A DNA stretch of 38,648 nt, from NCBI GenBank assembly GCA_903917565.1, contig CAIXBB010000012.1:1-38648 (forward strand). Direction: 5' to 3'. The number at the start of each line of letters is the position of its first letter. Position 1 is the first letter of the stretch. Below are positions 1-38,648 of the stretch, piece by piece. Origin of the DNA: an uncultured cyanobacterium (GTDB lineage: Bacteria > Cyanobacteriota > Cyanobacteriia > PCC-6307 > Cyanobiaceae). A program made the position numbers and the translations under genes. Under the pieces are notes generated by a model. It made no database searches. It was given only the letters and a program-made list of their open reading frames with translations, and was not told where the DNA came from.

Positions 1-165
1 GGCGAAGGTGGTGCCGGTGAGCCAGCCGCCCAGGGCCAGATAGGCCGTGGGGAACAGGAGCAGACCGGACCAGCCCACGAAAACGAAGCGGTCGCGCTTG
101 AGCCAGTCGTCGAGGACGTCGAACCATCCACGCGTGGCCGGTGCGCGCCCTAGGGCGATCGTCAT
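1..165 (-). CDS. psbD: Photosystem II D2 protein, N-terminal part (cut by window edge)
   Basis: The reverse strand from position 165 opens with ATG and gives 55 residues beginning MTIALGRAP, followed by [19 protein letters not shown] and a hydrophobic stretch ending at the window edge. This is the conserved N-terminus of the D2 reaction-centre subunit, which with D1 binds the P680 chlorophylls, pheophytin and plastoquinone QA in the thylakoid membrane. Only the stroma-exposed N-terminus and the start of the first membrane helix are visible. The rest, and probably psbC after it, lies to the left. It is divergent from ycf4, with 153 bases between the start codons. Identification is firm despite truncation because the first 30 residues are nearly invariant in cyanobacteria. 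Confidence 0.96.
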
Positions 166-201
166 GGGTGAAAGCGGTGCGGAAGACCCGCAGGGCTGTG
201 G

Positions 202-220
202 GTTACCGGGGGATGGTAAC
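202..220. promoter_or_regulatory. Inverted repeat in the psbD/ycf4 divergent region
   Basis: GTTACC (202-207) and GGTAAC (215-220) form a perfect 6-bp inverted repeat around a 7-base centre, 37 bases upstream of the psbD start. GTTAC-type half sites resemble the GTTACA core of the HLR1 element bound by RpaB at high-light-regulated cyanobacterial promoters. Here the halves are inverted rather than direct, so this is only a candidate site. No clear -10 or -35 hexamers were assigned. Confidence 0.25.
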
Positions 221-318
221 AACGTTGATCCGCCCCCTGCGCCAGGCGACACGGGCTGAAACTGACGCCTCCGGCACGCTTCACGGCAGGATGGCCACCC
301 ACTGCCCCTTCTTCCCGC

Positions 319-885
319 ATGGCTTCGCCCGCCGTCGATTCCCTTCCGGCCGACGAGCAGGTGCTGGAGCAACCGGTGCTCGGCTCCCGGCGTCTCTCCA
401 ACCTGCTGGTGGCGGCCGCCGTCAGCATCGGTGGCCTTGGTTTCGTGCTCACGAGCGCCTCCAGCCGCTTCGGCCGCGATCTGCTGCCCATCGGCCACCC
501 CGCCGCCCTGGTCTGGGTGCCCCAGGGGCTCGTGATGGGGCTCTACGGGGTGGCGGCGCTGCTGCTGGCCACCTACCTATGGCTGGTCATCGGCATCGAT
601 GTGGGGTCGGGCAGCAACCGCTTCGATCGGGCGGTCGGCGAGGCCAGGATCAGTCGCCGTGGCTTCCGCCAGCTGATCGAGGTGGTGATCCCCCTGCGGG
701 AGATCCAGGCGGTGAAGGTGGAGGTGCGGGATGGTCTCAGTCCCCAGCGGCGCCTGGCCCTGCGGGTGCAGGGTCGCCGGGACATGCCCCTGACCCGGGT
801 GGGCGAACCGATGCCCCTGGCCGACCTGGAGCTGGCCGGTGCCCGCCTGGCCCGTTTCCTGGGTGTTCCCCTGGAGGGCCTCTGA
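319..885 (+). CDS. ycf4: Photosystem I assembly protein Ycf4
   Basis: A 188-residue protein of normal Ycf4 length. It has a short polar N-terminus, two membrane segments (about residues 29-48 and 64-94), and a soluble C-terminal domain containing the RISRRGFRQ and [16 protein letters not shown] regions typical of the family. Ycf4 is a thylakoid scaffold that promotes assembly of photosystem I; cyanobacterial mutants lacking it make less PSI. It starts at an ATG and is followed after two bases by the cyclophilin gene, so the two are probably cotranscribed. It is divergent from psbD, which groups photosystem genes around one intergenic region. Nothing is missing or unusual. Confidence 0.93.
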
Positions 886-887
886 AC

Positions 888-1619
888 ATGCGAGAGCGAA
901 CCAATCCCGCGTCTCTGGGCTGGCGGCTGCTCCTGCTGTTGCTTCTCGCCCTGACGCCCCTCGGCCTGGCGGCCTGCGCCGCCGACACCGGCAACAGTCC
1001 CCTGGGATGTGAAGCGGCCACCACCCCCTGCCTGCAGGGCACGGCGGTGGTGGCCATGGACACCAGCAAGGGACCAGTGGAACTGCGCCTCGATGGCGCG
1101 GCGGCCCCCCTCACGGCGGGCAACTTCGTCGATCTCGTTCGGCGGGGGGTCTACAACGGCACGGTCTTTCATCGGGTGGTGCGGGATCCGGTGCCCTTCG
1201 TGGTGCAGGGCGGCGATCCCAGCAGCGCCGACCCCAAGGTGCCCGCCGGTGACTACGGCTCGGGCAGCTTCGTGGACCCTGCCAGTGGCGAGTCCCGACT
1301 CATTCCCCTGGAGCTCAAGCTCAGCGGCGCCAAGCAACCCCGTTACGGAGAGGAGATCTCCACCCCGACCGCCACGCGCCAGCTTGTCCTCACCCACGAG
1401 CGTGGCGCCATTGCCATGGCCCGCTCCAACGATCCCAACTCCGCCAGCGCCCAGTTCTACGTGGCCCTGCAGGCGCTACCTGAGCTGGATGGCCGTTATG
1501 CAGTGTTCGGCCGGGTGAGCAAGGGGATGGAGGTGATCGACCGGATCCAGCAGGGGGACAAGCTGATCAAGGCCCGGGTGATCCAAGGGGGCACCCTGGT
1601 GCAGAACAGGAAGCCTTAA
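888..1619 (+). CDS. Cyclophilin-type peptidyl-prolyl isomerase, predicted lipoprotein
   Basis: A 243-residue protein. The ATG two bases after the ycf4 stop begins a signal sequence: charged start, poly-leucine core and a lipobox LAAC with the cysteine at residue 30. It should therefore be exported and lipid-anchored. The mature part is a cyclophilin fold with GNFVDLVRRGVYNGTVFHRV, VVQGGDPS and the late AMARSNDPNSASAQFY core. These include the FHR and Q/GGDP active-site elements that bind proline peptides. The role would be proline isomerisation during folding of lumenal or periplasmic proteins. Cyanobacterial TLP40-like proteins are related in fold but larger. The longer reading frame beginning further upstream in this frame runs through ycf4 and is not the real start. 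Confidence 0.9.
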   Translation: MRERTNPASLGWRLLLLLLLALTPLGLAACAADTGNSPLGCEAATTPCLQGTAVVAMDTSKGPVELRLDGAAAPLTAGNFVDLVRRGVYNGTVFHRVVRDPVPFVVQGGDPSSADPKVPAGDYGSGSFVDPASGESRLIPLELKLSGAKQPRYGEEISTPTATRQLVLTHERGAIAMARSNDPNSASAQFYVALQALPELDGRYAVFGRVSKGMEVIDRIQQGDKLIKARVIQGGTLVQNRKP

Positions 1620-1625
1620 GGCCTT

Positions 1626-2156
1626 TCAGGCGGGGACGCGCTTGTCGGAGACGGTGGCCTTGAGCAGCTCGGTGTTCACCCCCGAGGCACGCTCCAGGGC
1701 CACCTTGCCCGTGCGGGCGATCTCGAGGATTCCGTAGGTCTCAAGCAGCCGCTCCAGGGCCACCAGCTTTCCCGGATCCCCCACCACTTCCAGGGTGAGG
1801 GCGTCGTCGGCGACGTCCACCACCTTGGCCCGGAAGACCTGCACCAGATCGAAGATGGCGCCGCGATTCTCCGCCGGCGCCGCCACCTTGAGGAGCATCA
1901 GCTCCCGCTCCACCGCGGGAATGGTGGAGAGGTCGATCACGCCGAGCACGTTGATCAGCTTGTTGAGCTGCTTGGTCATCTGCTCGAGGGTGCGGTCGTC
2001 CCCTTCCACCACCATGGTCAGGCGCGACATGCCCCGGTGCTCCGCAGGCCCCACCGCCAGGCTCTCGATGTTGAAGCCCCGCCGGGCGAACAGCCCAGAG
2101 ATGCGGCTCAGGGCACCCGATTCGTCTTCCACCAGCACCGAGAGGGTGTGCTTCAT
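1626..2156 (-). CDS. ilvH: Acetolactate synthase small (regulatory) subunit
   Basis: A 176-residue protein starting at the ATG at 2156 ([19 protein letters not shown]), the usual IlvH start; an upstream extension of 20 residues is unlikely. Residues 1-75 are an ACT domain ([16 protein letters not shown], then MTMVV-like strands), and the C-terminal half is the standard IlvH regulatory domain ([32 protein letters not shown]). It binds valine and activates and feedback-controls the catalytic IlvB subunit in branched-chain amino acid synthesis. The gene converges on the cyclophilin gene, with six bases between the stops. The catalytic subunit is not in the window. Confidence 0.94.
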
Positions 2157-2242
2157 GTCGGGCTCGTGGGCGGGGTGCGCAGGGAACCGGGGGAAAAACC
2201 GGAATCGTCTCCTCAAAGGTACGCGCCAGGGAGGCCTTCCAG

Positions 2243-3217
2243 TCAGCCCCTCTCCAGCTGCTCCAGCCAGCTGAGCACCGCGCCATGGAAGGCGTCGGGT
2301 GTCTCGTCGTGGGGACAGTGGCCGCAGGAGGGGACCACGTGAAGATCGAGGTCAGAGCGCAACCGCAGGCACTGCCCGGACACCTCCAAAGGCACCAGCC
2401 GGTCCTGGGCGCCCCAGACCAACAGTGTGGGCCGCCCCAGCCGTTGCAACAGCGAGACGGCGGTGGCCCGGTGCGGTCGCAGGCCCATGCCGATGCTCAT
2501 GGCCCGCAGGGCACGGACCGCTCCGGGGCGTCGGGCGGGCCGGGCGATCAGCCGACGCAGCTCCTGGTCGCCGATCACCGGGTGGTGGTACGCCGACTGG
2601 ATGCCAAGGTCGAGGAGGGGGGAATGGGCCAGCAGGGGAACCACCAGCTCCAGGGGAAGGAGCCGCAGCAGGCCGTGGATCACCCCCCGTTTCAGCCGCC
2701 GTCGCCAGGGGGGGCGCCGGGGGGGCCGGCGCCCGGCCATCAGCAGGCTGGGATCGGGAAGGGGCGCCGCCACCACGGCCCGCACCCACTTTGGGAAGTA
2801 GACGCTGCAGGTCAGGGCCACCAGGCCACCCAGGGAATGGCCCACCAGCACGGCCGGCTCCTGGACCACCTCCGCCAGGAAGGCCTGCACCTGGCGGGCC
2901 CACAGGCGGTTGTCCAGGGCCTGATGGCGATCCAGGCCCGGTTGGCTGGAGGCGCCGAAGCCGATCAGATCGAGGCCATAGACGCACCACCCCGCCGCCG
3001 CCAGGGTGCCGGCGTTGCGGCGCCAGTGGCCGCTTGCGGCCCCGAAACCGTGCAACAGCAGCAGCGCGGGCCCGTCAGGGGCCCCCAGGCGGCGCCAGTG
3101 GCAGCTCTGGCCGCGCCATTCCCACTGGGCGTGGTCTCCCCAGTCGGCTCCCTCCTGCGGCGCGACCTCCCCGGGGGCAGGCTGGGGGTCGGCGGACGAC
3201 ACCGATGGTTGCGGCAA
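2243..3217 (-). CDS. Alpha/beta-fold hydrolase
   Basis: A 324-residue (maximum) alpha/beta hydrolase. The oxyanion region is [15 protein letters not shown], the nucleophile elbow is VGHSLGG (Ser near residue 127), the acid is in WGAQDRLVP, and the catalytic histidine is in [11 protein letters not shown] complete triad is therefore visible. The lid region contains an unusually proline/arginine-rich stretch ([16 protein letters not shown]). This type is common in cyanobacteria and resembles pheophytinase-like or haloalkane dehalogenase-like family members, but the substrate cannot be read from sequence. The first codon in the frame is TTG at 3217; a GTG a few codons later or a start nearer the conserved domain is possible. 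It is divergent from the tRNA methyltransferase with almost no gap. Confidence 0.8.
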
Positions 3218-3227
3218 GGAACCGGAC

Positions 3228-4396
3228 TTGAGCGAACCCCCTCACTATTGCGAAGGGGCGGCCCTGGTGGAGACCGGTGACGGGTTCTTCCGACCCGTCT
3301 CTCGGCCGGCCAGAGACTTCGGTGTGCTGCTGGCGCGGACCCTGGCCGCCGGTGGGGCGGAGGGGCCCGTGCGGGTCCTCGACGGGATGGCGGGCTGTGG
3401 CATCCGGGCCCTTCGCTACGGCCTGGAGGGCGCTGCCACGGCAGTGTGGGCCAACGACGCCGACCCCAACCGCCTGCCCCTGCTGGAGCGCAATCTCGCC
3501 CGGTTGCCGCAGGCCGTGGAACGCCAGCTGAGCGTCTGCACCGCCCTGCAGCTTCTGGCCGGCTGCCTGGTCGAGGGGCGCCGCTTCGAGCTGGTGGACC
3601 TGGATGCCTTCGGTTGTCCCGCCGACCTTGTCACCCTGTCCCTGGAGGCGGTGGCCTTCGGCGGGGTGCATTACCTCGCCTGCACCGATGGTCGCTCGGC
3701 CACGGGCCATGACCGCCGGGCCGCGGTGCGCCGTTTCGGTGCCGCCGCCCGCGCCCACCCCGCCAGCTGGGAGATCGCCCTGCGCCTCCAGCTGGGGCTG
3801 CTGGCCAGGGCCGCCTGGGCGATGGGGCGGGGGCTCACCCCCCTGCTGAGCTTCAGCGAGGGACGGGCGTTCCGCACCGCCGTGCGTCTGGAGCGGCATC
3901 CCGCCAGCGCGGAGGAGGGCCAGCTGGGCCTGGTGGCCCATTGCCACGGCTGCGGCGATCGCAGGTGCAGAGCCTGCTGAGCCTCGGGCGCTGGCGGCCC
4001 TGCGGCTGCCCTGGGGCTCCAGCGGGCGAGGGGTCGGCCCTGGCGGTGAGCGGTCCACTCTGGATCGGCCCCCTCCAGGATCCCCCTACGCTCGCGGCGA
4101 TGCTGCGGGAGGCCGAGGGGGGCGTTGCCCAGCTGGACCGGCCGGGCCGGCGGCTGCTGGAGCGGCTCCGGGACGATCCGGCCGCCACACCCCGCTGCTG
4201 GCCCGTGGCCGCGATCGCCCGCCGCCTGGGTCAGGGTCCCCCGCCGCTGGCGCACCTGGTGGCGGCGCTGACGGCGGAGGGTTTCGCGACGGCGGCCAGC
4301 GGGGTGATGGCCGGCCAGTTGCGCAGCGAGGCCCCCTGGCCCCTGGTCGTGGCTACGGCCCAGAGGCTGGTGGCCCGAAGGCTGCTAGATAGGTAG
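3228..4396 (+). pseudogene. tRNA (guanine26-N2)-dimethyltransferase, Trm1 type, with one-base frame break
   Basis: From the TTG at 3228 the frame encodes a Trm1-like SAM enzyme: LSEPPHYCEGAAL, GFFRPVSRPARDFGVLLA, motif I LDGMAGCGIRALRY, WANDADPNR and VDLDAFGCPADLV. Trm1 enzymes methylate guanosine 26 of tRNA. The frame runs into TGA at 3978-3980, but the protein clearly continues in another frame from about 3962 (QVQSLLSLGRWRPC onward) to TAG at 4396. Restoring one base near 3960-3962 gives an uninterrupted 389-residue protein, the expected size. The C-terminal segment still reads as a well-conserved coding sequence with normal codon use, so the break is recent, a sequencing error, or a recoding site. 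The start codon is inferred from homology, since no ATG lies nearby. Confidence 0.75.
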
Positions 4397-4418
4397 CCCG
4401 TTCCCCCTTGTCCGGGCC

Positions 4419-4517
4419 ATGGCCTCTGAAATCTTCGGCACCGCCGCCATCTTCTGGGTGCTGATCCCCGTCGGACTGGCGGGCGGCGCGCTGCTGCTCA
4501 AGCTTCTGAACGACTGA
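4419..4517 (+). CDS. petM: Cytochrome b6f complex subunit PetM
   Basis: A 32-residue membrane protein, [20 protein letters not shown] followed by [12 protein letters not shown]. It has a short polar start, one hydrophobic helix (about residues 8-28) and a charged end. Length and sequence match PetM (subunit VII), a small single-helix subunit of the cytochrome b6f complex, which moves electrons from plastoquinol to plastocyanin in the thylakoid. It starts 22 bases after the tRNA methyltransferase stop and 58 bases before ycf39, so it sits in a photosynthesis-related pair. It is easily missed because of its size. Its promoter, if separate, must lie inside the preceding gene. Confidence 0.92.
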
Positions 4518-4575
4518 GCGGCGCGCTGGGGCCGGACGCACCTTTAGGCTCAGCCCGCTTCCTTTGCAGGGGTCC

Positions 4576-5538
4576 ATGAAGGTTCTTGTCATCGGTGGAA
4601 CAGGAACCCTCGGTCGCCAGATCGCCCGTCGTGCACTCGACGCCGGCCACACCGTCCGCTGCGTGGTGCGCTCACCGCGCAAGGCCTCCTTCTTGCAGGA
4701 ATGGGGCTGTGATCTCACCCGCGGCGACCTGCTGGAGCCCGCCAGTCTCGATTACGCCCTGGAGGGCCAGGAGGCGGTGATCGATGCCGCCACGGCCCGG
4801 GCCACCGACGGCGGCAGTGCCTATGAGATCGACTGGGACGGCAAGCAGAACCTGTTCGCGGCCTGTCGCCGGGCCGGCCTGAGCCGGCTGGTGTTCGTGT
4901 CGTTGCTGGACGCGGCCAAGCACCGCAGCGTGCCCCTCATGGACATCAAGGCCTGTACCGAGGAGTGGCTCGAGGCCTCCGACCTCGAGTACACGATCCT
5001 GCATTGTGTCGCTTTCATGCAAGGCCTGATCAGCCAGTTCGCCATCCCGGTGCTGGAGAGCCAGACCGTCTGGGTGAGCGGGGCACCGACACCGATCGCC
5101 TACATGAACACCCAGGACGTGGCCCGCTTCGCCGTGGCGGCCCTGGAGAAGCCCGAAACGATCCGGCAGGCGTTCCCCGTGGTGGGTCCAAGGGCCTGGA
5201 TCACCGGAGAGATCACCCAGCTCTGCGAGCGCTACAGCGGCCGCGAGGCCCGGGTGTTCCGGGTGCCGCCGGTGTTGCTGCGGTTGATGCAGTCGGTCAC
5301 GGGGTTCTTCGAAGCCAGCCTCAACGTGGCCGAGCGCCTCGCCTTCGCCGAGGTGGTGGGGGGAGGCGAGCCTCTCACGGCGCCGATGGAGGCGAGCTAC
5401 GCCACCTTCGGCCTCGATCCGGCCGAAACCACCCGGCTGGAGGATTACCTCAAGGAGTATTACGACACGATCCTGCGGCGGCTGCGGGAGATGGAGTCCG
5501 ACCTCGACAAGGAAGCCAAGAAGAAACTTCCCTTCTGA
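4576..5538 (+). CDS. ycf39: Ycf39-like NAD(P)-binding photosystem II assembly factor
   Basis: A 320-residue atypical short-chain dehydrogenase of the NmrA group. The ATG at 4576 leads directly into the Rossmann strand MKVLVIGGTGTLGRQIARRA, making this start convincing over the in-frame TTG four codons earlier. Other family features are VRCVVRSPRKASFLQEWGC, VFVSLLDAAKH, YTILHCVAFMQGLISQFA, and a C-terminus rich in charged residues (DKEAKKKLPF). In Synechocystis, Ycf39 works with HliC/HliD in delivering chlorophyll to newly made D1 during PSII assembly and repair. It follows petM closely. Length and motifs are normal for the family. Confidence 0.92.
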   Translation: MKVLVIGGTGTLGRQIARRALDAGHTVRCVVRSPRKASFLQEWGCDLTRGDLLEPASLDYALEGQEAVIDAATARATDGGSAYEIDWDGKQNLFAACRRAGLSRLVFVSLLDAAKHRSVPLMDIKACTEEWLEASDLEYTILHCVAFMQGLISQFAIPVLESQTVWVSGAPTPIAYMNTQDVARFAVAALEKPETIRQAFPVVGPRAWITGEITQLCERYSGREARVFRVPPVLLRLMQSVTGFFEASLNVAERLAFAEVVGGGEPLTAPMEASYATFGLDPAETTRLEDYLKEYYDTILRRLREMESDLDKEAKKKLPF

Positions 5539-5564
5539 ACCGCCCCAAGGCGCCAGTTCGTGTG

Positions 5565-5570
5565 TACTAT
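5565..5570 (+). promoter_or_regulatory. Candidate -10 element for the 71-residue gene
   Basis: TACTAT, preceded by TGTG (extended -10-like), lies 22 bases before the ATG at 5592 in an otherwise GC-rich stretch. No convincing -35 hexamer is seen at the expected distance, so the call is weak. Confidence 0.28.
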
Positions 5571-5591
5571 TGCTGGGGTTTGCCGGCGGTC

Positions 5592-5807
5592 ATGGCGATT
5601 TCCCAGATCAAGAATCTCCAGCGGCGTCTGGCCAACCTGGAGGAGGAGGCCATCGCCGAGCTCACCCGGGCCTGCGGCCACGAGCTCTGGGCCTCGCTGG
5701 GCTTCGATGCCTTTGACACGCTCGAGGATCCCGATCGCCGTGCTCGGGCCAACTACTACTACGGCCAGCTTCAGACGGTCAGGGAGCTGAAGGACGCCCT
5801 GGTCTGA
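5592..5807 (+). CDS. Small conserved-looking hypothetical protein (71 residues)
   Basis: Starts MAISQIKNLQRRLANLEEEA and is strongly helical with heptad-like leucines in residues 5-25, probably a short coiled coil. The acidic/tyrosine-rich second half contains FDAFDTLEDPDRRARANYYY. There is no signal peptide or membrane segment. I do not recognise a function. The codon composition matches neighbouring genes, and the 3' end overlaps the convergent pseudouridine synthase gene by 29 bases, so both transcripts would be complementary at their ends. It is 53 bases after ycf39 and may be cotranscribed with it or use the TACTAT element at 5565. Confidence 0.7.
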   Translation: MAISQIKNLQRRLANLEEEAIAELTRACGHELWASLGFDAFDTLEDPDRRARANYYYGQLQTVRELKDALV

Positions 5808-6396
5808 GCAGCGCTTCCAGGCGTTTTCGCTCCTGGGGGCTCACCTCGCGCCAGGCGCCCGGAGCCAGACCCACCAGATCCAGGGGCGGGCCGCCATCCA
5901 TCAGATCGATCGCCGTGCGCAGCAGGCGCAGGGTCGGCAGGCCCACGGCGGCGGTCATGCGCCGCACCTGTCGGTTCCGCCCTTCCCGCAACTCCAGTTC
6001 CAGCCAGTCGGTCGGCACCCTCAGGCGGTGGCGGATCGGCGGATTCCGCTCCGGCAGTGCGGGGTCTTCCACGGCTCTGGCCCGGGCCGGCAGGGTGAAC
6101 CGTCCCTGCACCAGCACCCCCTGCCGGAGGCGCTCGAGGGCCGCAGGGCCGATGACACCCTCCACCTGCACCAGATACCGGCGCCAATGACCCCGTGCCG
6201 GGTCTGTGAGCCTGGCCTGCAGCCGCCCATCGTCGGTGAGCACCAGCAGCCCTTCGCTGTCCGCGTCCAGGCGGCCGGCGGCGTAGACGCCTGGCTGATC
6301 GATCAGGTCGGCCAAGGTGCCCCAGGGGCTGCCCGCTTCCGGACGGAACTGACTGAGCACCCCATAGGGCTTGTGGAGCAGGAGGGTGCTGGTCAA
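5779..6396 (-). CDS. RsuA/RluE-family ribosomal RNA pseudouridine synthase
   Basis: A 205-residue enzyme. It opens with STLLLHKPYGVLSQF and carries motif II GRLDADSEGLLVLT with the catalytic aspartate at residue 44, then LTDPARGHWRRYLVQVEG and LELELREGRNRQVRRMTAAVG. These are signatures of the RsuA/RluB/E/F group, which isomerises single uridines in rRNA. There is no N-terminal S4 domain and the length suits RluE, which modifies U2457 of 23S rRNA in E. coli; the exact target here is inferred. No ATG is available: the start is TTG at 6396. A possible 29-residue membrane-peptide gene ends 13 bases upstream. Its 3' end overlaps the convergent 71-residue gene. Confidence 0.87.
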   Translation of the reverse strand: MTSTLLLHKPYGVLSQFRPEAGSPWGTLADLIDQPGVYAAGRLDADSEGLLVLTDDGRLQARLTDPARGHWRRYLVQVEGVIGPAALERLRQGVLVQGRFTLPARARAVEDPALPERNPPIRHRLRVPTDWLELELREGRNRQVRRMTAAVGLPTLRLLRTAIDLMDGGPPLDLVGLAPGAWREVSPQERKRLEALLRPGRPSAP

Positions 6397-6409
6397 CGGC
6401 CCCGCACGG

Positions 6410-6499
6410 TCAGGAGCTTTCCCGGGCCCGCCAGAGGTTGACCACGCCGATGGAGATCAGCAGCAGGCCCAGATCCATCGAGATGGGTGGAAGGATCAT
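6410..6499 (-). CDS. Candidate 29-residue single-helix membrane peptide
   Basis: The reverse strand has an ATG at 6499 giving MILPPISMDLGLLLISIGVV then NLWRARESS and a TGA. Residues 9-22 form a hydrophobic segment followed by a basic W-R-A-R patch, the topology of many small cyanobacterial thylakoid peptides. It ends 13 bases before the pseudouridine synthase start, so it could be a small first gene of that transcript. It does not match PetN, PsbI, PsaI, PsaM or Ycf12 as I know them. An alternative start is the internal ATG at residue 8. The evidence is only size, hydrophobic pattern and spacing, so it may be chance. Confidence 0.4.
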   Translation of the reverse strand: MILPPISMDLGLLLISIGVVNLWRARESS

Positions 6500-6628
6500 G
6501 GGGTGGGGCCAGGGGCACTCGGTCGGCTGACCCTATCGCTCCGGTCTTGCCACCGTGTGGCGCGCTTTGGGGCGGGCACGGCCGGCGCCTAAGCTGAACC
6601 TCTGTTGTTTTTAGTCCACCCTTCCCGC

Positions 6629-6898
6629 ATGATCGAAACGTCCGGTGTGATCGAAAAGGAGCAGGGCAACGGGTTCTACCTCGTCACCCTCGAGCAGCCT
6701 GCCGGTCACCAGTGCCTCTGCCGGGCGGCGGGCAAGCTCACCAAGTTCCGGATCAAGTTGCTGGCCGGCGACAAGGTGCTGGTGGAGATCAGCCCCTACG
6801 ACCTGACCCGGGGACGCATCACCTATCGGGAGCGCAATGCCGGAGCCACCGGCCCCCGCCCCGGGGGCAACCGTCCCGGCGGGCCCAGGCGCCGCTGA
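6629..6898 (+). CDS. infA: Translation initiation factor IF-1
   Basis: An 89-residue protein with the S1/OB fold of IF-1: MIETSGVIEKEQGNGFYLV, CRAAGKLTKFRIKLLAGDKV and SPYDLTRGRITYRER. It ends with a glycine/proline/arginine-rich tail that matches my memory of picocyanobacterial IF-1 proteins. IF-1 occupies the ribosomal A site during initiation and assists IF-2 and IF-3. The ATG at 6629 is preferred over an upstream TTG at 6605 because conserved IF-1 sequence starts there. The region 6500-6628 ahead of it is non-coding and must hold its promoter. It is not in a ribosomal-protein operon here. Confidence 0.95.
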   Translation: MIETSGVIEKEQGNGFYLVTLEQPAGHQCLCRAAGKLTKFRIKLLAGDKVLVEISPYDLTRGRITYRERNAGATGPRPGGNRPGGPRRR

Positions 6899-6914
6899 GG
6901 CTGGACGGAGCCGC

Positions 6915-7280
6915 TCAGATCTCCAGCAGGCCGTCGGTTTCGGGACGGCGGCCGAGGTGGAGATCCCTGGGCACCATCAGCACGTTGGCCTGAAGCAGCT
7001 CAGGGTGGTCTTCCAATGTGAGAAGCCACTCACGGAACTCCTCGTTGATGGCGTAGCTGTCTTCAAACAGCTCACGGCCATCGAGGGCGGCCCTGCGGGC
7101 GAGGGCCCAGCAGACCGCCACGGTCACGCGACGATGCGCCGCGGCATCGAGGGGGGCATCGGAAGGACCGTCCTTGTCGCTGGAGTCGTCTCTTGGCCTG
7201 TCCATCGGGGTGATCTCGGTGGATGTCCTGTGGTGCCCACGTTGGCTGCTGGTGGACGCGTCGATGGTGTTGGTAGTCAC
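6915..7280 (-). CDS. Hypothetical acidic protein
   Basis: Up to 121 residues from a GTG at 7280; an ATG at 7205 would give about 96 residues starting MDRPRDDSSDKDG. The first 45 residues are low-complexity, rich in Ser, Thr, Asp and Arg. The conserved-looking core is VTVAVCWALARRAALDGREL and ESYAINEEFREWLL-like helices followed by LEDHPELLQANVLMVPRDL. No signal peptide or membrane segment is seen, and I do not recognise the family. It lies downstream of, and co-directional with, the helicase gene, separated by a hairpin-forming stretch (7284-7306). Start choice is uncertain. Confidence 0.62.
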   Translation of the reverse strand: MTTNTIDASTSSQRGHHRTSTEITPMDRPRDDSSDKDGPSDAPLDAAAHRRVTVAVCWALARRAALDGRELFEDSYAINEEFREWLLTLEDHPELLQANVLMVPRDLHLGRRPETDGLLEI

Positions 7281-7283
7281 AAC

Positions 7284-7306
7284 GTTGCAGGAAAAACGCC
7301 TGCAAC
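7284..7306 (-). terminator. 8-bp inverted repeat between helicase and hypothetical gene
   Basis: GTTGCAGG (7284-7291) and CCTGCAAC (7299-7306) are perfect complements with a 7-base loop AAAAACG, which reads CGTTTTT on the minus strand. It sits 20 bases after the helicase stop and just before the GTG at 7280. A hairpin is likely, but the U run is in the loop, not after the stem, so a standard intrinsic terminator is not shown. It might instead be an operator or a 5' leader structure. Confidence 0.4.
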
Positions 7307-7325
7307 AACCCGAATGCAGCCAACT

Positions 7326-8807
7326 TTAAGCCAATCGGCGCCGAAAGGACGGCAGCACGGGCCCGCTGATGCTGAGCAGGCGCCCGGCATCGTCCGAGAG
7401 TGCCTGCAGGGGCAGGTGCTGGTTGGACCCCGGGGAGCCTGCGGTTCCCGGGGTCTTCTCCCCCGGGCGCGTCCGGATCACGTAGGGCTCACTCACGGTC
7501 CAGCCCCGGGCGTAGCCGATGAGCAAGGGATCGGCGGGAGCGAACACGTAGGACGGCCGGCGCGGGATGCTTTCCTGACTGGAGCGATCCCCGTCCATGC
7601 GCACGGCCCTGGTGATCGCCTGAACGAAGCGGCTGCGGGTGACCACGGTGGTCAGGTAGGCCACCACCCGTAGCCGGGGGGCATCGAAGCCTTCGGCGCA
7701 CATGTCGATGCTCACAAGCCAGTCGGCCTCCCCGGCCTGGAACGCCGCCAGGCGCTGGGCCGCCTCCGGATCCTGGGAGTGCACCAGGTGCACCCGGTCC
7801 CCTTCCTGGGCCAGCAGGTCGGCGATGCGGCCGGCATGGCCGATGTCGCGGGCCACCACCAGACCGCCGGCCCCCGGATGCTCCAGCCGGACCCGTTCCA
7901 GGCGCCGGCGGGCCTGGAGCAGCAGCCGCAGGGCGATCCCGCCCCGATCCCCCGGGTGGATGGCCCGACGCAGGTTGCGGGCCCGCCAGCTCTCCCGCTG
8001 CTCCGCCGACAGGGGGGAGGTCTCGGTGTCCCGCCCGTCCTCCGGGCGCCCGTGTTCCACCCAGCCGTCCTGGAACCGGAACTCCAGGGGACGCACGTCG
8101 CCGGCGGCGATCAGGGCACGGGGCTCGACGCAGAGGTCCGGAATGATGCGTTCGGCCGGGCCGTCCTGGTCGTGCATCCGGATGCGGCGGGCGGAACAGA
8201 AGCCCAGGTTGTCGGCGCGGAAGGGGGTGCCGGTCAGCCCCAGGCGCAGCTGGGCGCCGCCGCTGAGGCTGCTGAAGGCGTGCCCCCATGCCGTGGCCTC
8301 CGGTTCCAGTGGATCCAGGCCCAGGTGATGCACTTCGTCGCCGATCGCCAGCCAGCGCCTGCCGTGGAGATGGCGGCCCAGCTCCCGCTCCAGGCGCAGA
8401 CGGTGCAAGGCGGCTGCCTGGTAGCTCAGCAGCAGGCCCTGGCCGGTCGCCGATCCGGGTGACCCCCCCGGGACATCCCACTCCTGCAGGACAAGACCGA
8501 GGCGGGCAGCGGCGCTGATCCACTGGCGGGCGATGGCGCTGCGATGGCAGAAGACCACGAAGCGCTCCAGCCGTCCTTCCCGCTGCAGCTGCTGGAAGGC
8601 GAGCAGGGCCCCCAGGGTCTTGCCGGCGCCGGGACCGGCGTGCAGGAGCACGTCCTGGCCCCCGGGGCTCGCCGAGACCAGCCGGGACCGCAGCAGCTGA
8701 ATCAAGCGGCGTTGCCAGGCCCGGGGCTCCGGGCCGCGGGGGCCGCCGGCAACGCCGGGGGGACCGGCATCGCGGCGCAGACCCAGATCGAAGGACGGTG
8801 CCACCAT
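7326..8807 (-). CDS. Superfamily II DEAD/DEAH-type helicase
   Basis: A 493-residue ATPase. Walker A is GPGAGKT (residues 58-64), motif Ia-like VVFCHRSAIARQW, motif II DEVH (157-160) and motif III LTGTPFR (191-197). The C-terminal RecA-like half has SIDMCAEGFDAPRLRVVAYL and motif VI QAITRAVRM. The N-terminus has a RAWQRRLIQLL element like the Q-motif or WQ region of restriction-type and RecG/UvrB-like helicases. Likely an ATP-driven DNA or RNA translocase; the substrate and partner are unknown. The ATG at 8807 is clear. It is divergent from pntA with 116 bases between. The C-terminal 70 residues are proline/glycine-rich and not recognised. No nuclease or methyltransferase gene adjoins it, so a restriction role is not supported. 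Confidence 0.82.
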   Translation of the reverse strand: MVAPSFDLGLRRDAGPPGVAGGPRGPEPRAWQRRLIQLLRSRLVSASPGGQDVLLHAGPGAGKTLGALLAFQQLQREGRLERFVVFCHRSAIARQWISAAARLGLVLQEWDVPGGSPGSATGQGLLLSYQAAALHRLRLERELGRHLHGRRWLAIGDEVHHLGLDPLEPEATAWGHAFSSLSGGAQLRLGLTGTPFRADNLGFCSARRIRMHDQDGPAERIIPDLCVEPRALIAAGDVRPLEFRFQDGWVEHGRPEDGRDTETSPLSAEQRESWRARNLRRAIHPGDRGGIALRLLLQARRRLERVRLEHPGAGGLVVARDIGHAGRIADLLAQEGDRVHLVHSQDPEAAQRLAAFQAGEADWLVSIDMCAEGFDAPRLRVVAYLTTVVTRSRFVQAITRAVRMDGDRSSQESIPRRPSYVFAPADPLLIGYARGWTVSEPYVIRTRPGEKTPGTAGSPGSNQHLPLQALSDDAGRLLSISGPVLPSFRRRLA

Positions 8808-8923
8808 CCGCCGATTCTGCTGGGCCGGCCAGGGCCCGGTGGGGGTGTCCGCACATTGGCGCCTGGTGGCTTGCCGTCAGCGGCGGGTCTGTCTATCGCA
8901 GAAGAGTTGTGTGTGGCCGCGCG

Positions 8924-10081
8924 TTGGTCAAACTGCTGATTCCCAGGGAGACGGCTCCCGCAGAGCGGAGGGTCGCCGCGACCCCCGAAACGGTGCGACG
9001 GCTGGTGGCCAAGGGGGCGACTCTGAAGGTGGAGCGTGGGGCGGGCCAGGCGGCCGGTTTCCTCGACGCCGACTACGCCGCCGTGGGCGCCGAGCTGTGG
9101 GACGGGGAGGCCGGGGCCTGGGGGACGGCCGACGGGGTGCTCTGCGTGCAGCCGCCCCGGAGCGAGGACCTGGGCCGCCTGCGCGATGGATCGCTGCTGG
9201 TGGGACTGCTGGCCCCCTATGGCGCCACACCCCTGGTCGCGGCCCTCAACGCCCGGCGGGTCTCCGCCATCGCCCTCGAACTGCTGCCACGGATCACCCG
9301 GGCCCAGTCGATGGACGTGCTGTCGTCCCAGGCCAACATCGCCGGCTACAAGGCGGTGCTGCTGGCGGCGGCCGCCCTCGATCGCTACGTGCCGATGCTG
9401 ATGACCGCGGCGGGCACGATCCAGCCCTCCCGGGTGCTGATCCTGGGGGCCGGCGTCGCCGGGCTGCAGGCGCTGGCCACCGCCCGCCGCCTGGGGGGTG
9501 TGGTGTATGTCTCGGATGTGCGGCCGGCGGTGAAGGAGCAGGTGGAATCCCTCGGCGGCCGCTTCATCGAGCCTCCGCAACTGGAGGAGGGCCCCGCCGA
9601 GGTGGGTGGCTACGCCCGCCAGGCCAGCGAGGCCTTCCTGGCGGCCCAACGCCAGCAGCTGGCCGACCAGCTGGCCCTGGCCGACATGGTGATCTGCACC
9701 GCCCTGGTGCCCGGCCGGCCGGCTCCCCGCCTGATCAGCGAGGAGATGCTCGACGGCATGCGGCCCGGTGCGGTGGTGGTGGATCTGGCCGTGGCCCAGG
9801 GGGGCAACTGCTCCGGCACGATCCCTGGGGCCACGGTGGAGCGCCTGGGCGTGCTGCTGATCGGGGCCGATGCCCTGCCGAGCACCGTGCCCAACCACGC
9901 CAGCGCCCTCTACGCCCGCAACATCGCCACCTTCATCGAGCACGTGCTGGGCGAGGACGGCTTCCGGCTGGATCCGGAGGATCCGATCCTGGAGGGCTGT
10001 CTCCTCACCCATGGCGGTGTCTGTCGCCGCGACGACATCGTCGAGCCCGCCGGCCTGTCCCCCATCGGAGCCCGTTCATGA
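8924..10081 (+). CDS. pntA: NAD(P) transhydrogenase alpha subunit, NAD(H)-binding part
   Basis: A 385-residue soluble domain I subunit. MVKLLIPRETAPAERRVAAT matches the usual PntA start, so the TTG at 8924 is chosen; a GTG at 8909 is the alternative. Typical elements are SMDVLSSQANIAGYKAV, the dinucleotide-binding ILGAGVAGLQA (GAGVAG at 175-180), VYVSDVRPAVKEQ, and AVAQGGNCSGTI. Domain I binds NAD(H) and exchanges hydride with domain III of PntB. As in most cyanobacteria, the alpha subunit is split, and the membrane part is encoded by the next gene, which overlaps in ATGA. The enzyme couples the proton gradient to NADPH formation. Confidence 0.94.
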   Translation: MVKLLIPRETAPAERRVAATPETVRRLVAKGATLKVERGAGQAAGFLDADYAAVGAELWDGEAGAWGTADGVLCVQPPRSEDLGRLRDGSLLVGLLAPYGATPLVAALNARRVSAIALELLPRITRAQSMDVLSSQANIAGYKAVLLAAAALDRYVPMLMTAAGTIQPSRVLILGAGVAGLQALATARRLGGVVYVSDVRPAVKEQVESLGGRFIEPPQLEEGPAEVGGYARQASEAFLAAQRQQLADQLALADMVICTALVPGRPAPRLISEEMLDGMRPGAVVVDLAVAQGGNCSGTIPGATVERLGVLLIGADALPSTVPNHASALYARNIATFIEHVLGEDGFRLDPEDPILEGCLLTHGGVCRRDDIVEPAGLSPIGARS

Positions 10082-10371
10082 GTCTTCTGACGCAGTCCCT
10101 CTGGGTGCTCCTTCTGGGCAGCCTGCTGGGGCTGGAATTGATCGGCAAGGTGCCCCCCACCCTGCACACCCCGCTGATGTCGGGGGCCAACGCCATCAGC
10201 GGCATCACCGTTCTGGCCTCCCTCACCCTCATCCAGCAGGCCGGCGACAACACGGCCCTGCTGGTGATCGGAGCTCTCTCCCTGGGCTTCGCCCTCTACA
10301 ACGTGATCGGCGGCTTCCTCGTCACCGATCGCATGCTCGCCATGTTCCGCCGCAAGGGTGACAGCCGATGA
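10078..10371 (+). CDS. NAD(P) transhydrogenase alpha subunit, membrane part
   Basis: A 97-residue protein with three or four hydrophobic helices, starting MSLLTQSLWVLLLGSLLGLE, then KVPPTLHTPLMSGANAISGI, and ending GFLVTDRMLAMFRRKGD. This is the C-terminal membrane domain of PntA, encoded separately (often called pntAB or PntA-2). It contributes transmembrane helices of domain II, through which protons pass. It overlaps pntA by four bases upstream and pntB by four bases downstream, so translation of the three is probably coupled. Length and sequence are normal for the family. Confidence 0.93.
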   Translation: MSLLTQSLWVLLLGSLLGLELIGKVPPTLHTPLMSGANAISGITVLASLTLIQQAGDNTALLVIGALSLGFALYNVIGGFLVTDRMLAMFRRKGDSR

Positions 10372-11798
10372 CGTTCTCCATGGATGCTTTTGCCGCCGCC
10401 ATCGATCTGGCGGCCGTGCTCCTGCTGGCCCTCGGCATCAAGGGCCTCTCCAAGGTGAGCTCCGCCCGCGGGGCCAACGCCCTGGCCGCCCTGGCCATGG
10501 GACTGGCCGTGGTGGGGCTGCTGATCGAGATCCGGCCCGATCCGATCGCCTGGCTCTGGATCGCAGCCGGCAGCGCCGCCGGCGGGCTGGCCGGCCTGGT
10601 CACCGCCCGCCGGGTGCCGATGACCGCCATGCCGGAGACCGTCGCCCTTTTCAACGGCTGCGGTGGCATGGCCTCCCTGCTGGTGGCCATGGGTGTGGCC
10701 TTGTTCGATACGGGTGAGTCCGACATCGTCGCCCTGGTGTCGATCGCGGTGTCGGTGTTCGTCGGGGCGATCACCTTCAGTGGCTCGATCGTGGCCATGG
10801 CCAAGCTCCAGGGCTGGTTGGACACCCCCGGCTGGACCCAGAGCCGCCTGCGCCATGGCGTCAACATCTCCCTGGCGGTGCTCTGCCTGGTGTCGGCCGT
10901 GCTGCTGCCCGGCGATCCGGGTGGCCTGCCCCTGTGGCTGCTGATGGGCGGCTCCACCCTTCTGGGCATCGGCGTCACCCTGCCCATCGGCGGGGCCGAC
11001 ATGCCGGTGGTCATCTCCCTGCTCAACTCCTATTCCGGGGTGGCGGCGGCGGCGGCGGGCTTCGTGGTGGGCAGCCAGCTGCTGATTGTGGCCGGCGCCA
11101 TGGTGGGGGCGGCAGGCCTGATCCTCACCCAGGTGATGTGCACCGCCATGAACCGCTCCCTGGTGTCGGTGCTCTTCGGTGGCGCCCTCGGGGCCAGCGC
11201 CGGGGCCGTGGGCGGTGGCGGCAGTGAGGCGGGTTACACCCGCATCACCAGCTGCAGTGCCGAGGAATGCGCCATGGCCCTGGAGCAGGCCGAGCGTGTG
11301 GTGTTCGTGCCGGGCTACGGCCTGGCGGTGGCCCAGGCCCAGCATTCCCTGCGGGAGCTGGCCAAGTTGCTGGAGGGCCATGGGGTGGAGGTGAGCTACG
11401 CCATCCATCCGGTGGCGGGCCGCATGCCTGGCCACATGAATGTGCTGCTGGCGGAGGCCGACGTGCCCTACGAGCAGCTGCTGGAGATGGACCTGGTCAA
11501 TCCCGAGTTCCCCCGCACCGATGTGGTGATCGTTCTGGGGGCCAACGATGTGGTGAACCCCCAGGCCAAGAACGACCCCACCAGCCCCCTGTACGGCATG
11601 CCCGTGCTGGAGGTGGATCAGGCCCGCCAGGTGTTCGTCGTCAAGCGCAGCCTGGGGGCCGGCTATGCCGGCATCAACAACGCCCTGTTCGAAATGCCCC
11701 AGACCGCCATGGTCTTCGGGGATGCCAAGGCGGTGCTCAACGGCCTGCTGAGCGAGCTTCGCTCCATGGGGGTGGGTAAGGCGAAGGTGGCGGCCTGA
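10368..11798 (+). CDS. pntB: NAD(P) transhydrogenase beta subunit
   Basis: A 476-residue protein. About nine membrane helices (residues 10-270, including SARGANALAALAMG and VALFNGCGGMASLLVAMG) form the rest of domain II. The soluble NADP(H)-binding domain III runs from about residue 300, with VPGYGLAVAQAQ, HPVAGRMPGHMNVLLAEA, VVIVLGANDVVNPQAK and VKRSLGAGYAGINN. It completes the proton-pumping transhydrogenase with the two upstream genes. In cyanobacteria this enzyme, in the thylakoid membrane, supplies NADPH under low light or mixotrophic growth. Its ATGA overlap with the preceding gene supports a single operon, and the following hydrolase starts 16 bases after its stop. Confidence 0.95.
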   Translation: MTFSMDAFAAAIDLAAVLLLALGIKGLSKVSSARGANALAALAMGLAVVGLLIEIRPDPIAWLWIAAGSAAGGLAGLVTARRVPMTAMPETVALFNGCGGMASLLVAMGVALFDTGESDIVALVSIAVSVFVGAITFSGSIVAMAKLQGWLDTPGWTQSRLRHGVNISLAVLCLVSAVLLPGDPGGLPLWLLMGGSTLLGIGVTLPIGGADMPVVISLLNSYSGVAAAAAGFVVGSQLLIVAGAMVGAAGLILTQVMCTAMNRSLVSVLFGGALGASAGAVGGGGSEAGYTRITSCSAEECAMALEQAERVVFVPGYGLAVAQAQHSLRELAKLLEGHGVEVSYAIHPVAGRMPGHMNVLLAEADVPYEQLLEMDLVNPEFPRTDVVIVLGANDVVNPQAKNDPTSPLYGMPVLEVDQARQVFVVKRSLGAGYAGINNALFEMPQTAMVFGDAKAVLNGLLSELRSMGVGKAKVAA

Positions 11799-11814
11799 GG
11801 AAGGGGACCGGGTC

Positions 11815-12834
11815 GTGTCCCAGCTTCCCCACCATCTCGGCCTGCCCGCCTTCCGGCAGCGTTCTCCCTGGATCGGAGGGGATCTGCAGACCCTGCGGGA
11901 CACCCTGCGGCCCCTGCGTTTCCCCCCCGATCACGCCGAGGAGCTCACCATTCCCCTGGCGGATGGTGACCACCTGGTGGGCCTGCTGGACCGTCCCGAG
12001 GCCGGAGCGCCGATCGGCCTGGTGCTGGTGCTGCATGGTCTGGGGGGCTCCAGTGACGGCCCCGGTCCGCGGCGCCTGGCCCTGGCCCTGGTGGCCGAGG
12101 GCTTCGCCGCGCTGCGCCTCAACCTGCGGGGGGCCGGGCGGGGCCGGCCCCTCGCGCGGGGCACCTACTGCGCCCTCTGCAACGACGACCTCCGCCCTGC
12201 CGTGGCCTGGGCCCGGCAGCTGGCCGCCGACCTGCCACTCTTCGGTGCCGGCATTTCCCTGGGGGGCACGGTGCTGCTCAACGCTGGCCTGGGCGGCCTG
12301 GGGTTCGATGGCCTGGTCTGCGTCAGCAGCCCCCTCGAACTGAGCGTCTGCGCCGTCCAGTTTGAGCGCCGCCGCAACCGGGTGTACCAGCGCTGGCTGG
12401 TGGAGCGCCTGCGGGAGCAGACGCTGGCCGATCCGGGGGGGCTCCTGGAGGCCGAGCGCGAGGCGCTTGTGGGGCCGCAGCGGGCCCGCACGATCCGGGT
12501 CTTTGATACGGCCATCACCGCACCGCGCTGGGGTTTCGCCTCGGTGGCCGCCTACTACGACGCCGCCAGTCCCCTGGCCCCTCTGCTGGAAGGACGGCCC
12601 CTGCCCCCCACCCTGCTGCTCCATGCCGGCGACGATCCGTGGGTGCCGGTGGGGCCGCTGCGGCAGCTGGCGGCCACGACCGGCGGCAGCTGCGGATCGG
12701 CCCCCGAGGTGGTGATCACACCCCGCGGCGGTCACAACGGCTTCCATGCCCCCGGCGACGGGCCGGCCTGCTGGGCCGATCGGCTGGTGGTGGCCTGGCT
12801 GAGACGGCTCAGTCGGGGGCAAGGGCGCGGCTGA
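11815..12834 (+). CDS. YheT-family alpha/beta hydrolase
   Basis: A 339-residue protein from GTG at 11815. Early sequence PAFRQRSPWIGGDLQTLRDT is the YheT/EMB8-type N-terminus (a region that reads P-W-x-x-G-x-x-Q-T in relatives). The oxyanion loop is VLHGLGGSSDGP, the nucleophile elbow GISLGG (Ser148), the acid HAGDDPWVP and the histidine GGHNGF. These proteins are esterase-like, and some plant relatives act on thylakoid lipids; the natural substrate here is unknown. It is close behind pntB and may be read through from that operon. The 3' end overlaps the convergent ferredoxin-like gene by 26 bases. Confidence 0.86.
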   Translation: MSQLPHHLGLPAFRQRSPWIGGDLQTLRDTLRPLRFPPDHAEELTIPLADGDHLVGLLDRPEAGAPIGLVLVLHGLGGSSDGPGPRRLALALVAEGFAALRLNLRGAGRGRPLARGTYCALCNDDLRPAVAWARQLAADLPLFGAGISLGGTVLLNAGLGGLGFDGLVCVSSPLELSVCAVQFERRRNRVYQRWLVERLREQTLADPGGLLEAEREALVGPQRARTIRVFDTAITAPRWGFASVAAYYDAASPLAPLLEGRPLPPTLLLHAGDDPWVPVGPLRQLAATTGGSCGSAPEVVITPRGGHNGFHAPGDGPACWADRLVVAWLRRLSRGQGRG

Positions 12835-13159
12835 AGGGGGTGCGCCGCACGATCCAGTCCTCGATGGGCGCCCCGCCGATCACATGCTGGTGCACGATCC
12901 GCTCGATCCGCTCGGGGGTGACGCCGCCGTAGGTGATCCCCTCCGGCCAGATCAGCAGCACCGGTCCGCCTGTACAGACGCGCAGGCAGTCGGCCTTGGT
13001 GCGCAGCACCACACCCTGCGGCCTATCGGGTTCCTCCAGCCCCAGCTCCCGCACCAGTTGCTTGAGCCGGTTCCAGCTGGCCGCTCCGATGGCCGGGTCG
13101 CCACAGAGCGCCTTGGTGGGCGTGGCGCAGAGCAGCAAGTGGTGCTGAACGCCGCTCAC
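12809..13159 (-). CDS. [2Fe-2S] thioredoxin-like ferredoxin domain protein
   Basis: A 116-residue protein with four cysteines positioned as in thioredoxin-like [2Fe-2S] ferredoxins: Cys11 and Cys19 in the N-terminal part, Cys58 and Cys62 in [20 protein letters not shown]. The [20 protein letters not shown] segment is also typical of the cyanobacterial members. It likely carries electrons in the cytoplasm; the partner is unknown. It starts at GTG in a four-base overlap with the dxr stop (GTGA), so the two are translationally linked. Later steps of the same MEP isoprenoid pathway (IspG, IspH) are ferredoxin-dependent, so a link is possible but inferred. Confidence 0.85.
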
Positions 13160-14406
13160 GCCGGCAGCGCCGCCGGTGCATGGCCGTGGAGCGCGATGGC
13201 CGCCTCGCGGGTGGCCTGGCGCGCCCAGCCATCCACGGCCAGCACCTCGTCGAGGGAGGGTTCGCGGTGGTGGTCGACGCGGTGCCGGTCGCAGACCCGC
13301 TCGATCAGCTCGGAGATGGCGAGGAAGGGGATCGCCTCCTCCAGGAAGAGGGCCACCGCCTGCTCGTTGGCGGCGTTGAGCACCGCGGGCATGGTGCCGC
13401 CGGCGCGGCCGGCGGCATAGGCGAGCGCCATGCAGGGGTACTTGGCGCTGTCGGGGGCGCGGAACGTGAGCTGGCCGACGGCGGTGAGATCAAGGCGGCG
13501 CCAGGGGGTGTCCAGGCGTTCGGGCCAGCTGAGGCAGTAGAGCAGGGGCAGCTTCATGTCGGGCCAGCCCAGCTGGGCCAGCACCGAGGAATCGGCCAGT
13601 TCCACCATTGAGTGGATGATGCTCTGGGGGTGGATGACGATTTCGATGTGGTCGTAGTCGAGCCCGAACAGGTAGTGGGCTTCGATCACCTCCAGCCCCT
13701 TGTTCATCAAGGTGGCCGAGTCCACCGTGATCTTGCGCCCCATGCTCCAGTTGGGGTGGCTGGTGGCATCCGCCACGGTGGCCTTGGCCAGATCGTCGGC
13801 GGGCCAGTCGCGGAAGGCACCGCCGGAGGCAGTGAGATGGATCCGCCGCAGACCCGGCGTTGGGACGCCGGTGGAAAGGCGGGCGGTGTCCACCCAGGGG
13901 GTGCCCTGCAGGCACTGGAAGAGGGCCGAGTGTTCCGAGTCGGCGGGCAGGAGCCGGCTGCCGCTGCGCTTGAGCTCCGGCAGCACCACCGGGCCGGCGG
14001 CGATCAGGGTTTCCTTGTTGGCCAGAGCCAGGTCCTTGCCGGCCCGGATTGCCGCCAGGGTGGGCAGGAGTCCGGCGCACCCCACGATGCCGGTGACCAC
14101 CAGATCGGCGCTCGCCCAGGCGGCCGCCGCGCAAAGGCCCTCGGAGCCTCCCACCAGCTCGGGCAGACGGGCCGGCCGCCGCGCCGGTTCGAGGGCCGCC
14201 AGGCGGCTGGCCAGCTCGGCGATCCGGTCGGCCTCGGCCAGGGCCACCACCTCCGGCTGGTGGCGGATGATCTGCTCCACCAGCAGATCCAGGTTGCGGC
14301 CGGCGGTGAGGGCCACCACCTTGAAGCGATCGGGGAACTCCTCGGCGATCTCCAGGGTCTGGGTGCCGATCGACCCGGTGGAGCCCAGCACGGCGATGGC
14401 TTTCAC
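13156..14406 (-). CDS. dxr: 1-deoxy-D-xylulose 5-phosphate reductoisomerase
   Basis: From GTG at 14406 the protein has 416 residues and begins [20 protein letters not shown], the standard Dxr start with the NADPH-binding GSTGSIG. An upstream ATG at 14448 would add 14 residues not expected in homologues; a GGGGGGG stretch upstream of the GTG could serve as the ribosome site. Active-site regions are [27 protein letters not shown] (metal ligands D and E), [32 protein letters not shown] and [12 protein letters not shown]. It rearranges and reduces DXP to MEP, the committed step in plastid-type isoprenoid synthesis for carotenoids, phytol and quinones. The ferredoxin-like gene follows with overlap. 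Confidence 0.94.
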
Positions 14407-14499
14407 AGGCTGCCCCCCCGCAGGGTTCGTGGCGCTCCAGTGTCCCATCTCCGGCTGCCGTCACCGCTGGCTTAACTGGGGCGACACCGAACCTCCTTC

Positions 14500-14727
14500 A
14501 TGTCTTGGTTGCAGCGCTGGAACTTCATCGAGCGGGCCCGGATCGAGCGCCAGCTCTGGGAAGCCTTCGAACGCCGTGAGGATCTCGAAGCGCTGGTAGA
14601 GGAGTGCCGCCTGGCGGTGGCGGCCGGCGATCGCGAGCGGGCTTTCCAGCTGGAGGTGTGGCAGACCACCCTGCTGCGGATCCGCAAGATCGAAAAGCTG
14701 ATGGCGGACAAGACCCCCACCCCCTGA
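14500..14727 (+). CDS. Small helical hypothetical protein (75 residues)
   Basis: MSWLQRWNFIERARIERQLW continues as an almost entirely helical, charged protein with residues such as FERREDLEALVEECRLAV and LRIRKIEKLM. It looks like a short coiled-coil or helical hairpin with no membrane segment. ATG start; stop 12 bases before the convergent GT9 gene stop. It is divergent from dxr. I do not recognise a named family, but codon composition matches the neighbours and the tight packing supports a real gene. Confidence 0.68.
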   Translation: MSWLQRWNFIERARIERQLWEAFERREDLEALVEECRLAVAAGDRERAFQLEVWQTTLLRIRKIEKLMADKTPTP

Positions 14728-14739
14728 GGCTGGAGCTGG

Positions 14740-15888
14740 TCAGGACGTGCTGGTGGTCTTCAGGGGGAGCTGGGCCCTCGGTTGCCAGGCCTGGCAAACC
14801 AGGGGCCACACCGCATCGGGCGTCAGGGCGTCCATGCAGGCGTGCTGCTCCAGAAGGCAGGCGGGGTTGTCGAAGCGGGCCTGGAGGCAACTGCTGCAGC
14901 TGTGGCCGCTGCGGCTGATCCACACATGCTCGGCCCGCGGGGCCCAGAGGTCGCGGGGACTGGCACCGATGCCCTCGGCGTCGGTGCCGAAGAGTGCCAC
15001 GGTGGGGCAGCCGGCGGCGGCGGCCAGGTGCAGGGGACCGGAATCCACGGCGATGCAGAGCCGGCTGCGGGCCAGAGCGCCCACCAGAGCCGGCAGGCTG
15101 AGCTGCCCGCGCAGATCGCGGATGCCGCTGCCTGCCAGCAGGTCGCGCTCGAGCAGGTCGCCTGGCTGGCGGGGCTCGGCGGTGGGCGGCCCGCCGATCA
15201 GGCCGATGGCGGCGGCCGTGAGGCCCATCTCGCGGCGCAGCCGCCCGAGCAGGGCCAGCCAGCTCGCCAGAGGCCAGAGCTTGGCGGGACGTTCGCCATT
15301 CACGGCGATCAGCACCGGGGGCAGACCGGAGGGTGGGGGCTCCGCGGGGAGCTCCACCCGCTCGAAGTCGGTGTCCACCCAGGCCACGCGGCAGTGGAGT
15401 TCGCGGATGCTGTTGCTGGCGATCCAGCCGTCGTAGCGCTCCACCAGGGTGGAACTGGCCCAGTGGGGATCGATGGCCAGCGCGTGGAGGGGATGGTCGC
15501 CGGGGGGGATCGGCGCTGCCCCCACCACAAAGCGGGGCGCCAGGGCCGCCGTCCAGGCGGAGGTGTGGGGGGCGTGGCCATCGGCGTTGATCACCAGATC
15601 CACCCCGTCGCCCTGGTCCCGGCCCGCCAGGGCCCGGCGCCATTCGCCCAGGGCCGACAGGGCCGCCGGGCCCTGCTCCGCCAGGGGCAGGCTGGCGTCG
15701 ATCCAGGGATTGAGCCGCTCCAACTCCAGGGTGCGCTGGCTGCCCACATAGGTGAGGCGGGCGCCGGGATACTTCAGGCGCAGACCCCGCAGCAGCGGTT
15801 GCAGCACCACGTAGTTGCCCAGCTTGGGGGCCCCGAGCACCACGATCTGCGGCCGGGGGCCGAGGGGATCGTCCTGGAAGCGTCGCAT
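14740..15888 (-). CDS. Glycosyltransferase family 9 (heptosyltransferase-like)
   Basis: A 382-residue protein from the ATG at 15888 (MRRFQDDPLGPRPQIVVLGA); an upstream extension in the frame is low-complexity and unlikely. The N-terminal Rossmann half starts VVLGAPKLGNYVVLQPLLRG, and the nucleotide-sugar half carries ELAGSGIRDLRGQLSLP-like helices and the GT9 signature AVDSGPLHLAAAAGCPTVAL FGT (two parts). The C-terminus has a cysteine-rich segment (SCSSCLQARF, HACMDAL) seen in many GT9 proteins. GT9 enzymes add heptose or related sugars during outer-membrane glycan synthesis, acting at the cytoplasmic face. It is the last gene of a co-directional string starting with the RTX-like gene. Confidence 0.87.
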   Translation of the reverse strand: MRRFQDDPLGPRPQIVVLGAPKLGNYVVLQPLLRGLRLKYPGARLTYVGSQRTLELERLNPWIDASLPLAEQGPAALSALGEWRRALAGRDQGDGVDLVINADGHAPHTSAWTAALAPRFVVGAAPIPPGDHPLHALAIDPHWASSTLVERYDGWIASNSIRELHCRVAWVDTDFERVELPAEPPPSGLPPVLIAVNGERPAKLWPLASWLALLGRLRREMGLTAAAIGLIGGPPTAEPRQPGDLLERDLLAGSGIRDLRGQLSLPALVGALARSRLCIAVDSGPLHLAAAAGCPTVALFGTDAEGIGASPRDLWAPRAEHVWISRSGHSCSSCLQARFDNPACLLEQHACMDALTPDAVWPLVCQAWQPRAQLPLKTTSTS

Positions 15889-15919
15889 CAGGCGGCCCCG
15901 ACTGTCCTGGCCCTGGCGG

Positions 15920-16168
15920 TCATGGACGCGGGCGGCCGCGGCCGACGACGTAACCCACCACCAGCCCCGCCACCCCACCGGCGAGGGCGCCCTGGAGTTG
16001 CCACATCTGCTTGCGGAACCGCCAGGGCATGGCGCCGAGCTGCAGACCCACCACCAGGGTGACCGCCAGCACCAGCACCAGGCCGCCGCCGATGGGCCAG
16101 CCCAGACCGGAGGATTGCCCTGGGGTGGGGCGATCGGCAGCAGGTTTGGGGCGGAGGGGCAGGCTCAT
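15920..16168 (-). CDS. Small membrane protein (82 residues)
   Basis: Two hydrophobic segments (about residues 25-45 and 60-76, the latter with GGVAGLVVGYVVGRG) are separated by a basic loop PWRFRKQMWQLQG. The N-terminus is proline-rich. The ATG at 16168 overlaps the stop of the upstream GT2 gene (ATGA), so it is cotranslated with it, and the GT9 gene starts 31 bases after its stop. The glycine-patterned second helix could pair with itself or with a partner. Function unknown; the position suggests a role in membrane-associated glycan synthesis or export. Confidence 0.68.
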   Translation of the reverse strand: MSLPLRPKPAADRPTPGQSSGLGWPIGGGLVLVLAVTLVVGLQLGAMPWRFRKQMWQLQGALAGGVAGLVVGYVVGRGRPRP

Positions 16169-17166
16169 GGATGGACGGGCTCAAGATCCCACTGGCTGAG
16201 CCAGCGCCGCATCCAGGTGCCCTGGTGGGGATTCTCCAGGCGGCGGCGGCTGTGGAGCCAGAGGCAGTTGAGCAGGTAGGTGGTGCGGTTGCAGGCCGCG
16301 AGGCGCGGGTCGCTGGCGATGGTGGCACTGGTGGTGGGATTGGCCTGCTGCTGCTGGCTCTGGAGGGGTTCCGGGGCGATCCATTCGATGGCTTCGCAGC
16401 CGCGCAGGCGCTCGGCGTAGTCGAGGTCTTCGCAGTAGGCCGGGTGGAAGTTGGCATCGAAGAGGCCCACCCGATTCCAGACGGCCGGGGTGATGGCGAA
16501 GGCGGAGAACTCCTGGGGCGCCGGCAGCAGGGGCAGGAACTGGGGCCGGGCGGGGTCGATCCGCGCGATCACCTCGGCCAGCACCCCCGGGGAGAAGGCC
16601 ACGTCGTTGTTGACGAGCAGCGCAAAGGGCGCCTCGGGAAAGGAGGTGAGGATCGCGTTCCAGCTGGCGGCGACCCCCTGGTTGGCGAAGGGGCGGGCCA
16701 CCCGCACCTTGCCGATGCCGGCGGGGGGCTGCCGCTCGAGCTGGGCGAGCAGCCTGGACAGGGCTTCAGAGTCCGAGAGGTCCGCGCCGATGCTGTTGTC
16801 CACGATGGCCAGGGTCTCGACGGGCTGGTCGAGGCTGTCGAGCAGGCGAACCAGCAGATCGGGCCGGTTGAGGATCGGAATTCCCAGCAGGGGAATGGCG
16901 TCGGGCGTGCGCGTCTGGGGTGTGATCGTGTCGAGCCGGTTCCAGAAGTCGTCGACCGGGGTGTGATCACCGCTGATGGCGGCGTACTGGGCGAGGGAGC
17001 CCCATAGATCGGGATTGGTGAGCTGCCGGCGGCTGGGCGCCGCCGGCAGGGAGGCGAAAAAGGCCTGGACCCAAAGAAAAAGGAGAGACTTTGCGGCAGC
17101 AAAATCCCCCCTCTCAATGCACGTGATGTAATTACGGGCGAAACGCTTCTGATCCAAAGTGACCAC
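16165..17166 (-). CDS. Glycosyltransferase family 2-like protein
   Basis: A 333-residue protein from GTG at 17166; an ATG two bases upstream is in the wrong frame. An N-terminal helical segment (residues 1-90) precedes a GT-A-like domain: IPLLGIPILNRPDLLVRLL, LAIVDNS, RPFANQGVAASWNAIL and the metal-binding-type LLVNNDVAFSPG. Then comes YCEDLDYAERL, which resembles the catalytic base region of GT2 rhamnosyl-type transferases. It begins 15 bases after the RTX-like gene stop and overlaps the small membrane protein gene, so it appears to be in one transcript with the secreted protein. Donor and acceptor are unknown. Confidence 0.83.
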   Translation of the reverse strand: MVTLDQKRFARNYITCIERGDFAAAKSLLFLWVQAFFASLPAAPSRRQLTNPDLWGSLAQYAAISGDHTPVDDFWNRLDTITPQTRTPDAIPLLGIPILNRPDLLVRLLDSLDQPVETLAIVDNSIGADLSDSEALSRLLAQLERQPPAGIGKVRVARPFANQGVAASWNAILTSFPEAPFALLVNNDVAFSPGVLAEVIARIDPARPQFLPLLPAPQEFSAFAITPAVWNRVGLFDANFHPAYCEDLDYAERLRGCEAIEWIAPEPLQSQQQQANPTTSATIASDPRLAACNRTTYLLNCLWLHSRRRLENPHQGTWMRRWLSQWDLEPVHP

Positions 17167-17181
17167 ATAGGGCTGGGATCA

Positions 17182-17952
17182 TCAGCCAAACTGGATCGAA
17201 TCGTTGGGGTGGATGGAGGAGATGAAGGCATCCTTGGCTTCCGAGAACTTGTATTCTTCACCGCCGATGATGAGGAGATCATTCTCGCCGGAGCCGAAGA
17301 TCGCCGTCCCTTTGCCGATGTCTGCCTTGGAGTTGAAGACGACCTCATCGACGTTAGAGTCGTTGCCGAGGTCGATCCAGGTGTTGGTGACCTTGGCGGA
17401 GAAGTCGAGGTAGTCGGCACCCTTGCCGAGCAGGATGGTGCCATCGTTGACTTTGCCTCCGAAGATCAGCGAGTCGTCTCCGGAGCCAGAGCTGATCTTG
17501 ACATCTTTGGAGTTGCCGAGGATGGTGTAGCTGTCGGCACCGCTGCCGGACGTGAGGGTGGTCTTGAAGAGGCCTCCAGTGGTGGCGCTGTTGTCGCCTC
17601 CGCCCAGGGAGATGGTGCTGTTGGTGAAGTCGTTGCCGACCACCTTGTCATCACCGCCACCGGTTTTGATGGTGGCGCTATAGGCGTCGCCCGTGTAGGT
17701 GACGGTGTTCTTGTCGGCGTTGCCAATGTAGGAAGTGTCCTTCGAAGGGCCTCCGAAGGTGGTGCGTGTCTTACCGGTTGTGGGTTCCTTGATCCCGACG
17801 TCGTCGATCATCTTCCCGTCGTTGGGGAAGACGCGGGTGTTGAGGGTGTCCCCGAATTTGCTGGTGGTGACCTTCGCACCTGAAGTGGTGGTCTGGGTGA
17901 TCGTTGTGCCAGCGGCGGGCACAAAGATCGAGAGTGTATCGGAAGATGCCAT
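17182..17952 (-). CDS. RTX-like calcium-binding repeat protein, probable type I secretion substrate
   Basis: A 256-residue acidic protein with few or no cysteines and many Gly, Asp, Ser and Thr residues. From about residue 93, six or seven imperfect repeats of roughly 19-24 residues carry glycine/aspartate turns: KTGGGDDKVV, SLGGGDNSAT, SGSGADSYTI, SGSGDDSLIF, LLGKGADYLDF, FGSGENDLLI. These resemble RTX nonapeptides that bind calcium in a parallel beta roll. There is no N-terminal signal peptide; the C-terminus (EAKDAFISSIHPNDSIQFG) is of the uncleaved type used by type I exporters. Base composition is visibly lower in GC than its neighbours. Export through the ABC/HlyD system 4-9 kb away is inferred. 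It is directly followed by a GT2 gene. Confidence 0.8.
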   Translation of the reverse strand: MASSDTLSIFVPAAGTTITQTTTSGAKVTTSKFGDTLNTRVFPNDGKMIDDVGIKEPTTGKTRTTFGGPSKDTSYIGNADKNTVTYTGDAYSATIKTGGGDDKVVGNDFTNSTISLGGGDNSATTGGLFKTTLTSGSGADSYTILGNSKDVKISSGSGDDSLIFGGKVNDGTILLGKGADYLDFSAKVTNTWIDLGNDSNVDEVVFNSKADIGKGTAIFGSGENDLLIIGGEEYKFSEAKDAFISSIHPNDSIQFG

Positions 17953-18172
17953 TTTGTAAAGCTGCCGCTTTTGGTGTCAAGCAAAGGTACACGACATCCC
18001 TAGGGCTGTTTGTATCGCAGGTTGCTTTTCTTCACCATCCTTTCACCCGCCGTCTGCGGACCTGCTTCCCCCGTCCCGTGAACGCTCCCCCAAAGGGAAG
18101 TCAGGGACTGATGTCCGTGGTCTGGGGAGGCAATCCCTGTGGCACTCTCATGGCTGGGCCAGGAATTCTGTG

Positions 18173-19474
18173 ATGTCTGCATCTCCTAACGATCAGGATT
18201 TCGAGCAGGTGCTGGAGGAAGCGAAGCAGGCGGAAACCCTCCAGGAGTGGTGCGAAGCCGCCTGCATCTACCAGGATCTGATGGGGGCCCACCCCGACAA
18301 TCCAGGCCTTGTGCTGCGCACCGCCAATGCCCTCTGGCTGTCGGACCAGCCGGAGGAGGCCCTGGAGCTCTACCGGCGGGCGTCGCTGCTGATGCCGGAC
18401 AGCCCCGCTCCATTGATGGGGATCGGCAACAGCCTGCGGGATCTGAACCGCTTCGAGGCGGCCGATCGCGCCTTCCGGAGTTGCCGGGCGCTGGCGGATG
18501 GTCCTGAAGTGGCCTGCAACCACGCCTCCCTGCTGATCGGACTGGAGTCCTACGACGAGGCCTACGCCCTGGCCGAGCGCCGGTTCGAGCTGTCCGGCCG
18601 GGATCCCGGCCCCGAAGGCGGGGCGGAGCAGGCCGTGGCCGGTGCCCGGCGGCTGCGGGTGCAGACCGAGCAGGGCCTGGGCGATGGGCTGCAGTACCTG
18701 CGCTGGATTCCTGCCCTGCAGGAACAGGCCGGCGGGCGGGACCAGCAGGTGGTGCTGGAGGTGGAGCCCTCCCTGGTGGCCCTGCTTCGCGAGGGCCTGG
18801 CCTGGCTGGTGAACCCTCCGGAGGTGCGGGCCAGGTCCGACCAGAACGGGGACGGTGTGGTGGTGAGCCTGCTGTCGCTGCCGGCGGCTCTGGGGGGTGC
18901 CCCCTGCCCCCAGCCGCCGGGGCCGGAGGGGCGGGGCGCCTACCTGCGGGGGCTGGCGCCGGCCGATGGCGACGACCGTTACGGGCGGCCGACGCGGATC
19001 GGGCTCACCTGGGCGAGCGGCCGCAAGCTCGCCGATGGTTTCACACGGCGGGAATACCGCAAGCGGACCCTGCCTGGGGAGGCCCTGGTGCGGCTGGTGG
19101 AGGGGCTGGTGGCCCAGGGATGTGAGCCGGTGCTGCTGCAGCAGGGGGAGGACCGGGATCTGGTGGCGCCCGTGGAGCACCTGTTTGGCGGGGCGATTGC
19201 GGCGGAGGGGGATTTCCTGGCCACGGCGCGGGTGGTGGCCAGCACCGATCTGGTGATCTCGGTGGACACGGCCATGGCTCACCTGGCCGGGGCCATGGGC
19301 CATCCGGCCTGGGTGCTGCTGCCCTTCAGCGCCGATCCCCGCTGGCTGCGGGAGCGGAGCGACAGCCCCTGGTACCCGAGCCTGCGGCTGTTCCGCCAGG
19401 GGGTGGAGCGGGACTGGATGGCAGTGGTGGGGGCCGTGCTGCAGGCTCTGGAACGCTGGCGGCGCCGGGGTTAG
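18173..19474 (+). CDS. TPR protein with GT9/heptosyltransferase-like C-terminal domain
   Basis: A 433-residue protein starting at the ATG at 18173 (a GTG directly before it is in frame). Residues 1-150 are tetratricopeptide-like repeats (ACIYQDLMGAHPDNPGLVL, EEALELYRRASLLMPDSPAP, FEAADRAFRSCRALAD). The second half resembles the C-terminal part of ADP-heptose transferases: IGLTWASGRKLADGF, EPVLLQQGEDRDL, and TDLVISVDTAMAHLAGAMGH with WVLLPF. Such TPR-glycosyltransferase fusions are often involved in glycosylation of surface polymers or proteins. It is divergent from the RTX-like gene over 220 bases and converges on the GT4 gene with one base between stops. Catalytic activity is inferred. Confidence 0.82.
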   Translation: MSASPNDQDFEQVLEEAKQAETLQEWCEAACIYQDLMGAHPDNPGLVLRTANALWLSDQPEEALELYRRASLLMPDSPAPLMGIGNSLRDLNRFEAADRAFRSCRALADGPEVACNHASLLIGLESYDEAYALAERRFELSGRDPGPEGGAEQAVAGARRLRVQTEQGLGDGLQYLRWIPALQEQAGGRDQQVVLEVEPSLVALLREGLAWLVNPPEVRARSDQNGDGVVVSLLSLPAALGGAPCPQPPGPEGRGAYLRGLAPADGDDRYGRPTRIGLTWASGRKLADGFTRREYRKRTLPGEALVRLVEGLVAQGCEPVLLQQGEDRDLVAPVEHLFGGAIAAEGDFLATARVVASTDLVISVDTAMAHLAGAMGHPAWVLLPFSADPRWLRERSDSPWYPSLRLFRQGVERDWMAVVGAVLQALERWRRRG

Positions 19475-19475
19475 C

Positions 19476-20672
19476 TCAGCGCAGCAGGCGCAGGCTGCGG
19501 ATCAGGGCCTCGAAGGCCTCGGCGGCGCGGTTCACCTCGTAGCGGGCGGCGATGGTGGCGCGGCCGGCCTCGGCCATCGGCGCGAACGACGGCGGGTCGG
19601 CCAGCACGGCCACGAGCCATTCGGACAGGCGATCGGGGTCGTTGAAGGGCACCAGCAGGCCGTTGTGGCCGTGGTGGATCAGCTCATCCACAGGGGGGTT
19701 GGCTGAGCCCACCACCAGGGCGCCGCAGGCCATCGCCTCCAGCACGCTCCAGGAGAGGGCATAGGGGTAGGAGAGGTAGACATGGGCCGCACTGATGCGG
19801 AACAGGGCCAGCAGGTCCCGGTGGGGCAGGCGCGGCAGGAAATGGAGGCGGTCGAAGGGCAGGCGGTGGCCGAGCAGGGCCAGCAGTTCGCCCTTGTGGC
19901 CGTCGGGATGGGAGGAGGGGGCGCCGTAGCCAGGGGCGGTGCCACCCACGATCACCACCCGGGCGTCGGGCCGGGCGGCGAGCACGGCGGGCAGGGCGCG
20001 CAGGAAACTGCGGAAGCCACGCAGGGGTTCGAGGTTGCGGCTGGCGAAGGTGATCACCGGATCGCCCCTGCGGAGGGTGGGCCCACCCTCCAGCTGGATG
20101 GTGGTGGCGGCGGTGGTGGGCGGCAGGGCGATGCCTTCGTGCAGCACGTGGAAGCGGCCGCGGAGGTGGGGGGGGAAGGTGTCGCGGGCGAAGAGGGTGG
20201 GCACGACGCAGGCATCGGCATCGGCGATCGCCGCCAGCCCCATCAGGTTGCCGCGGCGCCAGCGGGCCCGCAGAGCGGGGGAGGGATCGCCGAGGTCGGC
20301 ATCGAAGCCATAGCCCAGCAGCTGGGGGGCGGCATAGAGCTCCGGGTAGGCGATCAGCACGGCCTCGGGCCAGATGTCGCGCAGGTAGAGGAGTTCGCCC
20401 CAGCCGCTGTGGGCGAGCACGGCGTCGGGGAGGTAGCCCTGCTCGCGCAGTTGCAGGCAGCGCTCCTGGACGCGAAGGGCCCGGCGCAGGCTGGTTTCCA
20501 GCAGTGGATCGGCCAGACCCTCGGGAAGGTCGGGCGAGCACCAGTCGTAGTGCAGCCGCTGACCACCCGGGGTGGCCCCAAGGCCGAGCAGGCGATGGCC
20601 GCGGCGTTCGAGGGCGGGGGTCAGGTCACGAAACTGGCCGGGATGGTTCTGATGGATCAGCAACAGTTCCAT
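19476..20672 (-). CDS. Glycosyltransferase family 4-like protein
   Basis: A 398-residue GT-B protein starting MELLLIHQNHPGQFRDLTPA. This N-terminus (F-x-x-x-x-P-x-L-x-x-x-G-H) and the middle AHSGWGELLYLRDIWPEA and IAYPELYA are typical of a bacterial GT4 subgroup. The C-terminal donor domain has ITFASRNLEPLRGFRSFLRA, VVIVGG, and the SWSVLEAMACGALVVGS motif with the acid expected to contact the nucleotide sugar. It probably adds a hexose to a surface glycan. ATG at 20672 is unambiguous. It is divergent from the 379-residue unknown gene across 45 bases. Confidence 0.88.
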   Translation of the reverse strand: MELLLIHQNHPGQFRDLTPALERRGHRLLGLGATPGGQRLHYDWCSPDLPEGLADPLLETSLRRALRVQERCLQLREQGYLPDAVLAHSGWGELLYLRDIWPEAVLIAYPELYAAPQLLGYGFDADLGDPSPALRARWRRGNLMGLAAIADADACVVPTLFARDTFPPHLRGRFHVLHEGIALPPTTAATTIQLEGGPTLRRGDPVITFASRNLEPLRGFRSFLRALPAVLAARPDARVVIVGGTAPGYGAPSSHPDGHKGELLALLGHRLPFDRLHFLPRLPHRDLLALFRISAAHVYLSYPYALSWSVLEAMACGALVVGSANPPVDELIHHGHNGLLVPFNDPDRLSEWLVAVLADPPSFAPMAEAGRATIAARYEVNRAAEAFEALIRSLRLLR

Positions 20673-20685
20673 GGGGCAACGCTAT

Positions 20686-20691
20686 TACAAT
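20686..20691 (+). promoter_or_regulatory. Candidate -10 element for the duplicated-module gene
   Basis: TACAAT, one base off the TATAAT consensus, lies 26 bases before the ATG at 20718 within a 45-base divergent gap. The reverse strand over the same bases reads ATTGTAATAG and could also serve the GT4 gene. No good -35 hexamer is visible. Confidence 0.35.
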
Positions 20692-20717
20692 CCCGCTGCC
20701 TGGACCCCACCTGCGTC

Positions 20718-21857
20718 ATGTCGCTCTTGAGCCGTCTGTTCGGACGCCGCGATACGGTGAGTTGGGGTGAGAAGAAGGTGGAGAGGGAAGCGGCCTCCCT
20801 CGACATTCTCGTGAGTGACCCCGGCGCCCCCGCCATGGAGATGGCGCGCCGGCCCCAGGTCACGCCCTGGTCGGCGGCGCGGCTGGGCACGATCTTCATG
20901 GATTTCGCCCACGAACCCACGCCCACTCGGCTGGCGGAGGCGCGACTGGCACGCCAGTGCCTTTCGCAGTTCTGGCTGAATGCGCCGATCGATGCGCTGG
21001 AGCTTCTCTACGGCTCGATGATCGGCAACTGTTACCGGCAGATGATCAGCACCGAACTGGCCTCCCAGCCGTTGCTGCGGGATGAAGAAGCCTGGAAGGA
21101 CTATCTCTCCCAGCGACTGTTCAGTGGGTTCAAGCGGCCGGAAATGGCCAACATCCTGCTGGCGGTGATGCCCTATTTCCGCCGCGGCAAGATGACGGTG
21201 CGCAACTGCGAACAGAACCTCCCCGCCTGGTTGCTGGAGGACTACGCCAGCCTGTTCGAGCCGGAGATCCTGCCGAGGCTGCGCCAGCCCAGCCCCCTGG
21301 AGCGCAAGGCGCTGGCACCGGCGGGCCACCGGGCCGAGCGGATCGTGGCGCCGGAGACGGTGGGGGTGCCTGCCGGCATGGACGCGGACCTGCCGCCGCT
21401 GCCGCAGCTTTCCGGGTACACCGGCGCCCAGGCCCTGCAGTTCACCACCAACGAGGACTTCCTCACGCGCCTCAACGGGCTGGTGAATCTGTTCGAGATC
21501 GACCCCGATGACGACGCCATCCTGCATGAGCTGGGAGGCTACCGGCGCCAGCTGGGGCAGATCTGGCTGGACACGCCCGATGAGCAGCTGCAGCCCCTGT
21601 TCGAGAGCACCTTCGGGGATCTCTATCGCAAGTTTCTGCGCAGCGGCTACGCGGGCACGCCGCTGTCGGAGGAGGACCGGCAGATTCGCACCCTGCTGTC
21701 CCGCTATGTGCGCAACATGACCCGGCCGAAGGCCATCCAGGTGGTGCTGGCGGTGCTGCCGTTCTTCCCGCCCGGCAAGATCGGCTTCGCCGGCGGCGAG
21801 CAGTACATGCCCCCGTGGCTGCTGGGGGCCCTGCCCAGCCTGTATGTGAAGGGCTGA
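20718..21857 (+). CDS. Unknown protein with an internally duplicated module
   Basis: A 379-residue soluble protein starting MSLLSRLFGRRDTVSWGEKK. Two copies of a module are visible. Copy 1 (about residues 75-165) has ARQCLSQFWLNAPIDALELL, YGSMIGNCYRQM, and RPEMANILLAVMPYFRRGKM. Copy 2 (about 270-370) has YRRQLGQIWLDTPDEQLQPL, FESTFGDLYRKFL, and RPKAIQVVLAVLPFFPPGKI. Both end in a N/E-Q-x-x-P-x-W-L-L tail (CEQNLPAWLLEDY, GEQYMPPWLLGAL). A linker rich in Pro and charged residues separates them. No signal peptide or membrane segment is seen. I do not recognise the family. Its location between glycosyltransferases and the type I exporter operon, and the paired modules, suggest an adaptor or regulator; that is inference. 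Confidence 0.78.
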   Translation: MSLLSRLFGRRDTVSWGEKKVEREAASLDILVSDPGAPAMEMARRPQVTPWSAARLGTIFMDFAHEPTPTRLAEARLARQCLSQFWLNAPIDALELLYGSMIGNCYRQMISTELASQPLLRDEEAWKDYLSQRLFSGFKRPEMANILLAVMPYFRRGKMTVRNCEQNLPAWLLEDYASLFEPEILPRLRQPSPLERKALAPAGHRAERIVAPETVGVPAGMDADLPPLPQLSGYTGAQALQFTTNEDFLTRLNGLVNLFEIDPDDDAILHELGGYRRQLGQIWLDTPDEQLQPLFESTFGDLYRKFLRSGYAGTPLSEEDRQIRTLLSRYVRNMTRPKAIQVVLAVLPFFPPGKIGFAGGEQYMPPWLLGALPSLYVKG

Positions 21858-21873
21858 GCGCCCTCGGAGTCCT

Positions 21874-22140
21874 TCACTCGTGGAATTCCTTCCACATCAG
21901 CCAGTAGGTGAGGTAGCCGAGCAGGGGCAGCAGCACCATGGGGGCCAGGGCCAGCAGGGCCACCACCGGCGGCAGGTTGAACAGCAGCCAGAGCAGGATC
22001 AGGCCGTAGGAGAGGAAGGCGACGGCGATGCCCACCGACCGCTGGCCCAGTCGCTCCTTCCAGCGCAGGCGCCAGGCCTTGAAGCGCCGGCGGGGGCGCT
22101 CGTTAGCGGGCACGAAACGCCACCAGTCTTCGTGGGGCAT
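21874..22140 (-). CDS. Small membrane protein, last gene of the type I secretion operon
   Basis: An 88-residue protein: a basic N-terminal part (NERPRRRFKAWRLRWKER), two adjacent hydrophobic helices (about residues 36-56 and 59-80, with the latter LALAPMVLLPLLGYLTYWLM) and the short acidic end WKEFHE. It starts five bases after the HlyD stop, so it belongs to the same transcript. No family recognised. A tight link with the exporter suggests an accessory membrane subunit, but no functional motif shows this. Confidence 0.7.
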   Translation of the reverse strand: MPHEDWWRFVPANERPRRRFKAWRLRWKERLGQRSVGIAVAFLSYGLILLWLLFNLPPVVALLALAPMVLLPLLGYLTYWLMWKEFHE

Positions 22141-22145
22141 GGCGC

Positions 22146-23645
22146 TCAGAAGGCCCGCAGGCGCTGGAGGTTGCGGCGCTGGTCTTCGAAAAGGCCGGTG
22201 AGCAGGCTGATCACGCGCCGTTCGCGCAGCTTGATGTCGGCGGTGAGGGCCATGCCGGCCTGGAGGGGCACGCTGCCCTTGTTGGGCAGGGGGATGGTCT
22301 GGCGGCCGAGGTGGAGGATCACCGGGAAGTGGAGGCCTTCCGCCTGGGTGCCGAGCGCCTTGGTCTGCTCCTCGGGGGTGAGGGCATCGGAGCCGATGCG
22401 CTCCACCTTGGCGGGCACGTAGCCGAATTCATTGGCGGGGAAGGTCTCGATGGAGATTTCGGCGGTCTGGCCCACCTGCACGAAGCCGATGGCCTTGTTG
22501 GGCAGGTAGACCTTGGCCCGCAGGGAGTCCTGGGGCACCACCTTCAGCAGGGGGGTGGTGTCGTTGATGGTCACCACGCTGCCGGCGCCGGGGACGATGT
22601 CGAACACCAGGCCATCGCTGGGGGCGGTGAGCACGCCGTACTGGATCTGGAGCTTGGCCTGGCGGATCTGGGAATCGAGTTCGCTGATCTGGCGCAGGTT
22701 GGTCTCGATGGAGGTGCGCAGTTCCACGTCGGTGGTGGAGCCGGTGTTGACCAGCTGGGAGCGGAGCCGGGCGATCTCGCTCTCCTCCTCGGCCACGCTG
22801 GAGCGGAGGTCCTGCATCTTGTTGCGGGCCTCGAGCAGCTGCACCTCGCTGACGGCGCCGTCGCGGACGAGGGAGTCGTAGCGGCGTTCGATGTCGGTGT
22901 AGATGCGCAGGGAATCGCGGAAGCCGGCCAGGCGGGTGGTGCTCTTGGCGAGCTCCTCGCGGGCGGCCGTCAGGCGGCTGGTGAGTTCGCGGGCGCGGTC
23001 GCGCAACTGGCTCTGCTGGTTGGCGGTGAGGCCGGCGGTGGCGGCCTGCTCGCCGAGGGTGGCGCGGGCGACGCGGTTTTCGTTGAGCAGCCGCTCGCGG
23101 ATGCTCTCGGCGGCGGCCAGCTTGCTGCGGGGCTCGCGCAGGTCGAAGCGGATCAGGGGCTGGCCCAGCTTCACGGCCTGGCCTTCCTTGACGAGCACCT
23201 CCTCCACCACGCCGGGCACGGGGGTGTCGACGTCCTTGACGGTGCTGGAGGGCTCGAGCTTGCCGGGCACGGCGATGGTTTCGGCGATCGGGGCGGTGAT
23301 GCTCCAGAGGCCGAGGGCGGCCACGCCGCCCACGCCGACCCAGAGCATCAGGTTGGCGCTGCGGCGGCTCTTGCGCAGCACCACGGTTTCCCGGAACGAC
23401 CACTCACGGGTGTTGGAGCCGGTGGTGGTGAGGCCGCCTCCGAAGGGGTGGGTGGGGTCGTCCGCGGTGTGGTCGGCATCGGGCGGTGCACCGGCCGGCA
23501 GGGAAGCGGTGCCCACCAGGTCGACGCGGACGGGAATGACCGGGTGGCGGCGGCGGGAGCGGGGGGAGCGCAGCCAGCCAACACAGCCGTCGAGGAGGGA
23601 CACCAGGCGGGAGGCGGGATCGCCGGAACGGGGCGGGGTGGCCAT
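22146..23645 (-). CDS. HlyD-family membrane fusion protein of a type I secretion system
   Basis: A 499-residue adaptor. A cytoplasmic N-terminal region of about 100 residues precedes one membrane helix (NLMLWVGVGGVAALGLWSI). Then follow the lipoyl-like half-motif AVPGKLEPSSTVKDVDTPVP GVVEEVLVKEG (in two parts), a long coiled-coil hairpin (about residues 180-340, many Glu/Arg/Leu), the second lipoyl half QYGVLTAPSDGLVFDIVP, and a beta-barrel region (LRAKVYLPNKAIGFVQVGQ). It links the inner-membrane ABC exporter to a TolC-type outer-membrane channel. The start ATG shares one base with the stop of the ABC gene (TGATG). The TolC partner is not in the window. The N-terminal cytoplasmic extension is longer than in E. 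coli HlyD. Confidence 0.93.
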   Translation of the reverse strand: MATPPRSGDPASRLVSLLDGCVGWLRSPRSRRRHPVIPVRVDLVGTASLPAGAPPDADHTADDPTHPFGGGLTTTGSNTREWSFRETVVLRKSRRSANLMLWVGVGGVAALGLWSITAPIAETIAVPGKLEPSSTVKDVDTPVPGVVEEVLVKEGQAVKLGQPLIRFDLREPRSKLAAAESIRERLLNENRVARATLGEQAATAGLTANQQSQLRDRARELTSRLTAAREELAKSTTRLAGFRDSLRIYTDIERRYDSLVRDGAVSEVQLLEARNKMQDLRSSVAEEESEIARLRSQLVNTGSTTDVELRTSIETNLRQISELDSQIRQAKLQIQYGVLTAPSDGLVFDIVPGAGSVVTINDTTPLLKVVPQDSLRAKVYLPNKAIGFVQVGQTAEISIETFPANEFGYVPAKVERIGSDALTPEEQTKALGTQAEGLHFPVILHLGRQTIPLPNKGSVPLQAGMALTADIKLRERRVISLLTGLFEDQRRNLQRLRAF

Positions 23646-26602
23646 CAGCTGAGGCCCTCCTGGTTCTGGCTGCGGTAAAGGGCGTAGTACCAGCCGCGCA
23701 GCTGCATGAGCTGGCGGTGGTTGCCCTGCTCCATCACGGCGCCGCGGTCCATCAGCACAATCAGGTCGGCGGGTTGGACTGTGGAGAGGCGGTGGGTGAT
23801 GAAAAAGACGGTGCGGCCGCGGAAGGCTTCGAACAGGTTGATGCAGACCTGGCGCTCGGTGGTGGCGTCGAGGGCGCTGGTGGCCTCGTCGAGGATGAGC
23901 ATGCGGGGGTTCTGGAGCACGGCGCGGGCCAGGGCGAGGCGCTGGCGCTGGCCGCCGGAGAGGCCGGCGCCCCGTTCGCCGACGCTGGAGTTGTAGCCCT
24001 GGGGCATCTGCATGATGAAATCGTGGGCACAGGCGATGCGGGCGGCGCGGATCATCTCGGCGGCGGTGGCATCGGGCTTCACCATCAGCAGATTCTCGCG
24101 GATGGTGCCATCGAAGAGGAGCGAATCCTGGGGCACCACGCCGATCTGGCGGCGCAGGGAATAGAGCTCCACCTTGCCGATGTCGAGACCATCGATCAGC
24201 ACGCTGCCCCGCTCGGGGGGGTAGAAGCGGGGGAGGAGCTTGAGCAGGGTGGATTTGCCGCTGCCGGAGCCGCCCACCAGGCCGATGAAGCTGCCGGCGG
24301 GGATCTCTAGATCCACCCCATCGAGCACCAGGGGGCCCTGGTCGCGGAAGCGGAAGGCCACGTCCAGGAACTGCACCCGGCCCTGAAGGGGGGGCAGGGG
24401 GATGTTGCTGGCCTGCTCCTGGGTCTGCTCGGTGTCGCGGTCGACCACATCGGCCACCATGCGCAGGGACTGGGTGTTGAACTGGAAGTCCTGCCAGGTG
24501 CTCACCAGCGACACCAGGGGCTGCTGAATGTAGCCGGAGAGGATGCGGAAGGTGAAGAGGGCGCCGATGTTGAACTGGCCCTGGATGATCAGCCAGATGC
24601 CCACGGCGAGCGTCACAAGCTGGCCGAGGTTGCTGAGGAAATTGGAGAGGTTGGCGATCGCTTCGCGGGTCACCTTGAACTTGAAGTCTTCGCCGATGTA
24701 GGCGGCGTAGCGGTTCTGGAATTCCCAGCGGGTCTTGAGTTCGGCGTTCTGGGATTTGATCGTCTGGATGCCGGTGATGGCCTCGTTGAGGAAGCTGGAG
24801 GCCAGCATCGCCTGGCCCATGGTGCGTTTGATCTGGCTGCGCACGAGGGGGTTGCTCACAAGGCCCACGGCGACGATCAGGGGCAGGGTGGCCAGAGTCA
24901 CCAGGGTGAGCAGGGGGCTGAGGGCGAAGAGGATCGCCAGGTAGAGGATGGAGAAGGCGAAGTCGACCAGGGTGGGCATGGTCTTGCCGAGCAGGAAGTC
25001 GCGCAGGCGATCGAGCTGGGAGAAGTAGAAGGTGATCTGGCCCACGGGGCGGGCGTCGAAGAAGCCCTGGGGCAGGCGCACCAGCTGGTCGAGGATGGTG
25101 GCCTTGGCGTCCTGGTCGATGCGGTTGGCCAGGTCGGTGAACAGGAAGCTGCGCAGGGTCTTGAAGATGCTCTCCACAAGGGTGGCGAGCAGCATCACGC
25201 TGGCGATGGCCACCAGGGCGCCGATGTTGCGGCTGGCCAGCACGCTCTGGATCAGCACCAGCAGGCCGAGGGGGAAGACGAGCTTCAGCACGTTGATCAC
25301 CAACGAAGCCACCAGCACCTCGATCAGCTCGCGGCGGTGCTGGCGCAGGAAGGGGCCGTACCAGCCCCAGTCGAAGCGGGCCTGCTTGGCATCGGGTTTG
25401 CGGTCGAAGAGGAGCAGCTCGATCAGGCCGCCCTCGTGGGTGATCAGCTCCTCGGCCGGCACCAGCAGGGCGCCGAGCTCGGCTTCCAGGAGGCGGGCGC
25501 GGCCGTCGGGATCGACGCCGTCGAGCAGGCCGAAGTGGCCGTTCTGGAAGAGCAGGGCGGGGGCGGGCACCCGGGCCAGGCGGCTGGCGGGCACCCGGGT
25601 GAGTACCACCCGCAGGCCGAGGGTGTCCATGATCTGGCCGATGTTGACCAGGTTGAGCCGGTCCTGGCGCTGCAGGATCGCCTCCACCTGTTCGGCGAGG
25701 GCGTCGCGGTTCAGCGGCAGGCCGAAGAAGTCGGCCAGGGCCTGGCAGAGGGCGATGGGCACGGCACGGGCACCGCTGGCGCGGCCCAGGGCCAGCTCTC
25801 CGCTGCGGTCGCCGGCCCGGCGTGGGGGCGGCTCCAGGGCGGGGGCGTAGGCGGTGCCGGCCTCCACCACCTCGGTGAGCACGGCGGGGGTGAGGGGGTC
25901 GGCGCCGAGGGTGATGGTGGCTTCGGCCTCGCGGGGGATGGCCAGGCCCAGCAGGCGCAGCCAGGGGGCCTCGGGGCCGGGGGACACCAGGGGGCGATCG
26001 CTCCAGGGTTCGGCCAGGGGGAGGCCGCTGCTGGCATACCAGCGGAAGCCGGGGGGCAGGCCCAGCTCGGGGGGGGCGCCGGGCCGCAGGCTGCGCAGTC
26101 GCACATGCTCGGGGGGCAGGGGCCAGTCGTCGAGAAGGGCTTCGCCGTGGGGATCCCGCTTGGCCAGGGCGAGCAGCAGGGTGTGGAGTTCGGCGGCGCT
26201 GGGCTGGTTGGCGAACCAGGCGGCGAACTCGGGATGGCCGGCGAGAAGGTCGCGGAAGGCGGCAGCCGGGAGCTGGAGGGCCTCCACCTCGGTGGTGGCG
26301 CGCAGGTGCTCGCAGGGGTCGCGGCGCAGCAGGCCGGCCCAGCCGGCGATGGCACCGGGGCCGAGGCGTTCGATGGTGCGCAGGCCGCGGCCGCTGGGGT
26401 TGGGGCCGAGGCTGCGCAGCTGGCCGCTGCAGACCAGGAGCAGGCCTTCGGGCAGCACGTCCGGGCGGAGGACGGTCTGGCCGGTGGGGAAGCGGAGGGG
26501 CTGCAGCAGGGAATCAATCGCCTCGCGGCGGGCGGCCGGGAGCCGGTCGAAGGGGGTGAAGTCGTTGAGCAGGCCGCTGACGGCCCCGGCGGCGGAGGTC
26601 AT
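23645..26602 (-). CDS. Type I secretion ABC exporter with cNMP-binding-like and C39-like N-terminal domains
   Basis: A 985-residue exporter. Residues about 15-140 look like a cyclic-nucleotide-binding domain (LLLVCSGQLRSLG, ERLGPGAIAGWAGLL). Residues about 278-400 look like a C39 peptidase-type domain (RAVPIALCQALADFFGLP, then NGHFGLLDGVDPDG). Cys286 and His356 are present, but the usual following Asp-Pro is not evident, so cleavage activity is doubtful and a substrate-binding C39-like role is as likely. Six membrane helices follow (about 425-720), then an ATPase domain with Walker A GGSGSGKST, signature LSGGQRQR, and Walker B MLILDEATSALD. It powers export of unfolded proteins. ATG at 26602 overlaps the parvulin stop; HlyD follows with TGATG coupling. 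Confidence 0.92.
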   Translation of the reverse strand: MTSAAGAVSGLLNDFTPFDRLPAARREAIDSLLQPLRFPTGQTVLRPDVLPEGLLLVCSGQLRSLGPNPSGRGLRTIERLGPGAIAGWAGLLRRDPCEHLRATTEVEALQLPAAAFRDLLAGHPEFAAWFANQPSAAELHTLLLALAKRDPHGEALLDDWPLPPEHVRLRSLRPGAPPELGLPPGFRWYASSGLPLAEPWSDRPLVSPGPEAPWLRLLGLAIPREAEATITLGADPLTPAVLTEVVEAGTAYAPALEPPPRRAGDRSGELALGRASGARAVPIALCQALADFFGLPLNRDALAEQVEAILQRQDRLNLVNIGQIMDTLGLRVVLTRVPASRLARVPAPALLFQNGHFGLLDGVDPDGRARLLEAELGALLVPAEELITHEGGLIELLLFDRKPDAKQARFDWGWYGPFLRQHRRELIEVLVASLVINVLKLVFPLGLLVLIQSVLASRNIGALVAIASVMLLATLVESIFKTLRSFLFTDLANRIDQDAKATILDQLVRLPQGFFDARPVGQITFYFSQLDRLRDFLLGKTMPTLVDFAFSILYLAILFALSPLLTLVTLATLPLIVAVGLVSNPLVRSQIKRTMGQAMLASSFLNEAITGIQTIKSQNAELKTRWEFQNRYAAYIGEDFKFKVTREAIANLSNFLSNLGQLVTLAVGIWLIIQGQFNIGALFTFRILSGYIQQPLVSLVSTWQDFQFNTQSLRMVADVVDRDTEQTQEQASNIPLPPLQGRVQFLDVAFRFRDQGPLVLDGVDLEIPAGSFIGLVGGSGSGKSTLLKLLPRFYPPERGSVLIDGLDIGKVELYSLRRQIGVVPQDSLLFDGTIRENLLMVKPDATAAEMIRAARIACAHDFIMQMPQGYNSSVGERGAGLSGGQRQRLALARAVLQNPRMLILDEATSALDATTERQVCINLFEAFRGRTVFFITHRLSTVQPADLIVLMDRGAVMEQGNHRQLMQLRGWYYALYRSQNQEGLS

Positions 26603-27432
26603 GGGGTGGGGTCCTCCTGCAGCAGGGCGAGCATCGCGTCGAGCGGGGGAAGGGGCTGGCCCTCGAGGAGGAGCCGCACCCGCTGCTCCAGCCAGTCGTC
26701 GAACAGTTCGCCCATCATGCGCTCCCTGGTGGCCTCATTCAACTCGGCCGGCAGGAACTGTTCGAGCCTCAGCACCACCCAGCTGTCGCCGGCCTCGAAG
26801 GGTTCGAACAGCTGGCCGGGGCGGCCGCGGCGCAGGCGGCTCACGAGGGTGTCGTGGCCGCTGGCCAGGGAGATCGGGCCGATCTGGCCGCGGCAGAGGC
26901 GCTCGGGGCCGGCGGAATGGAGCGGGGCCAGGCTGTCGAAATCGGCTTCGCCCTCGGCGATCTGGTGGTGGAGTTCGGCGGCGAGGTCTTCGTTGGGCAC
27001 CCGCAGCAGGGAATAGACCACCTGGTCGAGCTCGGGCTTGCGCTGCAGGAAGCGCACCTCCACCTCGTCGGCCCAGCGGCAGCGCACCAGGCGCTGCAGG
27101 CGCTGCTGCTGGGTGGCGAGGATGCGCAGGTCGTCGAAGGCGAGGTGGTGCTCCTGGAGCCAGGCGGGCACCTGGTCGTCGGCGGTGATGCCGCGGCGCT
27201 CGAGGAAGGCGGACATCAGGGCCTTCTCCTGGTTGGCGGGAAGGGGGATGGCGTGCACGAGCTGGTCGAGCACCCAGGCCCGGGCCAGAGGGCCGGCCTG
27301 GCCCTGCTGGCGGATGAGGCGGTTGAGCTCGGAGAGGGCCAGCCAGGGGCGGCCGGGGGGCAGCTCCACCACGGCCGGCTCATAGAGGCCGGAGAGGGGT
27401 TCGGGCAGGGTGTCGCGGGCGGTGGTGGTCAT
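26599..27432 (-). CDS. Parvulin/SurA-like peptidyl-prolyl isomerase linked to the exporter
   Basis: A 277-residue protein from the ATG at 27432 (MTTTARDTLPEP), which lies in a four-base overlap with the upstream stop; the longer frame beginning 26 codons earlier is unlikely. The first 130 residues are helical and SurA-N-like (WLALSELNRLIRQQGQAGPL, ALMSAFLERRGI). Residues about 160-250 resemble a PpiC/parvulin domain: VVYSLLRVPNEDLAAELHHQ, GEADFDSLAPLHS, QIGPISLASGHDTLVSRLRR GRPGQLFEPFEAGDSW (in two parts). No signal peptide is apparent, so the site of action may be cytoplasmic, chaperoning the type I substrate before export. Similar isomerase genes sit beside exporters in other cyanobacteria. 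Confidence 0.78.
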   Translation of the reverse strand: MTTTARDTLPEPLSGLYEPAVVELPPGRPWLALSELNRLIRQQGQAGPLARAWVLDQLVHAIPLPANQEKALMSAFLERRGITADDQVPAWLQEHHLAFDDLRILATQQQRLQRLVRCRWADEVEVRFLQRKPELDQVVYSLLRVPNEDLAAELHHQIAEGEADFDSLAPLHSAGPERLCRGQIGPISLASGHDTLVSRLRRGRPGQLFEPFEAGDSWVVLRLEQFLPAELNEATRERMMGELFDDWLEQRVRLLLEGQPLPPLDAMLALLQEDPTP

Positions 27433-30362
27433 GGGTTGGGCCGCTGGTGGGGCAGTTGAAGGCGGGTGAGGGCGTCGGCCATCAGGGCCAGGCCGCGCTC
27501 GCGGCTCCATGTGGCCCGGGCGTAGGCGAAGGCGGCGGCGCCCATGGCCCGCCAGGCGTCGTCGTCGGCCTCAAGGTGGAGCACGGCGTCGCACCAGTCG
27601 GCGGGGGTGCGGGCGATCAGCACCTCCTGGCCGTGGCGCAGGCCAGTGGCTTCGGCGGCCAGGGGGCTGAGCACCTGGGGGATGCCGTGGGCAGCGGCGG
27701 CCACCACCTTGCCCTTGAGGCCGGCGCCGGAGCGCAGGGGGGCCACAAACAGGCGATGGCGGGCATAGACGCAGGCCGCATCGGCCACCCAGCCCTCGGC
27801 GATCACGCCGGGCTCGGCCCCCCAGCGGGCCGCCAGATCAGGGGCGAGGCCGCTCCCATAGAGGTGCAGACGCAGCTCGGGCCGACGCCGCTGCAGGTCG
27901 GGCCACACCTGGCGCAGGAAGGCCTCCACGGCGTCCCGGTTGGGGGGGTGGCCGTAGCTGCCGAGGAAGGCGAGGCCACTGCGGCCCTCGAGGGGGGCGG
28001 GAGCCTCGGGGCCCTGCACCACCCAGGGGCAGGGGGCGGTGGCGGCCTCGCCGAGGGTTTCGGCCTCGATCACCGCCCGTTCCACTTCTGAATAGCTGAA
28101 GGTGAGATCCACCTGGCGCATCACCGCCAGCTCCTGGCGCTTCACCTCCTCCACGGCCTCCAGGGCGCGGGTGGCGGCTTCGCCCTCAAGGCCCTCGGCC
28201 CGGGCGGCGCGCAGTTGGCGCAGGTGGTGGAGATCGGCGTTGCAGAAGAGCAGGCGGGCCTGGGGGGCGTAGCGCTGGATCAGGGGCAGAGCCTGGGCGG
28301 CCACGGTGTGGCGGGTGAGGTAGATGAGTTTGAACTCGCGGCCCCGCTTGCGCAGGAACTGCTCGAGGGAGAGCACAAAGGGGGCGTGGATGAGCTCGAT
28401 CCCGCGGCGCTGGAGGTCTTCGGTGTAGGTGGCGAGCCAGGCGAGGTTGAGGGGCAGGAGGGTGATCTTCCAGCCCAGGGCAGCGATCAGCTCCATCTCC
28501 ACCAGGGCGGCGTGGCTGCCGGCGTCACGGTCGGGACGGGGGGTTTCATTGTCGAGGAAGAGGGCACGGCCGAGGATGCCCCGGTCTTTGATGGTTTCGG
28601 CCTCGATGAGGCTGGGCTCGGTGCAGCCCTCGAAGGCGTGGGCCCACTTCTGCTGGAACACCGGGCCGTTGATGGCCTGGAAGCGCTTGAGGCCAGTGGC
28701 TGCCGCAGTGTCGGTGCCGCAGCTGACCCCCTCGTGGTGGATCACCCTGGCCAGGGGGGTGTAACGCACGCTGTGGCCGGCCTGGCGCACCTTGAAGGCC
28801 AGGTCGGTGTCTTCGTAGTAAGCGGGGGAGAATTCGGGGCTGAAGCCGCCGATCCGGTTCCAGAGGGCGCGGCGGATGGCGAGGGCGGCTCCGCTGACGT
28901 AATCCACCTGGCGGGCGTAGGCGACACGGGGGTCGTGGGGGTTGCCGCCACGGCAGTAGTTCCAGGGTTCGCCGTTGCCCCAGACGATGCCGCCCGCCTC
29001 CTGCAGGGTGCCATCGGCAAGCAGCAGCTGGGCCCCCACCAGGCCGGTGTCGGCCCAGCGCTCGAAGGGATCGAGCAGCTCCTCCAACCAGGCGGCGCAG
29101 GGTTCGGTGTCGTTGTTGAGCAACACCAGGAACGGGGCGCGGGCGGCAGCGGCGCCGCTGCAGCAGGCCTGGTTGAAGCCGCGGGAGAAGTCGTGGCGGA
29201 TCAGGCGCACGCCGGGGGCCTCGACGGCGAGGGCTTCGGCGGTGCCGTCGGAGGAGCCGTCGTCGACCACCAGGATCTCGAAGGGGATGCGGGTGGGGGC
29301 ATAGGCGATGGCCACCAGGCAGCGCAGGGTGACGGCGACCTGGTTGAGCACCGGGATCACGATCGAGACCACCGGCTCCACCGCTACGGGCAGCTGCAGG
29401 GGCTGGCGCGGCACGGGGCTGCCGTCGGGACCGGGTTCGGTGGCGGCGGCGGGGGCCGGGGTGCCCACGGAGCGGGGCAGGGGCTGCTCGAGCAGGCGCT
29501 GGAGGCGGGGGAGGTCTGGCGGGAGGGGGGTGCCGTGGGCGTCGGCCCAGGCGAGCCAAGTGCGCAGGCTGCGGTAGCGCTCGCGGGCGAGGGGGGAGAG
29601 CTGGTCGGGAAAGGGGGGGCGGGCGTGCTGCTGCAGGGCCGCCCAGGGGGTGAGGTGGAAGGGGAGCAGCTCGAAGCGATGATCCAGCACCAGGCCGGCG
29701 GTGGTTTCCAGCTGCAGATGGTGGATGGCGCCATCGGCTAGGGCGGCGGGGAGGGTCTGCTGGAAGGGCCAGGGCCCCTCGGGAAGGGGCTCGGGGGGAT
29801 CGATCGGCAGGGTGGTGCTGCCATCGAGGCGGAGCACCAGGGGATCGGGGCCGCGGCTCCAGCCCTGCAGGAAGGGGACCTGGACCCCGGTGAGGGCGCC
29901 TTCTTGAGCGGGACCGTGCTGGCGCTGATGGGAGATCTGCCCGTAGGTGTCGGCATCCAGACGCAGGGGGCTGCCGGCCAGCTCGGGGCCGGCCTCACCG
30001 GCAGCGAAGAGGTGCAGCACCAGCCCCTGGGAAAAGGGCGGCAGGGGGTGGGAGGGGCCCCACCAGAAGCGAAAGCCGCAGGGCTGCTCGATGCCCAGGG
30101 GCAGAAGATCAGGCCGGGACTGGGCGGCCATGAGCTCGGCGATGGCCAGGCTCCGGCCGGGATTGAGCAGATCCTCAAGAACCAGGCGAAGGGGCAGGGG
30201 CGGGGCCTGGGGCTGGAGGGGCCAGGGACAGGCCCAGCCGCTGAGGCCGCCGTCCGGGCTCCAGCCCTCCAACTGGCCCACCAGGCCGGGCCGGCGCAGC
30301 TCTGCCAGGGAGATGGGGGATCGCTCCAGGGTGCCTGGCGGCTCGGCGAGCATCTCAGCCAT
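27429..30362 (-). CDS. Large bifunctional GT2 + GT4 glycosyltransferase fusion
   Basis: A 977-residue protein starting MAEMLAEPPGTLERSPISLA. Residues 1-320 are not recognised. Residues about 331-560 form a GT2 domain: VVSIVIPVLNQVAVTLRCLV, EILVVDDGSSDGTAEAL, LVLLNNDTEPCAAWLEELLD, and PAYYEDTDLAFKVRQAGHSV, which has the catalytic-type ED. A middle region (about 600-780) leads to a GT4-like donor domain at about 795-950 with LAFLGSYGHPPNRDAVEAFL, PLRSGAGLKGKVVAAAAHGI and PQVLSP. Two different transferases in one chain probably make sequential linkages on one acceptor. As first gene of the exporter operon, overlapping the parvulin gene by four bases, it may glycosylate the exported protein; that is inferred. 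Low-complexity proline runs lie between domains. Confidence 0.88.
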   Translation of the reverse strand: MAEMLAEPPGTLERSPISLAELRRPGLVGQLEGWSPDGGLSGWACPWPLQPQAPPLPLRLVLEDLLNPGRSLAIAELMAAQSRPDLLPLGIEQPCGFRFWWGPSHPLPPFSQGLVLHLFAAGEAGPELAGSPLRLDADTYGQISHQRQHGPAQEGALTGVQVPFLQGWSRGPDPLVLRLDGSTTLPIDPPEPLPEGPWPFQQTLPAALADGAIHHLQLETTAGLVLDHRFELLPFHLTPWAALQQHARPPFPDQLSPLARERYRSLRTWLAWADAHGTPLPPDLPRLQRLLEQPLPRSVGTPAPAAATEPGPDGSPVPRQPLQLPVAVEPVVSIVIPVLNQVAVTLRCLVAIAYAPTRIPFEILVVDDGSSDGTAEALAVEAPGVRLIRHDFSRGFNQACCSGAAAARAPFLVLLNNDTEPCAAWLEELLDPFERWADTGLVGAQLLLADGTLQEAGGIVWGNGEPWNYCRGGNPHDPRVAYARQVDYVSGAALAIRRALWNRIGGFSPEFSPAYYEDTDLAFKVRQAGHSVRYTPLARVIHHEGVSCGTDTAAATGLKRFQAINGPVFQQKWAHAFEGCTEPSLIEAETIKDRGILGRALFLDNETPRPDRDAGSHAALVEMELIAALGWKITLLPLNLAWLATYTEDLQRRGIELIHAPFVLSLEQFLRKRGREFKLIYLTRHTVAAQALPLIQRYAPQARLLFCNADLHHLRQLRAARAEGLEGEAATRALEAVEEVKRQELAVMRQVDLTFSYSEVERAVIEAETLGEAATAPCPWVVQGPEAPAPLEGRSGLAFLGSYGHPPNRDAVEAFLRQVWPDLQRRRPELRLHLYGSGLAPDLAARWGAEPGVIAEGWVADAACVYARHRLFVAPLRSGAGLKGKVVAAAAHGIPQVLSPLAAEATGLRHGQEVLIARTPADWCDAVLHLEADDDAWRAMGAAAFAYARATWSRERGLALMADALTRLQLPHQRPNP

Positions 30363-30370
30363 GCTGGAAT

Positions 30371-30389
30371 CAATAGCGAAACCCTATTG
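30371..30389. promoter_or_regulatory. Inverted repeat in the divergent promoter of the export operon
   Basis: CAATAG (30371-30376) and CTATTG (30384-30389) form a perfect 6-bp inverted repeat around 7 bases, inside the 54-base gap between the divergent GT2+GT4 operon and the 642-residue gene. This is the only AT-rich patch nearby. The minus strand reads GCTATTGATT here, a possible -10 area, so a regulator bound here could control both directions. Confidence 0.35.
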
Positions 30390-30416
30390 CCCTTTGGCCT
30401 TTTGGTGCGCTCCGCC

Positions 30417-32345
30417 ATGGACACTGCGGGCGGTGAGCCTGCTGTACTGGTTCCGCTTGAGATCCTTCGGCAGCTCCAGCTGCCCTTTGCGGCCTATCAC
30501 CAACTGATCGCGGCGCTCCGGGCAGGGGCTCTGGAGGCCGCCCCGGAGGATGCGCTGCTGGCGGAACTGGCGGAATCCAGCGCCACGGCGCTGCGGGAGG
30601 CGCTCGAGCGGCAGGCGATCGAAGAAGCCCTGGTCGCCCACGACCATCTGCTGGGCCATGTGATCGAGCTGACGGCCGTGCGGCCCGAGGTGGCTCCGCT
30701 TCTGTGGCAGCGCTATGGCGATCTGGTGGGTCAACTGGCGGGTCAGGTGCATGGGCGGGTGGTGCCCACGGCGGGGGAGATGGCAGATTTCAACGAGGCC
30801 GAAAGGGCCGACGACGGGGCGCTCTGCCTGCGGATGGCCAGGATTCTCGAGCAGGGAATGGCGTATCCCTGGGAGGTGCCCCACTGGCTGCCGGTGCTGG
30901 AGGAGCAACTGGTGAAGCACGGGGCCCTGGCCTGGCAGCACCGGATCGGGGCGGATCCGGCCGCCGCCGGGCCCTGCCTGGATCTGTTTCTGAGGCTGGT
31001 GCACTTGCTGGATCCGGTGCCGGCCTGGGTGGAGGTGGCCTGCCGAGGGGCAATGCACAGGGTGATCAAAGGGCTGCCGGCGCCGGCAGCCCTCACGGAG
31101 GACGATCTGGTCCTGCTGATCCAGCGGGTGAGCCGCCTGCCGGTGGCGGTGGAGCAGCGCCAGGCCTTCGAGGCCGCCCTGCTGCGGGCCCGGTTCAGCC
31201 TGGAACTGCTGCAGCAGGGGCGGCCCGCGGCGCCGGGAGGGGAGGTGCTGGAGGCGGAATGGCTGGAGCACGGCGAAGTGCCGGCGTTACGGCTGGTGGC
31301 GACAGTGGCGGAGCCTGAGGACGAGGACGCGCGCTTCTCGCTGGAGCCCTTTCTGGATGGGGACGGGGAGGGGGCGGCGGTGGCACTGGAGGCGTTTGTG
31401 CGGCCCTGGCAGGGGAGTGAGCGGGCGGCCTGCGCGCCGATCGCCAGCCTGCTGGAGAGCCTGGCGTCCCGCGGGTTGCCGCTTTCTGATGGGGCGCTGA
31501 TGGTGCTGCGCCGGGCGGCGGTGCTCTGGCAGGAGCGGCTGGGGGCGCAGATCGCTCCCCTGCCGCCCGTGGACTGGCGGCCGGGCGGGCTGGTGCTGGA
31601 GCTGGATCCGCTGGAGCTGGCGGTGCTGCGCCACGCTGGAGAGGCCGGCGAGGTGCTGGACGAGGCCTTGGCCGAGCTGCGCCGCCGCCATCACGACGCC
31701 GACTTCTGGGGCGCGGCCGCGGCGGATGCTTTTCCGGCGTGGCCGGATGCCCTGGAGTCCCTGCGGCGGTTCGAGGTGGAGGCCGGGTTTTACGCCACCA
31801 CCCACGCGCCGTTGGAAAGCCTGCGGCAGTGGGCCCGGCCGGCCCTGCAGGCCCTGTTGCAGGCCCAGGTTTGGAGCGCCGATCCGGCCACCCAGGGCTT
31901 GTGGCTGCCCTGGGGGCTGGAGGGAGTGGGGAACGACGCTGAGGCCGACAGGCTGCGTCAACCTCCCGCGGGCGCCGGGCTGCTGGCCCTGCTCGAGGGC
32001 GGGGAGGTGGTGGTGGTGGGGGAAGGCACCGAGGCGATCCGACAGGCCCATCAGGCGGGCCGGTTGTTTCACGGCGGCGCCTTCGGCCTGCGCTGCCTGG
32101 AGGCGCCCCAGAGCCGCCATCCCCAGCGGCCCGCGGCAGGATTCGAATACAGCCTGGAGGCGTTGATCACGGCGGTGGAGCAGCTGTACCGGGAGCGGCC
32201 GTTCACGGTGCTGGTGGCGGGCGGCGGGGCCTACCGGCTGCCACTGGCCCAGGCGATGGCCAGCCGCTTCGGGGTGCTGGCGGTGGGGTTGGCCTCTCCC
32301 CTGGCAGGCTGGCTGGAAGGACAGCCTGCGCAGGGACCGCACTGA
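30417..32345 (+). CDS. Unknown 642-residue protein, C-terminal GT-D/Rossmann-like domain
   Basis: Begins MDTAGGEPAVLVPLEILRQL at the first ATG after the divergent gap. It is acidic, Leu/Ala-rich and predominantly helical, without signal peptide or membrane segment. Residues about 380-500 include LVLELDPLELAVLRHAGEAG and a Trp/Phe-rich segment. The last 110 residues (LLALLEGGEVVVVGEGTEAI ... EQLYRERPFTVLVAGGGAYR LPLAQAMASRFG in parts) look like an alpha/beta domain with a strand-glycine loop, reminiscent of GT-D-type domains in cyanobacterial glycosylation proteins. That resemblance is from memory and weak. It shares a promoter region with the exporter operon and overlaps the next gene by one base (TGATG). 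Confidence 0.8.
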   Translation: MDTAGGEPAVLVPLEILRQLQLPFAAYHQLIAALRAGALEAAPEDALLAELAESSATALREALERQAIEEALVAHDHLLGHVIELTAVRPEVAPLLWQRYGDLVGQLAGQVHGRVVPTAGEMADFNEAERADDGALCLRMARILEQGMAYPWEVPHWLPVLEEQLVKHGALAWQHRIGADPAAAGPCLDLFLRLVHLLDPVPAWVEVACRGAMHRVIKGLPAPAALTEDDLVLLIQRVSRLPVAVEQRQAFEAALLRARFSLELLQQGRPAAPGGEVLEAEWLEHGEVPALRLVATVAEPEDEDARFSLEPFLDGDGEGAAVALEAFVRPWQGSERAACAPIASLLESLASRGLPLSDGALMVLRRAAVLWQERLGAQIAPLPPVDWRPGGLVLELDPLELAVLRHAGEAGEVLDEALAELRRRHHDADFWGAAAADAFPAWPDALESLRRFEVEAGFYATTHAPLESLRQWARPALQALLQAQVWSADPATQGLWLPWGLEGVGNDAEADRLRQPPAGAGLLALLEGGEVVVVGEGTEAIRQAHQAGRLFHGGAFGLRCLEAPQSRHPQRPAAGFEYSLEALITAVEQLYRERPFTVLVAGGGAYRLPLAQAMASRFGVLAVGLASPLAGWLEGQPAQGPH

Positions 32346-32653
32346 TGGGGGAACCGGCCGGCAGGGACGCAGAGTGGCAGGCGGTGATCGCGGCCCACCC
32401 GCTCGAGAGCCATGACCCCGCCGAATGGCTGCGCTATGGGGTGGCGCTGACCCAGGTGATCGAGCCTTCGGCCCAGGAGCGGCACCATCAGCAGCAGGCG
32501 GGCCTGGCCTTTGCCCACGCCGAGGTGATGGGTGCCGCGAAGGAGGCCGTGGCCCTGAGCCAGCGGCAAGCGACGCTGCTGAGCCTGGCGCAGGCCCTGG
32601 AGTTGGCCGAGGCCGGATCTGCGGCGGCGGTGCTGCGCCGCAACACCGATTGA
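32345..32653 (+). CDS. Small hypothetical helical protein (102 residues)
   Basis: Starts MGEPAGRDAEWQAVIAAHPL, followed by ESHDPAEWLRYGVALTQVIE and a strongly helical stretch rich in Ala, Gln and Glu (HHQQQAGLAFAHAEVMGAAK, EAVALSQRQATLLSLAQALE). The HPLESHDPAEWLRYG part recalls TPR-like modules attached to cyanobacterial surface-glycan and export proteins. The ATG shares one base with the preceding stop, so it is coupled to the 642-residue gene. The 3' end is only 46 bases from the IS5-like remnant; whether it has been shortened by that insertion cannot be told. Confidence 0.7.
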   Translation: MGEPAGRDAEWQAVIAAHPLESHDPAEWLRYGVALTQVIEPSAQERHHQQQAGLAFAHAEVMGAAKEAVALSQRQATLLSLAQALELAEAGSAAAVLRRNTD

Positions 32654-32698
32654 CCATGGATTGCTGAGAACCAGGGGTTCAGCTCTGTCAGATCTGGC

Positions 32699-33349
32699 TC
32701 AGGTCGAGATGCACCTGAAAGCAACAAAGTGCCTCGTAGCCGTCTGTCCGATGCCGTTGCCATGGCGGATCAGGTTGTAGGCGATCACGTGCAGGCCAAA
32801 CACGGCACTCACGCTGTCCTGACCGCGCGGTTTGAACGGGCGCAGACCGTCGAACGCCTTGATCCAGCCAAACACCTTCTCGATCCCACGGCGGGCATTG
32901 GTCGATTGGGCCTACCCCTTGTGCCGGGTGGTAGGCCCAGCGATCGCTGAGCCACCGCTCGGGCCATGTTCTGCGCCACATGAGGCGTTACGCCCAGCCG
33001 TCGCATCTCGGCCACGAATCCTTTCGTGTCGTTGGCCGGTGTGATGCGGCAGTCAACCACCAGGACCCGATGGTGGGGGCGGTGGATCGTCCTCGCCGTC
33101 CATCCGCTCCAGGGAGGCGTGGGAGGCCCAGGCCTGCAGCAGTGAGGCCAGCAGCAACTGCTCTGGCGGCACTGATGGCCTGCCCACTGAGGCGTAAAGA
33201 TCACAGAAGGTGGGATTAAGCCGATCGAGGGCCTGAGCGGCTAGTTTTCGGATCCGCCGCAGCGGATGGTTCGCAGGGATCCGCTCCTCGATCGAGACAT
33301 ACTCGATCGAGACGTAGGAGAACAGAGAGCCGCTGCGCTCCTGCTGACC
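32699..33349 (-). pseudogene. Decayed IS5-like DDE transposase
   Basis: The reverse strand first reads GQQERSGSLFSYVSIE, then EERIPANHPLRRIRKLAAQA and CDLYASVGRPSVPPEQLLLA, a typical N-terminus of IS5-type transposases. It lacks a start codon. A large internal piece is missing, including the first catalytic-Asp region. It resumes at NDTKGFVAEMRRLGVTPHVA QN, then shifts frame to GGSAIAGPTTRHKG, meets an in-frame TAG, and ends ARRGIEKVFGWIKAFDGL ... GLHVIAYNLIRHGNG to the TGA at 32699. Possible imperfect ends are GCTGAGAACCAGG (near 32663) and the complement of TTTTTCAGC (near 33397), which are not certain. The element is inactive: no start, deletion, frameshift and stop. Confidence 0.8.
33287..33316. 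repeat. 15-bp tandem duplication inside the IS5-like remnant
   Basis: CTCGATCGAGACATA (33287-33301) is followed at once by CTCGATCGAGACGTA (33302-33316), 14 of 15 bases identical. In the transposase frame it duplicates the five residues YVSIE in frame. The CTCGATCGAG unit is itself palindromic, which may favour slippage. Confidence 0.8.
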
Positions 33350-33401
33350 TCAGCATTACAACCAGGGCAGTTGACCCATTTTTGCAGGTTTCACAGGTTT
33401 T

Positions 33402-33506
33402 TCAGCGAACTCCTCATCGTCGCCCGACAGGAGCCGGTACCGTGTCCACGGCTATCAGCGCCAGGAGGCCCAGTGGGACGACTGGTATGTCGGCTCCCAG
33501 GCTTGA
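33402..33506 (+). pseudogene. Possible C-terminal remnant of a gene cut by the IS5-like insertion
   Basis: An open plus-strand frame without start, just right of the transposase remnant, reads SANSSSSPDRSRYRVHGYQR then QEAQWDDWYVGSQA and stops at TGA 33504-33506, one base before the convergent sulfotransferase stop. The Trp/Tyr-rich end looks protein-like and the stop position fits the tight convergent packing elsewhere in the window. The family is not recognised. The frame is short, so chance is a real possibility. Confidence 0.3.
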
Positions 33507-33507
33507 T

Positions 33508-34725
33508 TCACTCAGGCGCTGCTCGGTAGCCCATCCGTTCGCAGAGCCGCCGCAGCTCCCGTGCCGTTGCAGGATCGGCCAGTTCTCTGCGCACCGCCTC
33601 GGGCAGGGTACGCCGAGGAGGCAATTCGATTCGATCGGAGCTTCGGCCGCTGTCCCCACTGAGCTTCACCGAGGGGAATCGCTCCAATGCTGTTGTGTCA
33701 CAGGGAAGGCCAAGGGCATCGCAGAGCTCACGAAACACGGGCTCAGGCTGCCGGCAGAAGTCTTCGTAGTGGATCCAGTCGAGGTCGACGTAGGCATCGA
33801 GGAAGGCCTGGTAGCGAGTGCAGTAGGAGCGCAAAGTGGCCGGCTCCATCTGGGTGTGCCAGCTGGCGGCCATCAGCCCGAGCCAGCTGTCAAGCGGATG
33901 GCGGAGGGTCACCGCCGAGAGCAGGGGATGGCCAGGGGCCAACCACGCTCGAACGGGCTGAAGTGGCGCTACCGCCGCGCCCAGGAAGAAGTCGGAATGG
34001 CTGTGGTCGCGGATCACCAGATCCGATCCACGGGCGCCGCAGAGGGCCAGCACCTGCCCGATCTGGCCGAGGAATTCGGCCTGAAGCACCTCCGGCGGCA
34101 GGGGATCTGTCTGGAGTGCATACAGCGCAAGGGGATGGCTGGGGTTGAAGGCTTCACCGTGCCGGTTTAAGGGGTTCAGCTCGCTGAGCACAACGACATC
34201 CGGCAGGGCGGCCAGGCAGCGGCTGATCAGGGTGCCGCCGCTGCAGGCGGCATGGTGCAGCGTTCGCACCACCTGTGGCTCACTGGGCGGCCAGGCTTGG
34301 CCCACCTGGTGGCGCAATTGTTCGGCGGCCCGGATCTGCCCGTGGCTCCGCAGCAGGAGACACAGCTCCTGCAGCCACTCTTCGCCGCCATGGCGCCTGG
34401 CGAGATCGGTTCCCTGAGGGAACAGATCGGCCATCTCCAAGGGGGACTCTTCGGCTGTGGGCAATTCTTCCAGTTGCGCCAGGGCGGCGCCGCTGCGGCC
34501 AAAGGCCCAGAAGAGCTCGGCGCCGAGCACGGTGAGGGCCGGGTCTGCAGCCGGCGCTGCCGCCACCAGTTGATGCCAGAAGCTGCGGGCCATGGCGGGA
34601 TCACCGCCCAGGGCAAGGCGGCGAACGGTGTCAGGGTCAGGGGCCGCCAATCGTGAGGGGGGCCAGTGGGGAAGTGGCTTTCTGATGTTGGCGCAATCTG
34701 AGCCCGCGGGGGTTGTCAGGGTCAT
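33508..34725 (-). CDS. Sulfotransferase-like protein
   Basis: A 405-residue protein if it starts at the ATG at 34725. Residues about 50-150 are helical and TPR-like. The sulfotransferase-type domain starts VVRTLHHAACSGGTLISRCL, where the CSGGTLIS loop takes the place of the PAPS-binding phosphate loop. It continues with VVVLSELNPLNR, ACGARGSDLVIRDHSH-like strands and TLRHPLDSWLGL, the region that binds the 3'-phosphate in this superfamily, and WIHYEDFCRQPEPVFRELC. It may sulfate surface glycans or a small molecule; the acceptor is unknown. The chosen start lies inside a transposase remnant, so the original N-terminus may be lost; an ATG at 34593 is the alternative. Its codon use matches the host, unlike the next gene. 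Confidence 0.78.
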   Translation of the reverse strand: MTLTTPAGSDCANIRKPLPHWPPSRLAAPDPDTVRRLALGGDPAMARSFWHQLVAAAPAADPALTVLGAELFWAFGRSGAALAQLEELPTAEESPLEMADLFPQGTDLARRHGGEEWLQELCLLLRSHGQIRAAEQLRHQVGQAWPPSEPQVVRTLHHAACSGGTLISRCLAALPDVVVLSELNPLNRHGEAFNPSHPLALYALQTDPLPPEVLQAEFLGQIGQVLALCGARGSDLVIRDHSHSDFFLGAAVAPLQPVRAWLAPGHPLLSAVTLRHPLDSWLGLMAASWHTQMEPATLRSYCTRYQAFLDAYVDLDWIHYEDFCRQPEPVFRELCDALGLPCDTTALERFPSVKLSGDSGRSSDRIELPPRRTLPEAVRRELADPATARELRRLCERMGYRAAPE

Positions 34726-34800
34726 GAGTGCCGCAAAAAGGCACGTGGAAGTCCTTGATTGAAAGCTGACCGTTCTGCTGCCTGCGGTAGAAATGCGGCC
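34700..34800 (-). pseudogene. N-terminal transposase remnant overlapping the sulfotransferase start
   Basis: On the minus strand, in a frame different from the sulfotransferase, positions 34792-34712 read FYRRQQNGQLSIKDFHVPFC then GTHDPDN. This resembles the conserved N-terminus of an IS4/IS5-type transposase (Y-R-R-x-x-x-x-Q-L-S-x-x-D-F-x-x-P-F-G-G-x-L-D-P-x-N-R-W). The initiating Met and everything after this stretch are gone. The remaining part of the 34726-35029 interval shows no convincing gene; it holds several short open frames and a GGGCC/GGCCC inverted repeat near 34955-34970. Confidence 0.5.
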
Positions 34801-35029
34801 ATTGTTCATTGGCAGCAATCAGTGGCAGCAATCTGCGATTGCCGCGTTCCCTGCCAGTTGATCGGCTTCCAGCTGTTGAGACCAGTTGCGGCGTAGGTGA
34901 CTTGGCTTTTTGCAAGAGTCCCCCTTTTCCTCCTGGCCAGAGTTAACGATGACAGGGCCCCAGACTGGCCCATAAAAGGCACCGACCTCACCTGTCCAGC
35001 CTGCAGCAAGGGTCACGGGACTTACAGAG

Positions 35030-36322
35030 TTACACCACACCTGAGCCGCTACCACATCTTTTGTACTCTGCCCAGATATGCGAGAGATTTACAAGGTAGT
35101 CGAGTGAGGCTTCGCACATAATCTTAGGCGATAGACAGTTCTTTAGTCTAATATTGTCGACAGAATCAAGGAACTCCGATAGAGATCCAGCGCCGCGTAC
35201 AGGGCCCAGATTTGACAATGGAGGACGCTGCATAACATCATTATTCAAAAGGTTATGCTTCTCAAGTCTTATCCGAATTCTTTCCGCGGCTGAAAAGAGT
35301 TCGTTTGCATTATAAGTGTAATCGTGCTCAGTCTCAGCCATTGTTAATTCGCATGGCTCCCCTTTGAAAAGCAGGTTTAGCGCATATGGCTCGAATCCAA
35401 GATATGCTCCAAGTTCATCGTGCTCATTTACGTATAAATCAGATAGGCGAGCAATCTGCTCTGAAGATAAAAAGTCGGAAAGCACAGCTTTTGGCCCTGC
35501 CAATGATACATCTGACAGAGCATTAAGGAAATGCATTCTAGTATTTTGTGGCATATTCAATCTTTTGTAAATATCACGGAGCAGACAGAGAAGATTAAGG
35601 GGTGGACTATTATTAGTATTGTTGAATCTTTCCAGAAAAGAACTGATGTTCATTTTATCATCAGTCATTCCAAGCCGATCACAAAAGTCATATAGAATGC
35701 TATTGTTTCTAAACTTAGAGGGATCAAACGGAACGCACATTACATTTGAAGTGCCATACAATGCATCAAAAGTCAAAACATTTCGCATGTTAGGCTGCCC
35801 TTTTAAGAACTGAGGTAAGACTTTGTGATAATCTAAACCCTCCTTGATAATTTGTGTTATCAAAGAAAGGCATTGACTCATAGGATCTCTCATGTAATAA
35901 AGCACCCTAGGTTGATCGCAATAGTAACGTAAATACTCATACTGCTTCTTGGCACGGTCAGGAGTTAATGATGGCCTGCCAGCTTGCTCCGAAGAAAAAA
36001 CATAATGCTTTTCATTCAATTCAGCGAACCCCTTTGAGAGCTTCTGTTTGGTAATAAATCCTTCAAGAGAAATGGTAATGGCTTGGGTATGGTCTTGCTC
36101 AATTCTATGAGTAATTGAGCTAAGATTTGAAGTATTAAAGTCTACAGGTTTTAAGAGTTCAAAATCATCGGCTATCCATTTGAAGTTATTGGCTGCGTAA
36201 TAGCCAAAACATCTTTGAATGCTGTCAGTCCCTGTCTTCGGCCCTCCCGCATGAAGAAGAATACATGACAAGCCGCTTTGCAGTGATGTAGGACGACCCG
36301 ATTCAATTCGAAATGATTTCAT
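35030..36322 (-). CDS. AT-rich sulfotransferase-like protein, probably acquired
   Basis: A 430-residue protein beginning MKSFRIESGRPTSLQSGLSC, then ILLHAGGPKTGTDSIQRCFG, where PKTGTDSIQ matches the PAPS phosphate-binding loop of bacterial sulfotransferases (PKTGTTSIQ type). Another motif is RVLYYMRDPMSQCLSLITQI, the 3'-phosphate-binding R-D-P-x-x-Q/S element. The following 200 residues are helical and not recognised. Base composition is far more AT-rich (roughly 40% GC by eye against about 68% around it), with codons such as AAT, ATA and AGA common, indicating recent horizontal transfer. It lies among insertion-sequence remnants. No Shine-Dalgarno sequence is obvious before the ATG. Acceptor unknown. 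Confidence 0.8.
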   Translation of the reverse strand: MKSFRIESGRPTSLQSGLSCILLHAGGPKTGTDSIQRCFGYYAANNFKWIADDFELLKPVDFNTSNLSSITHRIEQDHTQAITISLEGFITKQKLSKGFAELNEKHYVFSSEQAGRPSLTPDRAKKQYEYLRYYCDQPRVLYYMRDPMSQCLSLITQIIKEGLDYHKVLPQFLKGQPNMRNVLTFDALYGTSNVMCVPFDPSKFRNNSILYDFCDRLGMTDDKMNISSFLERFNNTNNSPPLNLLCLLRDIYKRLNMPQNTRMHFLNALSDVSLAGPKAVLSDFLSSEQIARLSDLYVNEHDELGAYLGFEPYALNLLFKGEPCELTMAETEHDYTYNANELFSAAERIRIRLEKHNLLNNDVMQRPPLSNLGPVRGAGSLSEFLDSVDNIRLKNCLSPKIMCEASLDYLVNLSHIWAEYKRCGSGSGVV

Positions 36323-36430
36323 CTATTTCAAAAATTTAGAAGGAATGAGAGGAGAGGATCATTGTTTAAGCTGTTCTGTGTCAGCGACCACATGCGAAGC
36401 CGGGACCTATCCGGAGATTTGTCCGCTCGG

Positions 36431-36448
36431 AGTGCTGACTTCAGCACT
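36431..36448. repeat. Perfect 8-bp palindromic arms upstream of the AT-rich gene
   Basis: AGTGCTGA (36431-36438) and TCAGCACT (36441-36448) are separated by CT. The site is 109 bases upstream of the ATG at 36322 and 119 bases from the IS3-type transposase stop. It could be an operator, a terminator stem for the transposase remnant without a clear U run, or an old insertion-element end. The rest of 36323-36566 shows nothing convincing. Confidence 0.4.
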
Positions 36449-36566
36449 TGTATTCATTGTACTGCCGATCTAGCTTCATGGGAACCGGGAACCTGGTGTT
36501 TCGCCATCGTTTGGATTGCTTGGCCGGTGGTATTGCGTCAGCCACTGGGGCTTGGATTGTTGAGGG

Positions 36567-38157
36567 TCATGCAGCTACACGTTTCTGCGATCGAGGATCT
36601 TTGATGCTCACAACCTGTGGTTGTAGCCAGTCACGGGGGTGACGGTTCCATTGCTGAGGATGCCTCTGCAGAGCTTTCTCACAGGTCTGCTGGCGGATGG
36701 CGCAGATCCAATCGGCTTCGCCGTAGTGTCGCTGATTGGGACGTCACGTACTTGATACTGCTGTGCTGGTGCTCAGCTTTGCACCAGTCAACAAAACCAT
36801 CCACCCAGCCTTTCACCGAGAGCAGATCCCGGAATCGCCTGAACGGATAACTCTGGTGGTCTTTCATCGTGCGGAACCACGACTCGGCATCGGCGTTGAC
36901 ATTTCTCACTCGCGGCCTGGAGAATGAGAGCAACACCCCCAGCTCCGCCATCTTGGCCGCCAGAGCGAATGAGCGTATGGGAGCACCACAGTCGGAATGC
37001 AAGATCGCAGCGGTCTTCTTGTTGATCCCTTCATCGCGATAGACACGAACAAAGAAATCGCTGGCCAGATCGCTGCATTCATGCTCACATGCCCCTCTGC
37101 ACCGAGGATGCGCCGGCTCAATACATCCATCACCATGTAGAGGTCGAAGAACTGACCCTTCACAGGGCCGGGCAGGAGGGTGATATCCCAGGCCAGCTTG
37201 ATGGATTCCCGTTGCTTCCAACACCGGAACCTCCCTGGGCTCCCGCGGCAGGCGGGTTCTGCCACGGTGGATCAGCAGACCCTCCTACCGCATGATGCGG
37301 TAGATGGTGGACTATGAACCCACATAGATTCCCTCCTCGGCAAGGATGGCCACGATCTGGGAGGGAGTGAGATCCGCGAAACGCGAATTGTTGATGAGCT
37401 CAATCACGTGCTGCTGATCCCCTGCGCTGAAACGGTGCACCACTTTTCGCGGAGAACCCTATCTGCGATCCTGGCTGTAGACGCAGTCTTATCCGAAAGA
37501 GTCACCTTGTGTCTGGAACGCAATGCCCCGCGCCGCAGCCTGCGGGAGCAGATCCCGATCAGATCTGCGATCGCCTTGGCAGAAGCTCCTTCATTGAAAC
37601 CTTCTCGGAACAATTTCATCAGCTGGCTTCTATCCTCTGGCGGGATCAATGTTCCTCGTCGCGTGGCCACAGCTGATTGACCTCTGTTGAGAGCAACCGC
37701 TTCGCGGAAGCGTTCCGCTACAGCAGTGTTGCCGCCTCCAAGAGAGCCTTCTTCTTCTTCTCCAATTCGCGTTGTAAGCGGCGATTCTTGCGAATCAGCT
37801 CCTGATTCTTGCGTTGAAGGTCTCGCTGATCAGCCATGCTCGGAGCGCTGGGGCCATTGGCATCCTCGGCGGCCTGCCGCCAGTGGGCAAGCTGCCTGGG
37901 GTAAAGGCCACGCTCACGGCAGAGGCACCGAGATCAGGGCCAATCAGGCCGGCAGCCTGGATCACAGCGGCCAGTCTGTCGAGAGCACTCCACTGCTCCG
38001 GCGGCTTGGTTGTAACCGGCAAAAGCTGACCCTGTTTCTGCCAGTGGCTGCGCCAGGTGTACGGGGTCTGGACGGTGATCCCGGTCGAGCGGGCGTCAGC
38101 CACGCTTTCCCGGTTTTGCGGGCTCATACGCTAGGCGGTGTCATAGGTCAGTTTCAT
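36567..38157 (-). pseudogene. Decayed IS3-family transposase
   Basis: Reading the minus strand from ATG 38157: MKLTYDTA then an in-frame TAG, RMSPQNRESV and a helix-turn-helix (ARSTGITVQTPYTWRSHWQK), then a frame change to a basic leucine-zipper-like segment (DQRDLQRKNQELIRKNRRLQ). An OrfB-like part follows: LTPSQIVAILAEEGIYVGS, stops, EGLLIHRGRTRLPREPREVP, then the integrase core WDITLLPGPVKGQFFDLYMV MD, AAILHSDCGAPIRSF and NADAESWFRTMKDHQSYPF, and after a last frameshift QRHYGEADWICAIRQQT to TGA at 36567. The D-D-E residues can still be located, but the usual N of HSDNG is C. At least four frame changes or stops make it inactive. Exact terminal repeats were not identified. Confidence 0.82.
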
Positions 38158-38221
38158 GGTCGTCGGCTTGGGCCCCTGGTGTGATGCGTCGGACCGAGCG
38201 GACTTCTTTCCTGAACCCGGG

Positions 38222-38514
38222 GGCCTACAGCGTGGGCATCGTCACTTCTCGCAGGATTGAGCGTGCCTGTTGCGAGGATCTGGCCTTCCGGGTGCTGACC
38301 GGCAAACAGCAGCCCGACCAAAGCCGCAACTGATTCGCAGAAGCCCTAAGGCTGCAGCGAGTTCCTCCGCCGCAACCTCGACGCGCTGAGCGACCGGTTT
38401 GTTCAGATCCTGCGGCTGTGTCAGAAGGCGGGGATGGTGAGCTTGGGCCATTTTGCGCTGGATGGCACCAAGGTTCAGGCCAATGCCAGCAAACACAAGG
38501 CCATGAGCCACTAG
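38222..38514 (+). pseudogene. IS1182-like transposase fragment
   Basis: Plus-strand reading gives AYSVGIVTSRRIERACCEDL AFRVLTGKQQPD, in-frame stops, then SEFLRRNLDALSDRFVQILR and SLGHFALDGTKVQANASKHK AMSH followed by TAG. This is the conserved N-terminal to central region of IS1182-family transposases, with the catalytic Asp of ALDGTK present. The beginning is missing next to the IS3-type remnant, and the part after the stop is missing. It is inactive. The spacing between the two segments suggests a small insertion. End coordinates are approximate. Confidence 0.75.
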
Positions 38515-38614
38515 GAGCGTGTCGCACATAGATCCGCGCAGGACCTCTCCACAGACGCCTGTCAATCCGCCCAGATCCCTGTGACTGCAATGGTTCTGAG
38601 CTAGAGAATGGGGC

Positions 38615-38648
38615 ATGGTCAAGCCCAAGTCCTTCCGCCCCTGGAACC
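38615..38648 (+). CDS. Start of a transposase-like gene, cut by window edge
   Basis: ATG at 38615 begins MVKPKSFRPWN and runs off the window. The K-x-F-R-P-W-x-P-x-Q type start is characteristic of IS1182-family transposases, so a second element of the same family as the fragment at 38222 may start here. Only 11 residues are visible. The 100 bases before it show no gene. Confidence 0.5.
   Translation, partial: MVKPKSFRPWN

Follow-up and report, generated by a model that had tools for sequence, protein, structure and literature searches.

A probably acquired, AT-rich gene for a divergent sulfotransferase-like protein at a variable glycan-gene site of a cyanobacterium

Sulfotransferases of described systems and the protein of this locus

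Sulfated surface glycans are a notable trait of cyanobacteria. A described example is the synechan (xss) cluster of Synechocystis 6803, in which the exopolysaccharide sulfotransferases XssA and XssE are encoded together with Wzx/Wzy, a co-polymerase and glycosyltransferases (PMC8205485). The same work reports a survey in which cyanobacterial sulfotransferases were counted using the Pfam models PF00685, PF03567 and PF13469 (PMC8205485). Our search for literature on sulfotransferases in genomic islands of picocyanobacteria yielded nothing. At the level of sequence, a KTG[ST]xxIQ loop combined with an R-x7-S motif constitutes a sulfotransferase pattern.

The gene described here is located in a window of 38,648 nucleotides that makes up contig 12 in full, one of the 46 contigs of a 3.02-Mb draft genome from an uncultured member of the Cyanobiaceae. 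Nine matches to phycobilisome proteins mark the genome as cyanobacterial; of 14 control genomes, Synechococcus elongatus alone gave such matches. It is an AT-rich gene on the minus strand (35030..36322) encoding a divergent sulfotransferase-like protein of 430 amino acids, as judged from its open frame and from a profile match to the sulfotransferase 3rnl. We consider it probable that this is a transferred gene for a PAPS-dependent glycan sulfotransferase, residing at a variable surface-glycan site. As to the parts of this reading, both the kinship with sulfotransferases and the foreign origin are well supported, and the encoded enzyme very likely sulfates a cell-surface sugar chain, an activity and a substrate that we infer. 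The protein belongs, as a distant member, to an enzyme group that is already known, and the standard family libraries miss it.

Like the PAPS-dependent sulfotransferases of PF13469, the protein has a KTGTxxIQ-type loop, an S-x-E motif and an R-x7-S motif, but it matches no Pfam sulfotransferase model at E ≤ 1. This includes the three models of the published count (PMC8205485), and the escape from these models is the one point at which the gene reaches beyond its strain. XssA and XssE can be likened to it by description only, as cyanobacterial sulfotransferases of an exopolysaccharide cluster (PMC8205485). Its best match, both by sequence profile and by Foldseek, is 3rnl from Alicyclobacillus acidocaldarius, although the identity in the structural match is about 14%. 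The heparan sulfate N- and 3-O-sulfotransferases (NDST1 and 3-OST-1/3/5) take the highest VIA-align Z values with both low-confidence models of the protein; these are, however, animal enzymes with 9–14% identity, and their rows are partly tied with those of 3rnl and of kinases.

The open reading frame and its base composition

A frame of 430 codons with an ATG start occupies exactly 35030–36322 of the minus strand. The gene that an earlier note on this DNA had placed here, leaving the strand unstated, thus exists and is read from the minus strand; a plus-strand reading was rejected because it is interrupted by 30 stops. When the segment was shuffled 2000 times with a first-order Markov model, the longest open run did not exceed 193 codons, versus the 430 observed. 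The gene is present as a single copy in the genome.

The sharp drop in base composition over about 1.3 kb, remarked upon in the earlier note, was confirmed. The gene has a GC content of 41%, with 0.47, 0.37 and 0.38 at the three codon positions. Measured in 500-base windows, GC is 0.37–0.46 across 35001–36500, while the remainder of the contig shows 0.57–0.78 up to 34.7 kb and 0.51–0.62 to the right of the gene. In 1-kb windows the median of the contig is 0.70 and the minimum, 0.389 at 35201, falls within the gene; the lowest value among windows starting outside 33400–37400 is 0.564. A milder dip, to about 0.57–0.64, is seen at 17001–18250, around a frame of 256 amino acids that has no Pfam match at E ≤ 0.001.

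Codon use deviates as well. Four genes of the window with a Pfam match, i.e., the glycosyltransferase genes at 27429–30362 and 19476–20672, an ABC gene at 23645–26602 and an HlyD gene at 22146–23645, have a third-position GC of 0.89–0.94, versus 0.38 in the AT-rich gene. Four other frames, with third-position GC of 0.55–0.81, have no Pfam support and were not counted as host genes; three of them were nevertheless taken into the codon reference, and relative to this window reference the codon use of the AT-rich gene is foreign. The four genes with a Pfam match belong to a minus-strand region (19476–30362) that encodes a glycosyltransferase, HlyD, an ABC transporter with a cyclic-nucleotide-binding domain and a protein with a weak match to PPIC-type rotamases, and that looks like a locus for protein export and glycosylation.

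Assignment to the sulfotransferases

Apart from its motifs, the protein had been called unlike common families, and database searches agree with this. When it is searched alone, Pfam offers no match with an E below 0.27, and the curated cut-off of PF13469 (Sulfotransfer_3) is not reached; NCBIfam returned nothing at E ≤ 1, PHROG nothing below E 0.29, and the PDB chance-level matches only. A relationship becomes visible with profile A1, which combines the protein with 10 distant relatives. Searched against the PDB, this profile matches 3rnl with a whole-sequence E of 7.1e-7, where the best single stretch has an E of 1e-4 and the loop part contributes only 5.1 bits. Profile A4, in which the window protein is combined with five other relatives, does not find 3rnl; its sulfotransferase matches, with E values of 0.54 and 0.61, rank after a different match at E 0.031. 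Among the 11 members of A1, Pfam recognizes Sulfotransfer_3 in two, Sulfotransfer_4 in two and Sulfotransfer_1 in one (E ≤ 0.1). A further link is provided by the relative at L068:8943–10016, of which residues 10–192 match positions 5–191 of the 216 in PF13469 with an E of 2.6e-4, below the cut-off.

Several of the conserved positions fit a predicted PAPS site. In 25 of 25 aligned sequences H24, G26, K29, Q36, S110, E112 and R145 are invariant, and Y143 (24/25), N237 (24/25) and S153 (22/25) are nearly so. Both motifs that the earlier note had singled out are present, PKTGTDSIQ at residues 28–36 and MRDP at residues 144–147. The former is part of the predicted 5′-phosphosulfate-binding loop, residues 24–36 (HAGGPKTGTDSIQ; 36215..36253, minus strand), which contains four of the invariant residues. 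The latter is part of YMRDPMSQCLS, residues 143–153 (35864..35896, minus strand), the predicted 3′-phosphate-binding R-x7-S motif. Phosphate binding in the PAPS site we assign to two elements, the lysine of the loop (K29) and the R-x7-S motif (R145 and S153). Between them lies the S-x-E motif at residues 110–112 (35987..35995, minus strand), whose E112 is, by its conservation, a candidate catalytic base. The C-terminal stretch, residues 358–430 (35033..35251, minus strand), lacks a clear counterpart in most relatives when alignment A1 is judged by eye.

Predicted structures were obtained for the whole protein (mean pLDDT 48.9) and for residues 16–325 (mean pLDDT 50.3). In a Foldseek search with such a low-confidence model, 3rnl takes the top rank with an E of 3.4e-4 and TM-scores of 0.27/0.41; next comes a GTPase at E 1e-3. 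With VIA-align, the whole model has NDST1 as its first match (Z 9.4, rmsd 5.1, 223 residues aligned) and an adenylate kinase as its sixth (Z 8.1). With the 310-residue model, sulfotransferases fill each of the first 14 rows, and 13 of these enzymes act on glycosaminoglycans, with Z values from 9.9 to 8.2, an rmsd of 4.1–5.5 and 173–210 aligned residues. NDST1 leads again (rmsd 4.6, 201 aligned), and adenylate kinases appear from Z 7.7. Because the rows are partly tied, the values of 8.1 and 7.7 for adenylate kinases being level with those of the weaker sulfotransferase rows, the modelled fold is consistent with a sulfotransferase and is not a proof of one.

These ties bear on the question whether the protein could be another P-loop protein, for instance an enzyme of kinase type whose nucleotide site is similar. 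Against the low-confidence models, Z values of 6.4–8.1 are reached by adenylate and guanylate kinases, and the protein itself has no Pfam match. On the other hand, the PDB search with profile A1 brings up a sulfotransferase, and its matches at E ≤ 1 include no kinase, the Pfam matches of the relatives are mainly to sulfotransferase families, and the KTG[ST]xxIQ loop and R-x7-S motif fit the sulfotransferase pattern. We therefore regard a P-loop protein of another kind as very improbable. The identity as a sulfotransferase, proposed earlier from the two motifs, is supported by the profile and the conserved motifs, and the fold comparison is consistent with it.

The site in congeners and the neighboring sulfotransferase gene

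The locus is anchored by a conserved block (30200..32658, plus strand), which ends near 32658 and is common to 13 of 41 other congener genomes; 15 more share short pieces only, mostly of a repeated 45-base stretch. For each of the 13 congeners, the DNA beyond the block was used as a flank; two of the flanks end within 2 kb and the other 11 are 12.5–14.5 kb long. Beyond the block, no DNA is shared with the 13 flanks at E ≤ 1e-5, save for three short pieces of the neighboring sulfotransferase gene in one congener (G395). The window gene was not found among 113 chosen open frames of the 13 flanks by either BLASTP (best E 0.76) or phmmer, and tblastn of the protein against the same flanks gave nothing at E ≤ 1. 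All 11 long flanks therefore lack the gene at this position, so that the pattern that would count against a foreign origin, similarly composed orthologues at the locus throughout the close relatives, was not seen.

What the congeners have instead is other DNA, often AT-rich. GC drops under 50% over a 1-kb stretch in nine of the 11 long flanks, and under 45% in six, as measured at this place only. From five long flanks, ten AT-rich frames were chosen for a Pfam search. Five of them score above the cut-off, as two pyruvyl transferases, a GT2 and a GT47 glycosyltransferase, and a rhamnosyl transferase; two have weak matches (AlgX-like and GDSL lipase) and three have none. Judging from these other, AT-rich and partly glycan-modifying genes in the congener flanks, the site seems to hold glycan genes that vary between strains, and a low GC content is frequent there instead of being confined to the strain of the window. 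This lends indirect support to the suggestion of the earlier note that surface structures are under exchange. Taken together, composition, codon use and absence from the site in congeners support a foreign origin, and the gene was probably acquired from elsewhere.

Directly downstream and in the same orientation lies a second, GC-rich sulfotransferase gene (33508..34818, minus strand), which scores 27.1 bits with PF13469 (Sulfotransfer_3) against a cut-off of 27. The proximity of another sulfotransferase gene had been noted, and this part stands; its description as host-like needs qualifying. Its third-position GC is 0.745. Matches to the second half of its protein occur in four of 41 other congeners (E ≤ 1e-6), and in one of them (G389) the match, at 46% identity, adjoins the same conserved block, with its orientation to the block reversed. 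In G395 (L065), the three pieces of 55–92 bases are 84–85% identical to the gene and clustered beyond the same block, with a tblastn E of 3e-13 over residues 101–221, as if they were a shortened remnant of it. As it occurs in only four of 41 congeners, with a remnant in a fifth, the gene is accessory in the genus. The two neighboring sulfotransferases have no significant BLASTP match to each other (best E 0.14 in a set of two), and by sequence a tandem duplication was therefore rejected. Apart from the gene at 33508–34818, no known glycan genes were found from 32.7 kb to the contig end, where the frames were scanned in part.

Distant relatives and their surroundings

The collections searched contain no close relative of the protein, the best match being 28% identical over about half of its length; a pattern scan with the gene in genome contigs and viral contigs gave no close relative either. 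Distant relatives are found patchily. They occur in three of 41 other congener genomes (E ≤ 0.01; 23–26% identity), in ten of 399 other genomes of the family (E ≤ 0.001; the 28% match being the best of them) and in three of 385 other genomes sampled throughout the phylum (E ≤ 0.001). Among plasmids, six records match at E ≤ 1: two of Acuticoccus and one of Rhodobacter have values below 1e-4, and the remaining three, of Paracoccus, range from 1e-3 to 2e-2. A scan of genome contigs with alignment A3 added five distant loci, in Poseidonocella, Hydrocarboniphaga, an uncultured cyanobacterium (two genes) and Promicromonospora. All these matches are relatives and not orthologues. The search in other cyanobacteria and in heterotrophs, proposed earlier, gave these distant members. 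The check for an occurrence in cyanophages revealed no link. The best match in 50,697 phage records has an E of 0.3, in Caulobacter phages, and viral contigs gave no match with alignment A3 or with two relatives as queries, scans that reach near relatives only. Within this reach, a phage origin of the gene found no support.

In a tree of these sequences, Rhodobacter plasmid genes and a gene of genome G526 are joined at 99/99, and Hydrocarboniphaga and cyanobacterial genes at 98/98, groupings that speak for transfer between phyla. The window gene itself occupies the longest end branch (3.19) and belongs to no supported set. A donor could not be read from the tree, as no starred set contains the gene. 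The phylogeny and composition analysis proposed earlier therefore gave foreign composition and codon use on the one hand, and an unplaced gene on the other.

Neighborhoods were annotated or scanned for seven relatives, four on plasmids (out of the six records) and three in the loci L067–L069, and all seven contain glycan genes. In G526, four frames with the family loop, two from the relative search and two recognized by their sequence, lie in both orientations within one AT-rich island of about 6 kb (L068 5776–11821). Their GC is 0.42–0.46, and the group is flanked by a glycosyltransferase gene and an NAD-dependent epimerase gene, by our reading a GDP-fucose synthase gene. Three of the four frames were scanned with Pfam; two have no match at E ≤ 0.01 and one matches below the cut-off. 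In G564 a member with a GC of 0.41 comes after genes for a GDP-mannose dehydratase and a glycosyltransferase, and in G574 a member with a GC of 0.49 adjoins an RgpF/GT2 gene, near a weak match to an ABC-2 transporter. The family is not uniformly AT-rich, as illustrated by the member of G409 with a GC of 0.64. The member of G422 sits in surroundings of 0.69 GC, among genes that look like housekeeping ones when judged from their sequence starts.

The distant members in three of 41 congeners could be taken to mean that the window gene is native to the lineage and has drifted to a low GC content, with no transfer involved. Those members are, however, only 23–26% identical to it, the one of G409 is far from AT-rich, the codon use is foreign and the site is empty of the gene in every long flank, so that we give a native origin next to no credence. 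A broader view, in which the gene would represent a large, poorly recognized family of glycan sulfotransferases whose members travel between cyanobacteria and alphaproteobacteria in single cassettes, many of them AT-rich, and in which Pfam-based surveys have consequently undercounted surface-glycan sulfation in small cyanobacteria, is put forward tentatively and is itself rather doubtful. If the gene and these relatives truly encode glycan sulfotransferases, the capacity for sulfation in small cyanobacteria would be wider and more mobile than such Pfam-based counts (PMC8205485) show.

Possible function, arrival and insertion-sequence remnants

On the preferred reading of a transferred glycan sulfotransferase, the gene would encode a cytosolic, PAPS-dependent enzyme that moves a sulfuryl group onto a sugar of an exported surface glycan. 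PAPS as donor, E112 as base, a glycan as acceptor and present activity are the presumed elements of this scheme. An APS kinase gene is present in the genome, so PAPS can be made. The gene probably arrived horizontally, from a source of lower GC or by way of an AT-rich gene pool common to such glycan islands, and would have been inserted into the variable glycan-gene site beside the conserved block. Insertion sequences possibly helped in this gain.

Remnants of insertion sequences had been reported near the gene, and on its right side they were confirmed. A broken IS3-family transposase gene in two frames (36679..37265, minus strand) matches NF033516 with E values of 1.7e-15 (36679–37224) and 0.0052 (36906–37265), both far below the curated cut-off. 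It is followed by an IS1182-type fragment that runs into the contig end (38181..38648, plus strand) and matches NF033551 with an E of 1.4e-4 (38181–38333), again far below the cut-off.

Given these surroundings, it may be asked whether the gene is a decaying passenger, i.e., a sulfotransferase gene that came in by transfer and retains its open frame but has gone out of use and is stranded among the remnants. The broken transposase pieces lie upstream of it, and it is the only AT-rich gene in the window. Moreover, the NH motif at residues 63–64, conserved in 20 of 25 aligned sequences, has T64 in place of the histidine in the window protein, and GC climbs across the stop from 43 to 51–61% in 100-base windows, so that the end of the gene may be new. 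All 430 codons are open, however, and the key lysine, the S-x-E motif, the arginine and the serine are all intact, which makes decay an unlikely explanation. A transferred gene whose product still acts on a surface glycan thus remains the reading we prefer.

Two other arrangements were considered and are unsupported: no matching pair of insertion sequences brackets the gene in the manner of a composite transposon, the nearby repeats being short and imperfect, and no tRNA is present in the window that could anchor an island. As for the contig end, its last 138–141 bases (38508–38648) recur with 100% identity at five other places, all of them contig ends, and the IS1182-type element therefore probably breaks the assembly. 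To the left of both sulfotransferase genes, a putative transposase-like remnant (32688..33204, minus strand) was assigned by reading only, with no NCBIfam match at E ≤ 0.1. The 45-base stretch at 32756–32800 has copies of 89–97% identity at many places in the congeners, seven of them in G268, and is probably part of a widespread transposase gene.
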